Below are positions 1 to 64,000 of a DNA stretch of 64,000 nt, piece after piece (position 1 is the first letter of the stretch; each line of letters begins with the position of its first letter). The stretch is from Nocardia alni (GTDB lineage: Bacteria > Actinomycetota > Actinomycetes > Mycobacteriales > Mycobacteriaceae), in contig NZ_JAGPOX010000004.1 in NCBI RefSeq assembly GCF_019038435.1, positions 62,001 to 126,000 on the forward strand. Reading direction: 5' to 3'. The notes under the pieces are model-generated. The model made no database searches. It was not told where the DNA came from and saw only the letters and a list, made by a program, of their open reading frames with translations. A program made the position numbers and the translations under genes.

Positions 1-166
1 ACCAAATCCGGCCGCCATGTCCTTCGGTCGCTTGTGACCTGATCATCGAAAACGATGAGCAGAGCATTGGCCCCCAACTCCAGCGATGTACTGATGATTT
101 GCTCGGCGACCTGTTCCAGCAGCTTGACCCGCCCATGGCCCAGCTAAAGGGCGAGGCCGACATCGA
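1..166. other. Window edge, no assignable gene
   Basis: No complete gene fits here. On the minus strand one frame reads open from about position 135 to the window edge, giving a short peptide that begins near LGHGRVKLLEQ. It has no ATG or GTG at its head and follows directly on a stop codon, so it may be a degraded gene remnant or chance. The sequence downstream is outside the window and cannot be judged. Confidence 0.3.
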
Positions 167-2098
167 TCAGCGACTCGGATGTGCCTCCGGGTCAACGATA
201 TCGACCTGGGAATCGAATTCGTAGGTGCTCAAGGCGCGACGCACCGATGCCGCACCGGCGCTGAGTTCGTTTGTGTCCCCGAACAACTCGATGATCACGC
301 GCAACCGGCGCCCGGTATTGTCCACTCGCACCTCGCTGCGCACACCGTCCGGGAAGGCGGACGCGACGCGGGCATGGACCTCACGTTCGGTCGCCATGAT
401 GCGCAGCGCGGGCTTGGCCAGCTTGCCGACGGCGGTGAGGGGCAGTTCGTCGAGCACGATCACCTCGACGGGCGTGGCCGCACGCTCTTGCACGTGCTCG
501 CGGCAGAATTCCATCAGCTCACCGGGTTCGACCGACGTGCCAGCGTGCAGTTGCACGTAGGCGATCGGGAGTTCTCCCTTCGTCGCGTCCGGTTTGCCCA
601 CGGCCGCAACGAGTTCCACTGCGGGATGCCGGTCGAGGGCGTACTCGATCTCGCGAGGATCGATATTGTGGCCGCCGCGGATGATCAGATCTTTGGCTCG
701 GTTGGACACCCAGACGTAGCCGTCCTCGTCGACGCTGCCGATGTCGCCGCTGTCCACCCATTTCTGCCCGTCGGGCATGCCGGTGACGAACAGGCCGGCG
801 TTGAGGTCCTCGTTGAGGTAGCCCCGGCCGATGCTGACTCCGCCGACCAGCAGGGCCCCTCGCTCGTTCGGTCCGCATACCCGCACCACGTTGTGGTTCT
901 CGTCGAGTTCGACCGCGGCGACCCGGCAGAACGGCAGGGGCCGCCCCGCCGATCCGATGCGGGGTTCGCGGTCGTCGTTCGGGTGGCCGGTCATGGTGCC
1001 GTGCACCTCGGTCATGCCCCAGTTCTCCCGGAGCCAGACGCCGAAACGCTCGTGGAAGGCACGTACCAGTTCCGTGGGCACCGTACTGCCCCCGACGTGG
1101 AAGTTCGCGACCCGATGTCCGGCGGAGTCGGCGCCGGGCGCGCTGAGCAGCGCCTGCGCGGTGGTCGGGGTGGACATCACCGAGGTCATCCGGAAATGGC
1201 GTGCGATGGTCCAGAACTCCTCGACGACCTGTTTGTTGCGGAAGCCCTCCGAGGTGAGGGTGAGCAGGGTCTGCCCGTACAGCAGGCATCGCAGCCCGAG
1301 GGAAACGCTGCCGCCGCAATGAAAATTCGGCATGCCGTGTCCCACCACACCGTCCGGCTCCGGCCCCATCAGAGCGCCGACGTTCCAGGTCACGGCCAAC
1401 TGACCGAACTGCGTCATCCGGACGAGTTTCGGCGTTCCCGTCGTTCCCCCGGTGGGCATCATGACCGCGTCGCGGTGCGGATCGGTGTCGCGGTCGAAGG
1501 TGAAGCCCTGTCCGGCGTACTGCGCCATCGCGGTGACGAGGTCGTCCGGACCGCAGTCGCCGACGTAGAAGACCGTCCGCAGGCTCGGGACGGCGCGCCG
1601 AAGGACCTCGATGTCGCCGCCGCAGCGGGCCGCGATCACCTCGCGGGTGGTTACCAGTGTGGTGCATCGGGTGTCGTTCATGATCCGGATCACCGCCGGC
1701 ACCTCGAGGAAGGGGTTCAGCGGCACCGCGACTCCGGCCGTCGCCCCTCCCCAGATCGAGAAGAGCCCTTCGGGCAGCATCGGCAGCAGCACCGCCACCA
1801 CGCTGGGTGCGCCACCGGCGGCATGGTGGAATACGTTCGCGGTCTGCTCGACCGCCTCGACGAGTTCCCGGTAGGTCACCGTCCGAACCGGTTCGAGGAG
1901 ATTCGGCGGTTCCAGCGCGATGATCGCGCTCTTGTCCGGGTGTTCCGCCGCGGTGGCGCGGAATGTGTCGTAGAAGGTGGCCCCGGTGCGCAATTCGTCA
2001 GGAGAGAATTCCTGCTCGACGCCCTCGATATCGGCACAGCTTGTTATCCGGCGACGAACGATGCGAGTCGCCGTGGGAGTGGACGGTGTGGACGCCAT
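167..2098 (-). CDS. Acyl-CoA synthetase (AMP-forming, ANL superfamily), operon A
   Basis: 643 aa. It should adenylate a carboxylic acid with ATP and transfer it to CoA. The P-loop-like motif TGGTTGTPK lies at about residues 216-224, followed by the A5-type motif NWGMTE and the hinge region SNRAKDLIIRGGHN. The C-terminal catalytic lysine is probably in VGKLAKPAL. The protein is about 100 residues longer than a typical 540-aa ligase, partly through a tail of roughly 70 residues after the catalytic lysine. It is the last gene of operon A, 58 nt behind the SDR, and probably activates the acid whose CoA ester feeds the HgdB/Bcr-type enzyme. The ATG is preceded at a distance by GAAAGG. Substrate unknown. 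Confidence 0.88.
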   Translation of the reverse strand: MASTPSTPTATRIVRRRITSCADIEGVEQEFSPDELRTGATFYDTFRATAAEHPDKSAIIALEPPNLLEPVRTVTYRELVEAVEQTANVFHHAAGGAPSVVAVLLPMLPEGLFSIWGGATAGVAVPLNPFLEVPAVIRIMNDTRCTTLVTTREVIAARCGGDIEVLRRAVPSLRTVFYVGDCGPDDLVTAMAQYAGQGFTFDRDTDPHRDAVMMPTGGTTGTPKLVRMTQFGQLAVTWNVGALMGPEPDGVVGHGMPNFHCGGSVSLGLRCLLYGQTLLTLTSEGFRNKQVVEEFWTIARHFRMTSVMSTPTTAQALLSAPGADSAGHRVANFHVGGSTVPTELVRAFHERFGVWLRENWGMTEVHGTMTGHPNDDREPRIGSAGRPLPFCRVAAVELDENHNVVRVCGPNERGALLVGGVSIGRGYLNEDLNAGLFVTGMPDGQKWVDSGDIGSVDEDGYVWVSNRAKDLIIRGGHNIDPREIEYALDRHPAVELVAAVGKPDATKGELPIAYVQLHAGTSVEPGELMEFCREHVQERAATPVEVIVLDELPLTAVGKLAKPALRIMATEREVHARVASAFPDGVRSEVRVDNTGRRLRVIIELFGDTNELSAGAASVRRALSTYEFDSQVDIVDPEAHPSR

Positions 2099-2156
2099 TG
2101 GCCGGGGCCTTTCACTACTGGAAATATGACGGGCGGCGGATATTCCGCCGGTGACC

Positions 2157-2975
2157 TCAGGCCACCGAGATTCCGCCGTTGACGCTGACCACCTGGCCGG
2201 TGATATTGGCCGCCAGCGACGATGCGAGGAACAGGATGGTGTTGGCGAGGTCTTCGGGCTCGGTCAGGCCCAGATGCGCCTGCGCGGTGATCTTCTCGAA
2301 GATCTTCCTACTGAATTCGAGATTCATCGCCCGGTCGTAGGATCCGGTATTCGCGATCAGCGACGGGGTGATCGTATTCACCCGCACGCCATACCGTTTC
2401 GCCTCGACCGCGAGCGTGCGGGAGAACGTCACGATCGCCGCCATCGCCGCGCCGATGATGCATTCGCCCGGGGTCGGCACCTTCGCCGCGTCGGAGGCGA
2501 TGTTGATGATCGCGCCGTGCCGCTGTTCTCGCATGACGCGCACCGCGGCGCGGCTGGTCAGAATCGGGCCGAGCGCCTGCTGGGTGAGCATGGCGGGAAT
2601 CGCCTCGATGTCGGTGTCGTGCAGCAGTGTGGGCTGATAGACCGCGACGGTGGAGTTGACCAGGACGTCCAGACCGCCCATCCGGGCCGCGGCTTGCGCG
2701 ACCACCTCGTCGGCGCGTACGGGCTCGTTGACATCGGCCGACAGGAACTCCGGCTCGCAGGCCGGGTTCGCCTCGGCGACGGCCTCGACGGCCTGCTTGC
2801 CGCGCTGCTCGTTGCGACCGACCAGTACCAGCTGCCGCGCGCCCGACCGGGCGAACCCGAGCGCGGTGGCCAGCCCGACACCGGAGGTGCCGCCGACCAC
2901 CATGACCTTCGACTCGGTGAAATCGAATCCGGTGGCCGCGGGCCGTGGTCGGCCGCTATTCGTCTGTTCGTTCAT
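2157..2975 (-). CDS. SDR-family protein lacking the catalytic Tyr and Lys
   Basis: 272 aa with a Rossmann fold: GGTSGVG dinucleotide motif at residues 28-34 and a classical SDR C-terminus (GQVVSVNGG). Ser161 is present in NIAS, but the YxxxK pair is absent. The aligned positions are Ile174 and Met178 (context CIIGAAMAAI). The usual NNAG motif is also replaced (VNSTV). I checked this stretch on the nucleotide sequence and saw no frameshift. It may still bind NAD(P)(H), but classical dehydrogenase chemistry is doubtful. A role as a noncanonical reductase, hydratase-like enzyme or CoA-ester-binding subunit is possible. It sits between the activator and the CoA ligase of operon A, with GAGGAG upstream of the ATG and its own candidate operator at 3019-3039. 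Confidence 0.82.
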   Translation of the reverse strand: MNEQTNSGRPRPAATGFDFTESKVMVVGGTSGVGLATALGFARSGARQLVLVGRNEQRGKQAVEAVAEANPACEPEFLSADVNEPVRADEVVAQAAARMGGLDVLVNSTVAVYQPTLLHDTDIEAIPAMLTQQALGPILTSRAAVRVMREQRHGAIINIASDAAKVPTPGECIIGAAMAAIVTFSRTLAVEAKRYGVRVNTITPSLIANTGSYDRAMNLEFSRKIFEKITAQAHLGLTEPEDLANTILFLASSLAANITGQVVSVNGGISVA

Positions 2976-3018
2976 GTGTGCTCCTCACATACGGGCCGCC
3001 TCCGCGAACCGGTCGTTA

Positions 3019-3039
3019 ATGGTCATATGGATAGACCAT
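3019..3039. promoter_or_regulatory. Inverted repeat upstream of the SDR-ligase pair
   Basis: ATGGTC and GACCAT form a perfect 6-bp inverted repeat separated by 9 nt, in a 130-nt AT-richer gap between the activator stop and the SDR start. This is the only sizeable gap in operon A, so the SDR and ligase may have their own promoter and operator. The binding protein is unknown. Confidence 0.45.
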
Positions 3040-3105
3040 ATTTTTGGATAAAGGTGTGGTCAACGTTCCGCGCTCGTCCCGGTGAGGCGGACGCGCCGGA
3101 CCGAA

Positions 3106-3987
3106 TCAGTCGAGCAGACCCCGTCCGGCCGGGACGGCGCAGCGGCCGCAGTCGGTCGTTGCGCCGGTGGCCGAGATCAGCGGCAGGGGCTCACCCCGGG
3201 TACTCGGCTCGGCGGCGTCCCTGGCCAGCAGGGCGGCGCCGAACGCGCCGGTGATCTGCGGCTCGCGCGGGACGATCAGTGTGGCGTCCAGCGCCCGCGC
3301 CAGGAATTCCACAGCGCCGGGGTTCTTCGCCACACCGCCTGTCAGCACCACCGGTGTCCGCTTGCCCACCAGCGAGACCAGTCCGAGGATGCGAGCCGCC
3401 ACCGCGCGATGCACGGACGCGGCGATATCGGCCGGATCCGCGCCCTCGGCGACCAGCGAGACGATCTCCGTCTCCGCGAATGTCGCGCACATGCTGCTCA
3501 CCTCCAGATCCGCGGAACCCCGCAGGGCGAGCGCACCGATCTCCTGCACCTCGCATTCCAGAGCTCGGGCCAGAACCTCGAAGAAACGCCCCGTTCCGCT
3601 GGCACACCGGTCGTTCATGGCGAACTCGTCCACCAGACCGAGTGCATCGATGGTGATCGCCTTGCTGTCCTGGCCGCCGATATCGATGACCAGTCCGGCA
3701 TCCGGCTGCCATTCGACGACACCGCGTGCGTGACAGGTGATCTCGGTGAACGTCCGGTCCACGCCGGGCACCAGCCGGCGCCCGTACCCGGTGCCGACGA
3801 TGCGGGCGATATCCCCCGCCTCCAGCCCGGCCTGCCCCAGCGCCGCATCGATGGCGCGCCGCATGCCCTGCCTGCTCACCGCGCCCATCTGCACAACACT
3901 GGATCCCACGAGCGCGGCGTTCTCGTCGACGATCGCCGCCTTCGCGGTGGTCGAGCCCAGGTCGACGCCCAGGAAATACGAGGTCAT
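3106..3987 (-). CDS. BcrA/BadF/HgdC-family ATPase activator, operon A
   Basis: 293 aa. Family members are homodimeric ASKHA-fold ATPases holding one [4Fe-4S] cluster between subunits. They drive an electron at very low potential into a two-subunit dehydratase or reductase. Visible signatures are the phosphate-binding GVDLGSTTAK (residues 7-16), the DIGGQDSK motif (102-109), and the two cluster cysteines Cys128 (DRCASGTGRF) and Cys167 (SMCATFAE). The C-terminal tail carries DCGRC, which I would not expect in the minimal activator of about 260 aa. The start is placed at the ATG with AAGGAG six nucleotides upstream; a TTG two codons earlier would abut that site. It lies 22 nt behind the larger catalytic subunit. 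A paralogue is at 9575-10528. Confidence 0.92.
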   Translation of the reverse strand: MTSYFLGVDLGSTTAKAAIVDENAALVGSSVVQMGAVSRQGMRRAIDAALGQAGLEAGDIARIVGTGYGRRLVPGVDRTFTEITCHARGVVEWQPDAGLVIDIGGQDSKAITIDALGLVDEFAMNDRCASGTGRFFEVLARALECEVQEIGALALRGSADLEVSSMCATFAETEIVSLVAEGADPADIAASVHRAVAARILGLVSLVGKRTPVVLTGGVAKNPGAVEFLARALDATLIVPREPQITGAFGAALLARDAAEPSTRGEPLPLISATGATTDCGRCAVPAGRGLLD

Positions 3988-4009
3988 CAGCAACTCCTTC
4001 GCGCCGCGC

Positions 4010-5386
4010 TCAGGCGATCTGTGCCCTGCTGCGCCGGATATCTATCGACTCGAGCATGGCCTCCAGTCGCGACTGGAGAATCTCGTCCCTATAGAAGGAC
4101 GCGTCGGCGACGTCGCCCTCGAAGAACATCGACGGAATGCCGCGTTGTTTCTGCGCGGTATTGCCGAGCAGCCGTTGCGGGTTGGTGAATGCGCGGCAGG
4201 TACGGGACGAATGGAACACCATGCCGTCGATGCCGTAATCGTCGATATCGCGAAGCATCAGATGCTTCAGGGTTTTCACACCGTGGTTCGTCGGGCACAG
4301 CAGATAGTGCTGTGCCATGCCGAGCAGCGGATCCTCGGTGTCGATCAGATGCGGTTCCTGCCAGAAGGCGTTGTGGGTGTAGCGCCCGGCTACCACCGCG
4401 ACGTCGTAGGCGGCGAATTTCTTCGCCAGCCAGCCGAGCTTGTTCCAGTTCATCATTCCGTCGAAGTACAGCCGGTAGCGCTCGGAGGCAATGCCGCCGA
4501 CGCCGTTGTCCAGGCGCCACAGGATTTCGTCCTTGACGGCGGCGAAGTAGTCGACCAATTCCTGTCCGGCGGGCAGGAAGTTGATGTGCGCGATATTGGC
4601 GATCCAGTCCCAGTAGGTGGCCGGGGTCGGCGCGGCCCGGCACAGCGCCATCGCCTCGCGGCGCAGCTCGGAGGCCCGCTTGATGTAGGTCATGTTCTGC
4701 CGCAACGCATCCCAGTCGAAGGGCCGGCCGGTCTGCCCCTCGATGAACGTGATCAGTTCGCGTAGTTGCTCGACGACGTACCGAGACGCGTCGTCCCATT
4801 CGGTGCCGGTCAGATAGCCCGCGTCCTTGCCGTTACCCCACAGGAAGGGAAGCGAGACGTTGAAGATCGGCACCCGCTTCCCGAAGACCCGATAGGAGAT
4901 CTCGTCCCATTGCTGCCCGGTGCTGCACCCGGCGTAGGCGTTGACGAAGAAATCCGGCGCGGGCAGCCGGCTCGCCAGCTCCTGCTGATCGATCATTCCG
5001 ACGATGCCGTTGTGCCCCTCCGCCGCAACCCCGGCCTCGGTCGCCTGACGCGCCCGCTCGGTCAGCACCGCACACCCCAGGTGGGTCCGGGCGTAGGAGC
5101 ACAGCTCACCGATGTAGCCGTATTCCGCACCCGCCTGCTGCGCCGGAACCTCCAGATGCTGCGCCGCCAGACGGGCGGAGAACGCCTCGCCGTGCGCCCA
5201 TTCCAGACCCGCTGCCTGGAAGATGGGATTGACCGCGGAGCCGTTGTACCAAACCACCTGCTGGCCGCGTTCGCGGGCGGTGAAGATGTTCTCCCAGTAG
5301 TCGGCGACCATTTTGCCGCCGGATTTGGTGACGGTGAGCCGGTTGGCTTTGTTCTCGGCGATCGGGTTCTCGGTGATCGTGGTCAT
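4010..5386 (-). CDS. HgdB/BcrB-type subunit of ATP-dependent 2-hydroxyacyl-CoA dehydratase or benzoyl-CoA reductase family, operon A
   Basis: 458 aa. The family binds a CoA thioester at a [4Fe-4S] cluster and performs radical dehydration or ring reduction after electron injection by the activator. Likely cluster cysteines are Cys96 (GELCSYAR), Cys154 (YAGCSTGQQW) and Cys397 (SSRTCRAF). The length and the C-terminal EGDVADASFY context fit the family. A strong AGGAGG lies 6 nt before the ATG. It is 17 nt behind the 389-aa partner and followed by the activator, so catalytic subunits plus one activator gene are present. That stoichiometry resembles 2-hydroxyacyl-CoA dehydratases more than four-gene BcrABCD reductases, but sequence alone does not fix the reaction. 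The paralogue is at 10532-11872. Confidence 0.9.
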   Translation of the reverse strand: MTTITENPIAENKANRLTVTKSGGKMVADYWENIFTARERGQQVVWYNGSAVNPIFQAAGLEWAHGEAFSARLAAQHLEVPAQQAGAEYGYIGELCSYARTHLGCAVLTERARQATEAGVAAEGHNGIVGMIDQQELASRLPAPDFFVNAYAGCSTGQQWDEISYRVFGKRVPIFNVSLPFLWGNGKDAGYLTGTEWDDASRYVVEQLRELITFIEGQTGRPFDWDALRQNMTYIKRASELRREAMALCRAAPTPATYWDWIANIAHINFLPAGQELVDYFAAVKDEILWRLDNGVGGIASERYRLYFDGMMNWNKLGWLAKKFAAYDVAVVAGRYTHNAFWQEPHLIDTEDPLLGMAQHYLLCPTNHGVKTLKHLMLRDIDDYGIDGMVFHSSRTCRAFTNPQRLLGNTAQKQRGIPSMFFEGDVADASFYRDEILQSRLEAMLESIDIRRSRAQIA

Positions 5387-5403
5387 TGGTTACCTCCTGT
5401 GCG

Positions 5404-6573
5404 TCATACCTGGACCGGGGCGAGCCGATGGCGCCGGATGCGTTCCAGCAGCGCCTCGAGCCGGGTGCGGATGGATTCGACCGGCAGACCCTCGTGTTCG
5501 GTCTCGATCAGCAGATGCGGGATGTCACGGGAATCGAGCGCCTTGCGCAGTTCCGGGTAGAACAGCATGTGCGGTTCGCAGAACTTCGCCATGAGGACGA
5601 TCACGCCCTCCGCGCCGCTGCGCTCGATCGTGTCGAGCAGATACGCGTCCCAGTCGACGTCGTGCTGCACCCTGGTCGGGCACGGCACCGCGACGTTGCG
5701 CCGCAGGTACCATTGGGACAGCGCGTCGATCGGATCGCCTTGCGCCCCAACGTCGGTCGAGATGTATCGCATCCCGTGGAACAGGTCGTCGTCGACCACG
5801 AGCGCGCCGCACTCCTCGATCAGGTCGAGCAGTTCGGTGCGCGGCGCGTGACAGAAATGGCCGGACAGATGCAGCCGGACGCGCTCGTCCCGCTCGACGG
5901 GCACGATGTGCTCGCGCACGATCCTGCCGAGCAGTTCGTTGTGCTCCGCTCGGTCCATGATCATGCTCGACTTGATGAACGCCTGAAGCTGCGAGGCGGT
6001 GAAAGTCGCGTCGCCGTCTCGGCGGGCCTCGTACAGCCTGCGCAGCAGCTGCCGTCCGGTGTCGAAGGTCCGGATGCTCGCCCGCAGATCCGCGTCCGTG
6101 ATCTGTCTTCCGGCGAATATCTCCATCTGGGTACGGAATTCGGCCATCTTCAGGCGCACCTGCTCCGGGGTCCAGGGCTCCCCCATCGAGGACATGAACT
6201 GCCCGAAGTACATAGGCTTGTCCGGCTCCGACTCCCTGGTCACATCGACCGCCCCGAGCAGTTGGATGCAGTGATCGGCCAGGAAGAAGGCGTCGTAGAT
6301 GCCGAGGCGTCCCTTGGCCGCCTGGTCGGCGACACTGCGGGTGTACCCGCAGTAGAACTCGGTCAGCAGGTTGCGGCCGACGGTGATCGTCTCCCGGCTC
6401 TCCTGGATGATCACCGGCAGCGCGCCCATGGCGTGTGCGATCTCGGCGGGGAAGTTCATGGGGAACGCGCCGACGACCGGTCGCCCGGTCCGCGCCTTCC
6501 ACGCGGTGACGTACGCGTCCGGATCGGCGGCGATCCCGACCAGGGTCGCGATCGGGGATTTCGCTTCATTCAT
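5404..6573 (-). CDS. HgdA/BcrC-type second subunit of the same enzyme family, operon A
   Basis: 389 aa from the chosen ATG (MNEAKSP); an upstream extension of 35 codons is open but has no family similarity. Candidate iron-sulfur or active-site cysteines are Cys75 (FYCGYTR), Cys102 (ADHCIQLLG) and Cys332 in MAKFCEPHM. The following stretch YPELRKALDSRDIPHLLIE is the hallmark C-terminal part of HgdB-family proteins. It is the first gene of operon A and pairs with the 458-aa subunit 17 nt downstream. GAAGG lies 9 nt before the ATG. A 41-bp inverted repeat at 6697-6737 sits in the promoter region. The protein is clearly collinear with the operon B gene at 11901-13073, so the pair arose by duplication or parallel acquisition. 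Confidence 0.88.
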   Translation of the reverse strand: MNEAKSPIATLVGIAADPDAYVTAWKARTGRPVVGAFPMNFPAEIAHAMGALPVIIQESRETITVGRNLLTEFYCGYTRSVADQAAKGRLGIYDAFFLADHCIQLLGAVDVTRESEPDKPMYFGQFMSSMGEPWTPEQVRLKMAEFRTQMEIFAGRQITDADLRASIRTFDTGRQLLRRLYEARRDGDATFTASQLQAFIKSSMIMDRAEHNELLGRIVREHIVPVERDERVRLHLSGHFCHAPRTELLDLIEECGALVVDDDLFHGMRYISTDVGAQGDPIDALSQWYLRRNVAVPCPTRVQHDVDWDAYLLDTIERSGAEGVIVLMAKFCEPHMLFYPELRKALDSRDIPHLLIETEHEGLPVESIRTRLEALLERIRRHRLAPVQV

Positions 6574-6696
6574 CGATGGGAACCTTCGGATCTCGCGGGC
6601 CGTGAGGACGGCCGAGCCGACCGGCTGTGAGGAGGGCCGCCACTGCGTAGCCGGTGTGGCAGGTGATGTGCCCGACACGGATCATGATGCCCCTAG

Positions 6697-6737
6697 TTTA
6701 TACAGAAATCAACCTAGGATGATCGTTTTTGTATAAC
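6697..6737. promoter_or_regulatory. Long inverted repeat in the operon A promoter region
   Basis: The arms TTATACAGAAA (6698-6708) and TTTTTGTATAA (6726-6736) are inverted repeats with one mismatch, separated by 17 nt that contain CCTAGG. The element lies about 125 nt before the first gene of operon A and after the convergent end of the neighbouring transcript. It is a good candidate operator. Its core differs from the operator proposed for operon B. Confidence 0.5.
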
Positions 6738-6799
6738 CTAACGCCGTGAACGTCCCCGACCTGCATAGATGGCAGGCGATCCCGCCGATATCTCGGACC

Positions 6800-7630
6800 T
6801 CAGCGCGGTGCGCAGTCCCGCACCAACTCCGCCCAGCGGGCATGGGCGGAGGCTCCCCAGCGCTCGCGGCATGCGCGAATCCTCGCCGCGCCCTCCCGGC
6901 CGATCCACTCCGGCAACAGTTCCTCGGGCAGGAACGGATCGCGCCGCATGAATCGCTGCTGCACGTTGAGCAGTTCGAGATACGCGAACAGCGTCTCGTC
7001 GCCGCCCTGCGGCTCCGGCAGGGCGTCCAGCTGATCCAGCAGGACCCGGTAGTGTGCCTCGAGATCGGTCAGATCCCATGCCTTCCCGGCGATTTCGTCG
7101 ACATCCAGCCCGGCGCCGTGCACAGAACCCACCACGGACAACGCCGAGGTGCGCAAGCCCAGACCCTCGACCAGTTCACTCAGCTCCGCCCCGCGTTCCG
7201 TGTGCGGAGTCAGCCACACCCCCGGCACCGGATTGCCGAGCCCGAGCCAGGACAACCCGCCGTACAGCCGCTTGCGCGTGGTGCGCTGCTCGCCGGGCAC
7301 GGTGACGAACAGCAGCAACCACCGGCCGTCCCATTCCGGCGGACCGGCCAGGAACGCCTCGGAACGATGGATACCGTCGGACACCACGGCGCGTCCCTTC
7401 GGCGCCAGGCGCCATTTCACCGCCCGGCCCTCCCGCTCCCGCACGACCCAGCCCGCGTCGGCCGCCCGCGCCAGCACCTGCCGCGCGGCATGTTCTTCGA
7501 CGCCCAGACCGCCGAGCACATGTAGCAGAGCGGTCGTCCACGCGTCCTCGGGCGGCATGTACATCAATTCGCCGATCACGGTGAGCAGCAGGGACCTGGC
7601 GCTCGGCGCCGGCAGATTCAGCTCGAACAC
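6800..7630 (-). CDS. PaaX-like transcriptional regulator
   Basis: 276 aa. PaaX-family proteins are GntR-like repressors of aromatic or cyclic acid catabolism that release DNA on binding an acyl-CoA such as phenylacetyl-CoA. The N-terminus (SARSLLLTVIGEL) followed by a winged helix (residues about 10-80, AARQVLARAADAGWVVRE) and the central TRKRLYGGLSWLG region fit PaaX. The start is a GTG 47 nt after the CoA ligase stop; no strong ribosome site is seen. It is probably co-transcribed with the ligase at 7678-9330, whose promoter holds a palindrome also found at the operon B promoter. A paralogue lies at 13265-14107. The effector is unknown but is plausibly the CoA ester made by the adjacent ligase. 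Confidence 0.85.
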   Translation of the reverse strand: MFELNLPAPSARSLLLTVIGELMYMPPEDAWTTALLHVLGGLGVEEHAARQVLARAADAGWVVREREGRAVKWRLAPKGRAVVSDGIHRSEAFLAGPPEWDGRWLLLFVTVPGEQRTTRKRLYGGLSWLGLGNPVPGVWLTPHTERGAELSELVEGLGLRTSALSVVGSVHGAGLDVDEIAGKAWDLTDLEAHYRVLLDQLDALPEPQGGDETLFAYLELLNVQQRFMRRDPFLPEELLPEWIGREGAARIRACRERWGASAHARWAELVRDCAPR

Positions 7631-7677
7631 ACTGGCATTCTTGCAGGACCGCGCGCTGTATCCGGCAACCCGGGCGG

Positions 7678-9330
7678 TCAACCGCCGATCGCCGCACCGA
7701 CCGATCGCGCGCTGCGCTCCGGAAGGGTCACCGCCCGCAGCGCGCCGGAGACGATCTCGTCCCGGACACGGTACTTCTGGATCTTGCCCGACGGCGTCAT
7801 CGGCAGTTCCTTGGTGAAGTACCAGAGCGAGGGCGTCTTGTGTGCCGCGATCCTTTCCCGGCACCATGCCTTCAACGCGGCCACATCGGGCGGGTTGTCC
7901 GGATCCTCGACCCGCACCACCGCGCCGATCTGCTCGCCCCATTTCTCGTCCGGTACGCCGATCACCACCGCTTCCGCGATCGCCGGATGCCGGAACAGCA
8001 ACTCCTCGATCTCCCGCGGATAGATGTTGAGACCACCCCGGATGATCATGTCCTTGAGGCGGCCGGTGATTCGCAGAAATCCGCGGTCGTCCATCGTGCC
8101 GAGATCGCCCATGTGCAACCAGCCCGCGGCGTCGACCGTCGCGGCGGTCTCCGCGGGCATATCGGAATAGCCGAGCATGTTCTGGTAACCACGACAACAG
8201 ATTTCACCCTGTTCGCCGATCGGGACGATATCGCCGTCCAGGTCGACGATCTTGATCTCGAGTTCGGGCAGTGGCTGCCCGACGGTGCGGGCCTGATCCA
8301 CCGGATCGTCGGAGATGCGCGTCTGGCTGATCACGCCGTGCATCTCGCTCTGCCCGAACAGAATCGTGAATCGGCACCCGAGCCGCGCGATGACGCACTC
8401 GACCAGCGCCTGCGGCACCGCCGAGGCGCCCGACATGACGGTGTACATGCTCGACAGATCCCGGGTCTCGAAATCCGGATGCTCGAGTAGCGCGATCAAC
8501 ATCGTCGGCACCATCAACGAGTGTGTGCCACCGTAGGTTTCGAGCGTCTCCAGCATGAGCGCGGGCTCGAAACCCGGCAGCACCACAAAGCTGCCGTGCG
8601 CCGCGAACGTGCCCAGTTCGGTGACTCCGCCCCCGCCGATGTGATACATCGGCATGGCGTTGACGCACACCACGTTTCCGGACCGCCCGGCGCGCTCGAA
8701 TACGAACGTGGCCTCGTTGACGATCCCCTTGTGGTGCAGCACAGCGCCTTTGGGGAAACCCGTGGTGCCGGACGTGTATTGGATCTGCACCGGATCGGTC
8801 GGCGACACCACCGGCAGCGGCTTCGCGGGATCCCCTGCCGCGCGGAACTTCTGCCAGTCGCGAGTCGGCACCGCCATGCGCAGCTCGGGAAGTTCGCCCG
8901 CGATGCCGCCGAGAATCTCCTCGAGGTTCGATCCGCGATAGCTCTCGCGGAAGAACACGCACGCCGCGCGGGATTGGCGCAGGATGTACTCCAATTCGTC
9001 GGCCCGATAGGCCGGATTGATGCCGACCACCACCATCCCCGCCATCGCGATAGCCTGCTGCAGAATCACCCAGTCCGCACTGTTGGGCGCCCAGATCGCG
9101 ATGCGGTCACTGGGCGCGAAGTGCGCCAGCAGGGCACGGGCCACCACCTCGACGTCGTCGAGTAGTTCGCGATACGTCCATTCGCGCCGCTCGGCCGGAT
9201 CGGGATCGCCGTCGATCAGCGCGACCCTGTCCGGCACCGCGGCGGCGGCCTCGCGGAGCAGCTCACCCAGGGTGATGTCGCGAACCCCCGAACTGTGCGA
9301 GGCCGGCCAGAAAGATTGCGTGAGGGTCAT
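7678..9330 (-). CDS. Acyl-CoA synthetase (AMP-forming)
   Basis: 550 aa, normal ligase length. The A3 motif YTSGTTGFPKG is at residues 185-195. The A5-type motif is FGQSE and the hinge is GRLKDMIIRGGLNIYP. The C-terminal lysine is in TPSGKIQKYR. It should form a CoA thioester of a carboxylic acid; its closest look is to medium-chain or aryl acid ligases. It is followed 47 nt later by a PaaX-like regulator and preceded by a 244-nt promoter region separating it from operon B on the same strand. The shared operator suggests it is induced with operon B and supplies its substrate. Confidence 0.9.
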   Translation of the reverse strand: MTLTQSFWPASHSSGVRDITLGELLREAAAAVPDRVALIDGDPDPAERREWTYRELLDDVEVVARALLAHFAPSDRIAIWAPNSADWVILQQAIAMAGMVVVGINPAYRADELEYILRQSRAACVFFRESYRGSNLEEILGGIAGELPELRMAVPTRDWQKFRAAGDPAKPLPVVSPTDPVQIQYTSGTTGFPKGAVLHHKGIVNEATFVFERAGRSGNVVCVNAMPMYHIGGGGVTELGTFAAHGSFVVLPGFEPALMLETLETYGGTHSLMVPTMLIALLEHPDFETRDLSSMYTVMSGASAVPQALVECVIARLGCRFTILFGQSEMHGVISQTRISDDPVDQARTVGQPLPELEIKIVDLDGDIVPIGEQGEICCRGYQNMLGYSDMPAETAATVDAAGWLHMGDLGTMDDRGFLRITGRLKDMIIRGGLNIYPREIEELLFRHPAIAEAVVIGVPDEKWGEQIGAVVRVEDPDNPPDVAALKAWCRERIAAHKTPSLWYFTKELPMTPSGKIQKYRVRDEIVSGALRAVTLPERSARSVGAAIGG

Positions 9331-9444
9331 CGTGGGATCCGCCTTCAGAGTCTGCGGGAGTGAACAACGCTGTGGATTCGTCTGTCGCCGATCGGGCCCC
9401 GACTTGAGTAGATGTGTCGCCGATCACACACAATGTAGTACATA

Positions 9445-9474
9445 TTTGGCACCTATGTCTACGAAAATGTCAAA
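9445..9474. promoter_or_regulatory. Candidate PaaX-type operator before the CoA ligase
   Basis: TTTGGCA at 9445-9451 and TGTCAAA at 9468-9474 form an imperfect inverted repeat with 16 nt between. The right half, CGAAAATGTCAAA, matches the promoter of operon B (13170-13182) at 12 of 13 positions. Two PaaX-like genes lie in the two transcripts involved, so this is probably their binding site. The rest of the 244-nt gap (9331-9574) shows no gene. Confidence 0.5.
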
Positions 9475-9574
9475 GATTACTGATCGCCGCGTGGATGCCG
9501 GGCCCGCTACAGCGGCGGCCGTCACCCCGCGTCGGGTGCGACGCCGGCTGTCACGCCGCCACGCGCCTCACCGA

Positions 9575-10528
9575 TCATCCTTTATGCCTTGATAATTCGA
9601 TCGGCAACGCGGTCGCCCCCGGGGGAAGCGGGTGCTCGAGTACGCCGTTGCAGTCGAGGCAGTCACGGTTGCCGGTCGATGCCCATGCGGCGGCCTGCTC
9701 GTCGGCGACGGCGTCCCGATCGACGGGCGATCCGGCCTGTCCGAGGTATTCGTCACGGGCCAGCAGGCCCGCGCCGTAGGCGCCCGCGATCTGCGGCCGA
9801 TCCAGAAATTCGAGCGGCCGATCCAGCGCACGGGCCACGAAGTGCCGAGCGGCCGGATTCTTCGCGACACCGCCCGTCATGACCACAGGGGACGCCCTGC
9901 CCACCTGCGCGACGAGACCCAGTGTGCGCGCGGCCACCGCTCGGTGCACCGACGCTGCCACATCAGCCTTCGAACGACCTTGTGCCAGTAGGGAAATAAC
10001 CTCGGTCTCGGCGAAAGTCGCGCACATGCTGCTGACTTCGAGGTCGCCGGAACCCGACAGCGCCAACTCGCCCACCGCGGCGATATCCACTTCCAGCGCC
10101 CGGGCGAGTACATCGAAGAACCGGCCCGTGCCGCTCGCGCAGCGGTCGTTCATCGCGAACCGATCGACCAGGCCATCCTCGTCGACCAGGATGGCCTTGC
10201 TGTCCTGGCCGCCGATGTCGATCACCAACCGGACGCCCGGACGCAGCGCGGCCGCACCGCGCGCGTGGCAGGTGATCTCGGTGAAACTCCGGTCGGCGCC
10301 GGGAACCAGTTTGCGGCCGTAGCCGGTGCTGATGGTTCGCCCAATCCGATCGTCCGGCACTCCCGCGGCGGCGAGGGCGCCCGCGATCGCGCGGGCGACC
10401 GCGGCCGGGCTCACCGCGCCCATCTGCACGACGTCCGCCCCGCGCAGCGCCCCGTCCTGATCCACGACGACCGCCTTCGCCGTGGTCGAACCGAGGTCGA
10501 CCCCCATGACGAACCACTCGCGGGTCAT
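9575..10528 (-). CDS. BcrA/BadF/HgdC-family ATPase activator, operon B
   Basis: 317 aa. Same role as the operon A activator: ATP-driven injection of a low-potential electron into the adjacent two-subunit enzyme. Signatures are GVDLGSTTAK (residues 9-18), DIGGQDSK (104-111) and the cluster cysteines Cys130 (DRCASGTGRF) and Cys169 (SMCATFAE). The C-terminal extension of about 40 residues includes DCLDC, parallel to DCGRC in the operon A protein. The gene begins 3 nt after the stop of the 446-aa subunit, indicating translational coupling. Whether the tail binds metal is unknown. Confidence 0.92.
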   Translation of the reverse strand: MTREWFVMGVDLGSTTAKAVVVDQDGALRGADVVQMGAVSPAAVARAIAGALAAAGVPDDRIGRTISTGYGRKLVPGADRSFTEITCHARGAAALRPGVRLVIDIGGQDSKAILVDEDGLVDRFAMNDRCASGTGRFFDVLARALEVDIAAVGELALSGSGDLEVSSMCATFAETEVISLLAQGRSKADVAASVHRAVAARTLGLVAQVGRASPVVMTGGVAKNPAARHFVARALDRPLEFLDRPQIAGAYGAGLLARDEYLGQAGSPVDRDAVADEQAAAWASTGNRDCLDCNGVLEHPLPPGATALPIELSRHKG

Positions 10529-10531
10529 GAC

Positions 10532-11872
10532 CTACACCCTGGCCTTCATCCGCTGCACGTCGATGGCTTCCAGCATCGCCTCGAGCCGGCTGTCGAACAG
10601 CTCGTCGTTGTAGAACGACGCGTCGGCGACGTCGCCCTCGAAGAAGAAGGATTTGACGCCCCGCTCACTCTCGGCGGTCCGGGCGAGTACCGCCTGCGGG
10701 TTGGTCATCGCGCGGCAGGTTCGGGTCGAGTGGAACGCGATGCCGTCGATGGCGAACTCGTCCAAGCGGCGCAGCAACAGCTCCTGCAGGGTCTTCAACC
10801 CGTGGTTCAGCGGGCACAGCAGATAGTGCTGCGCCATACCGAGCAGCGGATTCTCGGTATCGATGAGTTGTGGCTCCTGCCAGAAGGATTCGTGGGTGTA
10901 ACGTCCCGCGACGACCGCCACGTCGTACTCGGCGAACTTCCGGGTGAGGAAGCCGAGTTTGTTCCAGTTCATGATGCCGTCGAAGTACACGCGATAGCGC
11001 TCGTCGCGTACCGCGCTCACACCGTCGGCGAGTCGCTGTTGGATCTCGGCCTTGACTCCGGCGAAATAGTCGACCAGGTCCTGGTTTCCGGGCAGGAAGT
11101 TGATCGGCGCGATACTCGCCACCCAGTCCCAGTAGGTCGCCGGGGTGGGCGCCTGCCTGCACAGCTCCATGCCCTCGAGCCGCAACTGCGAGGCGCGCTT
11201 GACGTAGGACATGCTCTCGCTCAACGCATCCCAATCGAAGGGCCGCCCGGTTCGCTGCTCCAGGAAGCCGATCAGCTCGCGCAACTGGCCTTCCACGTAC
11301 CGGCTCACTTCGATCCACTCCTGGCCGCGCATGTAGCCCGCGTCGGGCTTGTTGCCCCACAGCATAGGAATCGAGACGTTGAACAAGGGGAGCTTGCGGT
11401 CGAAGACCCGATAGGTCATGGCATCCCACTGCTGGCCCGTGCTGCATCCGGCATAGCCGTTGACCAGGAAATCCGGCGCCGGCAACTTCGCGGCGAGCTC
11501 CTGCTGGTCGAGCATCCCGACCACTCCGCTGGAGCGGTCGCTGTTGCTCTGGTGTGTCAGCACCGCACATCCCAGGTGAGTCCTGGCATAGGAGCACAGT
11601 TCACCGATGTAGCCGTATTCCGCGCCGGCGGTCTGCGCGGGTTCCTCCAGGTGCTGAGCGGCCAGTCGAGCGGAGAACGCCTCCCCGTGGCACCACTCCA
11701 GCCCGGCGGCCTGGAACAGCGGGTTCAGCGCGGCGCCGTTGTACCAGACGACGTGCTTACCCCGTTCCTTGGCGGTGAAGATGTTCTCCCAGTAGTCGGC
11801 GACCAGCCGGCCGCCCATCCGGGTGCTGGTCAACCGGTTGGCCTTCTCGGCGCTCGCTTGCTGAACGGTCAT
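10532..11872 (-). CDS. HgdB/BcrB-type subunit of ATP-dependent dehydratase/reductase family, operon B
   Basis: 446 aa from the ATG that follows AAGGGAG by 6 nt; the open frame upstream only shadows the next gene. The likely cluster cysteines are in GELCSYAR, YAGCSTGQQW and STRTCRAM, the same three as in operon A. The two proteins are collinear, except that the operon A protein has about 11 extra residues in the loop after GCAVLT. It acts with the subunit at 11901-13073 and the activator at 9575-10528. Divergence in surface segments suggests related but not identical substrates. Confidence 0.9.
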   Translation of the reverse strand: MTVQQASAEKANRLTSTRMGGRLVADYWENIFTAKERGKHVVWYNGAALNPLFQAAGLEWCHGEAFSARLAAQHLEEPAQTAGAEYGYIGELCSYARTHLGCAVLTHQSNSDRSSGVVGMLDQQELAAKLPAPDFLVNGYAGCSTGQQWDAMTYRVFDRKLPLFNVSIPMLWGNKPDAGYMRGQEWIEVSRYVEGQLRELIGFLEQRTGRPFDWDALSESMSYVKRASQLRLEGMELCRQAPTPATYWDWVASIAPINFLPGNQDLVDYFAGVKAEIQQRLADGVSAVRDERYRVYFDGIMNWNKLGFLTRKFAEYDVAVVAGRYTHESFWQEPQLIDTENPLLGMAQHYLLCPLNHGLKTLQELLLRRLDEFAIDGIAFHSTRTCRAMTNPQAVLARTAESERGVKSFFFEGDVADASFYNDELFDSRLEAMLEAIDVQRMKARV

Positions 11873-11900
11873 GGTGAACTCCCTTGTGCGGTATGCGGAT

Positions 11901-13073
11901 TCAGAGCGAGACGGCCGCAGGACGACGGCGGATGCGTTCGACGAAGGTCTCCATGCGCGTGCGCACCGTCTCCGCCGGAACGCCCTCGTGCTCGGTCTCC
12001 AGCAGCAGCAGCGGAATGTCGTGGGCGTCCAGCGCCTTGCGCAGTTCCGGGTAGTAGAGCATGTGCGGTTCACAGAACTTCGCCATCAATACCACGACGC
12101 CGTCCGAACGACTGCGCTCGATCGAGTCGATCAGGTATGTGTCCCAATCGATCTCCGCGGAGACCCGGGTCGGGCAGGGCGCTGCGCGGTTGCGTTCCAG
12201 ATACCAGTCCGACAGGGCCGTGAGCGGATCACCGGACTCGGGGACGTCGGTGGAGATGTAGCGGAATCCGGTGTACAGATCGTCATCGACGACCAGCGCG
12301 CCCGATTCCTCGATCAGGTCGAGCAGTTCCGGGCGCGGGCCGTGACAGAAATGCCCGGACAGGTGCAGGCGCACCAGATCGCCCGGGGGTTCCGCGCTCG
12401 GGTCCAGCTGCGCCAGCAACCGATCGAGCAGCGCGGTGTGCTCCCGCACGTCCATGACCATGCTGGACTTGACCAGGGTCTGCATATCGCTCGCGGTGAT
12501 CCGTGCGCGACCCGAGCGCCGGCGGTCGTACAGCTCGCGCAGGCGGCGTCGATTCTCGTTGAACGTCCGAATGCTCGCCGCGAGAGCCTCGGGGGTCACC
12601 GAGACCCCGAGGGCCGCTTCGACCTCGCGTGCGCATTCCTCGATCCGGCCGGTGACCCGCGACTTCGTCCACGGATCGTCCATCGCGCTGGTGAACTGGG
12701 CGAAGTGCAGCGGCTTGTCCGGGCGCGCCCAGCGGATCACGTCGACCGCGCCGAGCAGCTGGACGCAGTGGTCGGCGACGACGAAGGCGTCGAATACGTC
12801 CAGGCGACCGAGTGCGGCCTGGTCGGCCACGCTTCTTGTGTAGCCGCAATAGAACTCGGCGAGCAGGCTGCGGCCCTCGGTGATCGGGGTCGGGTCGTCC
12901 TGCACGATCACCGGCAGCGCACCGGCGGCGTGCACGATCTCGGCGGGGAAGTTCATCGGGAACGACGCGATCGCGAGCCGCCCGGACTCCGCCTTCCACT
13001 GCGCGACGTACGCCACCGGATCGTCGGCGACAGTTCGCAACACCGACATCACTGCCGGGTCCAGTTCGTTCAT
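11901..13073 (-). CDS. HgdA/BcrC-type second subunit, operon B
   Basis: 390 aa from ATG (MNELDPAV), with GAGGGG upstream. Conserved features shared with operon A are FYCGYTRS, ADHCVQLLGAVD, HLSGHFCHGPRPELLDLIEE and MAKFCEPHMLYYPELRKAL. These give three cysteines positioned as in its paralogue (about residues 75, 102 and 332). It is the first gene of operon B, 28 nt before the 446-aa subunit, and is divergent from a PaaX-like gene across a 191-nt promoter region holding a candidate operator. Confidence 0.88.
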   Translation of the reverse strand: MNELDPAVMSVLRTVADDPVAYVAQWKAESGRLAIASFPMNFPAEIVHAAGALPVIVQDDPTPITEGRSLLAEFYCGYTRSVADQAALGRLDVFDAFVVADHCVQLLGAVDVIRWARPDKPLHFAQFTSAMDDPWTKSRVTGRIEECAREVEAALGVSVTPEALAASIRTFNENRRRLRELYDRRRSGRARITASDMQTLVKSSMVMDVREHTALLDRLLAQLDPSAEPPGDLVRLHLSGHFCHGPRPELLDLIEESGALVVDDDLYTGFRYISTDVPESGDPLTALSDWYLERNRAAPCPTRVSAEIDWDTYLIDSIERSRSDGVVVLMAKFCEPHMLYYPELRKALDAHDIPLLLLETEHEGVPAETVRTRMETFVERIRRRPAAVSL

Positions 13074-13153
13074 CTCGAGCCCCTCGGCCTCTCGGACGGC
13101 CGCACGGCGGGCACTCGAACGCCCGCGGCAACCGCTTCGCTGATAAGACATAA

Positions 13154-13182
13154 TTGGACACCTAGTATCCGAAAGTGTCAAA
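13154..13182. promoter_or_regulatory. Candidate PaaX-type operator between operon B and the second PaaX-like gene
   Basis: TTGGACA (13154-13160) and TGTCAAA (13176-13182) form an imperfect inverted repeat with a 15-nt spacer. It sits in the divergent promoter region, so one protein bound here could control both directions. It shares its right half with the site at 9445-9474. Confidence 0.52.
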
Positions 13183-13264
13183 CATGAAGGACCGGATCTC
13201 CCATCCAGCGGCTCGGTGCGGGGTACAGCGACTACGCAGCCAGCGGCTGAGCGAACATGGGAGT

Positions 13265-14107
13265 ATGTCCGATTCCGATTCGACGCCGTCGTCCACGAAA
13301 GACACATCGACCCGAAGTGCCCGATCCGTCCTCATCACGGCACTCGGCGAATTGGTCGAACCGTATCGGCAACCGGTTCGGACCGCGGCGCTGCTGTACG
13401 TATTGGCCGGGCTGGGCTTCGGGGCGCACTCGAGCCGCCAGGCCGTCGCGCGCACCGCGGCCGCGGGTTTGATCACCTCGCAGCGCGTCGGGCGCGAGAC
13501 GCTGTGGAGCCTCACCGACACTGCACATCGCCTGTTCACCGAAGGGGATATGCGGGTGTTCTCCACCGATATCGACACCACGCAGTGGGACGGGCAATGG
13601 CTCGTGCTCAACGTCGCGATCCCCGAATCGCATCGTTCGACCCGCAAGAAGCTCTACGCAGCACTGCGCTGGGCCGGATTCGGCAATCCGACCCCCGGAA
13701 TGTGGGTGACTCCGCACATCCTTCGCGCGGCGGAGGCGGCCAAGGCACTGGACGCCCTGGGCCTGACGGACAATTCGGTGTCCTTCATCGGAACCACCAG
13801 CGCCGCAGGTATTTCCGAGGAGGAGCTGGTCCGGCGGTCCTGGGATCTCGCCGCGGCCGAACTCGCCTACGACGAGCTACTCGACCGTTTCGATTCCCGG
13901 CGGTTCACCACCGACGACGAACTGCTGTTCGCCCATGTCCAACTCGCCGACTCGCTGCGGCGCATGACCTATATGGACCCTCGATTGCCGGAGGTCCTGC
14001 TCCCCCACTGGCGCGGGCAGCAGACGGCCAAGCGGCTGCGCGACCTTCGCGCCGAGTGGACACCCGACGCGCACGCGCACTGGCATCGCGTCGCCGACCT
14101 GGGCTGA
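13265..14107 (+). CDS. PaaX-like transcriptional regulator, divergent from operon B
   Basis: 280 aa from the ATG at 13265. A longer reading from 13175 would start inside the candidate operator, so I prefer the shorter form, although its ribosome site is weak. Family features are SARSVLITALGEL, a winged-helix region (SSRQAVARTAAAGLITSQ), STRKKLYAALRWAGFGNPTPGMWVTPH and a C-terminal region shared with the paralogue at 6800-7630. It should repress operon B, and perhaps the ligase unit, until a CoA ester accumulates. Confidence 0.85.
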   Translation: MSDSDSTPSSTKDTSTRSARSVLITALGELVEPYRQPVRTAALLYVLAGLGFGAHSSRQAVARTAAAGLITSQRVGRETLWSLTDTAHRLFTEGDMRVFSTDIDTTQWDGQWLVLNVAIPESHRSTRKKLYAALRWAGFGNPTPGMWVTPHILRAAEAAKALDALGLTDNSVSFIGTTSAAGISEEELVRRSWDLAAAELAYDELLDRFDSRRFTTDDELLFAHVQLADSLRRMTYMDPRLPEVLLPHWRGQQTAKRLRDLRAEWTPDAHAHWHRVADLG

Positions 14108-14140
14108 CCGCCGCCGAACGCACCGCCAGATTTTTTGGAC

Positions 14141-14158
14141 ATACCATATACATGGTAT
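14141..14158. promoter_or_regulatory. Palindrome before the tandem LuxR genes
   Basis: ATACCAT and ATGGTAT are perfect 7-bp arms around ATAC, with GGA and TCC pairing further out. It lies about 80 nt before the first LuxR-type gene and may be its operator. Confidence 0.45.
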
Positions 14159-14237
14159 CCTGTGGGATGGGTCACAGGACGTCGTCGTCGACGAACCACC
14201 GCCGCGCGTCGGTGACCGCTCGTGCGAGGAGTGGACA

Positions 14238-15386
14238 GTGGTTGTGCAGTCAGTGACGACTCCGGCCGGCCGCAACAGTGACGCGCATGTGGCCGAACAG
14301 GCCTTCGCGGAGTTGGTGGAGCTGATCGGCCCGGATCCGGAACTGCTGCGGCTGCAGGAGTTCAACCCGAGCCTGTCGCTGGTGCGCGATTACGCCGGTC
14401 GCGCGCTGCGCACCGGACTGCCCTCCCCCGAGGTCACCGTCGCGGTCGCGACGATCCTAACCACTGTCGACACCGCCATTCGCGCCGACATCGCGCGCCG
14501 CGTGCGGGTGCACAGCAGGCAGTTCAGCGGCCTGACCCGGGTGGCGCGGGCGATCGACAGCGCGGGCAGCGCCTGTCTGTCGGACGTACTGACGCGGGAG
14601 CTGTGCACCGCCCTGGGCTACGGCAAGGCCATGTATTCGGCGGTGTCCGGGTCGTCCTGGTCGCCGGTCTCCATCTCGGTCAACCCCGAACTGCGTGGCG
14701 ACTTCGATCCCCTGGTCGCCGCGGTGAACGGTAGTTCGATCCCGCTGCGTGACGCACCGCGCGAGGCGGAACTGGTTCGCCGCCGCCGCTTGTACGCGGT
14801 CGGGCCAAGCGAGGTCAATCGTCACACCTACCGCCCGCTGCTGGAGCTGAGCCGACCGGCCGGATATCTCGCGGTGCCCGTCGTCGTGGCCGACCGCGCG
14901 ATCGCGATCATCCACGTCGACCGCCACGACAACGACCTGAACGAGGCCGACTTTCATCTGATCACCACCCTGGCGCAGGCGTGCTCCCTGGCCACCGAAT
15001 CGGCGCGACTGCGTGCCGCGATCACCGACCAGAACCGGCGCACCACCGCCGATCTGGATCGGCTCGAGCGCGCGCTGCGAGCGCTGGAACGCGCCGGCGT
15101 AACCCTCGACGACATCGGAGAACATCCGGGCGAGCAGCGCACGGAATGCGAAACCGCCACGCCGACAGCGGATTACCCGGCCACCCTCACCGCACGCGAA
15201 CGTGACGTGCTGGCGCTCGTCGCCACCGGCGCCACCAACGCGGCGATCTCGCGCCGCCTGTGCATTTCCGACGGCACGGTGAAGTCTCACGTCCAGCGCA
15301 TCTTCAAGAAGATCGGAGTGAGTACCCGGGCCGAGGCCGCCGCGCAGTACGCGGGCCGCCGATCGCTGCCGGAATTCTCCCGGTGA
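14238..15386 (+). CDS. LuxR-family regulator with GAF-like sensor domain
   Basis: 382 aa, GTG start 6 nt behind GAGGAG. The central region (about residues 90-260) resembles a GAF domain. The C-terminus from residue 316 is a LuxR/NarL helix-turn-helix (LTARERDVLALVATG, ISDGTVKSHVQRIFKKIG). No receiver domain is seen, so it probably senses a ligand directly. Its stop overlaps the start of the next LuxR gene by 4 nt (GTGA), so both are made together and may form a heteromer. The nearby P450-dehydrogenase operon is the likely target. Confidence 0.85.
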   Translation: MVVQSVTTPAGRNSDAHVAEQAFAELVELIGPDPELLRLQEFNPSLSLVRDYAGRALRTGLPSPEVTVAVATILTTVDTAIRADIARRVRVHSRQFSGLTRVARAIDSAGSACLSDVLTRELCTALGYGKAMYSAVSGSSWSPVSISVNPELRGDFDPLVAAVNGSSIPLRDAPREAELVRRRRLYAVGPSEVNRHTYRPLLELSRPAGYLAVPVVVADRAIAIIHVDRHDNDLNEADFHLITTLAQACSLATESARLRAAITDQNRRTTADLDRLERALRALERAGVTLDDIGEHPGEQRTECETATPTADYPATLTARERDVLALVATGATNAAISRRLCISDGTVKSHVQRIFKKIGVSTRAEAAAQYAGRRSLPEFSR

Positions 15387-16309
15387 GCAGCGGCGACGAA
15401 CAGGCGAGCGCCGCCGATCTGATCGCCGCCATGCGCACTGCCTCCGGGCCGGATCTGACCGAGCTGGGCCGTCGGCTGGCCGACCAGCTCGACCGGGAAA
15501 AGTCGCTGCGGGACAACGAGATCGATGAGCTTCGCCGCAATGCCCAACGACTCGATCGAGCGGTGGCGGAGCTGGCCGCGTCCACCTCCAGCACCGAACT
15601 GCTGCGATGCGCGTGCGCGGCCCTGGCCGAGATCTGCTGCGCCCGCTGCGTTCTGGCCTCCGGCATCGAATCCGGCAGAGCCACACCGGTCGCGGTCTAC
15701 CGAGCCGACGCCGGGAGCGAGATCCCGGCGGCCTATCCACTGCCCCCAGGGTCGGCGGAGGCACGCACGATCGTGCCCGGGAGCGCACCGATCACCGGCC
15801 GTCCGGTCGACGAGCTGGGCCACCTGTTCTCCGACGGCTGCACGATCATGGCCGTCGGCGTCGAGGACACGCCCGCGGTGCTGATTCATATATCCGGGCA
15901 ACTCGGTGCCGCACAACATGATTCGGCCATGCTGCTGATCGAGGTCCTCGGCGGCTGCCTGCAGAGGCTGGGTCTGGCCGCGCGCCGGGCGCGGCAGCTG
16001 GACCTGTTGCGCTCGAGCGGCATCGCGCACGAGAACCACGACGAGGCGCCGGCCGGCATCGAACCGGACCCGGCCGCACCGCCGTTCACCGAGCCGCTGA
16101 CCGAGCGGGAGACCGAGGTCCTGCGCCTGATACTCCGGGGCGCGTCCAATATCGCCATCGCCACCGAGTTGGTGATCACCGTCGACACCGTGAAGTCCCA
16201 TGTCAAACGCATCCTGCGAAAGCTGGGAGCGACCAACCGCAGTGAGTTGATCGCCCGTCACTCCGCCGCCGGAATCACACGCCGTTCGATTGCGCCACCG
16301 TCACGGTGA
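15383..16309 (+). CDS. Second LuxR-family regulator, translationally coupled
   Basis: 308 aa from the GTG overlapping the previous stop. An N-terminal helical segment (EKSLRDNEIDELRRNAQRL) precedes a GAF-like region containing SCC-type cysteines (LLRCACAALAEICCARC). The LuxR helix-turn-helix begins at residue 238 (LTERETEVLRLILRG, VDTVKSHVKRILRKLG). It is similar in design to its upstream neighbour but not a close copy. The last 35 nt overlap the convergent ferredoxin gene. The cysteine cluster could allow redox or ligand sensing, though this is speculative. Confidence 0.83.
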   Translation: MSSGDEQASAADLIAAMRTASGPDLTELGRRLADQLDREKSLRDNEIDELRRNAQRLDRAVAELAASTSSTELLRCACAALAEICCARCVLASGIESGRATPVAVYRADAGSEIPAAYPLPPGSAEARTIVPGSAPITGRPVDELGHLFSDGCTIMAVGVEDTPAVLIHISGQLGAAQHDSAMLLIEVLGGCLQRLGLAARRARQLDLLRSSGIAHENHDEAPAGIEPDPAAPPFTEPLTERETEVLRLILRGASNIAIATELVITVDTVKSHVKRILRKLGATNRSELIARHSAAGITRRSIAPPSR

Positions 16310-16598
16310 CCGTCTCGATAGTCGCGTTCAGGACCAGCTGACAGGCCAGCCGGGAGCAGGGGCGCGCGCCCTCGAGGTATTCGAGCAGGTCCTGCTCCTC
16401 CATCGACGGCTCGCCGAACGCCTCGGCGGCATCGTCCTCGACATAGACGTGGCAGGTGGCGCACGAACAGCTACCACCGCATTCGGCGACGATGCCCGGC
16501 AGATTGTTGCGCACGGAGCCGTCCATCACGGTCTGCCCCGCGGGCACGTCGACCGAACTGGCCGAGCCGTCGGGCAATTGATAAACAACGGTGGGCAT
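16275..16598 (-). CDS. [2Fe-2S] ferredoxin (adrenodoxin/putidaredoxin type)
   Basis: 107 aa. It carries electrons to a P450. The cluster ligands are Cys40, Cys46, Cys49 and Cys86 (AECGGSCSCATC ... RLACQL), with additional cysteines 44 and 81. AGGAGG lies 4 nt before the ATG. It is transcribed away from the P450 across a 216-nt divergent promoter region, an unusual arrangement because P450 ferredoxins normally follow the P450. Its reductase is most likely the flavoprotein at 18146-19399. Confidence 0.92.
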   Translation of the reverse strand: MPTVVYQLPDGSASSVDVPAGQTVMDGSVRNNLPGIVAECGGSCSCATCHVYVEDDAAEAFGEPSMEEQDLLEYLEGARPCSRLACQLVLNATIETVTVTVAQSNGV

Positions 16599-16817
16599 GG
16601 GTCCTCCTGGCGACGAACACTGAGTGATGTGCTCTCAGTCTGCGAAGCGACCGGGAATCCCCGCATCCCCACGACGGTCGATTACCACCGGCAATAGGGG
16701 TGAGACCGGTCTTCGATTACCCCCTTTGTGCCGACAGTGTTCGGACATCGGTGTGATGTCACTCACCCGTCCCGCTGACACGCTGGGTAGCACTTCCTGA
16801 TCGAGCGAGGAGAAATG
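16599..16817. promoter_or_regulatory. Divergent promoter region between ferredoxin and P450
   Basis: No gene. GATTACC occurs twice (near 16680 and 16715), and AGGGGT and ACCCCCT face each other around 16696-16726. These are possible regulator sites for the two LuxR proteins encoded next door. I see no confident -35/-10 pair. Confidence 0.35.
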
Positions 16818-18140
16818 ATGAGCACCACCGAGCAGGCCACAGATTTGATTCCGGACACCGTCGCCCGGCAGATCGTGCTTCCGGAGGGCCACCGGGACAA
16901 CGACGCGTTGTTCGAGGCCTACCGCTGGTTGCGCGAGAACAATCCGCTCGGCCGCGCGGTCGTCGAGGGATACGACCCGCTGTGGCTGGTCAGCAAGCAC
17001 GCCGACATCATGGAGATCGAACGGCAGCCCGAGATCTTCACCAGCGCGGGCGGTGCGGACAAGGGTTCGGTCAATCCGATCCTCGCCAACAAAGCCGGTG
17101 ACGAATTCACCAAGAGCATCAACAATGGCAGCCTGCGGATCCTGGAAACCCTGACCTATCTCGATCCGCCGGAACACACCGAGATCAAGGACATCGCGCA
17201 GGACTGGTTCCGGCCGCAAAACCTGGCACAGTGGGAATCGGTGATCCGCGCCTTGGCCAAATCCTCGGTGACGCGGCTGCTCGAGACCGACGGACGGATC
17301 GACTTCGTCAAGGATTTCGCGCTGCAGTATCCGCTGCACGTCATCATGAGCCTGTTCGGCGTTCCGGAATCCGATGAGCCCAGGATGATGTCGCTCACCC
17401 AGGAATTCTTCGGCACCGCGGACCCCGACGCCGCGCGGGAGGACGTCGAACAACTCACCCCGGATGCGGCGGCCAAGCAGTGGGTGGCGACGATCCAGGA
17501 CTTCTACGCGTATTTCGAAGCCCTGCTTCAGGATCGGCGCGCGAATCCGCGCGACGATCTGGCGACGGTGATCGCCTCGGGTCGCGACGCGAACGGCGAG
17601 TACTACAAGAACGAGGTCGCCTACGGCTATTTCATCGCCATCGCGACCGCCGGCCACGACACGACCTCCAGCACCCTGGCCGGTGGCATCCTCGAACTCG
17701 CCCGCAACCCCGAGCAGCTCGAACTCATCCGCAACGACCTGTCGCTGGTACCGCACCTGGTCAACGAATCGCTGCGCTGGGCATCGCCGGTGAAGCACTT
17801 CATGCGGACCGCGACGCAGGACTACACCCTGCGCGGGCGCGAGATTCACGCCGGCGACCGCTTCATGCTGCTCTACCAGTCCGGCAACCGGGACCCCGAG
17901 GCCAACGCGGACCCCGACCGTTTCGACCCCACCCGCCGCCCCAACAAGCACATCGCCTTCGGGTACGGCCCGCACATGTGCATCGGCCAGCACCTGGCCA
18001 AGCTCGAGCTGCGCATCATGCTCGAAGAGCTTGTGCCGCATCTGAAGTCGATCACCCCGACCGGCGACACCCGGTTCATCCAGACCAACTTCGTCGGCGG
18101 CCTGAAGAACATGCCCGTCGCTATCGAGTTCAACCGGTAA
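16818..18140 (+). CDS. Cytochrome P450 (bacterial class I)
   Basis: 440 aa (441 if the preceding ATG is used; GGAG spacing favours the second ATG). It inserts one oxygen atom using electrons from the ferredoxin. Counting from the first ATG, the I-helix motif AGHDTT is at 279-284, the ExxR motif ESLR at 318-321, and the heme-ligand Cys389 in [11 protein letters not shown]. The overall sequence resembles terpene and steroid side-chain P450s of the CYP108/CYP125/CYP142 type; I cannot fix the family. Reductase, alcohol dehydrogenase and aldehyde dehydrogenase follow at once, so it probably makes a primary or allylic alcohol that is then oxidised to an acid. Confidence 0.93.
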
Positions 18141-18145
18141 CAGCC

Positions 18146-19399
18146 GTGCACACGATGGATCCGACACACACCGTGGTGATCGTCGGCGCGGGACAGGCCG
18201 GCGCGACCCTCGCCGGCCTGCTCCGACAGCAGAAGTTCACCGGCCGGGTCGTGCTGTGTGGCGCCGAATCCGTTCCGCCCTACCATCGCCCGCCGCTGTC
18301 CAAGAAGTACGACGGCGAGGACTACGTGCAGTGGCTGCGACCGGAATCGTTCTACGCCGACAACGACATCGAGCTTCGCCTGGCCGATCCGGTCGTGCGC
18401 ATCGATCGCGCCGCCCGCACGGCCTCGACACGGTCCGGGCTCGACCTCGCCTACGACACGCTGGTCCTGGCGACCGGCGCCGATCCCCGGGCGCTTCCGA
18501 TTCCCGGAGCCGATTTGTCCGGGGTGATGGCCCTGCGCACGCTCGACGACGCCGCGCGACTGCGCACCGCGGTGCTGGCCGGCGCCCGCCTGGCCATAGT
18601 CGGCGCGGGCTATGTCGGGCTGGAGGTCGCGGCGGCGGCGCGGGCTCGCGGCCGCGAGGTCACCGTGATCGAGCGGGAGGACCGGATCCTCGCGCGGGTG
18701 GCCAGCCCGGAACTGTCGCGCATTCTCACCGACGGTCACCGCGCCCGCGGTACCCGGATACTCACCGGGGCGGCCGTCGAGGAGTTGCTCGGCGACGACG
18801 GCCGCGTGCGCGGCGTGCGGCTCGCGGACGGTCGTGACATCGACTGCGACACAGTGATCGTCGGGATCGGCGCGGTACCGCAGGACGGGCTCGCCCGGGC
18901 GGCGGGCCTGGAATGCGTGGCCGGGATCGTCGTCGACGGCGCCGCGCGGACCAGCGACCCGCACATCCTGGCCATCGGCGACGTCACCCACCGGCTGCAC
19001 GACCGCCTGGGCGCGCTCGTGCGGCTGGAAAGCATTCCGAGCGCGACCGAGCAGGCCGCACAGGCGGCGGCCGTCATCACCGGCGCACCGATTCCGCCGC
19101 ACGAGGTGCCGTGGTTCTGGTCGGACCAGTTCGACCTGAAGATGAAGATGGCGGGCGTTCTCACCCCCGGCACCGAGGCGGTACTGCGCGGCGATCCCGG
19201 CGGCGGCTCGTGTTCGCTGTTCCACCTGGACGCCGACGGCGTCCCCCGCACCGTCGAAACCATCAACGCCGCAGCCGATTTCATGGCGGGCAGGAAGTTC
19301 GTCGGAAATCGGACTCCCCTGAACCGGGCCGCGCTGGCCGACATCGGGACCCCGCTGCGCGAGGTCGCGCGGAGTCCCGCTCACACACGAAGGATTTGA
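18146..19399 (+). CDS. NAD(P)H-dependent ferredoxin reductase (FAD)
   Basis: 417 aa from GTG; an ATG three codons later is equally possible and neither has a clear ribosome site. It has an N-terminal FAD motif (VIVGAGQAGA), PPYHRPPLSKKY, an ATGADPRALP segment and a second Rossmann motif for NAD(P)H (AIVGAGYVGLE). The FAD-binding IGDV follows, then VPWFWSDQF of the rubredoxin/putidaredoxin reductase family. It follows the P450 by 5 nt and should reduce the divergently encoded ferredoxin. Confidence 0.92.
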   Translation: MHTMDPTHTVVIVGAGQAGATLAGLLRQQKFTGRVVLCGAESVPPYHRPPLSKKYDGEDYVQWLRPESFYADNDIELRLADPVVRIDRAARTASTRSGLDLAYDTLVLATGADPRALPIPGADLSGVMALRTLDDAARLRTAVLAGARLAIVGAGYVGLEVAAAARARGREVTVIEREDRILARVASPELSRILTDGHRARGTRILTGAAVEELLGDDGRVRGVRLADGRDIDCDTVIVGIGAVPQDGLARAAGLECVAGIVVDGAARTSDPHILAIGDVTHRLHDRLGALVRLESIPSATEQAAQAAAVITGAPIPPHEVPWFWSDQFDLKMKMAGVLTPGTEAVLRGDPGGGSCSLFHLDADGVPRTVETINAAADFMAGRKFVGNRTPLNRAALADIGTPLREVARSPAHTRRI

Positions 19400-19401
19400 T
19401 C

Positions 19402-20505
19402 ATGCAAGCACTCGCCGCGGTCGCCCGCGCACCACACAGCGAATTCTCCCTCGAGACCATCACCATCGACGGCCCGAAGTCCGGCGAGGTTCTCGTCCGG
19501 ATGGAAGCCGTCGGCATCTGCCACACCGACCTGGCCGCCCGCGACGGGGCGCTCCCGGTCGCGCTTCCCGCGGTGTTCGGCCACGAAGGATGCGGCGTGG
19601 TCGAGGCGGTGGGCGAGGGCGTCACCAAGGTCTCGCCCGGCGACCGGGTCGGCATCACGTTCGCCAGCTGCGGAACCTGCGCCGCCTGTCGCGCCGACTA
19701 CCCCTCCTACTGCCACAACTTCATGCACCTCAACTACGCCGGCGAGCGCCCGGACGGCAGCGGTCCGCTGTCCGCGAACGGTGAGCCGATCACCGGGCTG
19801 TTCTTCGGTCAGTCCAGCTTCGCCACGCACAGCCTGGCACTGGAACGCAACGTCGTGAAGGTGCCCGCCGACCTGCCGGCCGAGATCATCGCGCCGATCG
19901 GCTGCGGAATCCAGACCGGCGCCGGGGCGGTCATGCGTTCCCTGGCCTGCCGGGCGGGCTCGTCGTTGCTCGTCGCCGGGGCGGGCTCGGTCGGGCTGGC
20001 GGCCGTGATGGCGGCCGCGGTGCGCGGGTGCGCGACCATCGTCGTCGTCGAACCGCACGCGTCGCGGCGCGCCCTGGCACTCGAACTCGGTGCGACACAC
20101 GCTATCGACCCGGCCGCGGGCCCGGTCCCGGATCAGGTGCGCGCCATCGTCGCCGAGGGCGTCGACTACGCCATCGACACCTCGGGCCTCCCCGCGGTCA
20201 TCGACGGCCTGGTGAAGTCGATGACCTTCCACGGGAAACTCGGCCTGATCGGGGTACCCGCGAATCCCGAAGCGGCACTGCCGCTCACGGTCATCGACAC
20301 ACTGGTCCTGGGCATCACCATCGTCGGCGTCATCGAAGGCGACAGCATCCCCGACGAGTTCATTCCCGAGCTGATCGAGCTGTTCCGGGCCGGGCGATTC
20401 CCCATCGACAAACTGGTGACGACCTTCCCCTTCACCAAGATCAACGACGCCGTCGCCGCGCAACACCGCGGCGAGGTCCTCAAACCGGTCCTCGTCCACG
20501 AGTGA
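19402..20505 (+). CDS. Zinc-dependent alcohol dehydrogenase (aryl/allyl alcohol type)
   Basis: 367 aa. Catalytic zinc ligands include Cys40 (GICHTD) and His61 (GHEG). Structural zinc ligands are Cys90, Cys93, Cys96 and Cys104. The NAD motif is GAGSVGLA. The family includes benzyl alcohol (XylB-type) and geraniol/perillyl alcohol dehydrogenases. It starts 2 nt after the reductase with AAGGA upstream. In context it oxidises the alcohol produced by the P450 to an aldehyde for the next enzyme. Confidence 0.92.
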   Translation: MQALAAVARAPHSEFSLETITIDGPKSGEVLVRMEAVGICHTDLAARDGALPVALPAVFGHEGCGVVEAVGEGVTKVSPGDRVGITFASCGTCAACRADYPSYCHNFMHLNYAGERPDGSGPLSANGEPITGLFFGQSSFATHSLALERNVVKVPADLPAEIIAPIGCGIQTGAGAVMRSLACRAGSSLLVAGAGSVGLAAVMAAAVRGCATIVVVEPHASRRALALELGATHAIDPAAGPVPDQVRAIVAEGVDYAIDTSGLPAVIDGLVKSMTFHGKLGLIGVPANPEAALPLTVIDTLVLGITIVGVIEGDSIPDEFIPELIELFRAGRFPIDKLVTTFPFTKINDAVAAQHRGEVLKPVLVHE

Positions 20506-20530
20506 ACCACTCCACGCAGAAAGCACGATC

Positions 20531-21970
20531 ATGACCATCGATTACACCGATCTCTATCTCGGCGGGCGCTGGGCCGCGCCGGCCACCGGCTCGATCATTC
20601 CGGTGATCTCACCGAGTACCGAGGAACGCATCGGCTCGGTGCCCGAGGGCGCCGAAGCCGACGTCGACGCCGCGGTCGCCGCTGCCAGAACGGCTTTCGA
20701 CGATCCGAGCGGCTGGGCGCACTGGGACGGCAAGCGCCGCGCGGAAGTACTCGCACGCTTCGCCGAGGAGTTGCAGGCGCGCGGCGAGGAGACCGCGACC
20801 CGGGTCAGCAGCCAGAACGGGATGCCGATCAGCCTCGCGCGGCAGTTCGAAAGCGGCTTTCCCGCAATGCTTGTGCAGTACTACGGCTCGATGGTCGCCG
20901 ACCGGGAGGACGAGATCCGCCCCGGGATGCTCGGCGGCTCCACGGTGGTGACCCGTTCGCCGATCGGTGTCGCCGCCGCGATCGTGCCGTGGAATGTGCC
21001 GCAGGCCATCACCTTTCTGAAAATCGCCCCGGCCCTGGCGGCGGGCTGCACGGTCGTGCTCAAGCCGGCCCCGGAAACCGTCCTCGACGCATTCCTGATG
21101 GCCGAGGCGGCCCATGCCGCGGGCATGCCGCCCGGCGTGCTCAACGTGGTGCCAGGCGGCCGTGAACTCGGCGCCTACCTCGTGCGCCACCCGGGCGTGG
21201 ACAAGGTGTCGTTCACCGGATCGACCGCGGCGGGGCGATCGATCGCCCAGACCTGCGGCGAACTGCTGCGGCCGGTGACCCTGGAATTGGGCGGCAAGTC
21301 GGCGGCCGTCGTGCTCGACGACGCGAACCTCGCCGGCGATATCGAATCCTTCTTCGGCGCAACACTGTTGAACAACGGCCAGATCTGCTGGCTGTGCACC
21401 CGCGTGCTGGCCCCCGCCTCGCGCTACGACGAAATCGTCGACACCATCACCGATCTCGCCAAGACGATCACCGTCGGCGATCCCCTGTCCCCGGACACCG
21501 GCATGGGCCCGCTCGTCTCGGCCCGGCAACGCGATCGAGTGGAGGGCTACATCGCCGCCGGACGCGCCGACGGCGGACGCGTCACCGCGGGCGGCGGGCG
21601 GGCCGGGGACCGCGGCTGGTTCGTCGAGCCGACGGTCTTCGCCGACGTGCGCCCCGAGCACACCATCGCCCGGGAGGAGATCTTCGGGCCCGTGCTGTCG
21701 GTGATTCCCTACACCGACGAGGACGAGGCGGTGGCCGTCGCCAACGGTTCCGACTACGGCCTGGGCGGCACGGTATGGACGGCGGACCCCGACCGCGGCG
21801 CCCGCTTCGCCCGCCGCATCGCCTCGGGCACCGTCGGAGTCAACGGCTACACCAACGACCCGACCGCCCCGTTCGGCGGAATCAAGAACAGCGGCATGGG
21901 CCGTGAACTGGGCCCGGAGGGCCTGGCGGCGTACGAGAACGTCAAGAGCATCTATCTCGACGTGCGCTGA
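20531..21970 (+). CDS. Aldehyde dehydrogenase (NAD(P)+)
   Basis: 479 aa with the general base Glu252 (LELGGK), nucleophile Cys286 (NNGQIC), cofactor motif FTGSTAAG (228-235) and VPWNVPQ. It should oxidise the aldehyde from the alcohol dehydrogenase to a carboxylate. It is the final gene of the P450 operon, 25 nt behind the previous gene and followed by a strong hairpin. The acid produced is a candidate substrate for the CoA ligases at 167-2098 and 7678-9330. Confidence 0.94.
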   Translation: MTIDYTDLYLGGRWAAPATGSIIPVISPSTEERIGSVPEGAEADVDAAVAAARTAFDDPSGWAHWDGKRRAEVLARFAEELQARGEETATRVSSQNGMPISLARQFESGFPAMLVQYYGSMVADREDEIRPGMLGGSTVVTRSPIGVAAAIVPWNVPQAITFLKIAPALAAGCTVVLKPAPETVLDAFLMAEAAHAAGMPPGVLNVVPGGRELGAYLVRHPGVDKVSFTGSTAAGRSIAQTCGELLRPVTLELGGKSAAVVLDDANLAGDIESFFGATLLNNGQICWLCTRVLAPASRYDEIVDTITDLAKTITVGDPLSPDTGMGPLVSARQRDRVEGYIAAGRADGGRVTAGGGRAGDRGWFVEPTVFADVRPEHTIAREEIFGPVLSVIPYTDEDEAVAVANGSDYGLGGTVWTADPDRGARFARRIASGTVGVNGYTNDPTAPFGGIKNSGMGRELGPEGLAAYENVKSIYLDVR

Positions 21971-21980
21971 GTACGCCCGG

Positions 21981-22018
21981 GACGGCCCGGCGACCCGATG
22001 ACAGGTCGCCGGGCCGTC
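21981..22018 (+). terminator. Strong hairpin after the P450 operon
   Basis: A perfect 15-bp stem (21981-21995 with 22004-22018) and an 8-nt loop begin 10 nt after the aldehyde dehydrogenase stop. There is no T-run, as is common for actinomycete terminators. Confidence 0.8.
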
Positions 22019-22052
22019 GGCATTGCCAAGACAATCCGGTCTGACTATACTT

Positions 22053-22065
22053 TTGGTCTTACCAA
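22053..22065. promoter_or_regulatory. FadR/GntR-like operator before the hydrolase gene
   Basis: TTGGTCTTACCAA is a palindrome with 5-bp arms and fits the TNGTNNNACNA consensus of FadR-subfamily GntR proteins. Two GntR/FCD regulators are encoded in the window. It lies about 60 nt before the hydrolase start. Confidence 0.45.
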
Positions 22066-22126
22066 TGCTGGTGCAGGCTGTGGCAATCGTGCCCCACTGC
22101 CGGACACCAACCGGCGAGGAGTATCA

Positions 22127-22990
22127 ATGCCTGTCACCACAGTCGCCTTTCACGGACGCAACGGGTACGAGTTGGCCGGGTACCGCTGGGATCCGGCGAA
22201 ATCCCCGAGTGCCGCCGTCCAGATCGTGCACGGCATGGGTGAGCACGCGCTTCGCTATGCGCCGTTCGCCGAGGAACTCACCGCCGCCGGTTTCGTCGTC
22301 TACGCCTACGACCACCGCGGTCACGGCGCCTCGGCCGCCGGCGATCCGGGCGACCTCGGCCCCGACGGCTGGGCGGCACTGGTCGCCGAGATCGGCCTGG
22401 TCGGCGACCAGATCCGCGCGCAACACCCGGGCCTGCGTCTCGGACTCGTGGCCCACAGCATGGGCTCCTTCGCGACTCAGCAATTCCTCCTGACCGGCAG
22501 CGCCTCGCTCGACGCGGTGGCTCTGACCGGTACCGCGGCCATCGACCTGCTCGAGCCCGCCCTCGACCTCGACGCGCCACTGGAGCTGTCCGCGTTCAAC
22601 GCGGCGTTCCAGCCACAACGGACCGATTTCGATTGGCTCAGCCGTGACGAGGCGGTCGTCGACACATATCTCGCGGACCCACTCTGCGGATTCGGCATCG
22701 ACCAGGACTCGGCGCGAGCGATGTTCGCGGGATCCCGCCCCCTCGCCGATCCGGCCCAGGTCGCCGGGATTCGTCCCGATCTGCCCGTCTACCTGGCGGT
22801 CGGCGATCACGATCCGGTCAATGGCGGGCTGGCACTGTTCGAACCGCTCGCGGAACGCCTGCGTACGGCTGGTCTCACGGATGTCACCACGCGGGTTTAT
22901 CCGGGCGCACGACATGAAATCCTCAACGAGACCAACCGGGACGAGGTCACGAAGGACCTCCTGCGCTGGGTGAACGACCGGCTGATCTGA
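22127..22990 (+). CDS. Alpha/beta hydrolase, monoacylglycerol lipase/lysophospholipase type
   Basis: 287 aa, GAGGAG before the ATG. The nucleophile Ser111 is in AHSMGS. HGMGEH (35-40) forms the oxyanion region and YDHRGHG is typical of monoacylglycerol lipases. The acid and histidine are probably in VGDHDPVNG and ARHEILNE. It may hydrolyse an ester or lactone intermediate or a lipid. It has its own promoter and appears monocistronic. Substrate unknown. Confidence 0.88.
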   Translation: MPVTTVAFHGRNGYELAGYRWDPAKSPSAAVQIVHGMGEHALRYAPFAEELTAAGFVVYAYDHRGHGASAAGDPGDLGPDGWAALVAEIGLVGDQIRAQHPGLRLGLVAHSMGSFATQQFLLTGSASLDAVALTGTAAIDLLEPALDLDAPLELSAFNAAFQPQRTDFDWLSRDEAVVDTYLADPLCGFGIDQDSARAMFAGSRPLADPAQVAGIRPDLPVYLAVGDHDPVNGGLALFEPLAERLRTAGLTDVTTRVYPGARHEILNETNRDEVTKDLLRWVNDRLI

Positions 22991-23054
22991 ACCTGCGGAT
23001 CGGCCGGGACCAGGGTCCTCGAATCGCCGCACGACAGGATACGAACCACGGTAG

Positions 23055-23110
23055 ATAAGTGAATCTGATTCTGCTATCGTCTCAGTAAGAGAATCTGATT
23101 CTGTTATCTC
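23055..23110. repeat. Two tandem 30-nt repeats with palindromic cores
   Basis: GAATCTGATTCTG occurs at 23061-23073 and 23091-23103, exactly 30 nt apart. The core GAATC-T-GATTC is palindromic, and flanks (TAAG before, TATC after) are also shared. This looks like a double operator about 150 nt before the SDR gene start. The rest of the 257-nt gap shows no gene. Confidence 0.6.
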
Positions 23111-23247
23111 GTAGATCGGCTAGAAAACACCCGGATACCATCCGGTCGGTCTGGGACCCTGTATGGAGTACCAGTCAGGCGGAGTGTGACCGATGCTTCC
23201 GGCAGCTCGATACGAGAACGCACCATCGACCGAAAGGGGTACTTTCC

Positions 23248-24096
23248 ATGTCAGCGAAGACCATCGTCATCACCGGCACCGCAAGCGGATTCGGGCATCT
23301 GAGCGTGCGACTGTTCGCCGAAGCCGGATGGAATGTCGTGGCGACCGTCCGCAAGGAATCGGATCTGGACACGCATGCCGGTGTCGAGAACGTGAAGACG
23401 CTGTTCCTGAACGTCGACGACGAGGAGGCCGACCTGGCGTTCGGTGAACTCGCGCGGTCCCAATTCGGCCGGGTCGACGCCCTGATCAACAATGCCGGAT
23501 ACTTCCACTCCGGCCCGCTGGAAGCCTCCACGATGGATCAGATCCACCGGCAATTTCAAACCAACGTCTTCGGCCTGATCGCCCTGAACAAGGCGTTCAT
23601 CCCGATCTTCCGCGAACAGCGCTCGGGCGTCATCGTCAACGTCAGCTCGATCAGCGCCGAGGCCGGCTTCCCGTACACCTCGGTATACGAGGCGTCCAAG
23701 GCGGCCGTGGCGTCGCTCACCGAGGGCCTGCACGCCGAACTGGCCGAATTCGGCGTCGCGGTGAAGGCGCTGTTCCCGGGCAATATGGCCACCCGGATCT
23801 TCAGCAAGACCGATCGCGCGCAGGATGTCCCGCAGGACTACCTCGCCTCGTGGGACAGGTTCGCGTCACTGAATGTGGTCCGCTCCGATCCGGCGATCAC
23901 CGCCGCGGTGATGTTCCGCATGGTCACCGACGGCAACAGCCGCACGGTCCGCTACTACAGCGGCCCCGACGGCGACGCGATCCCGCGGGTCAAGCAACTG
24001 CTCGGCCAGGACTGGTACTGGGAGGAATTCAGCGCCCGCAACCGCGGCGAATCCACACCGCTGTGGGACGCGTTGATGCCGAGTCCCAAGGCCTAG
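23248..24096 (+). CDS. Short-chain dehydrogenase/reductase
   Basis: 282 aa, classical SDR. The cofactor motif is TGTASGFG (9-16), NNAG at 81-84, and the catalytic residues are Ser134, Tyr147 and Lys151 (YEASK). AAGGGG lies upstream of the ATG. It is followed 9 nt later by the large LuxR-type regulator, so the two are likely co-transcribed. The C-terminus (TRIFSKTDRA and beyond) resembles retinol-dehydrogenase-like or oxidoreductase SDRs often regulated by TetR or LuxR proteins. Substrate unknown. Confidence 0.9.
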   Translation: MSAKTIVITGTASGFGHLSVRLFAEAGWNVVATVRKESDLDTHAGVENVKTLFLNVDDEEADLAFGELARSQFGRVDALINNAGYFHSGPLEASTMDQIHRQFQTNVFGLIALNKAFIPIFREQRSGVIVNVSSISAEAGFPYTSVYEASKAAVASLTEGLHAELAEFGVAVKALFPGNMATRIFSKTDRAQDVPQDYLASWDRFASLNVVRSDPAITAAVMFRMVTDGNSRTVRYYSGPDGDAIPRVKQLLGQDWYWEEFSARNRGESTPLWDALMPSPKA

Positions 24097-24105
24097 ACTC
24101 GCGAG

Positions 24106-26412
24106 ATGACGCGCCCCACGCAGCAGCGGCGTCCGGCCGGCAATCTTCCGACCGACCTGACGAGCTTCGTGGGGCGTCGCGCGGAATGCACCGAGCTGCG
24201 GCGGCTGGCCGCCGAGTCCCGCCTGGTGACGTTGACCGGTTTCGGCGGGGTCGGCAAGACCCGGCTCGCGCTACGCACCGCGGGCGAGCTGCGCCGCGCC
24301 TTCCCCGGCGGGGTGTGGCTGGTGGAACTCGCCGCGCTGGACAACCCCGCACTGCTCCCGGACACCGTCGCCACGGCGATCGGACTGCACGTCCAGAGCC
24401 CGGACAGCACCCTCGGCGCACTGATCGACCATTTCTCCCGGCGCGGCACGATGCTCATACTCGACAACTGCGAGCACCTGATCGACTCCTGCGCAACGTT
24501 GTCGGCCGACCTGCTGCGCGCGTGCCCGCGGCTGCATGTGCTGGCGACCAGCCGGGAGGCGCTGGGCGTCCTCGGTGAGGTCACCTACCCGGTGCCGCCG
24601 TTGCCGGCGCCACCCGAGGCGGCCACGACCGGCGGCACGGAGTGGGACGCGGTCACCCTGTTCCTGGACCGTGCCCGGGTGGCGGCGCCCGGATTCGAGT
24701 TGACCGCGCGGAACCGGGACGCGGTGTTCGGCATCTGCCGCGGACTGGGCGGGATTCCCCTCGCGCTCGAATTGGCGGCAGTGCGGCTGCGCGGTCTGTC
24801 CCCCGCGCAGCTGTTCGACCGCCTCTCCGACCACCTGCACCTGCTGACCTCGGGCAACCGGAACGCGCTGGAGCGTCAGCGGACCCTGCGCGGCTGCATC
24901 GAATGGAGCTATCAGCTGTGCACCGTGGCCGAGCGGGACCTGTGGGCCAGGACATCGGTATTCGCGGGCGGCTTCGAACTGGAGGCGGCCGAGGCCGTCT
25001 GCGGTGACCGGGCCGCCGTGCTCGACGGCGTGCTGTCGCTGGTCGACAAGTCGGTGCTCACCCGCGAGGCGCGCGACGGCGCAGCGCGATACTCGACACT
25101 CGAGAGCCTGCGCCACTACGGCCTGGAACGACTGCGGGATTCCGGTCTGAGCGCACAGGTCCTGGGCAGGCATCAGGACTACTACTTCGATCTGGCCATC
25201 CGTTCGGAGGCCGAATCGGCGACCGAGATCCAGCGCGTCTCGATGGACCGGCTGCGCCGCGAGCACGCGAACCTGCAGTCCGCCTTCGAATTCGGCCTCG
25301 GCGCGGGCGGCCGGGCCGATCGCGGACTGCGGGCCGCCGGGCATCTGCGCGAGCACTGGATCGGGATCGGCGCCCTCGCCGAGGGGCGGCACTGGCTCGA
25401 ACGTCTGCTCGGCGCCGCGCGGGCACGACCGGCGGTCCGGGCGCGAGGACTGCGCACGGCCGCCTGGCTGGCCACGCTGCAGGGTGACCTCCCGGCCACC
25501 GAGTCGTTCCTGGCGCAGCTGCGCGCGCTCGTCGACACGGGCGAGGCCGCCGACCAGGTATCGGTTGCCCTGCTGCACGAGGCCACCGGCAATTACGCCA
25601 TGTATACCGGCGATCCCGAAGTCACGGTCCGCGAATGTGAGCTGGCGCTGCCCGGATTCGAGGCGCACGGCGAACTCGCGAGCGCCCTGGGCACCCGGAT
25701 CCTGTTGCAGATGGCGCTCAGCCGTGCGGGCGACGCCGACCGGGCGATGCGGGTGCACGCGAGCTGTATGGAGACCACCGAAACGTCCGGAGACCGCTGG
25801 TACCGGTCGTACTCGCTGTGGCAGGCCGGGCTCACCCGCCTGGACCAGGGCAATGCGGCGGCGGCGATCGACCTGCTGCGCACTGGATTACGACTGAAGA
25901 CCCAACTCACCGATGCGATGGGTATCGCGCTGTGCATCGAGGGCCTCGCGTGGGCGACCGCCGGGACCGACCGGCGCCGCGCGGCCGCGCTGCTCGGCGC
26001 CGCCTCGGCACGCTGGCACGAAATGGGTTTGCACGCAGCCGATCTGCCCCATACAGCAGACGCCCACATCGCCTGCGAGGCGGCGCTGCGGCAGACCATG
26101 TCGCACGAGGAATTCTCCCGCGCCGTCGGTTCGGGTCTGGGGATGCCGGTCGAGGACGCCCTCGCGTTCGCGCTCGGCGACGCCCCGGTCACGCCGCCCG
26201 CCCCGGTGGAGCGGTCTCCACTCACCAAACGAGAGCACGAGGTCGCACACCTGGTCGCGCGCGGTCTGTCGAACCGGAATATCGCGGAGGAACTGATCAT
26301 CGCCCCGCGGACCGCCGAAGCGCACGTCGAGCACATTCTGGTCAAGCTCGGATTCGGCTCACGCGCCCAGATCGCGGCGTGGGTCGCGGACCGCGATCGG
26401 CTACTCGGGTAG
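24106..26412 (+). CDS. Large ATP-binding LuxR-family regulator (NB-ARC/TPR type)
   Basis: 768 aa. An N-terminal STAND-type NTPase domain has Walker A GFGGVGKT (45-52) and Walker B near MLILDN (116-121). A long helical TPR-like region fills residues about 330-690. A C-terminal LuxR helix-turn-helix begins near residue 700 (LTKREHEVAHLVARG, RTAEAHVEHILVKLG). Such proteins oligomerise on ATP and inducer binding. It is coupled to the SDR gene upstream. Its last 12 nt overlap the convergent GntR gene. Confidence 0.9.
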   Translation: MTRPTQQRRPAGNLPTDLTSFVGRRAECTELRRLAAESRLVTLTGFGGVGKTRLALRTAGELRRAFPGGVWLVELAALDNPALLPDTVATAIGLHVQSPDSTLGALIDHFSRRGTMLILDNCEHLIDSCATLSADLLRACPRLHVLATSREALGVLGEVTYPVPPLPAPPEAATTGGTEWDAVTLFLDRARVAAPGFELTARNRDAVFGICRGLGGIPLALELAAVRLRGLSPAQLFDRLSDHLHLLTSGNRNALERQRTLRGCIEWSYQLCTVAERDLWARTSVFAGGFELEAAEAVCGDRAAVLDGVLSLVDKSVLTREARDGAARYSTLESLRHYGLERLRDSGLSAQVLGRHQDYYFDLAIRSEAESATEIQRVSMDRLRREHANLQSAFEFGLGAGGRADRGLRAAGHLREHWIGIGALAEGRHWLERLLGAARARPAVRARGLRTAAWLATLQGDLPATESFLAQLRALVDTGEAADQVSVALLHEATGNYAMYTGDPEVTVRECELALPGFEAHGELASALGTRILLQMALSRAGDADRAMRVHASCMETTETSGDRWYRSYSLWQAGLTRLDQGNAAAAIDLLRTGLRLKTQLTDAMGIALCIEGLAWATAGTDRRRAAALLGAASARWHEMGLHAADLPHTADAHIACEAALRQTMSHEEFSRAVGSGLGMPVEDALAFALGDAPVTPPAPVERSPLTKREHEVAHLVARGLSNRNIAEELIIAPRTAEAHVEHILVKLGFGSRAQIAAWVADRDRLLG

Positions 26413-27171
26413 TTCGATGATCCGGGTGCGGTCCGCATCGGAGATCAGCTGCTTGCCGACGGTAGCCATATGCTTGGCCCAGAACCGCTCGGCTTCCTCG
26501 CCCTGCCGGTCGGCGATGAGCCCGACGAGTTTCTTGTGTGCCCGGTAGGCGCGATCCAGCTGCTTTTCCGCATCCGGCCACTCGCTGGCGACCGTGCGCG
26601 CATGCCGTTCGGAAATTCGCTCGAGGGTCTCGGCGACCAACGTCATCGTGACGTTGCCGGACAGCCTGACAAGTTCGGTATGGAACCGCCAGGCGACCCC
26701 TGGGAACACCTTCGCGTCCCGGCGCGCGCGGGCCTCCTGATCCAGCAGCTCACGCAGATCGCTGATCTCCTGCGCCGAGGCCTTCTCGGCCGCGATGCGC
26801 ACCGCCTGCGGCTCGAAGATCATGCGGAACCGATAGACATCGTTCAGCGTCGCGCCCCGCAATTGAAGCAGAATCGTGAACGGATCGACGGCCAGGTCCG
26901 ATCCGGGCAGGCTGACGACCGCGCCCTTGTGGGAGCCTCGACGCACGCTGATCAGCTGCTGCGCCTCGAGCAGCCGCAAGGCCTCGCGAAGCGTCGGGCG
27001 CGAGATTTCGTATTCCTCGACCAGCGCCGACTCCGGCGACAGCGAATCGCCCTCCACGAACTCGCCCCGCAGGATCCGCTGGCGCAGGTCCGCGGCCACC
27101 ACCTCGGCCATCTTGGGGATCCGCCGCCGGAGCACATCGGCCCGGTAGCCGTTCACCGGAGCTGCTGCCAT
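26401..27171 (-). CDS. GntR/FCD-family transcriptional regulator
   Basis: 256 aa. Winged helix at about residues 18-85 (PKMAEVVAADLRQRILRGE, SRPTLREALRLLEAQ, with wing VRRGSHKG), then an all-helical FCD ligand-binding domain (about 100-235). The ATG chosen has GGGAGG 9 nt upstream; another ATG three codons earlier directly abuts that site. It is a clear paralogue of the regulator at 53188-53967. The palindrome at 27189-27206 just upstream is a plausible autoregulatory site. Ligands of this subfamily are usually carboxylic acids or acyl-CoAs. Confidence 0.88.
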   Translation of the reverse strand: MAAAPVNGYRADVLRRRIPKMAEVVAADLRQRILRGEFVEGDSLSPESALVEEYEISRPTLREALRLLEAQQLISVRRGSHKGAVVSLPGSDLAVDPFTILLQLRGATLNDVYRFRMIFEPQAVRIAAEKASAQEISDLRELLDQEARARRDAKVFPGVAWRFHTELVRLSGNVTMTLVAETLERISERHARTVASEWPDAEKQLDRAYRAHKKLVGLIADRQGEEAERFWAKHMATVGKQLISDADRTRIIELPE

Positions 27172-27188
27172 CGGGCACATCCTCCCTC

Positions 27189-27206
27189 TATCATGTCCAT
27201 CATAGT
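27189..27206. promoter_or_regulatory. Palindrome at the GntR promoter
   Basis: CTATCATG-TC-CATCATAG is an 18-bp palindrome with one mismatched pair, about 20 nt before the GntR start codon. It may be the autoregulatory site and could also affect the divergent gene at 27404. The gap 27172-27403 holds no gene. Confidence 0.5.
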
Positions 27207-27403
27207 CAACCTTCTCAGCCATGTATTCAACCACGCCGACTCGGTTCGGGCCGCACACCGGGCCACCACCAGGGCGTCGAGCCGTCCGGCGACATACGTA
27301 GCCGCGTAAAATAGGTAGTCGCATAGGTATTCCGCGCGATGCCCGCCCGGCTGAGCACAGCGCACGATCGACCCGTTCCGTACGAAAAACCGGAGGAGTC
27401 ATC

Positions 27404-27982
27404 GTGAACAGGACCACGGCGCAGGACCGGCAGACCGAGAGAGTCTGCGACAACTCACGCATCCCCGGCGGCCTCGCATCGTTCCCGACGGTGTGCGACT
27501 GCGACGGATCGCGCCCGCGGTGCGAAGGCCCCGATCTGACGCCGCGGACCGCACTGCTGCTCACCGTCGCAGGTCGGCGACTCGCCGATGAGGTCCGCGC
27601 CCTCGGCACGTCGAGCATGCGGCCCGCGCCGCTGAGCCGCCTCGCATACGCACTGGACGGCTTGGCGCAGACCCTGGAGTGCGGTCTGCGGCCGATGCCG
27701 GGCACGCTGGGCGAACAGTTGTGCCTACACGTAATGATCGCCTACGCAACAGATTTGGCGTTCGAAGTGGGTGACGACCCAGCCGGTGACCTCCCCTACA
27801 GCGAGTACGACTACGACTACGAGCGGCTGTACGACACACTGCTGCCGGACCACCGCTACGAGGGGCTGATCTGGGAGGTCCAGCAGAGCCCGCGCGGCGG
27901 CGGCTGCTTCGATTTCGCCACCCTGTGCGAGGTCACGCCGCCCGGCATCCTGCGTCGGTTGTTCACGCACCCGGCGAAGTAG
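27404..27982 (+). CDS. Hypothetical protein
   Basis: 192 aa, GTG start with GGAGGAG 5 nt upstream. I do not recognise a family. The N-terminus is cysteine-containing (CDNSR, CDCDGSRPRC), the middle is helical (TVAGRRLADEVRAL, LAYALDGLAQTLE), and the C-terminal half has an acidic tyrosine-rich stretch (YSEYDYDYERLYD). There is no signal peptide or membrane segment. It is divergent from the GntR gene and followed by another small unknown gene with its own palindrome. Confidence 0.75.
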   Translation: MNRTTAQDRQTERVCDNSRIPGGLASFPTVCDCDGSRPRCEGPDLTPRTALLLTVAGRRLADEVRALGTSSMRPAPLSRLAYALDGLAQTLECGLRPMPGTLGEQLCLHVMIAYATDLAFEVGDDPAGDLPYSEYDYDYERLYDTLLPDHRYEGLIWEVQQSPRGGGCFDFATLCEVTPPGILRRLFTHPAK

Positions 27983-28003
27983 TCGACACCCACACGTAAC
28001 GTC

Positions 28004-28019
28004 TGTCATGATGATGACA
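28004..28019. promoter_or_regulatory. Inverted repeat before the small unknown gene
   Basis: TGTCAT-GATG-ATGACA, perfect 6-bp arms, lies 48 nt before the ATG at 28067. It is a candidate operator for the short gene and the downstream lactonase-like gene. Confidence 0.45.
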
Positions 28020-28066
28020 TAGTGCACGTAGTTATCTATGTTGATATGGTGACCCTGGAGGTTGAG

Positions 28067-28363
28067 ATGCCCGAATCCATGTTCGACGGCCGCGACACTG
28101 CCGACGAGGAGGACTACGACCTGCTCACCTACTCCGAGGCGGGTATCCGGCTGGATCAGGAGATCGACCGTCAGCGCGCACGCCTCGCGAAGCTCGAATC
28201 GAGTGCGCAACCGGATGACGGCGGCGAGGTCGCCGCATGCCGCGACCGGCTGGCCGCGTTGGAGCAGTCGCGTGAACGGAACTCCCGGCGCGCCATCAAT
28301 GACGACAACTTCGAGCGGTTCTTCGGCTACCCGGCCGCTTCCGCTTCCGACGCCTTCAGTTAG
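28067..28363 (+). CDS. Small hypothetical coiled protein
   Basis: 98 aa from the ATG with GGAGG 5 nt upstream. It is strongly acidic at the N-terminus (DGRDTADEEDYDLL), with a probable coiled coil at about residues 28-70 (LDQEIDRQRARLAKLE, CRDRLAALEQSRER). No known domain is seen. Its stop TAG is part of the ribosome site of the lactonase-fold gene, so the two are coupled. Function unknown. Confidence 0.72.
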   Translation: MPESMFDGRDTADEEDYDLLTYSEAGIRLDQEIDRQRARLAKLESSAQPDDGGEVAACRDRLAALEQSRERNSRRAINDDNFERFFGYPAASASDAFS

Positions 28364-28373
28364 GAGAAGATCA

Positions 28374-29606
28374 TTGGACTCCAAGCGCAGGGAAACGGCA
28401 GGACGGTACGTCGGGCGGCGCGGAGCACTCACCGCCGGTGTGACCGGTGGGGCGCTGCTGGCGCTGGCCATGATCGCGCGGCAGACCATCGGTTCGGGTG
28501 CGCCGACCGCGGCCGGCGCACCCGTCCCCACGGGCGAGCCCACGTACGTCTACGTCTGTTCGAACTCGGTCATGGCCGGGACCCAGCCCGGTAACCCGAT
28601 CGGGATCACCGTCTTCCGGCTCGATTCGCAATCGGGCGCATTGACTCAGGTGCAGCAACTGCACACCACCAATCCGGACTGGCTGGCGATCGACCCGTCC
28701 GGCCGATTCCTTTTCGCCACTTACGCATTGATGGACGGCACGCAGAACGTCGGGGCCGTCGAGGCTTATACGACCGATCCGCGCACCGGCACGCTCACCT
28801 TCGTGAACCGGGTGTCGCTGGGCAACACCAGTCCCGCGCAGATAGCGGTCGCTCCCGACGGTCGGCATGTGGTCGTCGCCAATTACAACTACGGCCAGTA
28901 CGTCGTCCTGCCGGTCGGGGAAGACGGACGACTCGGCCCGGTGAGCAGCTCACTCCAGGACACCGGCAAGGGCCCGAATCCGCGCCAGGATTCCGCACAT
29001 CCGCACGCCGTGGACTTCGATCCGAAGGGCAGGTTCCTCGGCGCGGCCGATCTCGGGACCGACCAAGTACAGATCTTCCGCCTGTCCGGTGGGCAGTTGG
29101 AACGGGTCAGCGAGATATCCACCCCGGCGGGTATGGGTCCACGACACGTCGCCTTCTCCCCTGACAGCCGGACGCTGTACGTGATCGGCGAACTGGACGG
29201 AAATATCATGGCTTTCGCATACAACTCGGAGACCGGTGCGATCGGTCCTGCGCTGCAAACCATTTCGACCGCACCTCCCGGATATTCCGGCGTCCCCAGC
29301 GGTTCGGAGATCGCCGTGCATCCGTCGGGGAATTTCGTCTACGGAGCCAATCGTGGCTCACAGTCCGTCGCCGGCTATCGAATCGATCATTCGACCGGAA
29401 AGCTTTCCACTATCGGCTTCGCCACGCAGGGCGTGAACGTTCCTACCAATTTCGCCATCGATCCGAGCGGCCGGTGGCTCTACGTCAACAGCAATGCGTC
29501 GAACAGCATCGTGCAGTTCGGGATCGATCCCAGCGGTGAACTGAAACCCACCGGCCGCACGACACCCCTGTACGCCCCCAACGTGATGATTTTCCGTGCA
29601 TCTTAG
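28374..29606 (+). CDS. Exported lactonase-fold (beta-propeller) protein
   Basis: 410 aa from a TTG start behind GGAGAAG. The N-terminus has a twin-arginine-like signal (YVGRRGALTAG followed by a hydrophobic run to about residue 37), so export is likely. The mature part shows repeated propeller blades with motifs such as IDPSGRFLF, VAPDGRHVV, FDPKGRFL and IDPSGRWLYV. This is the 6-phosphogluconolactonase/3-carboxymuconate-cyclase-like fold. It may act on an extracellular lactone, though many such proteins have no known activity. The TTG start is inferred from the ribosome site. The stop codon overlaps a recurring palindrome at 29603. Confidence 0.8.
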   Translation: MDSKRRETAGRYVGRRGALTAGVTGGALLALAMIARQTIGSGAPTAAGAPVPTGEPTYVYVCSNSVMAGTQPGNPIGITVFRLDSQSGALTQVQQLHTTNPDWLAIDPSGRFLFATYALMDGTQNVGAVEAYTTDPRTGTLTFVNRVSLGNTSPAQIAVAPDGRHVVVANYNYGQYVVLPVGEDGRLGPVSSSLQDTGKGPNPRQDSAHPHAVDFDPKGRFLGAADLGTDQVQIFRLSGGQLERVSEISTPAGMGPRHVAFSPDSRTLYVIGELDGNIMAFAYNSETGAIGPALQTISTAPPGYSGVPSGSEIAVHPSGNFVYGANRGSQSVAGYRIDHSTGKLSTIGFATQGVNVPTNFAIDPSGRWLYVNSNASNSIVQFGIDPSGELKPTGRTTPLYAPNVMIFRAS

Positions 29607-29613
29607 TTTACTA
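29603..29613. promoter_or_regulatory. TTAGTTtACTA element before the igr-like operon
   Basis: TTAGTTTACTA, within ATCTTAGTTTACTACGT, lies about 50 nt before the first acyl-CoA dehydrogenase gene. The same extended sequence with one change occurs at 62507 and the core at 56347. Confidence 0.5.
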
Positions 29614-29662
29614 CGTTTACCATCAAGCTCGGCCCTGGCCGGCGCGATGTCAGGGAGGACAT

Positions 29663-30799
29663 GTGGAGTTCGGATGGTTCGAGGACGACCGGGAATTCCG
29701 GCACGAACTCCGCACGATCATCGAACAGGAGCTGCCCCCACGCTGGGCCGATCTGATTCCCGGCGAGGAGGTCGCCTCGGAATTCGTCCTGAACTTCTGC
29801 CGCACGCTGGGTGAGCGCGGTCTGCTCACCCCGCACTGGCCCAGCGAATACGGCGGGCGCGACGCGTCGGCCTGGCAGTTCATCATCCTCGGCGAGGAGC
29901 TGTGGTCCGCCGGTGAACCGCGCGGCTCCCAGTACATGAACGTGAACTGGATCGGTCCGGCCATCATCAACGCGGGTACGCCGGAGCAGCGTGCATACCA
30001 CCTGGCTCGGATCAGCCGCGGCGATGTCTTCTGGTGCCAGGGCTTTTCCGAGCGCGAGGCGGGAACAGACCTCGCCGCGATGCGCACTCTCGCCAGCCGC
30101 GACGGCGACGACTACGTGATCAACGGCGAGAAGGTGTGGACCTCGTACGCGGGCGTCGCCGACTACTGCTTCCTGCTCGCGCGCACCGATCCGGAAACGA
30201 CCGGAGGACAAGGCATCTCGGTATTCCTGGTACCGACCGACACGCCCGGCTTCAGCATCGAACCGATCCCCGGCGTGCTGGACATCCACGAGTTCAACCG
30301 CCTCACCTTCCGCGACGTGCGAGTCCCCGCCTCGGCGCGGCTCGGCCCGGAGAACCAGGGATGGGCGGTCGTACGGGAAGCGCTGTCGCACGAGCGAATC
30401 GGCGGGCCGCGGTATGCCCGGGCCGCGCAGGTCGCCGAACGCCTCGAAGAATTCGCGCGGGAGTACGGCGAACTCGACCGGGACGGACTGCGCACCCGGT
30501 TCGCCGAGGCGCACGCGGCGTGCCACGCCGCGCGGCTGCTGGTCTACCGAGCGATCCACGAACGGATCAAGAGCAGGCCGGAGGATCTGGCCGTGAGCCA
30601 GGCCCGGGTCGCGATCGTGCGTTCCGAACGGCTCGTCGCGGAACTCGCCCTCGACCTGTTCGAGGACGAGAGCCTGGCGCGGCGGTCGACCGGAAACGCA
30701 CAACTCAAGACGGCGATGATCGCCGGACTCGGCGGAGGCAGCGTCGAGGTGCAACTCAACATGGTGGCCCGGGCCCTGCTCGGGTCCGGTCGGAGGTGA
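29663..30799 (+). CDS. Acyl-CoA dehydrogenase, large-type subunit
   Basis: 378 aa, GTG start behind GGGAGG. FAD-dependent alpha,beta-desaturation of an acyl-CoA. Typical features are FSEREAGTDLAAM, KVWTSYAGVADYCF (flavin and substrate binding) and RLGPENQGWAVV. The partner follows immediately and is shorter, as in the heteromeric FadE pairs of mycobacterial steroid side-chain degradation (FadE28-FadE29). The pair heads the igr-like operon running to 35449. In such heteromers FAD and active site are shared between subunits. The substrate is probably a branched or ring-bearing acyl-CoA. Confidence 0.9.
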   Translation: MEFGWFEDDREFRHELRTIIEQELPPRWADLIPGEEVASEFVLNFCRTLGERGLLTPHWPSEYGGRDASAWQFIILGEELWSAGEPRGSQYMNVNWIGPAIINAGTPEQRAYHLARISRGDVFWCQGFSEREAGTDLAAMRTLASRDGDDYVINGEKVWTSYAGVADYCFLLARTDPETTGGQGISVFLVPTDTPGFSIEPIPGVLDIHEFNRLTFRDVRVPASARLGPENQGWAVVREALSHERIGGPRYARAAQVAERLEEFAREYGELDRDGLRTRFAEAHAACHAARLLVYRAIHERIKSRPEDLAVSQARVAIVRSERLVAELALDLFEDESLARRSTGNAQLKTAMIAGLGGGSVEVQLNMVARALLGSGRR

Positions 30800-30804
30800 G
30801 TGGG

Positions 30805-31728
30805 ATGGACTTCGATCTTGATCCCGGCCAGCAGAAGCAACTGGTCGCGTTGGACGAGGTCATCGAGGCGTGCGGTGGTATCGACCGCGCCCGCCAAGTG
30901 GCGCGGACCGGCGGCCACGACGAGCGGCTCGACGCCGAACTCACGGCCGCGGGACTTCTCGACTCGGCCGCCTTCCTGGATCGGGTGCTGATCGCGGAAC
31001 GGCTTGCTGAGCTCGGCGTCGCGACGGGCTTCGGGCTGCGAGCGGTCGTCGCCGCGGACGACATCCGCCTGCCCAATGGACCGCTGGCGGTGCTCGACAC
31101 TCGGCGTAATGGCCCGGTGCTCGACGGCCGGCGAGGCGGGCCGGTGCGCTACGCCGCGGTGGCATCGTCAGTGCTCCTCCTCGGCGACGAGACACGGATC
31201 TGCGAGGCAGGCGAGATCGACATCGAACCTATGGAGTCGAGCTTCGGTTTCGGCTATGCGCGGGTGCGCGCCGCCCCAGGTGCGGGCACACCGCTCGCGG
31301 TCCCGGCCGAGGTGATCCGCCGTCGCCGACGGCTCGCACTGGCCGCCGAGATCGCCGGCGCCGCCGCAGGTGGAATCGCGCACACCGCTGGCTATCTGAG
31401 CACTCGCGAGCAGTTCGGCAAGCCGCTGTCGACCTTCCAGGCACTGCGCCATCGGATATCCGAGGCGGCCGTCTCGGCGGAGGCGGCCCGATGGATGACC
31501 CGGGAGGCGGCCTGGTCCGGCGACGAGCAGAGCGCATTGCTCGCCGCGTCGTACGCGGCGCAGACGGCCGCGGTCCTGGTCCCCGAGCTGACTCAGATGT
31601 CCGGCGCCCGTGGGTTCACACACGAGTTCGGGCTGCACGTGTACACGATGCGCCTTGCCGGACTGCGACTGGAACTCGGTGCACCGGACCGCATAGCGGT
31701 CGAACTGGCGGCGAGTCGTGCGCACTGA
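30805..31728 (+). CDS. Acyl-CoA dehydrogenase-like small subunit
   Basis: 307 aa from ATG with GGAGG 8 nt upstream; an in-frame GTG three codons earlier would overlap the previous stop. It is shorter than a standalone dehydrogenase (about 380). The C-terminal domain is recognisable (AGYLSTREQFGKPLSTFQAL and RGFTHEFGLHVYTMRLAG), while the N-terminal part is divergent. It probably forms a heteromer with the preceding protein. Confidence 0.85.
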   Translation: MDFDLDPGQQKQLVALDEVIEACGGIDRARQVARTGGHDERLDAELTAAGLLDSAAFLDRVLIAERLAELGVATGFGLRAVVAADDIRLPNGPLAVLDTRRNGPVLDGRRGGPVRYAAVASSVLLLGDETRICEAGEIDIEPMESSFGFGYARVRAAPGAGTPLAVPAEVIRRRRRLALAAEIAGAAAGGIAHTAGYLSTREQFGKPLSTFQALRHRISEAAVSAEAARWMTREAAWSGDEQSALLAASYAAQTAAVLVPELTQMSGARGFTHEFGLHVYTMRLAGLRLELGAPDRIAVELAASRAH

Positions 31729-32206
31729 CGAGCGCGGGCCCGTGATCGACGCCCGCGCCCGCGAACTCATCGGGACCGTGACGTTCACCTGGACATCCGA
31801 ACCTGTGTCCCTGCGTCAGGTGCGCGAGTACGTCGCGGCGACCGGGGGCCGCCCGGAACAGTGGGGCGATCCGGGTGATCCACACGCACCGGTGCCGACG
31901 CCGCCGCTGTTCTTCCACGCGGCATGCCGCCCCGTGGTGGCGCTCGCCGATTTGCTGGAGGACGGCCAGTACCCCTTCCTCGGGGTCCCGGGTGTGCGCG
32001 GGCGGTCGATGGCCGGTGGACAGAGCTACGAGATCCTCGCCCCCGTGCGGGTCGGCGACGTCCTCACGGTCCGCGAACGACTGAGCTCGCTGAGCGAGAA
32101 GCAGGGCCGGTCGGGCCCGCTGGTCATCACCGAGACCGAGAGCGAGTACACCAACGGTGACGACGTACTCGTCGCCCGCTTCCGGCAGACGGTGATCTTC
32201 CGATGA
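31718..32206 (+). CDS. MaoC/FAS1-type dehydratase-like hot-dog protein
   Basis: 162 aa, GTG start overlapping the previous gene by 11 nt; a GTG at 31742 is an alternative. The sequence matches the N-terminal FAS1-dehydratase-like half seen in ChsH2-type hydratase subunits: PTPPLFFHAA, GVRGRSMAGGQSYEI, VRVGDVLTVRERL. It usually forms a heteromer with a second MaoC protein, here the next gene, to hydrate an enoyl-CoA made by the dehydrogenase pair. Confidence 0.83.
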   Translation: MRTDERGPVIDARARELIGTVTFTWTSEPVSLRQVREYVAATGGRPEQWGDPGDPHAPVPTPPLFFHAACRPVVALADLLEDGQYPFLGVPGVRGRSMAGGQSYEILAPVRVGDVLTVRERLSSLSEKQGRSGPLVITETESEYTNGDDVLVARFRQTVIFR

Positions 32207-32661
32207 GCGTGCCGACCCGGAGCTTCTCCGAGATTCGCGTCGGCGACGAACTGCCGGCCGCGACTCACACTCCCACCCGCCTGACGTTGTTCCTGTTCGG
32301 CGTCGCCTACTGGACCGCCCACCGCATTCACTACGACGTCGAACTCGCCAGAGCCGAGGGATACGACGACGTGCTGGTGACCGCGAACCTGCTCAGCGCC
32401 TACCTCGCCGCACTGGCGACGGGCTGGGCGGGCGATCCCGATTGCCTGGTCGCCCTGTCCGAACGCAACCTCTCCCCCGCTGTAGCCGGCGACACGCTGA
32501 CGATCCGGGGAACGGTCGCCGAACTGATCCCGGACACCGAGGGCGGTGGAATCGCGGACTGCGCACTCACCGTCGAGCAGGCCGACGGCACGGTCGTCGT
32601 CAGCGCCACGGCCACGCTGCGCCTGCCGGCCTCAGCCGAAAAGCCATGCAGTACTGAATAG
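32203..32661 (+). CDS. MaoC-like enoyl-CoA hydratase subunit
   Basis: 152 aa, ATGA overlap with the preceding gene. Hot-dog fold with the hydratase segment AYWTAHRIHYDVELARAEGY, in which Asp and His are the likely catalytic residues. It is analogous to ChsH1 of the mycobacterial igr operon. Together with the previous protein it should hydrate an alpha,beta-unsaturated CoA ester. Confidence 0.85.
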   Translation: MSVPTRSFSEIRVGDELPAATHTPTRLTLFLFGVAYWTAHRIHYDVELARAEGYDDVLVTANLLSAYLAALATGWAGDPDCLVALSERNLSPAVAGDTLTIRGTVAELIPDTEGGGIADCALTVEQADGTVVVSATATLRLPASAEKPCSTE

Positions 32662-32680
32662 AACACAAAGGAGGAGGGAC

Positions 32681-33811
32681 ATGCCCCTTCAGAATCACCA
32701 CGAAATCCTCTCGGTGGACGACCATCTCATCGAACATCCACGCGTCTGGCAGGACCGTCTCCCGCAGAAGTACCGCGAGGTCGGCCCGCGCATCATCGAG
32801 GACGAGAACAAGCACCACGTGTGGCGTTACGAGGGCCGCAACTTTCCGCAGATCGGCCTGAACGCCGTGGCGGGCAAGGATCCTCGGGACTTCGGCACCG
32901 AGCCGGTCCGCTACGAGGACATGATCCCCGGATGCTACGACCCGGCCGCGCGGGTCAAGGATATGGACCTGGACGGTGTCAAGGCGGCCATGTGTTATCC
33001 CTCGTTCCCAGGCTTCGCCGGGCGGGTGTTCATGCAGGCCGACGATCGGGAGCTCGCGGAGCTGTGCGTCCAGGCCTGGAACGACTTTCACATCGACGAA
33101 TGGTGCGGCGCCGCGCCCGACCGGTTCATCCCCATGGTGATGGCGCCGTTCTGGGATATCCGCGCGAGCGTCAAGGAGATCGAGCGCGTGGCGGGCAAGG
33201 GTGCCCGTGGCCTCACCTTCCCGGAGAATCCGGTCCCGCTGGGGCTGCCGTCGTTCCACACCCGGCACTGGGACGACCTGTTCTCCGCGCTCGAGGACGC
33301 GGACATGCCGCTGTGCCTGCACTTCGGGTCGTCGTCGCTGGCGCCCGGTTTCGCGCAGGACGCGCCCTTCGCGGTGGAGATCTCACTGTTCGCCACGAAC
33401 CTCATGTGGACCACGTCGGATCTGCTGTTCTCCGGTGTGCTGCAACGGCATCCGAAGTTGAAGATCGTGCTGGCCGAGGGCGGGATCGGCTGGATTCCGT
33501 ATATCACCGAACGGTGCGACTACACCTGGGAGCGGCACCGCTGGTACATGGACATCGACAAGGAGACCCGGCCGTCGGAGCTGTTCCGCAAGCACTTCTA
33601 CGGGTGTTTCATCGATGACGAACACGGCGTGAAGAACCGGCACGAGATCGGCATCGACCGGATCACCTTCGAGGTGGACTACCCCCACTCGGATTCGAAC
33701 TGGCCCAATACGCGGCGCAGGGCCGCGCAGGTGCTCGCCGACGTGCCGGATGACGAAGTGGAACAGATGCTTTCGGGCAACGTCCGCACGCTGTTCAACT
33801 TCGGCAACTGA
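32681..33811 (+). CDS. Amidohydrolase-family (ACMSD-like) metalloenzyme
   Basis: 376 aa, very strong AAGGAGGAG before the ATG. Members use a divalent metal in a TIM barrel for hydrolysis or decarboxylation of ring or dicarboxylic compounds. Visible candidates for metal or catalytic residues are VDDHLIEHP near the N-terminus, LHFGSSS, the EGGIGWIPY segment and the VDYPHSDSNWP motif. It sits between the hydratase and aldolase modules, where igr operons have no such gene, so it may open a ring or decarboxylate an intermediate. Exact reaction unknown. Confidence 0.85.
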   Translation: MPLQNHHEILSVDDHLIEHPRVWQDRLPQKYREVGPRIIEDENKHHVWRYEGRNFPQIGLNAVAGKDPRDFGTEPVRYEDMIPGCYDPAARVKDMDLDGVKAAMCYPSFPGFAGRVFMQADDRELAELCVQAWNDFHIDEWCGAAPDRFIPMVMAPFWDIRASVKEIERVAGKGARGLTFPENPVPLGLPSFHTRHWDDLFSALEDADMPLCLHFGSSSLAPGFAQDAPFAVEISLFATNLMWTTSDLLFSGVLQRHPKLKIVLAEGGIGWIPYITERCDYTWERHRWYMDIDKETRPSELFRKHFYGCFIDDEHGVKNRHEIGIDRITFEVDYPHSDSNWPNTRRRAAQVLADVPDDEVEQMLSGNVRTLFNFGN

Positions 33812-33827
33812 GACTCGGAGGATCATC

Positions 33828-34262
33828 ATCGCCACCGACATCAGGGTCACCGCCGACCCCTTGCTTCATCGGCTACGCCCACAGCAGGACCCGCTCACCG
33901 AATTCTTCTGGCACAGCGGCGCAGACGGGCTCCTACGCGTGCAGACCTGCTCGGACTGCGGGTATCGTACCCATCCCGCGGGTCCGGTCTGCGCCCGCTG
34001 CCTGAGCTCACGAGTCGGCCCGCAGCCGGTCTCCGGGCTCGGCGCCGTGCTCAGCTACACCGTCAACGTGCAACAGTGGACACCTGGTCAGGAGCCCTAT
34101 GTGGTCGCCTGGGTCGGCCTCGACGAGCAGGAAGACCTGCGCCTGACGACCAATATCGTCGACTGCGATCCGTGGTCGGTCTCGATCGGCGATCGGGTCC
34201 AGGTCGCCTTTCTCGAACGCCACGGCTACCACTACCCGCTGTTCCGGCCGGTGACGCCATGA
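33828..34262 (+). CDS. DUF35/OB-fold zinc-ribbon acyl-CoA-associated protein
   Basis: About 144 aa. A zinc ribbon (CSDCGYRTHPAGPVCARC) is followed by an OB-fold. This is the DUF35 pair that activates Ltp2-type aldolases and is the C-terminal half of ChsH2 in mycobacteria. The start is unclear. GGAGG is followed by three successive ATC codons, and no ATG or GTG is available nearby. The nearest standard alternatives are a TTG at 33861, or an ATG at 33750 inside the upstream gene. I place the start at the ATC with correct spacing. Its ATGA overlap with the thiolase-fold gene supports a complex. Confidence 0.72.
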   Translation: MATDIRVTADPLLHRLRPQQDPLTEFFWHSGADGLLRVQTCSDCGYRTHPAGPVCARCLSSRVGPQPVSGLGAVLSYTVNVQQWTPGQEPYVVAWVGLDEQEDLRLTTNIVDCDPWSVSIGDRVQVAFLERHGYHYPLFRPVTP

Positions 34263-35449
34263 CCCGGCATTTCGAGCACGACAGCGTCATCTCCGGCGCC
34301 GGCCGCTCAGCGTCCGGCCGTCGCCTGGGCCGCTCCCCTGCCGATCTCACCGTCGAGGCCGCGCTGGCCGCGATCCGCGACGCGGGCCTGACCCGCGACG
34401 ACATCGACGGCATCTCGACGTATCCCGGCGGCGACGCCGTGCCCTCGCACGGCTACGGCGGCCCGCCGAGCTACATCGTGCAGGACGCGCTGCGCCTGCG
34501 CCCGACCTGGTTCCAGGGGGCCGCAGAGCTGCCCGGCCAGCTCGGCGCGCTCGTCGCGGCGATGACCGCGGTCTCGGCGGGCCTGGCGCGACACGTGCTC
34601 GTCTACCGCACGGTGACCGAGTCCAGCGCCCAGGGCACGGGCGGCCGCCGCGCGGTCTTCGACCCGGACGGGGACGCTGTCAGTATGGCCGGCTGGCTCA
34701 CCCCGTTCGGGGCGCCGTCGGCCGCGAATTGGCTCGCACTGCTGGCGGCTCGGCACTTCCATGAGTTCGGCACCACGCGCGAGCAGCTCGCCCGGATCCC
34801 ACTGACCTGCCGCCGCCACGCCGCGCTGAACCCGCACGCGATCTACCGGCAGCCGCTGTCGCTCGAGGAGTACCTCGACGCCCGCATGGTCTCCACGCCG
34901 TTGTGCCTGTACGACTGCGACGTCCCGATCGACGGCTCGGTCGCCTTCGTGATCTCCGCGGCCGAATACGCCCCGGACACCGCGACGCCGCCGGTCTATA
35001 TCGAGGCGGTCGGAACCGCTGTAGGACAACGGTTTTCCTGGGACCAGCAGGAGAACCTCACCGCGATGGCCGCCACGGGCGCCGCCGGGCACATGTGGAG
35101 CCGCACCACCCTCACCCCCGCCGACGTCGACGTGGCCCAGCTCTACGACGGGTTCAGCATCCTGACCCTGGCCTGGCTGGAGGCGATGGGATTCTGCGAG
35201 CCCGGAGAGGGCGGCGCCTACATCGAGGGCGGTTCCCGCATAGCGCTGAACGGTGAGCTGCCGCTCAACACCGGCGGCGGGCAACTGTCCGGCGGACGCC
35301 TGCACGGTTTCGGTCTCATCGAGGAGGCCGTGCTCCAGTTGCGCGGGGCCGCAGGGGATCGGCAGGTCAGCGGCGCGAGGGTAGCCGCGGTCGGTAACGG
35401 CGGCGGCCCCATCGCGGGCGCGATGTTGCTTACCTCCCAACGGATCTGA
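34259..35449 (+). CDS. Thiolase-fold aldolase (Ltp2/SCP-x-like), probable retro-aldolase
   Basis: 396 aa, coupled by ATGA to the DUF35 gene. The usual thiolase nucleophilic cysteine is missing: the region that normally carries NxxCxSG reads GAAELPGQLGALVAA. The tyrosine-bearing motif QLYDGFSILTL and the C-terminal NTGGGQLSGGRLHGFGLIEE match Ltp2-type lipid-transfer-protein aldolases, which cleave beta-hydroxyacyl-CoAs to a ketone and propionyl- or acetyl-CoA. It is therefore likely a lyase, not a thiolase. Last gene of the igr-like operon, followed by a hairpin. Confidence 0.85.
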   Translation: MTRHFEHDSVISGAGRSASGRRLGRSPADLTVEAALAAIRDAGLTRDDIDGISTYPGGDAVPSHGYGGPPSYIVQDALRLRPTWFQGAAELPGQLGALVAAMTAVSAGLARHVLVYRTVTESSAQGTGGRRAVFDPDGDAVSMAGWLTPFGAPSAANWLALLAARHFHEFGTTREQLARIPLTCRRHAALNPHAIYRQPLSLEEYLDARMVSTPLCLYDCDVPIDGSVAFVISAAEYAPDTATPPVYIEAVGTAVGQRFSWDQQENLTAMAATGAAGHMWSRTTLTPADVDVAQLYDGFSILTLAWLEAMGFCEPGEGGAYIEGGSRIALNGELPLNTGGGQLSGGRLHGFGLIEEAVLQLRGAAGDRQVSGARVAAVGNGGGPIAGAMLLTSQRI

Positions 35450-35523
35450 CGTCCGGTCGTGGGCAGCTGTCCGTGCCGCCGAACGTCGGCAAGTCGGCGG
35501 CTCGCGAGTTACCACGTCGGCTG

Positions 35524-35557
35524 CGCGGCCGTGCAAGGGATTCCCTGCACGGCCGCG
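35524..35557 (+). terminator. Hairpin after the igr-like operon
   Basis: A perfect 12-bp stem (35524-35535 with 35546-35557) and a 10-nt loop that can pair further. It lies 75 nt after the aldolase stop in an otherwise empty 214-nt gap. Confidence 0.7.
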
Positions 35558-35663
35558 TTGGCGCCCGACCCAAGCCCGCCGCGCACCCCGTTCGGCGCGA
35601 GCCTGCGGACCGCTTGCCATCGACCTTTGCACCACCACCCTGCCCGGCGAAAGGAACGACGAG

Positions 35664-36554
35664 ATGCACAGTGCGACAGTGGATACCACGGCGAACGGCA
35701 CGACGCCCGTCGGATTCATCGGCGTCGGCGATATGGGCGGCCCCATCGTCGGCCACATCGCCGCGAACGGCTTCCCCACCACGGTCTGGGCCCGGCGCCC
35801 CGCCCAACTCGACCAGTTCCGCGAAACCACCCTGACCAGCGCCGCCTCCCCCGCGGAACTCGCCGCAGGCAGTGAGGTAATCGGCCTTTGCGTATTCGGC
35901 GACGCCGATGTCCGGGAGGTGATAACAGGCCCGGACGGAATCCTCGAAGGCGCCCGCTCCGGGTCCGTCGTCGTCGTGCACAGCACGATAGCGCCCGACA
36001 CCTGTCGCGAGCTGGCCGCGGCGTGTGCGGCGGCCGGGCTGGCCCTGGTCGACGCCCCCGTCACCGGCGCCCGCGCGAGTGCCCTCGCCGCCACCCTGAC
36101 CGTCATGATCGGCGGCGAGGTCGAGCACGTCGAACGGGTCCGCCCGGTCCTGTCGTGCTATGCCCAGCGGATCGTCCACGTGGGCGGCTTGGGCGCGGGC
36201 CAGACGATGAAGACGCTGAACAATGTGCTGGGCGCTGCCACCGGCCGATTGGCTTGCATCGCAATCGAAATCGCCGAACGCCTCCGCCTGGACCCGGTGC
36301 AGGCCATGGAGGTGCTCCGTGTCGGCAGCGCCGGCAGCGCGGCCTTGAACTCCATCGCGTCCCGCCTGCTGAGCGACGCCGAATTCGCCGAGCACGCACG
36401 CCAATTGATCGCGAAGGACGCCGCGCTGTTCGGACAGGTCCGCGCGGCCGCGGGCGCACCCGAGTCGATACTGGAACGCCTGGCCCTGGAACGGGCAGAA
36501 CAGATCATCCCCACCTTCGAGCGCGCCTTCGTCCCCGCCCCACTCGATTCCTGA
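35664..36554 (+). CDS. 3-Hydroxyisobutyrate dehydrogenase-family NAD(P) oxidoreductase
   Basis: 296 aa. Rossmann motif GFIGVGDMGGP (17-27), the substrate-binding segment DAPVTGARA, and the catalytic lysine in MKTLNN are all typical of beta-hydroxyacid dehydrogenases. It should oxidise or reduce a small beta-hydroxyacid. It stands alone with AAAGGA before the ATG and converges with the acyl-CoA dehydrogenase gene. It could be linked to valine-like or branched acid breakdown, but the context does not fix the substrate. Confidence 0.9.
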   Translation: MHSATVDTTANGTTPVGFIGVGDMGGPIVGHIAANGFPTTVWARRPAQLDQFRETTLTSAASPAELAAGSEVIGLCVFGDADVREVITGPDGILEGARSGSVVVVHSTIAPDTCRELAAACAAAGLALVDAPVTGARASALAATLTVMIGGEVEHVERVRPVLSCYAQRIVHVGGLGAGQTMKTLNNVLGAATGRLACIAIEIAERLRLDPVQAMEVLRVGSAGSAALNSIASRLLSDAEFAEHARQLIAKDAALFGQVRAAAGAPESILERLALERAEQIIPTFERAFVPAPLDS

Positions 36555-36774
36555 TCCTTCGGTACCGCACCAGCACTCGACTCGGCTGGTTCGCCATCTG
36601 GGTTGTGCCGGAGGTTCTGCGGCGGCCTCCCCCGTGCGGGCTCAGCGCTCCTCGGGGGCCACGGCCTGCAAGACGGCCTCGACGGTGGCGGGGCAAGCGG
36701 CGGCGTGTATGCCGGGGCGGCGCGCGAACATCGGTATCCGGTCCGGCGGTCGCTGCCGCCACCGCCATCTCAAC
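36555..36774. other. Convergent intergenic region
   Basis: 220 nt between two convergent genes. It is very GC-rich, and short open frames have no recognisable product or ribosome site. I see no hairpin with arms longer than about 6 bp. Confidence 0.3.
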
Positions 36775-37926
36775 CTAGGGCGCCAAATTCAGTTCTCGCC
36801 CGATGATCTCGCGCATGACCTCGCTGGTTCCGGCGTAGATTCGCTGGACCCGGCTGTCGCGCCACAGCCGGGAGATCTCGTATTCGTCCATGTAACCCGC
36901 TCCCCCGAACAGTTGCAGGCACGCGTCGACGACCTCGCCGTGGCGTTCGCTGGTCCACAGTTTGAGGGCGGCGGCCTCGGTGTTGGACAGCTCGCCGGCG
37001 ATGTGTAGTTCGATGGCTCGGTCGACGTATGCGCGGGCGGCGGACAGGGTTGTCGCGACGGTCGCGAGGACGAATCGGGTGTTCTGCAGCGATCCCAGGG
37101 GGGTGCCGAATACGCGGCGGGTGCGGACGAACTCCTCGGTCAGCGAGAGCGCCCGTGTCATCACGGCTACCGAGTGGACGGCGCAGCCCAGGCGTTCCTG
37201 GGGCAGGCCGGTCATCAGGTGGTAGAAGCCGCGGTTCTCCTGGCCGATCAGGTTGGTGGCAGGCACGCGGACGTCGGAGAAGAACAGTTCGGCGGTGTCC
37301 TGGGCGTGCATACCGGCCTTGGCGAGGTTGCGACCGCGGGTGAAGCCGGGCATATCGCGTTCCACTGCGAGCAGGCTGATTCCTCGGTGACCGGCGGCCG
37401 GATCCGTTTTGGCGACCACGACGACCAGATCGGACAGGATGCCGTTGGTGATGTACGTCTTGGATCCGTTGAGGATGTAGTGGTCACCGTCGCGCACGGC
37501 CGTCGAGCCGATGGCCTTGAGGTCCGAGCCCGCCCCGGGCTCGGACATCGCGACCGCGGTGATCAGCTCACCACTGACCCAGCCCGACAGCCAGCGCCGC
37601 TGCTGTTCCTCGGTGGTGAGGTCGAGCAGGTAGGGCGGCATGACGTCGTTGTGCAGCGCGTAGCCGAAGCCCGCGCACCCGGCGCCGATGAACTCCTCGG
37701 TCAGCACGGCGTTGTAGCGGTAGTCACGAATGCCCGTGCCGCCGAAGCGTTCCGGCGCCTCCCAGCCGAGCAGGCCGATACTGCCCGCCTTGCGCCACAC
37801 CTCCCGGTCGACGATCCCGTCGCGCTCCCACTGCGCGGTGTGCGGCGCGCACTCCTTCTCGAAGAAGGATCGGGCCAGCGCCCGGAAGTCCTCGTGGTCC
37901 TCGGTGAAGATCGTTCTCGGCAACAT
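36775..37926 (-). CDS. Acyl-CoA dehydrogenase (full-length, FadE type)
   Basis: 383 aa. It has AMSEPGAGSDLKAI, KTYITNGILSDLVVVVAKT and RIYAGTSEVMREIIGREL. The position occupied by catalytic Glu in medium-chain enzymes is Ala (IYAGT), as is frequent in mycobacterial FadE proteins. The base is probably Glu of GLPQERLG, as in isovaleryl-CoA dehydrogenase. It lies alone on the minus strand, divergent from the ABC transporter genes, with a TAACnnnGTTA-like site at 37967 between them. Confidence 0.92.
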   Translation of the reverse strand: MLPRTIFTEDHEDFRALARSFFEKECAPHTAQWERDGIVDREVWRKAGSIGLLGWEAPERFGGTGIRDYRYNAVLTEEFIGAGCAGFGYALHNDVMPPYLLDLTTEEQQRRWLSGWVSGELITAVAMSEPGAGSDLKAIGSTAVRDGDHYILNGSKTYITNGILSDLVVVVAKTDPAAGHRGISLLAVERDMPGFTRGRNLAKAGMHAQDTAELFFSDVRVPATNLIGQENRGFYHLMTGLPQERLGCAVHSVAVMTRALSLTEEFVRTRRVFGTPLGSLQNTRFVLATVATTLSAARAYVDRAIELHIAGELSNTEAAALKLWTSERHGEVVDACLQLFGGAGYMDEYEISRLWRDSRVQRIYAGTSEVMREIIGRELNLAP

Positions 37927-37966
37927 CTAGGGTGCACCTCCAGTTGTCCAACATAGTACTCATAGA

Positions 37967-37977
37967 TTACTAGGTTA
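37967..37977. promoter_or_regulatory. TAACTAGGTTA-like site (one mismatch) in a divergent promoter
   Basis: TTACTAGGTTA differs at one position from the recurring TAACnnnGTTA motif. It lies 40 nt before the acyl-CoA dehydrogenase and about 150 nt before the transporter permease. Confidence 0.5.
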
Positions 37978-38123
37978 TCTACCATTGACTAGAGGCATCG
38001 AACCGTGCGAGGGTCCAGGAAGAGACGGAGGTCACCTCCCTCCGCCCTTGCCGCCCACGGCTTCCCCGCACTCAGGGTGCCGCAGGGTGGCGTCCACAGG
38101 TCCATTGCACGAATCGGAATCGC

Positions 38124-40127
38124 ATGCTCGGATACATATTCGCTGGATTGGCACTAGGTTCGATCTACGCGATCGCGGCCGCGGGGATCGTAGTCACCTA
38201 CGTGTCCGCAGGCTTGATCAACTTCGCCTTCGGCTCGATGGCGTACGTGGTGGCCCGCGTCTACTACTGGCTGAACGTCCAGCTGGCGTGGCCCACACCG
38301 GCCGCAGCAGTGGTGTCACTGCTCGTGGTGGCGCCCGCGTTGGGCACAGTGCTGTGGGCGCTGCTGTTCCGCGGCCTGCGGGATCAGCCGCAGCTGATCC
38401 GGATCGTCGCGACGATCGGGCTCAGCGTGGCCCTGCCGCCCCTCACCATCGTGCTGTTCGGCAACACGGCCATACCCCAGGCACCGGGCCTGGGCGGTAC
38501 CCCGCCGCGCACGTTCTCCGTGCTGGGCGCGGTGGTCAACCTCAACCAGATCTACACCTACGCCGCGGTACTCGTGGTCGTGGTAGCCGGATCCCTCGTC
38601 CTCACCCGGACGAGTGCGGGCCTGCGGGTGCGGGCGCTGGTCGACTCCGAGGCCCTCACCTCGATGTCCGGGGTGAACCCGAGCCGGGTGGGCGTCTCGG
38701 TGTGGGCGCTGTCCGGCGTGCTCGCCGGGCTCGCGGGCATCCTCGTCGCACCCACCAACGGCCTGACCGTGGAGGCCATGACCACGCTGATGGCCGCCGC
38801 CTTCGCTGCCGTGGTGGCCGCCCGCCTGCGCAGCCTGCCGGTCGCGGTCGGAGTGGCGCTGCTGATCGGACTGGTCACCGACATCGTGCAGAAATACCTG
38901 CCGCCGAGCAGCAGCTTCTCCGCGGCCGTACTGCCCAGCATCCCGTTCGCGTTCATTCTCGTCTTCCTGGCCGTCTACACCTGGCGCGGCGGACAGACCC
39001 GCGACCAGGTCCACGGCGGCAGCCTCGACCAGGCGATCCGGCCCGCGGCCGGCGCCGCGGCGACCGGCCGGGTCGTGGCGTCCGCCGGATACCAGTCACG
39101 ACACCTCAGCGCACTGGGCACCGTGTCCGGCCTCGTACCGATGCTGATCCTCGCGATCCTGCCCGCGGTGCTGGGCGGGTACTGGCTCGGGCTGGTCGCG
39201 CAGGGCATGGCGTTCGCCGTGATCTTCCTGTCGTATGTGCTGGTCACCGGCGAGGGCGGCATGATCTGGCTCTGCCAGGCCACCTTCGCCGGCGGCGGCG
39301 CGATCGCCACCGCGCAACTCGTGACCGTCCATCACTGGGCGCTGCTGCCCGCTGTGCTGGTGACCGCCGTCGGCATGGGTGTCCTCGGGGTGCTAGTGGC
39401 GCTGGCGACGCTGCGGCTGGGCGATCTGTTCGTCAGCCTCGTCACGCTGAGCCTCGGACTGCTCGTCGAAATGATCGTCTTCACGCTCAACGTCTTCGAC
39501 CAGTACGGCGCGGGAGTCACCCTCGACCGGCCGGGCTTCGCCACCGACGATCTGCCGTTCGCCTACCTGTGCCTGGCGATCCTGCTGCTGTTCGGTGCGA
39601 TCACCGTCAATCTGCGCAGATCCACCGCGGGTCTGGCGCTCAGCGCGGTGCGGACCAGCCCGTCGGCGGCGCGGACCATCGGACTCAGCGTGGTGCAGTC
39701 GAAGGTACTGGTCAGCGGGCTCGGCGCCGGTGTCGCCGCGATCGGCGGCGCGCTGGCGGCGATGTATTCCGGTACGGCCGTGCCCAAGTCGTTCTCGACC
39801 GTTGGCGGTCTGGTCTGGCTGGCCGTCGTCGTGACCGTGGGCGTCCGCAGCGTCACCGGCGCCGTGATCGCCGGGCTGATCTTCACGATCCTGCCCGCGG
39901 TATGCCAGACATATCTGTCCGGGCAATGGGCCCAACTGCCCTCGATCGGCTTCGGCATCGGCGCGATGCTGCTCGTGGCCAACCCCGACGGAGTGGTGGC
40001 GATGCATGCGCGGCAGTTGCGCGGGCTGGTCGGGCGGCTGCTGCGCGGCCGGACGACCGCGCCATCCCCCGCACATCCGCCCGTCCCGGTGCAGCCGTCG
40101 ACCGAGCGATCGGAGGTCGCCCGATGA
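38124..40127 (+). CDS. ABC importer permease, LivH-LivM fusion
   Basis: 667 aa. Residues about 1-295 match LivH-type permeases (GLALGSIYAIAAAGIVVTY, NFAFGSMAYV), and about 335-625 match LivM (VTGEGGMIWLCQATFAGGGA, AVRTSPSAARTIGLSV). They are joined by a polar linker of about 45 residues. Many membrane segments are visible in both halves. Liv-type systems import branched amino acids, and in actinomycetes also aromatic and steroid-like acids. It overlaps livG by ATGA. The ribosome site before its ATG is weak. Confidence 0.92.
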   Translation: MLGYIFAGLALGSIYAIAAAGIVVTYVSAGLINFAFGSMAYVVARVYYWLNVQLAWPTPAAAVVSLLVVAPALGTVLWALLFRGLRDQPQLIRIVATIGLSVALPPLTIVLFGNTAIPQAPGLGGTPPRTFSVLGAVVNLNQIYTYAAVLVVVVAGSLVLTRTSAGLRVRALVDSEALTSMSGVNPSRVGVSVWALSGVLAGLAGILVAPTNGLTVEAMTTLMAAAFAAVVAARLRSLPVAVGVALLIGLVTDIVQKYLPPSSSFSAAVLPSIPFAFILVFLAVYTWRGGQTRDQVHGGSLDQAIRPAAGAAATGRVVASAGYQSRHLSALGTVSGLVPMLILAILPAVLGGYWLGLVAQGMAFAVIFLSYVLVTGEGGMIWLCQATFAGGGAIATAQLVTVHHWALLPAVLVTAVGMGVLGVLVALATLRLGDLFVSLVTLSLGLLVEMIVFTLNVFDQYGAGVTLDRPGFATDDLPFAYLCLAILLLFGAITVNLRRSTAGLALSAVRTSPSAARTIGLSVVQSKVLVSGLGAGVAAIGGALAAMYSGTAVPKSFSTVGGLVWLAVVVTVGVRSVTGAVIAGLIFTILPAVCQTYLSGQWAQLPSIGFGIGAMLLVANPDGVVAMHARQLRGLVGRLLRGRTTAPSPAHPPVPVQPSTERSEVAR

Positions 40128-40933
40128 ACACCCCATCCGTAGCACCCCCGCCCCGGTTGGCGGCCCGCGATATCACCGTCCGGTTCGGCGGACTACTCGC
40201 GCTGGACTCGGTCGATATCGAGGTCGCGGCAGGCACGATCACCGGGCTGGTCGGGCCCAACGGCGCCGGGAAGAGCACGCTGTTCGCCGTGCTGTCGGGC
40301 TTACGCCCACCGCAGGGCGGCACGGTGCTGCTCGATGGCCGGGACGTCACCCGGGCCAGCGCCCAGGGCCGGGCCCGCTCCGGAATGGCCAGGACGTTCC
40401 AGCATCCGGAGTTGTTCACCGGACTGACAGTCCGCGAGCATCTCGAACTGGCCTACCGTGTCCGCTTCGCCCACCGTCGACTGTGGAGCGACCTGCTGAC
40501 CGGTGGCGCCTTCCGCCGCGCCCCAGCACCGGAAGCCGGCAGGATCGCCGAGCTCGCCGCCCAGCTGGAAATCGAGCACCTGCTCGACGGCCCGGCGATC
40601 GGCCTGCCACTCGGTACCAGCCGCCTGATCGAACTCGCACGGAGCCTGGCGTGCGACCCCGCGGTACTTCTGCTCGACGAGCCGTTCTCCGGACTGGACT
40701 CCCACGAGACCACGCGCCTGGCCGGCACGCTGCGGGAGATCGTCGAGCGCGACGGTCCGGCCGTACTCCTGGTCGAGCACGATGTCGAACTCGTCCTGGG
40801 CCTGTCCGCCCGGGTCGCGGTCCTGGACTTCGGCCGCATGATCGCGCACGGGACCCCGGCGGACATCGCCGCCGACCCCCGAGTCCGGGCCGCCTATCTG
40901 GGCGAGGCCATTACCGAGCAGGAGGACCAGTGA
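40124..40933 (+). CDS. livG: LivG-type ABC ATPase
   Basis: 269 aa. Walker A GPNGAGKS (44-51) and Walker B VLLLDEP (about 182-188) are intact. The ABC signature is noncanonical: the expected LSxGQ-like segment reads LGTSRLIELARSL (163 onward). As it lacks the Gly-Gln pair, ATP hydrolysis may be weakened, although the partner LivF has LSGGEQQ. Overlaps the permease gene at its start and livF at its stop. Confidence 0.9.
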   Translation: MNTPSVAPPPRLAARDITVRFGGLLALDSVDIEVAAGTITGLVGPNGAGKSTLFAVLSGLRPPQGGTVLLDGRDVTRASAQGRARSGMARTFQHPELFTGLTVREHLELAYRVRFAHRRLWSDLLTGGAFRRAPAPEAGRIAELAAQLEIEHLLDGPAIGLPLGTSRLIELARSLACDPAVLLLDEPFSGLDSHETTRLAGTLREIVERDGPAVLLVEHDVELVLGLSARVAVLDFGRMIAHGTPADIAADPRVRAAYLGEAITEQEDQ

Positions 40934-41658
40934 ACGGTACGACCGATAGCACTCCGGCGGTGGTTCTCGACCGCGTGGACGTACGCTACGGCCCGGCGGC
41001 GGCCCTGCATCAGGTCAGCCTCGAGGTGCCCCGCGGCTCGGCCGTCGCCGTGCTCGGCGCGAACGGCGCCGGGAAAAGCTCACTGGCCCGCGCGGTTTCG
41101 GGGCTCGTGCGACCGAGCGCGGGCCACGTCCTCATCAACGGTGTCGACGTCACGCATGCCCCCGCACACCGGATCCGTCGGCACGGGCTACTACATCTCA
41201 GCGAAGGCCGAGGAGTCTTCGCCTCTCTCACCGTGGCCGAGAACTTGCGGCTGGCAACCCTGACGCTGCCGCGACGGGACCGCCAGTCCGCACTCGACAC
41301 GGTCTACGCGACATTCCCCGTCCTGGAGCAGCGGCGGCGACAGCTCGCAGGACGACTGTCCGGCGGCGAGCAGCAGATGCTGTCCATGAGCCGAGCCGTC
41401 GCGGTGACCCCCGCCGTGGTGGTCGCCGACGAACTCTCACTCGGCCTCGCCCCCAAGATGGTCGACCTGGTATTCGCCACGCTCGCCGCGATGCGCGAGC
41501 GCGGCGCGGCGATCATCCTCATCGAGCAGTTCGTGCACCGAGCCCTGTCGCTGGCCGACGAATGCCTGATGCTACAACGCGGCACGGTCGCCTGGCGCGG
41601 GCCCGCGGCCGAGGCGCAGGAGCACGCGCTGCGCGGCTACCTCGGCACGGAGGGCTGA
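40930..41658 (+). CDS. livF: LivF-type ABC ATPase
   Basis: 242 aa, GTG start overlapping the livG stop (GTGA) with GGAGG upstream. Walker A GANGAGKS (43-50), signature LSGGEQQ (143-149), Walker B VVVADE (about 163-168) and switch His replaced in the IIILIEQF context, as is usual for LivF. Energises import together with LivG and LivHM. The binding protein is encoded at 43763-44998, after two SDR genes on the other strand. Confidence 0.93.
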   Translation: MNGTTDSTPAVVLDRVDVRYGPAAALHQVSLEVPRGSAVAVLGANGAGKSSLARAVSGLVRPSAGHVLINGVDVTHAPAHRIRRHGLLHLSEGRGVFASLTVAENLRLATLTLPRRDRQSALDTVYATFPVLEQRRRQLAGRLSGGEQQMLSMSRAVAVTPAVVVADELSLGLAPKMVDLVFATLAAMRERGAAIILIEQFVHRALSLADECLMLQRGTVAWRGPAAEAQEHALRGYLGTEG

Positions 41659-41671
41659 GGGGCGCGGCAAC

Positions 41672-41716
41672 CGACGAGGTCCGGTGAGAGGGTGAAATCC
41701 TCACCGGACCTCGTCG
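41672..41716. terminator. Perfect hairpin between livF and a convergent SDR gene
   Basis: A 17-bp perfect stem (41672-41688 with 41700-41716) and an 11-nt loop. It can terminate in both directions. Confidence 0.8.
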
Positions 41717-41774
41717 CGTGTATGGACCCGATCATGGAGGGTCGCGCCTCTCGGATGCTCGTGCCGGCCGATCG

Positions 41775-42584
41775 TCAGCGGCGCTCGGCGTCGTCGGCCT
41801 GCCGGGCCGCCAGCATGGTCTCGGGCATCCACCTCTCGTCGCCGGTCACCTTCGGCTCGACTCGTAGCGACACCCCGCCATCCGCGACGATCGTCTGGCC
41901 GGTGACCCACCCGCTGTCGGGGCTGGTCAGGAAGGTGACGACCTTGGCGATATCCACTGGCGCCGCTACCCGGTCCAGGGGTACCGCGCCGGACCAGGTG
42001 GATACGAAACTCTCGTCCTGCATGCGCCAGCTGTTCATTCCGGTGACCACCATGCCCGGCGCTACGCAGTTGACGCGGATGCCCGCCGTTGCCAGTTCCA
42101 GTGCCGCGACCCGGCTGAGCATTACGACGCCCGCCTTCGCGGCGCTGTAGGCGGCCAGGCCGCGGTGGGCGAACTGGGCGTTGACCGAGGCGATGTTCAC
42201 GATGGATCCGGGGATGCCGTGTTCGATCATCGAGGCGGCGGCCTCTCGCAGGCACAGGAAGGTGCCGTCCAGGTGTACCGAGGTCATGCGGCGCCATTCG
42301 GACAGCGGGGTGGCCACGATCGGCTGGAGCAACGAGAAACCGGCACAGTTGACCGCGGCACGGATCGGTCCGAGGCCACGATAGGTCCGTTCGACCGCCT
42401 GCTCGTCAGTGACGTCGAGTTCGTATGCCGTGCCGCCTGTTTCGCCGGCGACCATCTCGGCCTTCTCCATGTCGCGGTCCAGGACGGCGATCCGCGCCCC
42501 GGTCTTCGCCAACTCCTCGCACACCGCCGCGCCGATGCCGGAACCGCCACCCGTCACCACGAAAACGCCATCGTCGTCCGTCAT
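41775..42584 (-). CDS. Short-chain dehydrogenase/reductase (FabG-like)
   Basis: 269 aa from the ATG preceded by GGGAGA; an upstream extension of 36 codons lacks SDR similarity. TGGGSGIG cofactor motif, NCAG, catalytic Ser in NIAS and YSAAK. The C-terminus GQTIVADGGVSLRVEP is typical. Likely an alcohol/ketone oxidoreductase for a CoA ester or alicyclic intermediate. Lies in tandem with another SDR gene 237 nt upstream. Confidence 0.9.
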   Translation of the reverse strand: MTDDDGVFVVTGGGSGIGAAVCEELAKTGARIAVLDRDMEKAEMVAGETGGTAYELDVTDEQAVERTYRGLGPIRAAVNCAGFSLLQPIVATPLSEWRRMTSVHLDGTFLCLREAAASMIEHGIPGSIVNIASVNAQFAHRGLAAYSAAKAGVVMLSRVAALELATAGIRVNCVAPGMVVTGMNSWRMQDESFVSTWSGAVPLDRVAAPVDIAKVVTFLTSPDSGWVTGQTIVADGGVSLRVEPKVTGDERWMPETMLAARQADDAERR

Positions 42585-42821
42585 CGTCTCTCCCTGTTGT
42601 CTCTCGAAATCGTTGCCTGTCAACGCCATCACCGGCTCATGCCGCCTCTTCGCTCCAGCACTCGCGGCGGCTCGGCCTCGCTGATCGGCCACTCACCGCG
42701 CTCGCTCACGCCTCTCCTGCGCTCCGGCGCCAGCGGAGGCCCGGTGTGTACTCCATCGACGCTCGCTCACCCCTCCGCGTCGTCATGAGCTGCGCCCCTG
42801 CGATGCCCAGCGGTGGCCTGC
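42585..42821. repeat. Noncoding gap with short direct repeats
   Basis: CGCTCGCTCAC followed by CCTC occurs at 42699 and again at 42760, 61 nt apart. Related CTCG-rich phrases lie around 42660-42690. No convincing gene is seen. This may be a decayed repetitive element or low-complexity spacer. Confidence 0.35.
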
Positions 42822-43607
42822 TCACGCGAGTACTCCGCCCGCGTTCACGTGCAGCGTCTGGCCCGTGATGTGGCGACTGTCCGGATGGACGAGGAAGGCG
42901 ATGGCGGCGGCCACCTCCCCGGGATCGAGCACCGCCGACATGAGGTTTCGCGCCGGTGACGCCTCGACGGCCGCCGCCAATTCCTCCACGCTGCGCCACC
43001 GATTGCGCGTCAAAGGCGTGTCCACCACGCCGGGTGAGACGGCGTTGGAGGTGATGCCGCGCGGCCCGCCCTCGACGGCGAAGGTCTTGGCCAGGGCGAT
43101 GACCCCCGCCTTGGCCGCCGAGTAGCCGCCCTGTCCCGGCAGCGGCCGCACCGCCGAATCCGAGGTCACCAGCACCAGCCTGCCGCCGCCAGCGGCCACC
43201 ATGGCCCGGTATGCCGCGGTGGCGACCAGAAAGGTGCCGGTCAGATCGACCGAGATCAGCTGTTGCCAGAGCTCCAGCGGATAGTCGTGCAGCGGCGCGG
43301 ACGCGGAGATGCCCGCGCAGGTCACCGCGATGTCCGGCGGGCCCAGCACCTCGGTCAGTTCCCGGGTCGCGCGCGTCACGGACTCCGCGCTGCCGACATC
43401 ACAGACCCGATGGGCGTCCGCACCGAGGGCAGCTGCCGGCGAGGCCAGATCGAGCACGCCGACGCTCGCACCGAGGGCAGCGAGCCGGGCCACGGTCGCG
43501 GCTCCGATTCCGCTGGCACCGCCGCTCACCCAGGCCACACGCCCACGCAACGGAGCCTCGTCGCCGACGGACCCTTCCACTCGAGCCACAACATTGTCGT
43601 CGTCCAT
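42822..43607 (-). CDS. Short-chain dehydrogenase/reductase
   Basis: 261 aa from ATG with GGAGG 5 nt upstream (a GTG two codons earlier overlaps that site). SGGASGIG motif, catalytic Ser in VTSDS, YSAAK, and C-terminal GQTLHVNAGG. Divergent from the substrate-binding protein gene, with two palindromes in the shared promoter region (43637-43651 and 43684-43709). Probably co-regulated with import of its substrate. Confidence 0.9.
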   Translation of the reverse strand: MDDDNVVARVEGSVGDEAPLRGRVAWVSGGASGIGAATVARLAALGASVGVLDLASPAAALGADAHRVCDVGSAESVTRATRELTEVLGPPDIAVTCAGISASAPLHDYPLELWQQLISVDLTGTFLVATAAYRAMVAAGGGRLVLVTSDSAVRPLPGQGGYSAAKAGVIALAKTFAVEGGPRGITSNAVSPGVVDTPLTRNRWRSVEELAAAVEASPARNLMSAVLDPGEVAAAIAFLVHPDSRHITGQTLHVNAGGVLA

Positions 43608-43636
43608 CGCCACCTCCGAAGATTCTGCTCGACAAG

Positions 43637-43651
43637 GCTAACCTAGTTAGC
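43637..43651. promoter_or_regulatory. Best copy of the TAACnnnGTTA operator motif
   Basis: GCTAAC-CTA-GTTAGC has perfect 6-bp arms. It lies 30 nt before the SDR gene and 110 nt before the binding-protein gene. Related sites occur at 37967, 60060, 62404 and 63708. Confidence 0.6.
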
Positions 43652-43683
43652 GAAGATAGTGAAGATCCGATCGATCCTTGCCT

Positions 43684-43709
43684 CATCATAACTATCCTGG
43701 TTATATATG
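43684..43709. promoter_or_regulatory. Second palindrome in the SDR/binding-protein promoter
   Basis: CATAAC and GTTATATATG form the inner part of an interrupted palindrome bounded by CTCAT and ATGAG. GTTATATATGAG recurs at 52281 before a CoA ligase gene. Confidence 0.5.
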
Positions 43710-43762
43710 AGAAGCAACACAGTCGAGGCCCTCCCGGGCCGCATCACATGGGAGCATCAACG

Positions 43763-44998
43763 ATGAAAAAGCTCCTGGGGTCCGCGCTCCTCTTAGCGCT
43801 GACAGCCAGTTCCGTTGTGGCCTGTAGCAATTCCGCCGGCAGTGGCACCACCCCCGGTTCCACGATCACGGTCGGCCTCATGGCCGATCTGACCGGCGGG
43901 TACGCCTCGGGTTTCGACACAGCCGAGAAGGGCATCAAGGCCCGGTTCGACCTGCAGAACGATCAGGGCGGCGTGCACGGGCACAAGCTCGCCTACTCCG
44001 TCGCCGACACCACCTCCACCGGCGCGGGCACACTGTCCGCGGCGCAGACGCTCGTGCAGAACGACAAGGCGTTTGCGGTGATCGGCGACAACGCCGACGG
44101 CAGCAATGCCGTGAACTTCCTGCACCAGCACAAGATCCCCTACCTCGGTGAGGGATCCAGCGCCCCGCAGTTCGGCGAGCCCGCCTACACCAACATGTTC
44201 TCGGTCACCGGAAGTTACAACCCGCACTATGCCGTCGCAACCACCTACGGCGACTTCTTTCGCTCGCAGGGCGTCACCTCGGTGGCCGGAGTCGGCTACC
44301 CCGACGCGGCCTCGGCGAACGCCGTGAAGGCGCATCTGGCCGGAGCCGCGGCGACGGGCCTGAAGGTCAGCTACACCAACACCTCGTTGCCGATCGGCTC
44401 GACCGATATCGGGGCCATCGCCCTGGGCATTCAGCGCTCCGGCGCGGACGGCGTCTTCCTGCCCATCCTGCCCAACACGGCCTTCAGCCTGCTCGGTCAG
44501 CTCGCGCAACTGCATGTCGACATCAAGGCGGCGGTCGTGCTCACCGGCTACGGCCACGATCTGCTCGGGTCGCCCCCCGCGGTCCAGGCCGCCCAGGGCG
44601 ATGATTTCACCTCGTTCATCGCACCCGTGGAATTGGGCACTCCCGCCACCAAGGCGGTGCTCGACGCGATGCGCCGATACTCCGGCATCACCACAACACC
44701 CACCACCGCCGAGTACTACGGCTGGCTACTCGCCGACGCCTTCATCGCCGGTCTGCGCGCCGCACCGGCGAACCCGACGCAGCAACAGTTCGTCGCCGCG
44801 CTACGAGGTATCCACGACTACGACGGTGGCGGGCTCTACACCGGGTCCAAGCTGGACTTCAGCCAGATCGGCAACGTCAGCGTCGGCACCGGGCCCGGCA
44901 ACTGTATCTACATCGTGAAGTTGCAGGGCAATGCCTTCCAGCCGCTGCCGGGCGCCGAGCCGATCTGCGGCCGGACCACCGGGCAGACGGTCGGCTGA
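43763..44998 (+). CDS. Liv-type ABC substrate-binding lipoprotein
   Basis: 411 aa, GGGAG 8 nt before the ATG. Signal peptide with lipobox VVAC, the lipidated cysteine being residue 21, so it is anchored outside the membrane. The remainder is a periplasmic-binding-protein type 1 domain (TVGLMADLTGGYASGF, AVIGDNADGSNAVNF, AEYYGWLLADAFIAGL). It should deliver the substrate to LivHM/LivF/LivG encoded at 38124-41658. The ligand is unknown; in this setting an aromatic, alicyclic or terpenoid acid is more likely than an amino acid. Confidence 0.92.
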   Translation: MKKLLGSALLLALTASSVVACSNSAGSGTTPGSTITVGLMADLTGGYASGFDTAEKGIKARFDLQNDQGGVHGHKLAYSVADTTSTGAGTLSAAQTLVQNDKAFAVIGDNADGSNAVNFLHQHKIPYLGEGSSAPQFGEPAYTNMFSVTGSYNPHYAVATTYGDFFRSQGVTSVAGVGYPDAASANAVKAHLAGAAATGLKVSYTNTSLPIGSTDIGAIALGIQRSGADGVFLPILPNTAFSLLGQLAQLHVDIKAAVVLTGYGHDLLGSPPAVQAAQGDDFTSFIAPVELGTPATKAVLDAMRRYSGITTTPTTAEYYGWLLADAFIAGLRAAPANPTQQQFVAALRGIHDYDGGGLYTGSKLDFSQIGNVSVGTGPGNCIYIVKLQGNAFQPLPGAEPICGRTTGQTVG

Positions 44999-45020
44999 CC
45001 ATACCGGCCGGGCGGAACGA

Positions 45021-45058
45021 GGGTCCCGGCGGCGGAATACGTTCCGCCGCCGGGACCC
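45021..45058. terminator. Perfect 17-bp hairpin, bidirectional terminator
   Basis: A 17-bp GC-rich stem (45021-45037 with 45042-45058) has loop TACG. It lies between the convergent binding-protein and LLM oxidoreductase genes, 23 nt from each stop. Confidence 0.85.
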
Positions 45059-45081
45059 CGGTGTCTCCAATGCCGAAGATC

Positions 45082-45924
45082 TCAGCCGAACAACGCTTTC
45101 GCCGCACGCTGCGCGAGCGCACACGCCTGCTGACCGTTCCGGCCACGGAACTCCACCACGACCCGGACCGCACCGGCCTCGAGGTAACCGTCCACCAGAT
45201 CGTCGATGCGGTCCAGCGCCGCCTCGTCGAGATTGAGCCGGATGGACCGTGCCACGGCCCGCCCGGCAATGTCGTCGAGCCGATGCCCCTGCTCCGCCAG
45301 CTCCGCCGGAGTCAGGTCCCACGGATGCCAGACATCGGCGATCCGCGCGGCGCGGCGCATGGCAGCGGGACCGTTGCCGCCCACCCAGATCGGCGGATGT
45401 GGATGTTGTGCGGGCCGGGGCTGCACTTGCACGTGCCGGACCGGGAAATGCGGCCCGTCGTGTTCGATCGGGCCGCCGCGCCAGCAGGCGAGCATCAGAT
45501 CCAGCGCCTCGTCCGTCGCGGCGCCCCGCTCGGCGAACAGGTCCCCCGCGCCGACAGCCCGATACTCGGTTCTGCTCCACCCGGTTCCGATGCCGACATC
45601 GAGCCGGCCGCCGCTCAGCACGTCCACGGTGGCCAGCATCTTGGCGGTGAGGACGGGGTGCCGATACGGGACCACCAGGACGCCGGTGCCGACCCGGATC
45701 GTTGTCGTCGTCGCGGCGACCCAGGTCAGCGCCGTGAGCGCCTCCATCCAGTGCGAGCCGTAGAGATCATCGGTCGCGCGCAGGCCGACGAGGTGGTCGG
45801 TGACCCACACGCTGTCGTAGCCGAGGTCCTCGGCGATCCTGGGCAGGTCCCGAACCGTGTCCGGAGAATCCGTGCCCATATTCGGAATGGCCAGGCCGAC
45901 CGAGCGGCGATTTTCGTAACTCAT
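45082..45924 (-). CDS. LLM-class (luciferase-like) flavin/F420-dependent oxidoreductase
   Basis: 280 aa. TIM-barrel family: YDSVWVTDHLVG, VGTGVLVVPYRHPVLTAKMLATVDVLSGGR, GIGTGWSRTEY and PIWVGGNGPAAMRRAAR are characteristic of the F420-dependent branch found in actinomycetes. It may reduce or oxidise an alcohol, ketone or enone. GAGG lies 5 nt before the ATG. It is divergent from the beta-oxidation operon starting at 46103, with a 24-bp palindrome between. Confidence 0.88.
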   Translation of the reverse strand: MSYENRRSVGLAIPNMGTDSPDTVRDLPRIAEDLGYDSVWVTDHLVGLRATDDLYGSHWMEALTALTWVAATTTTIRVGTGVLVVPYRHPVLTAKMLATVDVLSGGRLDVGIGTGWSRTEYRAVGAGDLFAERGAATDEALDLMLACWRGGPIEHDGPHFPVRHVQVQPRPAQHPHPPIWVGGNGPAAMRRAARIADVWHPWDLTPAELAEQGHRLDDIAGRAVARSIRLNLDEAALDRIDDLVDGYLEAGAVRVVVEFRGRNGQQACALAQRAAKALFG

Positions 45925-46024
45925 ATGTACCTCATATCCAACTATGAAAGAGACCGACAGTGGCCGTGGGTAATCCGCGGTCGTTACGGGAGGGTATTGA
46001 TGCGCACCTGCCGTTGGACTACTC

Positions 46025-46048
46025 TCTAAGTTAGTGCACTAGGTTAGA
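46025..46048. promoter_or_regulatory. 24-bp palindrome in a divergent promoter
   Basis: TCTAA ... TTAGA arms surround a perfect TAGTGCACTA core (46032-46041), with two mismatched pairs. It is 55 nt before the SDR gene and about 100 nt before the LLM gene. The right half (CACTAGGTTAG) resembles the TAACnnnGTTA sites. Confidence 0.55.
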
Positions 46049-46102
46049 TTTGAGACTCTCTCGAGTCCACAATACGACACCAACTCTTCAGGAGGAGTCT
46101 TG

Positions 46103-46876
46103 ATGGAACTGCGCGGATCATCCGCGATCGTCACCGGAGGCGCGTCGGGCCTGGGCGAGGCCACCGTGCGGCGGCTGAAGGACGAGGGCGCGAAGGTCCT
46201 CATCCTGGACGTCAACGACGAGCGGGGCAAACAACTCGCCGCGGAACTCGGCGTCGAGTACGCCCACGCAGACATCACCAGCGAGGCGGATGTCATCGCC
46301 GCCGTCGAGGCCGCGACCGCACTCGCACCGCTGCGCGCGACGGTGAGCTGCGCGGGCGGCGGCGGCCTCGGCGGCCGCACGATCGGCCGGGACGGCTCCT
46401 ACGGCTCCGCGCATTCGCTGGAGTCCTATACGAACTTCGTGATGCTGAACCTCGTCGGGACGTTCAACGTCATCAGGCTGGCCGCCACCGCGATGTCCCG
46501 CAACGAACCCGATGCCGACGGCGGCCGCGGCGCCATCGTGACCACGGCGAGCGTCGCGGCGTTCGAGGGACAGATCGGTCAGGCGGGCTACGGCTCGGCG
46601 AAGGCGGGCATCGTGGGATTGACCCTGCCCGTCGCCCGCGACCTGGCCGCCGCGGGCATTCGCATCAACACCATCGCACCGGGCCTGTTCGATACGCCGC
46701 CGATGCGCGCCTGGGGGACCGAGATGCGCGATTCCCTGGCCGCCACCATTCCCTTTCCCAAACGATTGGGCGACCCGGCGGAATTCGCTGCGCTCGCAAC
46801 GCATCTGCTGACAAACTCCTATGTCAACGGGCAGACGTTCCGCCTCGACGGCGCCGTCCGGATGCAGCCGAAGTGA
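46103..46876 (+). CDS. SDR, 3-hydroxyacyl-CoA dehydrogenase type II-like (HSD10-like)
   Basis: 257 aa from ATG with GGAGGAG upstream. TGGASGLG motif (11-18), an insertion containing GGGGLGGRTIGRDG typical of HSD10-like 3-hydroxyacyl-CoA dehydrogenases, the catalytic YGSAK and APGLFDTPPM. It should oxidise a 3-hydroxyacyl-CoA. First gene of a five-gene operon with enoyl-CoA hydratase, thiolase, MBL hydrolase and another SDR; its stop overlaps the next start. Confidence 0.9.
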   Translation: MELRGSSAIVTGGASGLGEATVRRLKDEGAKVLILDVNDERGKQLAAELGVEYAHADITSEADVIAAVEAATALAPLRATVSCAGGGGLGGRTIGRDGSYGSAHSLESYTNFVMLNLVGTFNVIRLAATAMSRNEPDADGGRGAIVTTASVAAFEGQIGQAGYGSAKAGIVGLTLPVARDLAAAGIRINTIAPGLFDTPPMRAWGTEMRDSLAATIPFPKRLGDPAEFAALATHLLTNSYVNGQTFRLDGAVRMQPK

Positions 46877-47682
46877 CGGGCGCGGGCATGAGTACCGACG
46901 ACTCACCGTCCGGCGCGGGCGAACCCGTCGTCCTGGTCGAGCGGCGGGGCCGCATCCTGATCGTCACGATCAACCGGCCGCGCCAGCGCAACGCCCTGGA
47001 CGGGGCGGCGGGCCACGCCCTCGCTGCGGCCATGGACGAACTCGACGCCGATGACGGCCTGAGCGTGGGCATCCTCACCGGCGCCGGCGGCACGTTCTCC
47101 GCCGGCATGGACCTGAAGGCGTTCCTGCGTGGGGAACGTCCGGACCTGCCCGGACGAGGCCTCGGCGGTATCACCCAGACACCGCCGCGTAAGCCGCTGA
47201 TCGCCGCCGTCGAGGGATGGGCGCTGGCCGGAGGGTTCGAACTGCTGCTCGCATGCGATCTCGTTGTCGCCGCGTCGACGGCGAAGTTCGGTGTGCCCGA
47301 GGTCAAGCGCGGTCTGGTGGCGGGCGGGGGCGCGGTGCTCAAACTGCCGCGTCGCGTTCCGTACGTCGTCGCGCTGGAACTGCTGCTGACCGGTGAACCG
47401 GTCAGCGCGCGGCGCGCCTATGAACTCGGCCTGATCAATCGCGTCGTCGCCGATAGCGAGGCGCTGGCCGGTGCGATCGAACTGGCCGAGGTCCTGGTCT
47501 CCAACGGTCCGCTGGCCCTGGCCGCGACCAAGGAGGTGGCCTCCCGGACGATCGACTGGCAGACCGAAGACGGCTGGCAGCGGCAGGAGGAGATCCTCGC
47601 GCCGATCTACGTCTCCGACGACGCGCGCGAGGGCGCGAGCGCATTCGCCGAGAAACGGCCCCCCGTCTGGACCGGCAAATGA
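46873..47682 (+). CDS. Enoyl-CoA hydratase/isomerase (crotonase family)
   Basis: 269 aa from GTG overlapping the previous stop; an ATG five codons later is an alternative. Crotonase features: oxyanion-hole segments SAGMDLKAF and EGWALAGGFELLLACD, and the PEVKRGLVAGGGA segment with its acidic residue. Hydrates a trans-2-enoyl-CoA to the substrate of the SDR encoded just upstream. Confidence 0.92.
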   Translation: MTGAGMSTDDSPSGAGEPVVLVERRGRILIVTINRPRQRNALDGAAGHALAAAMDELDADDGLSVGILTGAGGTFSAGMDLKAFLRGERPDLPGRGLGGITQTPPRKPLIAAVEGWALAGGFELLLACDLVVAASTAKFGVPEVKRGLVAGGGAVLKLPRRVPYVVALELLLTGEPVSARRAYELGLINRVVADSEALAGAIELAEVLVSNGPLALAATKEVASRTIDWQTEDGWQRQEEILAPIYVSDDAREGASAFAEKRPPVWTGK

Positions 47683-47748
47683 GACCCGCCCTACCGCAAC
47701 ATATTTCACCATACGCGGCACGATGTGCCGAAGCTCCAGGAGGTTTCC

Positions 47749-48897
47749 ATGCGTGACGCTGTCATCGTCGCCGCCGTTCGCAGCCCCATAGGCAAACGCA
47801 ACGGCGGCTTGTCCCCGCTGCACCCGGTGGACCTGTCCGCAACGGTCCTGGACGCACTGACCGAGCGGGCCGGTATCGACCCCGCGCTCATCGACGACGT
47901 GGTGTGGGGCTGCGTCGGCCAGGTCGGCGAACAGGGCGTCAACGTGGCCCGCAATGCCGTACTCGCCGCCGGGTGGCCGGAGTCCGTGCCGGGGACGACC
48001 GTCGACCGCCAGTGTGGCTCCTCGCAACAGGCCGTCCACTTCGCGGCGGCCGGAGTCATCAGCGGTCAGTACGAGATCGCCGTGGCCGGCGGCATCGAAT
48101 CGATGAGCCGGGTGCCGATCGGCTCATCCATGGGCACCAACGGCCAAACCCCGAATTCCCCAAGGCTTTTGGCCCGATACGAGAATGTCGAACCGCATCA
48201 GGGCGTCGGGGCGGAACGCATGGCGGAGCGATGGAACCTCTCGCGTGAGCGCCTCGACGAGTACAGCCTCCAGTCGCACGAGCGGGCCGCGCACGCCCAG
48301 GACTCCGGCGCCTTCGACGCGCAGATCACCGAGATTCCCGTCCAGGACACCGTGATCCGCGCCGACGAGGGGATTCGGCGGACGACATCGCTCGAGCGAC
48401 TGGCGGGTCTGCGTCCGGCCTTCACCGAGAGCGGCGTCATCACCGCGGGCAACAGCTCGCAGATCAGCGATGGCTCGGCGGCATTACTGGTGATGACCAG
48501 TGAGCGTGCCGCGGCACTCGGCCTGACTCCCCTGGTGCGCGTACACACCGCGGTCGTGGTCGGGGACGACCCGATGATCATGTTGAGCGGACCGATCCCG
48601 GCCACCGCCAAAGCCCTGGCCAAGGCGGGACTAACCATCGACGACATCGGAACGTTCGAGGTCAACGAGGCCTTCGCATCGGTTCCCCTCGCCTGGATAG
48701 CCGAAACCGGCGCCGAGGAGAAGGTCGTCAACCCCGACGGCGGGGCCATCGCACTCGGCCATCCACTGGGCGGGTCGGGCGCGCGGCTGATGACGACGCT
48801 CATCTACCGCATGTCTCGCGGCGGAATCCGATACGGGCTGCAGACCATGTGCGAAGGTGGTGGGCTCGCGAACGCGACGATCCTGGAGTTGCTGTGA
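47749..48897 (+). CDS. Acetyl-CoA acyltransferase (thiolase)
   Basis: 382 aa, CAGGAGG before the ATG. All thiolase residues are present: nucleophile Cys89 (DRQCGSS), His338 (LGHPLGGSG) and Cys368 (TMCEGGG). It cleaves a 3-ketoacyl-CoA with CoA. With the two preceding genes it completes a hydration-oxidation-thiolysis set. The stop overlaps the MBL gene start (GTGA). This contrasts with the Cys-less aldolase at 34259-35449. Confidence 0.94.
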   Translation: MRDAVIVAAVRSPIGKRNGGLSPLHPVDLSATVLDALTERAGIDPALIDDVVWGCVGQVGEQGVNVARNAVLAAGWPESVPGTTVDRQCGSSQQAVHFAAAGVISGQYEIAVAGGIESMSRVPIGSSMGTNGQTPNSPRLLARYENVEPHQGVGAERMAERWNLSRERLDEYSLQSHERAAHAQDSGAFDAQITEIPVQDTVIRADEGIRRTTSLERLAGLRPAFTESGVITAGNSSQISDGSAALLVMTSERAAALGLTPLVRVHTAVVVGDDPMIMLSGPIPATAKALAKAGLTIDDIGTFEVNEAFASVPLAWIAETGAEEKVVNPDGGAIALGHPLGGSGARLMTTLIYRMSRGGIRYGLQTMCEGGGLANATILELL

Positions 48898-49733
48898 GCC
48901 CGGCGGACTTTCAGGTCGGGTCGGTGCGAGTCCACCCGATCCTGGACGGCCACATGGGCGTCGCCCCGCATGTGCTGTACCCGTTCGCCGGCCCGGACGA
49001 CCTGGCCGCCGAGGACCGGCTCGACGAGGACGGGAACGTGCCGCTGGACTACGGCGGCTATCTGCTGTCCGGCCGGGACGACGCCGTCGTCCTGGTCGAC
49101 ACCGGCGGCGGCGAGTCGTTCGCGGTCGCCGAGGACAAAGGCAGACTGCACACCAGCGGGCTGCTGGTCGAGCAGCTCGAGCGGGCCGGAGTCGCGCCCG
49201 CGGACGTCACACACGTCGTATTCACCCACTTGCATTTCGATCACTGCGGCGGGGCCTCCTCGGCCGGCCGGACCACCTTTCCCCACGCACAGTACGTCTG
49301 CCACGAGGAGGACTGGCGCTGGTTCGTGATCGGTGAGGCCGACCCCCGGGTGCGAACGGCCATGGAACCCACCGCGTCACAAGTCCGGACATGGACGACG
49401 GACACCGACATCCTGCCGTGGCTTCGCGTGGTGCACTGTCCGGGACATACCCCCGGCAATTCGATCGTGTTCGTCTCCGACCAGGGAGCGGAGCTGGCGC
49501 TGATCGGCGACCTCGCGCATCATCCGCTGGAGTTCACCCACCCCGGCTGGCTCGGTGGCGTGGATGCCGATCCATCGGGCGTCGTCCACGAACGAATGTC
49601 CTGGTTCGGACGCTTCGCCGACGCCGAAACCCCCATCGCCAGCACGCATTTCCCCGATCTGCGCCCGATCACGATCGAGCGCGCCGGGCAAGCATTCCGC
49701 GAGTCCCCATCGCTGTCCAAGGAGGCACAGTGA
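48894..49733 (+). CDS. Metallo-beta-lactamase-fold hydrolase
   Basis: 279 aa, GTG start. Zinc motif HLHFDH at 112-117, further ligands in HCPGHTPGN and IGDLAHHP. Related to lactonases and thioesterases of the MBL superfamily. It may open a lactone or hydrolyse a CoA ester produced by the same operon. Coupled by start-stop overlaps to genes on both sides. Confidence 0.9.
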   Translation: MSPADFQVGSVRVHPILDGHMGVAPHVLYPFAGPDDLAAEDRLDEDGNVPLDYGGYLLSGRDDAVVLVDTGGGESFAVAEDKGRLHTSGLLVEQLERAGVAPADVTHVVFTHLHFDHCGGASSAGRTTFPHAQYVCHEEDWRWFVIGEADPRVRTAMEPTASQVRTWTTDTDILPWLRVVHCPGHTPGNSIVFVSDQGAELALIGDLAHHPLEFTHPGWLGGVDADPSGVVHERMSWFGRFADAETPIASTHFPDLRPITIERAGQAFRESPSLSKEAQ

Positions 49734-50479
49734 GCGTTGTCGGTAGAACAATTTTGGTCACGGGAGCATCGGCCGGTCTGGGTGAGGCGATCGTGCACGC
49801 TCTCGCCGAGGCCGGCGCGCGGGTCGTCGCGGTCGCGCGCCGGATCGATCGCCTCGAGAAACTCGAATCGCGCTGGCCCGCACAGATATACGCCGCCGCG
49901 GCGGATGTGCGCGACTACGCCTCGATCCGGTCCGCCGCCGAGCAGGGGGCGGCCCGGTTCGGCGGCATCGATGGCGTGATCGCCAACGCGGCGGTCACCA
50001 CGGCAACCGACGTGGCCACCGGCGATCCGGTCCTGTGGGAGGACGTGCTGCGAACCAATCTGCTGGGCTCGCTGCACACCGTCCGGGCGAGCCTGCCGCA
50101 CTTCCCCGCGACCGGGCCCCGTGATGTCGTGCTCGTCGGTTCGACGGTCACTCGCACCGCGATCGCGGACCTGACGGTCTACAGCGCCAGCAAGGGCGGC
50201 CTGGACAGCGCGTTCTCTTCGATGCGCCTGAGCCTGACCCCCCGCGGCATCCGCTGCTGCCTGCTCCTGCCCGGCCGCATGGAAAGCGAGCTGGTCGACC
50301 ACATCCGCAGCGACGCGCGGATCGATGTCGGAAACGCCGACAGGACAGCGCATTACGGCACCTTCACCCCTATGGATCCGGCGGCTGCCGCAGCGGCCAC
50401 CGTTCATGTGCTTGCTCAGCCCGAAAATGTCACCATCGAAGAACTGGTCATCCGCCCGTTCGGTCAGCTCGCCCCCTGA
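49730..50479 (+). CDS. Short-chain dehydrogenase/reductase
   Basis: 249 aa, GTG start overlapping the MBL stop with GGAGG upstream. TGASAGLG motif (11-18), NAA, catalytic Ser in VGSTV and YSASK. C-terminal sequence ENVTIEELVIRPFGQ resembles YdfG/clavaldehyde-type SDRs. Final gene of the operon beginning at 46103, followed by a strong hairpin. Confidence 0.9.
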   Translation: MSVVGRTILVTGASAGLGEAIVHALAEAGARVVAVARRIDRLEKLESRWPAQIYAAAADVRDYASIRSAAEQGAARFGGIDGVIANAAVTTATDVATGDPVLWEDVLRTNLLGSLHTVRASLPHFPATGPRDVVLVGSTVTRTAIADLTVYSASKGGLDSAFSSMRLSLTPRGIRCCLLLPGRMESELVDHIRSDARIDVGNADRTAHYGTFTPMDPAAAAAATVHVLAQPENVTIEELVIRPFGQLAP

Positions 50480-50510
50480 TCCGCGCCCGCTACGACGCAC
50501 GGGATCACTG

Positions 50511-50554
50511 AAAGGCCGGAACCCCGCCCGGAAACGGGCGGGGTTCCGACCTTT
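50511..50554. terminator. Hairpin between the SDR and convergent CoA ligase
   Basis: A perfect 14-bp stem (50517-50530 with 50535-50548) closes on loop GAAA and is extended outward by AAAGG and CCTTT. Repeats of CTTTCGGG follow to about 50575. Bidirectional terminator. Confidence 0.85.
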
Positions 50555-50616
50555 CGGGGTCTTTCGGGTCTTTCGATGCCTTCCGAAATCGTTCAGCCGA
50601 AGCTTGCCGAAGTCGT

Positions 50617-52248
50617 TCAGCGCTTACCGAATTCGATGCCCGACTTCTCGCGGTCCCACGTGCCCGCGGTGACCCCCTCATCACGAAGCGCATACTTCAG
50701 CACCCGCCCGACCGGGTTCTTCGGCAACTCGGCCCGGAACTCGATGTAGCGCGGAATCGCGAAGTACGGAAGCCGTTCCACCGACCACTTGCACAGCACT
50801 TCGGGCGTGAGCACAGCGCCCTCGGCCAGCACGGCGGTCACCTTCACATCGTCCTCACCGACATCCGACAGGACCGAATGGACCGCGACATCCACCACGT
50901 CCGGATGCTGCTGGAAGGCGGTCTCCATCTCGAAGGAGGAGATGTTCTCGCCCCGCCGGCGCAGGTAATCCTTCTTGCGGTCGACGAAGTAGAAGAAGTC
51001 GTCCTCGTCGAACCTGCCGAGGTCTCCGGTGTGAAACCACATGTTGCGCATCAGGTTCTGGGTGGCGTCGGGCCGGTTCCAATAGCCCTCGAACATGACG
51101 TGCGGTTTCAGTGGCCGCACCACGATCTCACCGACCTCCCCCGCGGGAAGTTCGTTGTCCTCGTCGTCGAAGATGCGGACATCGAAATCCTCGTTGCGAC
51201 GGCCCGAACTACCGGACTTGGCGATCTCACCATGCGACAGACTCGTCGTCATGCAGCATTCGGTGAGGCCGAAGACATTGGCTCCGGTCCACCCGACGCC
51301 GAAGCGCTCCTTCCACTTCTTCTCCAACTCGGGCGGGAAGGGTGCGCCCTGAACGATCTCGAGCTGGCCGTAGCACCGTTTCGCCGCCTCGCTGTCGGGA
51401 GCATTGGCGATCAGGCTCAGGATCGTACCGAGCAGTGTCGTCATCGTCGCGCCCGACCGTTCGATCTCCGGCCAGAAGCCGGACAGCGAGAAGCGGGGGG
51501 CGATGGTGGCGCTGCTGTGCAAGACGGCGGTGGGCAGCACCGTGCAGTTCCAGGCGTTGAAGTGGAACAGCGGTAACGGCGTCCAGGTGTGGTGCTGCTT
51601 GCCACGGCCACTGACCTGCAGATACTGCCGAGTCGTGTTGACGAAGTAGTTGTGACTGATCATGCAGCCCTTGGAGGGCCCGGTAGTGCCGGCCGTGTAG
51701 ACGAAACAGCACAGGTCCGACGGTGCGGCGACGGGTGCGGGCAGCCTGTCGTCCGCGCCTTCGCGAAGCTCGTCGAGCGACAGCAGATCGATACCGTCGT
51801 GATGCCCCAGCGACCGCGTATCCGTCACCTCGTTGCCACGACGCAGGACTGCGCGCACATCGCCGAGCCCCGCCGCGACATCGAAGATCCGCTCGGCGTA
51901 ATCATGCTCGGCGATAACGATTTTCGCACCGGAGTCGGCGATCTGATGACGCAGGAATTCACCGCGGTAGGCGGTATTCACCGGCACGAGAACAGCCCCG
52001 AGCCGGCTGGTGGCCAGCATCGCGGCAACGTGGTCGATGTTGTTGTCCAGCACGGTGACGACTCGATCGCCCTTGCCCACCCCGAGTTCCGCCAACCCGC
52101 GGGCCGTGCGTGCGGTGAGCGCGGCCACATCGGCGTAGGTGTGATGCTCGGCGCCGAAATCGAGGTACAGCCGGTCGGGCACGGCCTCGAACGCGCGGTC
52201 GAAAACCGCATCGACAGAATCGAGTTCGCTCGTTGTCCACCTGATCAC
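50617..52248 (-). CDS. Acyl-CoA synthetase (AMP-forming, CaiC-like)
   Basis: 543 aa, GTG start behind AAGGA. A3 motif YTAGTTGPSKG, FGLTECC as A5, hinge VDRKKDYLRRRGENIS and a C-terminal catalytic lysine candidate in NPVGRVLKY. Resembles crotonobetaine/carnitine-type and short-chain ligases. It ends a minus-strand operon with an SDR, GntR regulator and acyl-CoA dehydrogenase pair, so it probably starts or re-activates the degradation of the same acid. Confidence 0.92.
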   Translation of the reverse strand: MIRWTTSELDSVDAVFDRAFEAVPDRLYLDFGAEHHTYADVAALTARTARGLAELGVGKGDRVVTVLDNNIDHVAAMLATSRLGAVLVPVNTAYRGEFLRHQIADSGAKIVIAEHDYAERIFDVAAGLGDVRAVLRRGNEVTDTRSLGHHDGIDLLSLDELREGADDRLPAPVAAPSDLCCFVYTAGTTGPSKGCMISHNYFVNTTRQYLQVSGRGKQHHTWTPLPLFHFNAWNCTVLPTAVLHSSATIAPRFSLSGFWPEIERSGATMTTLLGTILSLIANAPDSEAAKRCYGQLEIVQGAPFPPELEKKWKERFGVGWTGANVFGLTECCMTTSLSHGEIAKSGSSGRRNEDFDVRIFDDEDNELPAGEVGEIVVRPLKPHVMFEGYWNRPDATQNLMRNMWFHTGDLGRFDEDDFFYFVDRKKDYLRRRGENISSFEMETAFQQHPDVVDVAVHSVLSDVGEDDVKVTAVLAEGAVLTPEVLCKWSVERLPYFAIPRYIEFRAELPKNPVGRVLKYALRDEGVTAGTWDREKSGIEFGKR

Positions 52249-52249
52249 T

Positions 52250-52292
52250 ATTAGTCCTTCCTAGTACTGATAGTAATCATAGTTATATATGA
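52250..52292. promoter_or_regulatory. Promoter-proximal palindromes before the CoA ligase
   Basis: ACTATTAGT and ACTGATAGT (one mismatch) face each other, followed by GTTATATATGAG at about 52281-52292, which matches 43700-43711. It lies within 45 nt of the ligase start. Confidence 0.45.
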
Positions 52293-52323
52293 GACGGAAG
52301 TCGAGTCCCTGAGATGACACGCC

Positions 52324-53136
52324 TCACTCCGATAACGGCGTCGAGGCGATGCGCGGCACCGGATATTTCGCCATGGCGCCGCCGTCCAGGGGCACCATCG
52401 CGGCGGTCATGTACGCACTCAGGTCCGAAGCAAGGAACAGGACAAGGTTGGCGAGATCCCGCGGCGTGCCCGCCTTCCTGATCATCCGGTTGTCGGCGCG
52501 CGCGGCGCCGTTCACCGGATCGTTGTGCAGATAGGCGGTCTCGTCGCTCGCGATCGAGCCGAGCAGCACGAGGTTGACCCGGATCCCCTCATCGGCGAAG
52601 TCGTGCGCCAGCTGACGCGTGAACCCCTCCAACGCCGCCTTCGACGTCGAGTAGCCCAGCATCGCGCTCTCGACGCGCTGCGAACTCATGGAACCGATGT
52701 TGACCACGGAGCCGCCGCCCCCGCTGGCGATGATGTGCGGGATACCGTACTTCGCGAGCCAGAAGGGACCGTAGACACCGACTTTCATCATGCGATCGAA
52801 CCGCTCCGTCGTCTCCTCGATCGCCGAGACACCACCCTCGACACGAAGGATCTCGGTCGCCGCAGCATTGTTGACGATGATGTCCAGGCGGCCGTACCGT
52901 CCGGCCACCATCGCGACGGCGCCCGAGACCGACTCCTCGGAGCTGATGTCCGTCTGAATGAAGGTGGCGTCGAATCCCTTGTTGCGCAACCGCTCCGCGA
53001 TCACTTCACCCTCGGGCGCACTGCGTCCCAGGCAGGCGAGCCGGGCGCCCTCCTCTGCCAAGCCGAGCGCGATGGCCATGCCCATGCTGCGCGTCGCGCC
53101 GGTGACGATTGCGACCTTCCCGTCGAGGTGGCCCAT
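52324..53136 (-). CDS. Short-chain dehydrogenase/reductase
   Basis: 270 aa from the ATG with AAGG 7 nt upstream; an upstream TTG start is less likely. TGATRSMG motif, NNAA, catalytic Ser in NIGSMSS and YSTSK. The C-terminus is FabG-like (MVPLDGGAMAKYP). It probably oxidises a cyclic or 3-hydroxyacyl intermediate for the same pathway as the flanking CoA ligase and acyl-CoA dehydrogenases. Confidence 0.9.
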   Translation of the reverse strand: MGHLDGKVAIVTGATRSMGMAIALGLAEEGARLACLGRSAPEGEVIAERLRNKGFDATFIQTDISSEESVSGAVAMVAGRYGRLDIIVNNAAATEILRVEGGVSAIEETTERFDRMMKVGVYGPFWLAKYGIPHIIASGGGGSVVNIGSMSSQRVESAMLGYSTSKAALEGFTRQLAHDFADEGIRVNLVLLGSIASDETAYLHNDPVNGAARADNRMIRKAGTPRDLANLVLFLASDLSAYMTAAMVPLDGGAMAKYPVPRIASTPLSE

Positions 53137-53187
53137 GTCAGTACCTTTCGTAGTGCTCAATCTCTGAACCGGTCGAGTGGCGCGCGG

Positions 53188-53967
53188 TCAGTCGAGCAGT
53201 TCGGTGATGTGCTGATCCTCCGACCAGCCCGACTGCACCTCGCGGACCAGTTCCATATGACGGGCCCAGAACTCCTCCGCCCTGGCGCCATCGCCCATCT
53301 CGATCAGGTCGACCAATCTGCAGTGCGCCTTGAACGAGCGCTCCTGCTGCTCTCTCTGGTCCGGCAGACTCACCATCCCGCGGGCGGAATGCTGCTCGCT
53401 GATGTGCTGCAGCCCCTCGGTGACCACGGCCATGGTCGTATTCCCGCTCAGGTCCATCAGGACCGAGTGAAATTGCCATGCCGCCGCCGCATAGGCGGCG
53501 CTGTCGCCGATCGCCGCCGCCTCGTCGTCCAAGCCCCGGCGCAGTAGCCGCACGCTCTCGGGGGTCGCATTCATCGCGGCGAGCCGGGCCGCAGGCGGCT
53601 CGTACAGCATCCGGAACCGATAGACATCCGCAAGCGTCGTCTTACGGATCTGCAGCTGGATCGCGACGGCCCGGGCCGCGACACCCACATCCGGAAGATT
53701 GACGACCGGGCCGCGATGCGAACCACGCCGCACAGAGATGAGGTCCTGCGCCTCCAGCAGCCGCAACGCCTCACGAAGCGTGGGGCGCGAAACCTCGTAC
53801 TGATCCATCAGGATCGCCTCGCTCAGCAGCGACTCCCCCGGCTCGAGCTCACCCTGGAGAATTCTCGACCGCAATTCGGCGGCGATAACCTCGGCCATCT
53901 TCGGAATTCGGTGCGCCGCCGCGCGAGCGGCGGGCACCGATCCGTTGGCCGCACCAGAATCCGCCAT
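53188..53967 (-). CDS. GntR/FCD-family transcriptional regulator
   Basis: 259 aa, TAGGAG before the ATG. Winged helix (PKMAEVIAAELRSRILQGE, SRPTLREALRLLEAQ, wing VRRGSHRG) followed by the FCD domain. The DNA-binding part is nearly the same as in the protein at 26401-27171, so both may recognise similar sites. It lies inside the acyl-CoA dehydrogenase/SDR/ligase operon and probably controls it in response to an acid or CoA ester. Confidence 0.9.
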   Translation of the reverse strand: MADSGAANGSVPAARAAAHRIPKMAEVIAAELRSRILQGELEPGESLLSEAILMDQYEVSRPTLREALRLLEAQDLISVRRGSHRGPVVNLPDVGVAARAVAIQLQIRKTTLADVYRFRMLYEPPAARLAAMNATPESVRLLRRGLDDEAAAIGDSAAYAAAAWQFHSVLMDLSGNTTMAVVTEGLQHISEQHSARGMVSLPDQREQQERSFKAHCRLVDLIEMGDGARAEEFWARHMELVREVQSGWSEDQHITELLD

Positions 53968-54005
53968 CGTTCTCCTACCTCGTGGTCCGGAATCGGACTG
54001 CGGCA

Positions 54006-55118
54006 TCAACTCGCCTCGGAACCGATGCGCGCCAGCACGAACGCGGTCAGACGATCGTCGTGCCACTCCGGCGTCCCGAGAAGAAGTTCGTTCACCTTCG
54101 CGCGCCGCAAGAAGATATGAAGGTCGTGCTCCCACGTGAAGCCGATACCACCGTGCAATTGCAGTGCCTCGGACGCAACGCAATTCCCGGCGCGGCCCGT
54201 GGTCGACTTGGCCACACTCACCGCCTCCGAGGCGCCGCCGATCGAATCGGCGAGCAGCGCCGCAGCCTCCGACGTCGTCGCGCGAGCGGCCTCGCACAGC
54301 ACGAGCATGTCCGCGATCCGATGCTTGAGCGCCTGGAAGCTTCCGATCGGACGCCCGAATTGGACCCGCGACTGTACGTAGGCGATCGTCATCGACAGCA
54401 GTGCGTTCGACAAACCCACCGTCTCCGCGCATTGCAGCGCCACCGCGACGTCGAACAGCGCCTCGGCCGCGCCCTCGTGCAGCACCGCTGGGGCGCCGAT
54501 CGCGACCCCGGTGCAGCTCAACCGGCCGTGCAGACGTCCGATGTCCAGCGACTGCATGGGGCCGACATCGACACCGGGATCCGTGGCATCCAGCATGACG
54601 GCCACATCGCGCGTGCCGAGCCGCGCCGGCACCAGAAACCCTGCGGCCGTGGGACCGTCGGGCAACCACTCGATCGCGCCGTCCAGCACGAACCCGTCTT
54701 CGGACTCGCGCAGAGTCAGCGAGGACGACGGCCGCGCGGTGCCGCGACCACTCGCCCACGACAGCGCGGCGCCTGCTGCGACGCGCGGCAACCATTGCGT
54801 CTTCACACGCTCCGAACCGAACTCGGACACCACGAAGGCGACGCCGAGAGTCGCGGGAAGCGGACTGGCCTGACCCACGCGACCGAACTCCTCGGCCACA
54901 ATGCATGCCTCGGCGACCGACAGGCCGAGGCCATCGTATTGCTCGGGCACCGCCAGCGCGTTCCATCCGAGGTCGACCCCGCGCTTCCACAGCTCTGCAT
55001 CGAACTTGCCGGGCGATTCCGTTCGCGCCCTGACCTTCTCGGAGGTGCAGAGTGCCTCGAGCACGTCCCTGGTGGCGCTGCGCAGGTCGTCCTGGTCGGA
55101 TATGGAAAGAGGCATCAT
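54006..55118 (-). CDS. Acyl-CoA dehydrogenase, second subunit of a pair
   Basis: 370 aa. ATG follows the previous stop by 4 nt; a second ATG in the next codon fits AGGA better. The C-terminal dehydrogenase domain is clear (SRVQFGRPIGSFQALKHRIA and LHGGIGFTWEHDLHIFLRRA). The N-terminal region is divergent, lacking the usual SEPxAGSD motif (it reads SWASGRGTARPSSSL). It probably forms a heteromer with the protein from 55123-56301. Confidence 0.88.
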   Translation of the reverse strand: MMPLSISDQDDLRSATRDVLEALCTSEKVRARTESPGKFDAELWKRGVDLGWNALAVPEQYDGLGLSVAEACIVAEEFGRVGQASPLPATLGVAFVVSEFGSERVKTQWLPRVAAGAALSWASGRGTARPSSSLTLRESEDGFVLDGAIEWLPDGPTAAGFLVPARLGTRDVAVMLDATDPGVDVGPMQSLDIGRLHGRLSCTGVAIGAPAVLHEGAAEALFDVAVALQCAETVGLSNALLSMTIAYVQSRVQFGRPIGSFQALKHRIADMLVLCEAARATTSEAAALLADSIGGASEAVSVAKSTTGRAGNCVASEALQLHGGIGFTWEHDLHIFLRRAKVNELLLGTPEWHDDRLTAFVLARIGSEAS

Positions 55119-55122
55119 CGTC

Positions 55123-56301
55123 CTAACGGGGCAGGCCGAGACCGCGCTCGGCGACGAGGTTGCGCAGGATCTCGTTGGACCCCGCGGAGATCGTGTAACC
55201 GCGCGCGAAAAGCCATGCCTTCTGCCAGTAACCGTCGTCCGGCGCCTGCGGATCGTCCTCGCCGTGGACCGCCTGCTCGCCGAGTAGTTCGGCCGCATAG
55301 GTGACCGCATCGAGGTTCGCCTCGGAGAACATCAGCTTCACTACCGGCGCGTCGTACGATCGGTCCGCTCCGGACGCCTCGCGCAGCACCCCTTCGAACC
55401 CGAGCAGGTCGGTCGCCCGGGCACGCGCATACAACTGACCGAGTCGCTGACGGACATCACGCCGGTCGGCCAGGGTCGTACCCGTGGAATCGGCGGTCCG
55501 GCCCGCGATGCCCACCAGGCGTTCGACCTTCGCCACCACCGGATCCTCACGCACACTGTGGGATCGCTCGCGGGCCAGGGCGGACCGCGCTATCTCCCAG
55601 CCCTGCCCCGGCGCACCGATCATCGCGCCGGCGGGCAGCCGCACGTCGTCCAGGAACACCTCGTTGAAGTCGCTGGCGCCTGTGATGTCCCGAAGCGGGC
55701 GCACGGTGACGCCCGGCGCGCTCATATCGACGATGAACGCGCTGATGCCCGCATGCTTGGACGCCAGTGGGTCGGTGCGCGCGAGCAGAAATCCCAAGTC
55801 CGCTATGTGGGCATGGGTGGTCCACACCTTCTGCCCGTGGACGATCCACCCGTCGCCGTCGACTCTGGCCGTAGTACGAAGTGCGGCAAGGTCACTGCCC
55901 GCTTCAGGCTCGCTGAAGAGCTGACACCACAGGTCGTCGAAGGATCGTATTCGCGGGAGGTGAGTAGCCTTCTGCCGCTCGCTGCCGTACTCGAACAGCG
56001 TACCGCACACCAGATTCCACGCCCCGATCGCCCTGGGCACCTGCGCCGCCGCCAGCTCCTCGTCGAGTACGAAGTCCCGCAACGGATTCGTAACGCCCGA
56101 GCCGCCCCACTCGACGGGCCAGTCCGACCCCATCAAGCCCGCGGAGAACAGACTCCCGCACCACGCCCGGTACGCCGGGAGATCGACGCTGTCCGGGCTC
56201 CGGGTGCCTGGCAGACGCGGCAGGTCCGGACGGTGCGTCGCGATGTGCGCACGCACCGCGAGCTGGAACTCGCGGATTTCGTCGGTGGGAGCAAGTCGCA
56301 T
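55123..56301 (-). CDS. Acyl-CoA dehydrogenase, first subunit of a pair
   Basis: 392 aa, AGGA before the ATG. FAD/substrate motifs FSEPEAGSDLAAL and KVWTTHAHIADLGFLLART are present. The C-terminus is ISAGSNEILRNLVAERGLGLPR. With its neighbour it forms an alpha/beta acyl-CoA dehydrogenase like the FadE pairs of steroid catabolism. TAGTTAACTA at 56348 lies in its promoter. First gene of the operon reading down to 50617. Confidence 0.92.
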   Translation of the reverse strand: MRLAPTDEIREFQLAVRAHIATHRPDLPRLPGTRSPDSVDLPAYRAWCGSLFSAGLMGSDWPVEWGGSGVTNPLRDFVLDEELAAAQVPRAIGAWNLVCGTLFEYGSERQKATHLPRIRSFDDLWCQLFSEPEAGSDLAALRTTARVDGDGWIVHGQKVWTTHAHIADLGFLLARTDPLASKHAGISAFIVDMSAPGVTVRPLRDITGASDFNEVFLDDVRLPAGAMIGAPGQGWEIARSALARERSHSVREDPVVAKVERLVGIAGRTADSTGTTLADRRDVRQRLGQLYARARATDLLGFEGVLREASGADRSYDAPVVKLMFSEANLDAVTYAAELLGEQAVHGEDDPQAPDDGYWQKAWLFARGYTISAGSNEILRNLVAERGLGLPR

Positions 56302-56346
56302 CGTGAGTCCTACGCCATATCGGTCCGAATATCGATCATGTCATAC

Positions 56347-56357
56347 TTAGTTAACTA
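56347..56357. promoter_or_regulatory. TTAGTTAACTA palindrome before the dehydrogenase pair
   Basis: TAGTTAACTA (56348-56357) is a perfect palindrome 46 nt before the start codon. The same 11-mer occurs at 62507 and, with one change, at 29603 before the other dehydrogenase pair. Confidence 0.55.
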
Positions 56358-56363
56358 TCATCG

Positions 56364-57260
56364 TCAGCCGATCGCGATCTCCGTCCGAAAAGCGGTGACC
56401 GCGTCGCCTGTGATACTGACGTCGAGGTGATCGCCCGGTTGCCGGCGGATGTGGACCTCGACATCGCCCGGGCGGTGCATGGCCTCTCCCTGACGTCCGG
56501 TGAAACTCAGAGCGCCGTCGGTGAGGGCTGCGCGGTCGTGGTGGACGAGGTAGGCGCCGAGGGGGCCGTGCCCGTTGCCGGTGACGGGGTCCTCGCTGAT
56601 ACCGATCGCGGGAGCGAACATGCGCGACCAGGTGAGGGCGTCAGGCCCGGCATCCATCGTGAAGACCATGTACCCGTTGGAGCCGACGTCCCGGCTCAGT
56701 GCGGCCAACGCCGGCAGGTCGGGCGCGATGGCATCGACAACGGCGCGGGTGTTCACCTCCACGATGACCTTCGAGTGGCCGGTCGACACGATCTGCACGG
56801 GGCTGCCGGCCAGATCGCTACGATCGATGCCGAGCGCCGTGACGAGCCCGCTCAGCTGCTCGCCGTCGAGGATGGCCTCGAAATGTGGTGTGCCTTGGTG
56901 CATTCGGATGCGTACACGCCCGTCTTCCCGTTCGACGTGTATACGTTGGAGCAGTCCGGACCCGGTCTTCTGCACAACCGTATGTGCCGGTAGGTCGTGC
57001 TCGACGGTACGGGCGAAGTGCGTTGCGACCGTGGCGTGACCACAGGTCGGCACCTCGGTCGTCGGAGTGAAGAACCGCACCCGCATGTCGTGGTCACCGG
57101 CGTCGGCGGACAGCACGAACGCGGTCTCGGAATTGTTGAGTTCACGCGCGAGGGCGAGCATCTGCTCGTCACTCAGCCCGTCCGCGTCCAGCACCACACC
57201 CGCCGGGTTTCCAGTGAACGGCCACTGCGTGAAAGCGTCGACCTGGTAGAGGGTTCTCAT
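56364..57260 (-). CDS. PhzF-family isomerase/epimerase-like protein
   Basis: 298 aa, ATGA overlap with the ferredoxin reductase stop. N-terminal YQVDAFTQWPFTGNPAGVV and NNSETAFV with the catalytic Glu45 define the family. Known members isomerise or epimerise small acids (for example dihydrohydroxyanthranilate in phenazine synthesis). Its tight coupling to a P450 electron-transfer operon is unusual, suggesting rearrangement of the P450 product. Exact role unknown. Confidence 0.9.
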   Translation of the reverse strand: MRTLYQVDAFTQWPFTGNPAGVVLDADGLSDEQMLALARELNNSETAFVLSADAGDHDMRVRFFTPTTEVPTCGHATVATHFARTVEHDLPAHTVVQKTGSGLLQRIHVEREDGRVRIRMHQGTPHFEAILDGEQLSGLVTALGIDRSDLAGSPVQIVSTGHSKVIVEVNTRAVVDAIAPDLPALAALSRDVGSNGYMVFTMDAGPDALTWSRMFAPAIGISEDPVTGNGHGPLGAYLVHHDRAALTDGALSFTGRQGEAMHRPGDVEVHIRRQPGDHLDVSITGDAVTAFRTEIAIG

Positions 57261-58498
57261 CGGCTCTCCCGCGCCAGTGCCCGCGTCTTGAGATCGAAAT
57301 CCGCGGCGGACGCCTCTGCATAGGTCACAGGGTTGTGAGAACCCACGAGCCTGCGAGCCGACTGATGGGACCGCACGTCGCTCACGGAGTCGACACCGAC
57401 CAGAACGCCCTCCCGGAAACACAGCACCGAGAATCGGCCGGCCTCGACCGCACCGGTCAGCAGGGTCCGATCGTGGCCGGTGGTGAGTCCCGCCATCTGG
57501 ATGCGCAGGTCGCCCTGGTGGCTCCAGAACCACGGCACCTCGTCATACGCCTCTGCGTTCCCGGTCGCGATCGCCGTGGCGACGTGCAGCGCCTGTCCGG
57601 TCGCATTCTGCACCGACTCCAGCCGCACGCTGCCCGGGGCGAAGCGCGTCGGGAAGCGGGCGCAGTCGCCGACGGCGAAAATTCGAGGGTCCCGGGTGCG
57701 GAGAAATTCATCGACCAGGATGCCGTCGTCGACGGCCAGGCCCGCGGCCGCGGCCAGACTGTCCTCGACTCGCACTCCCACGCCGACGACCAGGACGTCG
57801 GCGGGCAGTGCCGTTCCCGCGGCCGTGGTCACCCCGCACAGGATGCCGCCGGAGGTTTCGATCGAGGCAAGGGAGTCCCCGAGCCGGATCTGTGTCCCCA
57901 TCTCCCGATGGAAGCCGAGCGCATAGTCCGACAGTTCCGCGGAGACCGCGCGCCCCATCAGGCGGGGCGCCATTTCGAGGACTGCGACGGCCGCGCCGCG
58001 CTTACGCGCGCTGACCGCGACCTCGAGCCCGATGAAACCACCGCCGACAACAACTACGCTCTGCGCCTTGTCCAAGGCCCCCCGCAGCGCATCGGCATCG
58101 TGAATGCTGCGCAGGACGTGGACTCCCGAGGCCTCGGCGCCCTCCATCGGGAGGCGCCGGGGCTCGGCGCCCGTCGCCAGCACGAGCCAGTCGTAGGACA
58201 ACTCGTCGCCGTCATCCAGACCGACCAGGCGCCCGGGACGATCGATCGAGACGACACGAGCGCCCAGGCGAAGACCGATTCGTTGAGCGTCGTAGACGGC
58301 CCGAGCACGCACCGGAAGTTCGTCGGAAACCTCGGAGTGGTCGAGGAATCCCTTCGACAGCGGCGGGCGCCGGTAGGGGAGCTCGGGTTCCGCGCAGACG
58401 AGCGTCACCGGATCCTCGTATCCCGCCGCGCGTAGCGCCAGGACTGTCTCGGCGCCGGCCTGGCCGCCGCCGATCACCACCACACCGCCGCCCCTCAA
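57257..58498 (-). CDS. NAD(P)H-dependent ferredoxin reductase (FAD)
   Basis: 413 aa from a TTG that overlaps the ferredoxin stop (TTGA); no ATG is near. FAD motif VVVIGGGQAGAE, LPYRRPPLSKGFL, second Rossmann motif VVVGGGFIGLEV, and AVGDCARFP. VPWFWSHQGDLRIQ is the C-terminal hallmark of putidaredoxin/rhodocoxin reductases. Works with the adjacent ferredoxin and P450. Similar in plan to the reductase at 18146-19399, so the window holds two complete class I P450 systems. Confidence 0.92.
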   Translation of the reverse strand: MRGGGVVVIGGGQAGAETVLALRAAGYEDPVTLVCAEPELPYRRPPLSKGFLDHSEVSDELPVRARAVYDAQRIGLRLGARVVSIDRPGRLVGLDDGDELSYDWLVLATGAEPRRLPMEGAEASGVHVLRSIHDADALRGALDKAQSVVVVGGGFIGLEVAVSARKRGAAVAVLEMAPRLMGRAVSAELSDYALGFHREMGTQIRLGDSLASIETSGGILCGVTTAAGTALPADVLVVGVGVRVEDSLAAAAGLAVDDGILVDEFLRTRDPRIFAVGDCARFPTRFAPGSVRLESVQNATGQALHVATAIATGNAEAYDEVPWFWSHQGDLRIQMAGLTTGHDRTLLTGAVEAGRFSVLCFREGVLVGVDSVSDVRSHQSARRLVGSHNPVTYAEASAADFDLKTRALARESR

Positions 58499-58809
58499 CG
58501 CTGCGCCTCCGGTGTCTCCACGACGAATTCGACGTCGGGGCCGACCACGAGCTGACAGCACAACCGGCTGTTCTCCCGGCGCGGGCAGGCGGCGAACTCC
58601 AGCATCTCGTCTTCCTCTTCGGTTGCCGGGCCTCCGGTTTCCGGCGATACGACATACACATGGCATGTCGCGCACATCAATTCACCGCCGCATTCCCCGA
58701 TTATTCCGGGAACACCGTGCTGGACGGCGATATTCATCAGTGACTGCCCCTCGTCCGCATCGAGTGCGGTTTCGGTGCCGTCGGCGTGACGGTAAACGAC
58801 CTTGCACAT
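58495..58809 (-). CDS. [2Fe-2S] ferredoxin
   Basis: 104 aa, starting 1 nt after the P450 stop. Ligands Cys40, Cys46, Cys49 and Cys85 (GECGGELMCATC ... RLCCQL). It is a close family member of the ferredoxin at 16275-16598, and the order P450-ferredoxin-reductase is the standard one here. An acidic patch TEEEDEMLE probably docks the P450. Confidence 0.93.
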   Translation of the reverse strand: MCKVVYRHADGTETALDADEGQSLMNIAVQHGVPGIIGECGGELMCATCHVYVVSPETGGPATEEEDEMLEFAACPRRENSRLCCQLVVGPDVEFVVETPEAQR

Positions 58810-58810
58810 A

Positions 58811-60037
58811 TCAGCGCCGCCCAAAGGTGAGTGTGAGGCTGTTCGGCCCGCCCAGCATCTGCGCCGGATGCGGGCCGCGATCGCGTTCCACGAGAGCCAC
58901 ATCGGTCAGATTCTCGAGCATGACGCGCAGCCCCTCCTCCATCAGCAACCGGGCCAGCGGCTGCCCGAGGCAGCGGTGCACACCCCACCCGAAGGGCAGC
59001 CGGGAATCGTCGGTGATCCGTGAGATGTCGAAGGTCCCCGGATCGGGGAACTTACGCGGATCACGGCTGGCCGCGAGCAGATTCAGTAGCATCCTGGTAC
59101 CGCGCGGGATTCGGATCCCCTGGAACTCGAAGTCCTCCTGCGTGATTCGCACGACGAACTGGGTGACGGGTGAGAAGCGCAGCGATTCGTCGATAGCCCG
59201 GCCGATCTGCCCGGGATTCGCCGCGAGATACTCCCACCGGCCGGCCTGGACGATATCGGCGGCGGCCGATGCGAGTTGTTTGGTGGTGGTGCCCATGCCC
59301 GCGAAGATGAGGTTGACCAATTGGCCGACCAGTTCGTCCTCGCTCAGCTTGCGCTGGTCCTGCTGGGCCGCGAGCAGGGCGCTGACGAAGTCGTCCCCCG
59401 GCTGCGCCCGGCGCTTGTCCAGCAGATCGCGCACGTAGTCGGCGAGGTCGGCGAGGGCCTGCTCGATGCGCGGGAATCCGGGGGCCATCGGGACCGCGGC
59501 CAGCAGATGCAGTTCGTGTGCCGCCCTGGCGAAGCCGGGGATGTCCGCGGCGGGAAATCCGATCATCGCCGACAGGACGTTGATGGGGTAATACTCGGTG
59601 AAATCGCCGACGAGGTCGACCTCACCCCTGTCGAGCCACGGGGCCGCCATGCGCCGGGCGGTCTCGTTCACGAAGGTCCGCTGGGCTTCGATGTTGCGAA
59701 AGTTGAGCGCCATCAGCAGCAGTCGGCGGATCGGGTCGTGGCGAGTGCGCCCCATGGTCGACAGGAGGCCACTGTCGACCCAGCCCAGCAGATTCGGGCC
59801 CGCCCCGAGTTCGGTGTAGTGCTCGGGTCCGGCGGTGTCGAGATGCTCGGAGACGAACGCCTGCGAAATCGCTTCGTAGGACAGCACTTCGACGCCACGC
59901 CTACTGATCGCGAGCGGGCCTCGCGCGAGCGCCTCGGCGAGTACGGCCCTCGGATCGTCGGCGAACCTTGCCGATCGGAGATCGAGCGCGGGAAGACCGG
60001 CATCCTCCAGGGGGACCGCGGCGATGGGAACAGACAC
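58811..60037 (-). CDS. Cytochrome P450
   Basis: 408 aa, GTG start 6 nt behind AAGGAG. I-helix AGMGTT (246-251), with Met in place of the usual acidic residue before Thr. ExxR is ESLR (284-287) and the heme ligand is Cys356 (FGWGVHRCLGQ). The altered I-helix may affect oxygen activation or mark a particular subfamily. A TAACnnnGTTA site lies 23 nt upstream of its start. Substrate unknown. Confidence 0.93.
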   Translation of the reverse strand: MSVPIAAVPLEDAGLPALDLRSARFADDPRAVLAEALARGPLAISRRGVEVLSYEAISQAFVSEHLDTAGPEHYTELGAGPNLLGWVDSGLLSTMGRTRHDPIRRLLLMALNFRNIEAQRTFVNETARRMAAPWLDRGEVDLVGDFTEYYPINVLSAMIGFPAADIPGFARAAHELHLLAAVPMAPGFPRIEQALADLADYVRDLLDKRRAQPGDDFVSALLAAQQDQRKLSEDELVGQLVNLIFAGMGTTTKQLASAAADIVQAGRWEYLAANPGQIGRAIDESLRFSPVTQFVVRITQEDFEFQGIRIPRGTRMLLNLLAASRDPRKFPDPGTFDISRITDDSRLPFGWGVHRCLGQPLARLLMEEGLRVMLENLTDVALVERDRGPHPAQMLGGPNSLTLTFGRR

Positions 60038-60059
60038 GACAAGCTCCTTTTCAGGTCAC

Positions 60060-60070
60060 TAACCTAGTTA
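60060..60070. promoter_or_regulatory. TAACnnnGTTA operator before the P450
   Basis: TAACCTAGTTA matches the core at 43639 exactly. It lies 23 nt before the P450 GTG, close enough to block transcription. Confidence 0.6.
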
Positions 60071-60160
60071 TACAAGAGGAGATTCGAGGCGTCAACACGG
60101 GAACTGCGGCCGATCCGCGCAGAACCCGAACCCCCGTGGCGACCAACCGATTCGATCCTC

Positions 60161-61330
60161 CTATGCGGAGAGCGGGTTGACGCCGGCATCCGCCTCGCGA
60201 CCGAGAACCGTTGCGTCGGCATCGGCCGGGTCGTACTGCGGATAATCGGCGTACCCCTCGGCGCCGGGGTAGTAGATGAGATCCGAGTCCGGTCGGGACA
60301 GGGGCCAGCCGTTCGCGATGCGTTCGAGATAGTCGGGATTGGCGATGAACGGCCGCGCAAAACCGGTCATCTGCATCTCACCGGCAGCCAGCATCCGCGC
60401 ATATGCCTGCGGTGCCAGACTTCCCTCGCCGAGTACGGCTCCGTCGAACTGTGCCGCCAGCTTCTCGAACACCGGCGAGTTCTGCAGATCGGTGAAGTAC
60501 AGATGCAGGAACGACAGCCCCTTGCGCTTGTTCAGCTCATCGATGACGTAGGGATACTTCTCATCGATGTCGGTTTCCTCGATTTCGTGCACATCGAAGC
60601 CAGGTGTCAGCTTGACCGATACATACTCGGGCCCGTTGACGGCCACGACCGCGTCGAGCACCTCGAGCAGGAACCGCGCACGGTTCTCCGGCGACCCGCC
60701 GTAGCGGTCGGTGCGCAGGTTGACGTTGGTCGAGAGGAACTGGTGGATGAGATAGCCGGAGTCCGCGTGCACCTGAACGCCGTCGAATCCGGCGAATACC
60801 GCCAGGCGTGTCGCGCGGGCGTACTCGTCGACCACGAGCGGCACCTCCTCGGTCGCCAGCGCGCGGGGGCGATCGTACGGTGTGACACGCGGAATATTGA
60901 CGGTGATCTTGCGGCTCTTGCGCGGGATACGGACCTCGGACGGCGCCACCGGCCGCAGCGGCACGGGCCGGTGCAGCAGATTGTTCGCGCGCCCGACATG
61001 ATTGATCTGCAAAACGATCGTTCCGCCCGCGGCATGCACCGCCTCGACTACCCGCTTCCAGCCGAGGGCATGTTCGATGGTGTACATACCCGGAGCCGTC
61101 AGGAAGCCGCGACCGGTCTCGCTCACAGGGGTCGACTCCGTGATCACCAGCCCCGCACCCGCGCGCTGTGCGTAGTACTCCGCCATCAAGGCGGTCGGCG
61201 TCCCATCGACCTGCGCGCGCACCCGGGTCATGGCGAGCATCGCGACTCGGTTGGGGAGCACCAGCCCCCCGGGCAATTCGATCGATTCGAAGAGCGGCCG
61301 CAGTGGCCCCCCCTTCGCAGCGTCGGTCAT
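60161..61330 (-). CDS. Old-yellow-enzyme family NADH:flavin oxidoreductase
   Basis: 389 aa, ATGA overlap with the DoxX gene and GGAG upstream. FMN TIM barrel: VLPNRVAMLAMTRVRA, the His-x-x-Asn-type pair in LQINHVGRANN, the catalytic region HADSGYLIHQFLS, RYGGSPENRARF and TGFARPFIANPDYLERI. It should reduce an activated C=C bond with NAD(P)H. The P450 gene is next on the same strand, so an enone product may be reduced. Confidence 0.92.
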   Translation of the reverse strand: MTDAAKGGPLRPLFESIELPGGLVLPNRVAMLAMTRVRAQVDGTPTALMAEYYAQRAGAGLVITESTPVSETGRGFLTAPGMYTIEHALGWKRVVEAVHAAGGTIVLQINHVGRANNLLHRPVPLRPVAPSEVRIPRKSRKITVNIPRVTPYDRPRALATEEVPLVVDEYARATRLAVFAGFDGVQVHADSGYLIHQFLSTNVNLRTDRYGGSPENRARFLLEVLDAVVAVNGPEYVSVKLTPGFDVHEIEETDIDEKYPYVIDELNKRKGLSFLHLYFTDLQNSPVFEKLAAQFDGAVLGEGSLAPQAYARMLAAGEMQMTGFARPFIANPDYLERIANGWPLSRPDSDLIYYPGAEGYADYPQYDPADADATVLGREADAGVNPLSA

Positions 61331-61860
61331 ATTCTCTCTCCTTCTCCCTGTGACACAACAGCTTCGGATGCTGGACGGCATGAAACGGCAACAAACGTCC
61401 GCCCGGCCAGCGCACCGCCGACCCCAGCGGCCAGCGCCCACCACGGACCGGCGACAGTCCAGCCGACCGCATGGTCGAGCGACCATTCCCCCGGCCCGGC
61501 GGCCGCCGCCCCAACGGCCGTCATCGCCACGAGAACGACGTACTCGACTCCCCCGTTGAATACGAAATAGCCCTTACCCCGGTGGCCGGTGACGGCGGCG
61601 ACCACCATCAGAGCAACGAACGCCGCGCAGGTCAGGCCGGTCAGGAAACCGAGGATCAGCAGTATCCCGGCGCAGATCTCGCTCGCCGCCCCGATCCGCG
61701 CATGCAGCCGGGCAGGCCTGAACCCCATCGACTCGAACCACCCGGTCGTCCCCGTCAGGCCGCCGAGGCCGAATGCCTTGTTCCAGCCGTGCACCACCAA
61801 CATCGGGCCCAACGCCAAGCGGACCATCACCATGCCGATGTCGAGGCCCGCAGTGTTCAC
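61327..61860 (-). CDS. DoxX-family membrane protein
   Basis: 177 aa, GTG start overlapping the previous stop. Four hydrophobic segments (MVMVRLALGPMLVVHGWNKA, AGILLILGFLTGLTCAAFVAL, EYVVLVAMTAVGAAA, WWALAAGVGGALAG). DoxX proteins are small integral membrane proteins of uncertain function, often associated with redox enzymes. It is translationally coupled to both the glyoxalase-fold and the old-yellow-enzyme genes. Confidence 0.85.
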   Translation of the reverse strand: MNTAGLDIGMVMVRLALGPMLVVHGWNKAFGLGGLTGTTGWFESMGFRPARLHARIGAASEICAGILLILGFLTGLTCAAFVALMVVAAVTGHRGKGYFVFNGGVEYVVLVAMTAVGAAAAGPGEWSLDHAVGWTVAGPWWALAAGVGGALAGRTFVAVSCRPASEAVVSQGEGERI

Positions 61861-62384
61861 CTGGACCCCACCGCAATCTGATTCCTTGCCGGCCAACCGA
61901 TTCCGGCTATCCCTAGAAAGCCGATGTGCGCGTCGGCCTCCCCCTGCGAGGGATGCCATATCAGTTCGACCCGGTTGCCGTCGGGGTCGGCGCAGAACGC
62001 GATCGCCGTCTCCCCCGGTCCGACGTACTGATTGTGCAGGCGGTGCAGCAGCCGCCCACCTGCCCTCTCGATCGCCTCGATGGCCCGCTCGAAATCGTCC
62101 ACGACGAAGCTCGTGTGAGCGTAGCCGGGCTTCGAGGCGATCCGCGGCCGTTCGCCCGCGTCGACCGGCGTCCGGTATCCGAGCAGTTCGAGCCGAAAGT
62201 CGCCGCGGCCGAGAAACACTCCCTCGAAGCCGTCGGGCTCGATATCCATCAAACCCGACACCCGGCGTCCCGCGGCGCTGTATCGCTCGCCCCGCCGGAA
62301 GCCGAGCCCTTCGACATAGAACGTCGCGACCTTCTCCACGTCGGTCACCACCAGCGCCAAGTGCGAGAACACATGCTCCACCAT
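61857..62384 (-). CDS. VOC (glyoxalase/bleomycin-resistance) family protein
   Basis: 175 aa from ATG with GAGGAGG 9 nt upstream; an in-frame ATG six codons earlier would sit on that site. VOC motifs: HLALVVTDVEKVATFYVEGLGF and FCADPDGNRVELIWHP with metal-ligand His and Glu. Possible roles are dioxygenase, isomerase or binding. First gene of the OYE operon, with GCTAACTAGGT just upstream of its ribosome site. Confidence 0.88.
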   Translation of the reverse strand: MVEHVFSHLALVVTDVEKVATFYVEGLGFRRGERYSAAGRRVSGLMDIEPDGFEGVFLGRGDFRLELLGYRTPVDAGERPRIASKPGYAHTSFVVDDFERAIEAIERAGGRLLHRLHNQYVGPGETAIAFCADPDGNRVELIWHPSQGEADAHIGFLGIAGIGWPARNQIAVGSR

Positions 62385-62403
62385 GACAAGGCACCTCCTC
62401 ATA

Positions 62404-62416
62404 GCTAACTAGGTGA
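62404..62416. promoter_or_regulatory. TAACnnnGTTA-like operator before the VOC-DoxX-OYE operon
   Basis: GCTAACTAGGTGA matches the inverted form of the 43637 site at 12 of 13 positions. It is 20 nt before the VOC start. Confidence 0.55.
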
Positions 62417-62506
62417 ACTTACATCTCACTGGAGGGTAACCAGCCCGGGAGGCTACGGCAACAGCATCGCCCCGAGATCTGGACCAGCAGCCCTGGTGTA
62501 TGTATC

Positions 62507-62517
62507 TTAGTTAACTA
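62507..62517. promoter_or_regulatory. TTAGTTAACTA palindrome
   Basis: TTAGTTAACTA, within ATCTTAGTTAACTACGT, lies between the VOC gene and the secreted-protein gene. The extended sequence matches 29601-29615 at all but one base. Confidence 0.5.
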
Positions 62518-62524
62518 CGTCACC

Positions 62525-62767
62525 CTAGTGATGCAAGTAACCCTCAGCGTCGAGGAGGAGAAACGCCACCGCAGGATGCCGATGCATCCTGATCGAACCT
62601 TCCCGAATACCACCCCCCAGAGGCGCGGGTATCGGGATACGGACCCCGTCGGGGTCGATCCACCCGCTTTCGACGGGTACCCGAGCGAACTGTCGCAAGA
62701 AATACGAGGCCGCGGCGCAGAATATCGAGCCATGCGCGAGAGTTTCGCGGTCCCGAAATACCCGCAC
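62525..62767 (-). CDS. Doubtful small ORF
   Basis: 80 aa from a GTG without a good ribosome site. The sequence (ending FLLLDAEGYLHH) is not repetitive and its codon choice is acceptable for this genome, but I do not recognise a family. A competing plus-strand ORF of 91 aa covers the same DNA. Either or neither may be a gene. The whole gap 62418-62810 is otherwise empty. Confidence 0.2.
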   Translation of the reverse strand: MRVFRDRETLAHGSIFCAAASYFLRQFARVPVESGWIDPDGVRIPIPAPLGGGIREGSIRMHRHPAVAFLLLDAEGYLHH

Positions 62768-62810
62768 GCTTTATCTCGGCAAATCGGTATCAATTCCAGA
62801 TGAGGAAATC

Positions 62811-63545
62811 ATGAGTAATTTGACGCAAATGATGATCGGTGCCACCGTCTTGGCCGCGAGCGCGGTCGCGGTGAGCGGTGCGACTGCCAATGCCGCTCCC
62901 TCGACGGCCGACCAGTCGCCGCCGGGAAGTGTGCTGCGGGTGCAGATCCTGCCGGGCGTGGAATACACCGGAGACGCCGCCACCCGGTCCACCAGAATCG
63001 TGACTCCGATCGGGACAGTGACGTCTTCCGGCAACCAATTCGCCGTGCAGGACGCGCAAGGAAAGAGCGTGTGGGGCAATCCGAACACCTCGCCCGTCCC
63101 GGCAGACACCACGGCGACTCGGTCCACTCGGCAAGCAACGCAGACCGACAACGCCGCCTCGCCCGGTCGCACAGTGTCGACTGTGGCAGGCGTAACGACT
63201 CCGGTCGACAAGCCCCACGCGAGTCCGGTGGATCAGCAAAGCGACTTCCAGAGTGCGCTGGGCACGGCCGCGGTGAACTTCGGCCTGGCGAGCGGTGTCG
63301 GCAGCATGGTCGGCGGCGTGACCGGCGCGCTGATCGGTTGTCCGCTCGGCGTGGTGACCGGTGGCGCGCTGACCGCCCCGACCGTGGTCTTGACCCCGCT
63401 CGGCGCAGCCGTCGGCTGCGTGGTCGGTATTGCGACGGTCGGCGGCGCCGGCGCGATCGTCGGTAGCGCGCTCGTCGGAATTCCTGTCGGAATCGCCAGC
63501 GCCGCACAGATGTACAACACTCTGCATGCGAAAGGCGACGCCTGA
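62811..63545 (+). CDS. Secreted glycine-zipper hypothetical protein
   Basis: 244 aa. The N-terminus is a typical Sec signal (ATVLAASAVAVSGATANAAP) with cleavage after about residue 29. A Thr/Ser/Pro-rich middle part follows. The C-terminal third has repeated glycine-zipper hydrophobic segments (GVGSMVGGVTGALIG, GGAGAIVGSALVG) that could insert in a membrane. Proteins of this plan are common in Nocardia and related genera, but without known function. No operon partner is seen. Its ribosome site is weak (GAGGAAATC). Confidence 0.8.
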   Translation: MSNLTQMMIGATVLAASAVAVSGATANAAPSTADQSPPGSVLRVQILPGVEYTGDAATRSTRIVTPIGTVTSSGNQFAVQDAQGKSVWGNPNTSPVPADTTATRSTRQATQTDNAASPGRTVSTVAGVTTPVDKPHASPVDQQSDFQSALGTAAVNFGLASGVGSMVGGVTGALIGCPLGVVTGGALTAPTVVLTPLGAAVGCVVGIATVGGAGAIVGSALVGIPVGIASAAQMYNTLHAKGDA

Positions 63546-63752
63546 CCAATTCGGACCTCGCACGACAGTTGTCTTTCCGTCGTGAGCCGGGCCGTCCGCG
63601 CGAGAGGGTCGAAACCCGCGCCAGGCGGCCCGGCGCCGCAACGCCGCTCGGCCGAGGATGGTTCACACGTCACCAAAGGTTGCTCAGCGGAACCGGTTAC
63701 ATCTACCCTAACAGAGTTAGTGAACATTCGTTTAGTAACTTTGGGGTTCCTG
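63546..63752. promoter_or_regulatory. Intergenic region with operator-like palindrome
   Basis: CTAAC-AGA-GTTAG (63708-63720), with perfect 5-bp arms, lies 33 nt before the last P450 start. CACGAC and GTCGTG near 63560-63580 may form a weak hairpin after the secreted protein. No gene is seen. Confidence 0.45.
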
Positions 63753-64000
63753 ATGACTGAAGCACTACCCGCCTTTCCCATGGCCCGGGCCGCCACCACG
63801 CCGTTCGATCCACCGCCGCAGTTGCGCGACGTCGACCGGATCGGCCGAGTGCAGATCTGGAACGGCAGCACGCCCTGGCTGGTCACCAGCTATAAGGATC
63901 AGCGGGCCGTGCTGGCAGACCCCCGTTTCAGCGCCGACACGCTCAAGGACGGTTACCCGTACCAGTCCGAGTCGATTCTGGTGCGCCGGCGCTCCGCCCG
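63753..64000 (+). CDS. Cytochrome P450, N-terminal part (truncated by the window)
   Basis: 82 complete codons from ATG (MTEALPAFPMARAATTPFDP). The segment WLVTSYKDQRAVLADPRFSAD is the conserved N-terminal region of bacterial P450s of the CYP105-like group. Heme and I-helix motifs lie beyond the window. GGGG 5 nt upstream is a weak ribosome site. A TAACnnnGTTA-like site lies just upstream, tying it to the other genes with this motif. Confidence 0.85.
   Translation, partial: MTEALPAFPMARAATTPFDPPPQLRDVDRIGRVQIWNGSTPWLVTSYKDQRAVLADPRFSADTLKDGYPYQSESILVRRRSA

Follow-up and report, generated by a model that had tools for sequence, protein, structure and literature searches.

What does an operon do that is ordered like the cholesterol side-chain (igr) operon but has a gene of the amidohydrolase family between its hydratase and aldolase genes? 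The question is raised by seven closely spaced genes on the forward strand (positions 29663 to 35449) of a 64,000-nucleotide stretch, here called the window, from Nocardia alni, a soil-type actinobacterium. ORF calls and Pfam bear out the igr-like order described in an earlier note on this DNA, with all seven genes present as listed there. Successive genes are separated by +5, -11, -4, +19, +16 and -4 bp; if the third gene starts at 31742, the junction of genes 2 and 3 is +13 instead of -11 bp. The co-directional block extends upstream of gene 1, and the features are as follows.

28067 to 28363, forward strand: small protein, candidate oxygenase associate, 98 aa with the start used here (the frame is open back to 28022)
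28440 to 29606, forward strand: beta-propeller lactonase (PF10282), 56 bp upstream of gene 1
29663 to 30799, forward strand: gene 1, acyl-CoA dehydrogenase, large member of a putative heteromeric pair (Pfam Acyl-CoA_dh N, M and C; best PDB matches 4x28_A and 6wy9_A)
30805 to 31728, forward strand: gene 2, acyl-CoA dehydrogenase small partner, 307 aa (C-terminal Acyl-CoA_dh Pfam only; best PDB match 6wy8_A)
31718 (or 31742) to 32206, forward strand: gene 3, FAS1_DH / hot-dog hydratase subunit (Pfam FAS1_DH_region; weak PDB matches)
32203 to 32661, forward strand: gene 4, MaoC/HadB-like hydratase subunit with the sequence HRIHYD (Pfam, NCBIfam)
32681 to 33811, forward strand: gene 5, candidate amidohydrolase-related dinuclear oxygenase, or ARO (Pfam Amidohydro_2; ligand residues; fold model)
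33828 to 34262, forward strand: gene 6, DUF35 protein with a C-x2-C-x10-C-x2-C zinc ribbon and an OB fold (Pfam zf-ChsH2 and OB_ChsH2_C)
34259 to 35449, forward strand: gene 7, Ltp2-like aldolase of a YDGF/GRLHG clade (Y296, R347; Pfam Thiolase_C_1)
35664 to 36554, forward strand: HIBADH-like beta-hydroxyacid dehydrogenase (Pfam, NCBIfam)

The lactonase would be part of the operon transcript, and the HIBADH-like protein is a possible follow-on enzyme; relatives of it are found near the aldolase at 5 of the 20 loci sampled, and at L009, L153 and L164 too. An ORF called on the minus strand at 27725-28543, opposite the small-protein gene, is probably false. The ribosome site of the DUF35 frame lacks an ATG, GTG or TTG. 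Downstream of GGAGG (33817-33821) stands ATC at 33828; this codon aligns with the ATG start of a relative (L015) and is the probable start. The dehydrogenase pair of heteromeric type and the hydratase pair are assigned at family level only, from Pfam and PDB matches. Gene 2 has no N-terminal or middle-domain Pfam match, and its best NCBIfam match, the IpdE2 model, is far under the cut-off (56 versus 450 bits). The product of gene 3 is probably the non-catalytic hydratase partner; gene 4, HadB-like in NCBIfam and just at the cut-off for FAS1_DH_region in Pfam (22.1 versus 22 bits), would hold the catalytic His in its HRIHYD sequence.

Gene 5 is best read as an ARO, because its ligand set and its nearest structures are those of dinuclear oxygenases. 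All six metal-binding residues of the ARO AibH2, as listed in a section of PMC7782822, are kept: D13, H15, H214, E266, D333 and H336 correspond to AibH2 D25, H27, H211, E265, D337 and H340, with the pair D13/H15 matched through alignments to DitZ and PtmU3 since the AibH2 alignment begins at residue 82. A seventh site residue, D338, corresponds to AibH2 D342. In a 23-row alignment H214, E266, D333, H336 and D338 are invariant, and D13 and H15 are at least 90% conserved. The structure model (pLDDT 89.7) has a TIM-barrel fold near PtmU3, AibH2 and the ARO SfbO. By Foldseek it matches DitZ with a TM score of 0.92 and PtmU3 with 0.81, and ACMSD and AibH2 with about 0.7. DitZ (8uyr, Rhodococcus rhodochrous, Mn-substituted) is the closest solved structure by both sequence (3e-69) and fold, although identity in the fold alignment is 31%; no literature on it was found among the matches listed from open-licence PubMed Central. 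PtmU3, the platensimycin/platencin hydroxylase (6omp), shares the PF04909 TIM barrel and the dinuclear ligand set with gene 5, but is only 23% identical in the fold alignment, and the context of gene 5 looks catabolic, with an aldolase and DUF35 beside it. Parts of PMC7782822 describe PtmU3 as a beta-hydroxylase of diterpenoids that takes CoA-linked substrates. In the records examined, PF04909 genes of the gene 5 type are annotated only as amidohydrolase family proteins.

Gene 7 is predicted to encode an Ltp2-like non-thiolase aldolase from a clade separate from steroid Ltp2. It retains the YD-x-F motif's catalytic Tyr (Y296, equivalent to Y294 of TcLtp2) and has the motifs YDGF and GR-x-HG; the YDGF group comprises 49 rows with support 100/98 in a tree from which six identical rows of 73 were removed, and which carries a long-branch warning that includes the pair L010/L158 inside the group. 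The note's description of a Cys-less protein holds for the thiolase active-site positions, and fails for the whole protein, which has four Cys (184, 216, 220 and 313). An SCP2-type thiolase is ruled out: there is no nucleophilic Cys, residues 86-90 read QGAAE versus ENACA in the HDCF rows L044 and L049, and YDGF replaces HDCF. However, R347 stands where TcLtp2 has Y344, the proposed general acid, so that aldolase chemistry is not assured. The Sal-Shy bile-acid aldolase/hydratase of Comamonas testosteroni likewise has a DUF35-bound Ltp2-like aldolase, but according to portions of PMC12329534 the Sal motif is YDCY, with a catalytic Cys, and the zinc finger of the Sal DUF35 is of C3H1 type, whereas the window has YDGF and a C4 ribbon.

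The association between the oxygenase and the aldolase extends well beyond this operon. Among 246 actinomycete genomes the ARO is present in at least 72 and the aldolase in 46, and all 46 aldolase genomes hold both, a count that leans on shared ancestry; the E-value limits (1e-60 and 1e-80) were fixed before the results. By genus, 16 of 16 aldolase genera hold the ARO versus 23 of 103 overall, and within the genus 64 of 148 genomes hold both, 3 the ARO only and 1 the aldolase only, in each case among the matches listed. The presence of the ARO in every aldolase genome does away with the idea that the amidohydrolase is an oddity inserted into the operon. The genes are also close to each other: at least 29 of 126 aldolase matches in the genus have a listed ARO within 10 kb, where about 1.1 are expected, a 26-fold excess. 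A catabolic thiolase served as control (136 rows, most genomes without ARO left out; the 114 in genomes with a listed ARO were counted), and 8 of these 114 lie near a listed ARO versus about 1.1 expected. This roughly 7-fold excess means that only part of the 26-fold excess is specific to the aldolase. The control was run after the other tests, and we kept the odds of our explanation unchanged because the genome-level co-occurrence and the small protein weigh more than proximity. Pure chance neighbourhood is ruled out by the co-occurrence and proximity counts. A Massilia plasmid carries the two genes with 11 bp between them, and among 79 loci selected for the ARO a YDGF aldolase is found in 36 (30 of the 57 full-length loci). 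HGD-D genes, found in 3 of the 246 genomes, are too rare to serve as a link. The ARO-aldolase pair was not found in the literature (open-licence PubMed Central, among the titles and abstract starts listed).

The gene adjacent to AROs of this clade is of a different kind from that in AibH2-like systems. In sections of PMC10401708 a Rieske protein adjoins 90% of AibH2-like genes, although it is not a strict definition of AROs. A motif scan for Rieske-motif frames under 320 aa within 4 kb of the ARO found none in the window and none in 79 loci, some of them incomplete. Instead, 63 of the 79 loci have a relative of the small protein at 28067-28363, about 75 aa long, no more than 300 bp from the ARO. 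A 61% cut-off, applied in another of the comparisons that place relatives beside AROs, was chosen after the list had been viewed. They share the core D-x-x-D-x-D-L-L-T-x-x-x-A-x-x-x-L-x-x-E-I (alignment A2), and the window protein matches no Pfam or NCBIfam family. An HMM built without the window copy, whose rows include two of the 79 loci (L037 and L070) and genomes of the same genus, matches 28067-28363 at 5e-14 as its sole window match at E<=10. Profile A2 includes rows from 5 of the 13 genomes it found (the window, G231, G199, G181 and G159), where it matches by construction. The small protein may act as a dedicated ARO helper.

We therefore propose, with a probability of about 0.5, that this is a catabolic operon with an oxygenase-aldolase module. 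The ARO would introduce oxygen into an acyl-CoA that is bulky, and probably ring-bearing or branched, at the beta-carbon, the point at which ordinary beta-oxidation is stalled. Bound by its DUF35 partner, the aldolase would next break the alpha-beta bond in a retro-aldol reaction, leaving a ketone or aldehyde and a shortened acyl-CoA. An adjacent round of beta-oxidation of this substrate would fall to the putatively heteromeric dehydrogenase and the two-subunit hydratase, and the small protein would be the oxygenase's dedicated helper. The P450, CoA ligase, dehydrogenase and 2-hydroxyacyl-CoA dehydratase genes nearby point to a bulky acid. PtmU3 provides the precedent of a beta-hydroxylase acting on CoA substrates, and, as noted, every aldolase genome holds the ARO. 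A search of open-licence PubMed Central for cyclohexylacetate lyase genes returned nothing useful.

The strongest alternative, which we nevertheless consider unlikely, is that the dehydrogenase and hydratase pairs make the beta-hydroxyacyl-CoA that the DUF35-aldolase cleaves, while the ARO hydroxylates another position. This route parallels cholesterol side-chain removal, and the ARO's target could be the ring or the chain, earlier or later in the pathway. The igr-like order, with the hydratase pair directly before the ARO, and the conserved equivalent of TcLtp2 Y294 are in its favor. Such a pair, being in the same operon, could make the aldolase substrate without an oxygenase, and elsewhere crotonase-type genes, which lie near 11 of 20 sampled aldolases, could hydrate; acyl-CoA dehydrogenases lie near 12 of the 20. 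A PF04909 gene is near the aldolase in 12 of these loci. Its absence within 10 kb in the other 8 counts against our proposal; so do the 26 of the 72 ARO genomes from which, among the listed matches, the aldolase is missing, and the lack of an adjacent Rieske-like gene, which sets this clade apart from AibH2-like genes. However, no MaoC or igr-type hydratase was found near the aldolase in any of the 20 loci, sampled without regard to the ARO and searched with four MaoC-type queries. The loci were hand-picked, one each from 20 of the 46 aldolase genomes, avoiding genomes used elsewhere; several are from one genus, one (L172) is truncated where its contig stops, and gene families were assigned at 1e-6 from a small set of queries taken from the window; absences are therefore soft. 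In addition, genes 2 and 3 have almost no close relatives, whereas the ARO accompanies the aldolase throughout; for gene 3 a search of the 245 other actinomycete genomes at E<=1e-20 found no relative.

A second alternative is that the operon serves natural-product synthesis. It has PtmU3 as a precedent, yet it is improbable. The genes around the operon encode a thiolase, an enoyl-CoA hydratase, acyl-CoA dehydrogenases and a CoA ligase, and a branched-chain-type ABC uptake set, judged by eye, is also near; such surroundings are typical of catabolism. Plasmids of Rhodococcus DK17 and DK180 that carry both genes come from crude-oil-contaminated soil. No aldolase in platensimycin A-ring cleavage was found in open-licence PubMed Central.

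That gene 5 is a mononuclear hydrolase, hydratase or decarboxylase of the ACMSD kind, as the note's wording implied, is highly unlikely despite its PF04909 membership and the ACMSD structures among its fold matches. ACMSD has an H-x-H mononuclear Zn ligand set. The comparison of metal ligands that the note had suggested instead returned D13-x-H15 and E266 in the D-x-H, His, Glu, D-x-x-H-x-D set of dinuclear members, and DitZ and PtmU3 are clearly nearer in sequence and fold; on these grounds an ACMSD-like decarboxylase is rejected.

Least probable of all is a diverged cholesterol or bile-acid side-chain operon. Heteromeric acyl-CoA dehydrogenases are of a kind used on steroids. The same holds for two-subunit hydratases, according to parts of PMC11321319, and the window shares with the igr system (ChsH1-ChsH2-Ltp2; 6ok1, Ltp2-DUF35 of Thermomonospora curvata) the order of dehydrogenase pair, hydratase pair and aldolase, the DUF35 ribbon and the catalytic Tyr. 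However, the igr Ltp2 has YDHF and Tyr344, where the window aldolase has YDGF and Arg; the same genome holds another igr-like operon (L011), whose ChsH2 is fused (314 aa) and whose Ltp2 has YDHF; both this Ltp2 and TcLtp2 fall outside the YDGF group; and genes 3 and 4 match no ChsH1 or ChsH2 structure at E<=0.01 in sequence searches. On the phylogeny and the genome's own igr-like operon a true steroid orthologue is rejected, as the note had expected; clustering with steroid side-chain orthologues, which the note named as the finding that would refute its reading, was not seen for the aldolase. Its remark that no steroid ring genes are visible agrees with the 31 window proteins scanned with Pfam, among which none was recognised; the remaining called proteins were assessed only by eye or by BLAST against one another.

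In the igr system DUF35 is fused to the non-catalytic hydratase subunit ChsH2, whereas ORF calls and Pfam confirm separate genes here, with the oxygenase gene between them. The note had remarked on this split. DUF35 is fused to or near the aldolase in 19 of the 20 loci sampled without regard to the ARO (fused in 12, separate in 7), so a separate DUF35 gene is ordinary and the notion of an odd split of ChsH2 falls away. Judged by sequence searches, the unusual part of the operon is its dehydrogenase and hydratase genes, the two tested ones having almost no close relatives.

More tentatively, and at somewhat less than even odds, the oxygenase-aldolase pair may represent a widespread O2-dependent C-C cleavage of acyl-CoAs blocked in beta-oxidation, with an effector of about 75 aa replacing the Rieske partner. 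The genomic link between the ARO clade, the DUF35-aldolase clade and the small protein points to a specific reaction that can be assayed and to a candidate for co-purification. If the proposal is right, many catabolic clusters in mycobacteria, nocardiae and some Pseudomonadota that are now poorly annotated would be accounted for, and retro-aldol cleavage would be reached through an oxygenase as well as through the known hydratase route.

The operon at 29663-35449 comprises seven genes on a single strand with -11 to +19 bp between neighbours, and the gene order that the earlier note had compared to the mycobacterial cholesterol side-chain operon (igr-like) was recovered:

gene 1, + strand, acyl-CoA dehydrogenase (Pfam)
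gene 2, + strand, acyl-CoA dehydrogenase, C-terminal domain alone matched (Pfam)
gene 3, + strand, FAS1_DH (Pfam)
gene 4, + strand, weak FAS1_DH match (Pfam), HadB-like (NCBIfam)
gene 5, 32681-33811, + strand, Amidohydro_2 (Pfam)
gene 6, 33828-34262, + strand, zf-ChsH2 and OB_ChsH2_C, DUF35 (Pfam)
gene 7, 34259-35449, + strand, Thiolase_C_1, the aldolase (Pfam)

The DUF35 and aldolase genes overlap by 4 bp. None of the usual start codons follows the ribosome site of the DUF35 gene; a GGAGG (33817-33821) is followed six bases on by ATC 33828, which aligns with the ATG of a Dactylosporangium relative (locus L015), and translation appears to start at this ATC. A gene for a beta-propeller lactonase (PF10282; 28440-29606, + strand) ends 56 bp upstream of the operon.

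The product of gene 5 had been described as an ACMSD-like amidohydrolase. Among solved structures its best sequence match is DitZ (8uyr, 3e-69), followed by PtmU3 (6omp, 5e-34); AibH2 and other related oxygenases come next (1e-13 to 1e-10), and ACMSD structures score about 1e-9. DitZ is also the nearest relative (TM 0.92) of a structure model built from a 23-row alignment (pLDDT 89.7), ahead of PtmU3 (0.81) and then ACMSD, SfbO and AibH2 (about 0.7). The account of AibH2 in PMC7782822 gives Asp25, His27, His211, Glu265, Asp337 and His340 as ligands of the two metals, with the site completed by Asp342 (Glu313 in PtmU3). All seven have counterparts in the window protein (D13, H15, H214, E266, D333, H336 and D338 by sequence alignment), of which D13 and H15 are at least 90% conserved in the 23-row alignment and the other five invariant. 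The ACMSD-like label is therefore not supported, as DitZ and PtmU3 are closer in sequence and model fold and the ligand set is of the dinuclear AibH2 type. Such enzymes have been named amidohydrolase-related dinuclear oxygenases (AROs; PMC10811679; PMC10401708), and PtmU3, a diterpenoid beta-hydroxylase, is described as taking CoA-ligated substrates (PMC7782822).

The closest solved relative of the aldolase is Ltp2 of the Ltp2-DUF35 complex (6ok1, 1e-54). In TcLtp2, PMC12329534 assigns Tyr294 (in YDHF) as the base and Tyr344 as the acid, whereas the window aldolase reads Y296-D-G-F and aligns Arg347 with Tyr344. The examined loci contain 51 Ltp2-family frames, and 38 of these have YDGF: 36 come from the 79 named loci chosen by ARO and two from loci of the same genome (L009 and L010). 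When 67 sequences were placed in a maximum-likelihood tree, the 49 YDGF rows fell on one side of a branch supported at 100/98, across from TcLtp2 and the YDHF Ltp2 of this genome. The genome, about 10 Mb in size, has 13 Ltp2-family places, one of which (L011) belongs to an igr-like operon where ChsH2 (314 aa) is fused. Taken with the aldolase tree, this operon indicates that the operon in the window is distinct from the steroid-type side-chain operon of the genome. The earlier interpretation is partly supported.

A second ARO-aldolase pair occurs in the same genome (L010, contig C44; ARO 42%, aldolase 35%, YDGF/NGRMHG), with the two genes about 1.1 kb apart and an aldehyde dehydrogenase between them. 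DUF35 and the YDGF aldolase are fused into one protein of about 555 aa in L009:9495-11153, L153:9558-11243 and L155:11550-13223, and HIBADH-like and DoxX genes adjoin the fusion in L009 and L153.

We put at about 0.5 the probability that the operon carries out an oxygenase-dependent beta-hydroxylation followed by retro-aldol cleavage: the ARO would hydroxylate the beta position, and the DUF35-aldolase would cleave the product. Hydroxylation by PtmU3 reportedly prepares ring cleavage. The main alternative, that the aldolase is fed by igr-like hydration while the oxygenase acts elsewhere, seems less likely to us. In a survey of 246 actinomycete genomes (ARO E ≤ 1e-60, aldolase E ≤ 1e-80), all 46 genomes with the aldolase also have the ARO, which among the matches listed is found in 72 genomes, and in 16 of 16 aldolase genera against 23 of 103 overall. 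That 26 of the 72 ARO genomes lack the aldolase, among the matches listed, counts against coupling of the two enzymes. Within the genus (148 genomes), the matches listed place the ARO in 67, the aldolase in 65 and both in 64. Among them, an ARO lies within 10 kb of at least 29 of 126 aldolase matches (about 1.1 expected under uniform placement) and within 25 kb of at least 46 (2.7 expected). A catabolic thiolase encoded in the window, used as a control, also exceeds expectation: among the matches listed, at least 8 of its 114 have an ARO within 10 kb, where 1.1 are expected, and at least 14 have one within 25 kb, where 2.6 are expected. The proximity thus partly reflects general clustering of catabolic genes. 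Among plasmid records (E ≤ 1e-40), 26 carry an ARO, 26 an Ltp2-like relative and 17 both. Massilia, Sphingopyxis, Caulobacter, Sphingomonas and Novosphingobium are among those with both; the Massilia pair is separated by 11 bp, and its aldolase has the motif YDGF/GRLHG.

Twenty aldolase loci were also chosen irrespective of ARO, and neighbours counted within 10 kb. DUF35 is present in 19 (fused in 12, separate in 7). Acyl-CoA dehydrogenase genes accompany 12 of the aldolases, P450 and crotonase genes 11 each, and a MaoC-type hydratase none of the 20. PF04909 genes, which fall into two types, are found in 12; their absence within 10 kb in the other 8 again counts against the oxygenase-aldolase reading. 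The second type, a protein of about 395 aa with about 21% identity to the ARO of the window (e.g., L154:6592-7788 and L155:18710-19891), is near the aldolase in 11 of the 20 and shows, by eye, D-x-H, His, Glu and D-x-x-H-x-E residues.

Several related loci have a frame of about 75 aa directly 3' of the ARO. An HMM built from these and other frames, with the window left out, yields a single window frame (28067-28363, + strand, 5e-14), which lies ahead of both the lactonase gene and the operon. Four members were compared with Pfam and NCBIfam and none reached the cut-off of a family; two Pfam matches were at chance level (E about 0.15). The small protein is present in 67 of the 79 named ARO loci and was not found in 12; at 63 loci it is no more than 300 bp from the ARO frame, in both orientations. 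A profile search finds it in 13 of the 246 genomes, five of which supplied rows to the profile; these are exactly the 13 whose ARO shares 61% identity or more with that of the window, a cut-off chosen post hoc with the list already known. It occupies 19 places, 13 of them no more than 150 bp and 15 no more than 5 kb from an ARO with 56% identity or more; the remaining four, without such an ARO within 5 kb, are all in one genus (g38). The Nocardia alni genome has two copies, 4.4 kb from the window ARO and 8 bp from a second ARO. Whereas 90% of AibH2-like genes are stated to have an adjacent Rieske-like gene (PMC10401708), no Rieske-like frame was seen within 4 kb of the ARO at the 79 named loci. 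The simplest reading is that the small protein is a dedicated helper of the window ARO clade. A long minus-strand frame (27725-28543), antisense to its gene, may be called a gene by frame-length methods and is probably spurious.

Elsewhere in the window, at 16275-21970, a 2Fe-2S ferredoxin (minus strand) and a P450 (Pfam) are followed by a ferredoxin reductase, an alcohol dehydrogenase and an aldehyde dehydrogenase (by eye); these are likely a methyl-to-carboxyl oxidation set. Two sets of BcrAD/BadFG-type activase and paired HGD-D (2-hydroxyacyl-CoA dehydratase-like) genes lie at 3106-6573 (- strand; assigned by Pfam) and 9575-13073 (- strand; by similarity), in a presumably aerobic host. HGD-D genes are rare (3 of 246 actinomycete genomes), and relatives (54-65%) adjoin a DUF35-aldolase pair that a Sphingopyxis plasmid carries (L171).

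The window FAS1_DH gene has no relatives at 1e-20 in 245 other actinomycete genomes, and the small dehydrogenase subunit has just three within the genus (33-35% identity, E ≤ 1e-30). With so few relatives of these genes, the dehydrogenase/hydratase set of the window is nearly private, whereas the oxygenase-aldolase core that it accompanies is widespread. The Dactylosporangium locus, nearest by ARO identity (77%), also has relatives (62-82%) of seven further window genes:

36775-37926, acyl-CoA dehydrogenase
46103-46876, SDR
46873-47682, enoyl-CoA hydratase
50617-52182, CoA ligase
55123-56301, acyl-CoA dehydrogenase
57257-58483, ferredoxin reductase
58811-59887, P450

Because that locus carries relatives of these genes, the pathway probably extends over a large part of the right half of the window. 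Genes for a P450, for acyl-CoA dehydrogenases and for an aldehyde dehydrogenase follow the ARO in loci L160-L163, and DUF35-aldolase is close by. A substrate that would fit is a bulky terpenoid or alicyclic acid.
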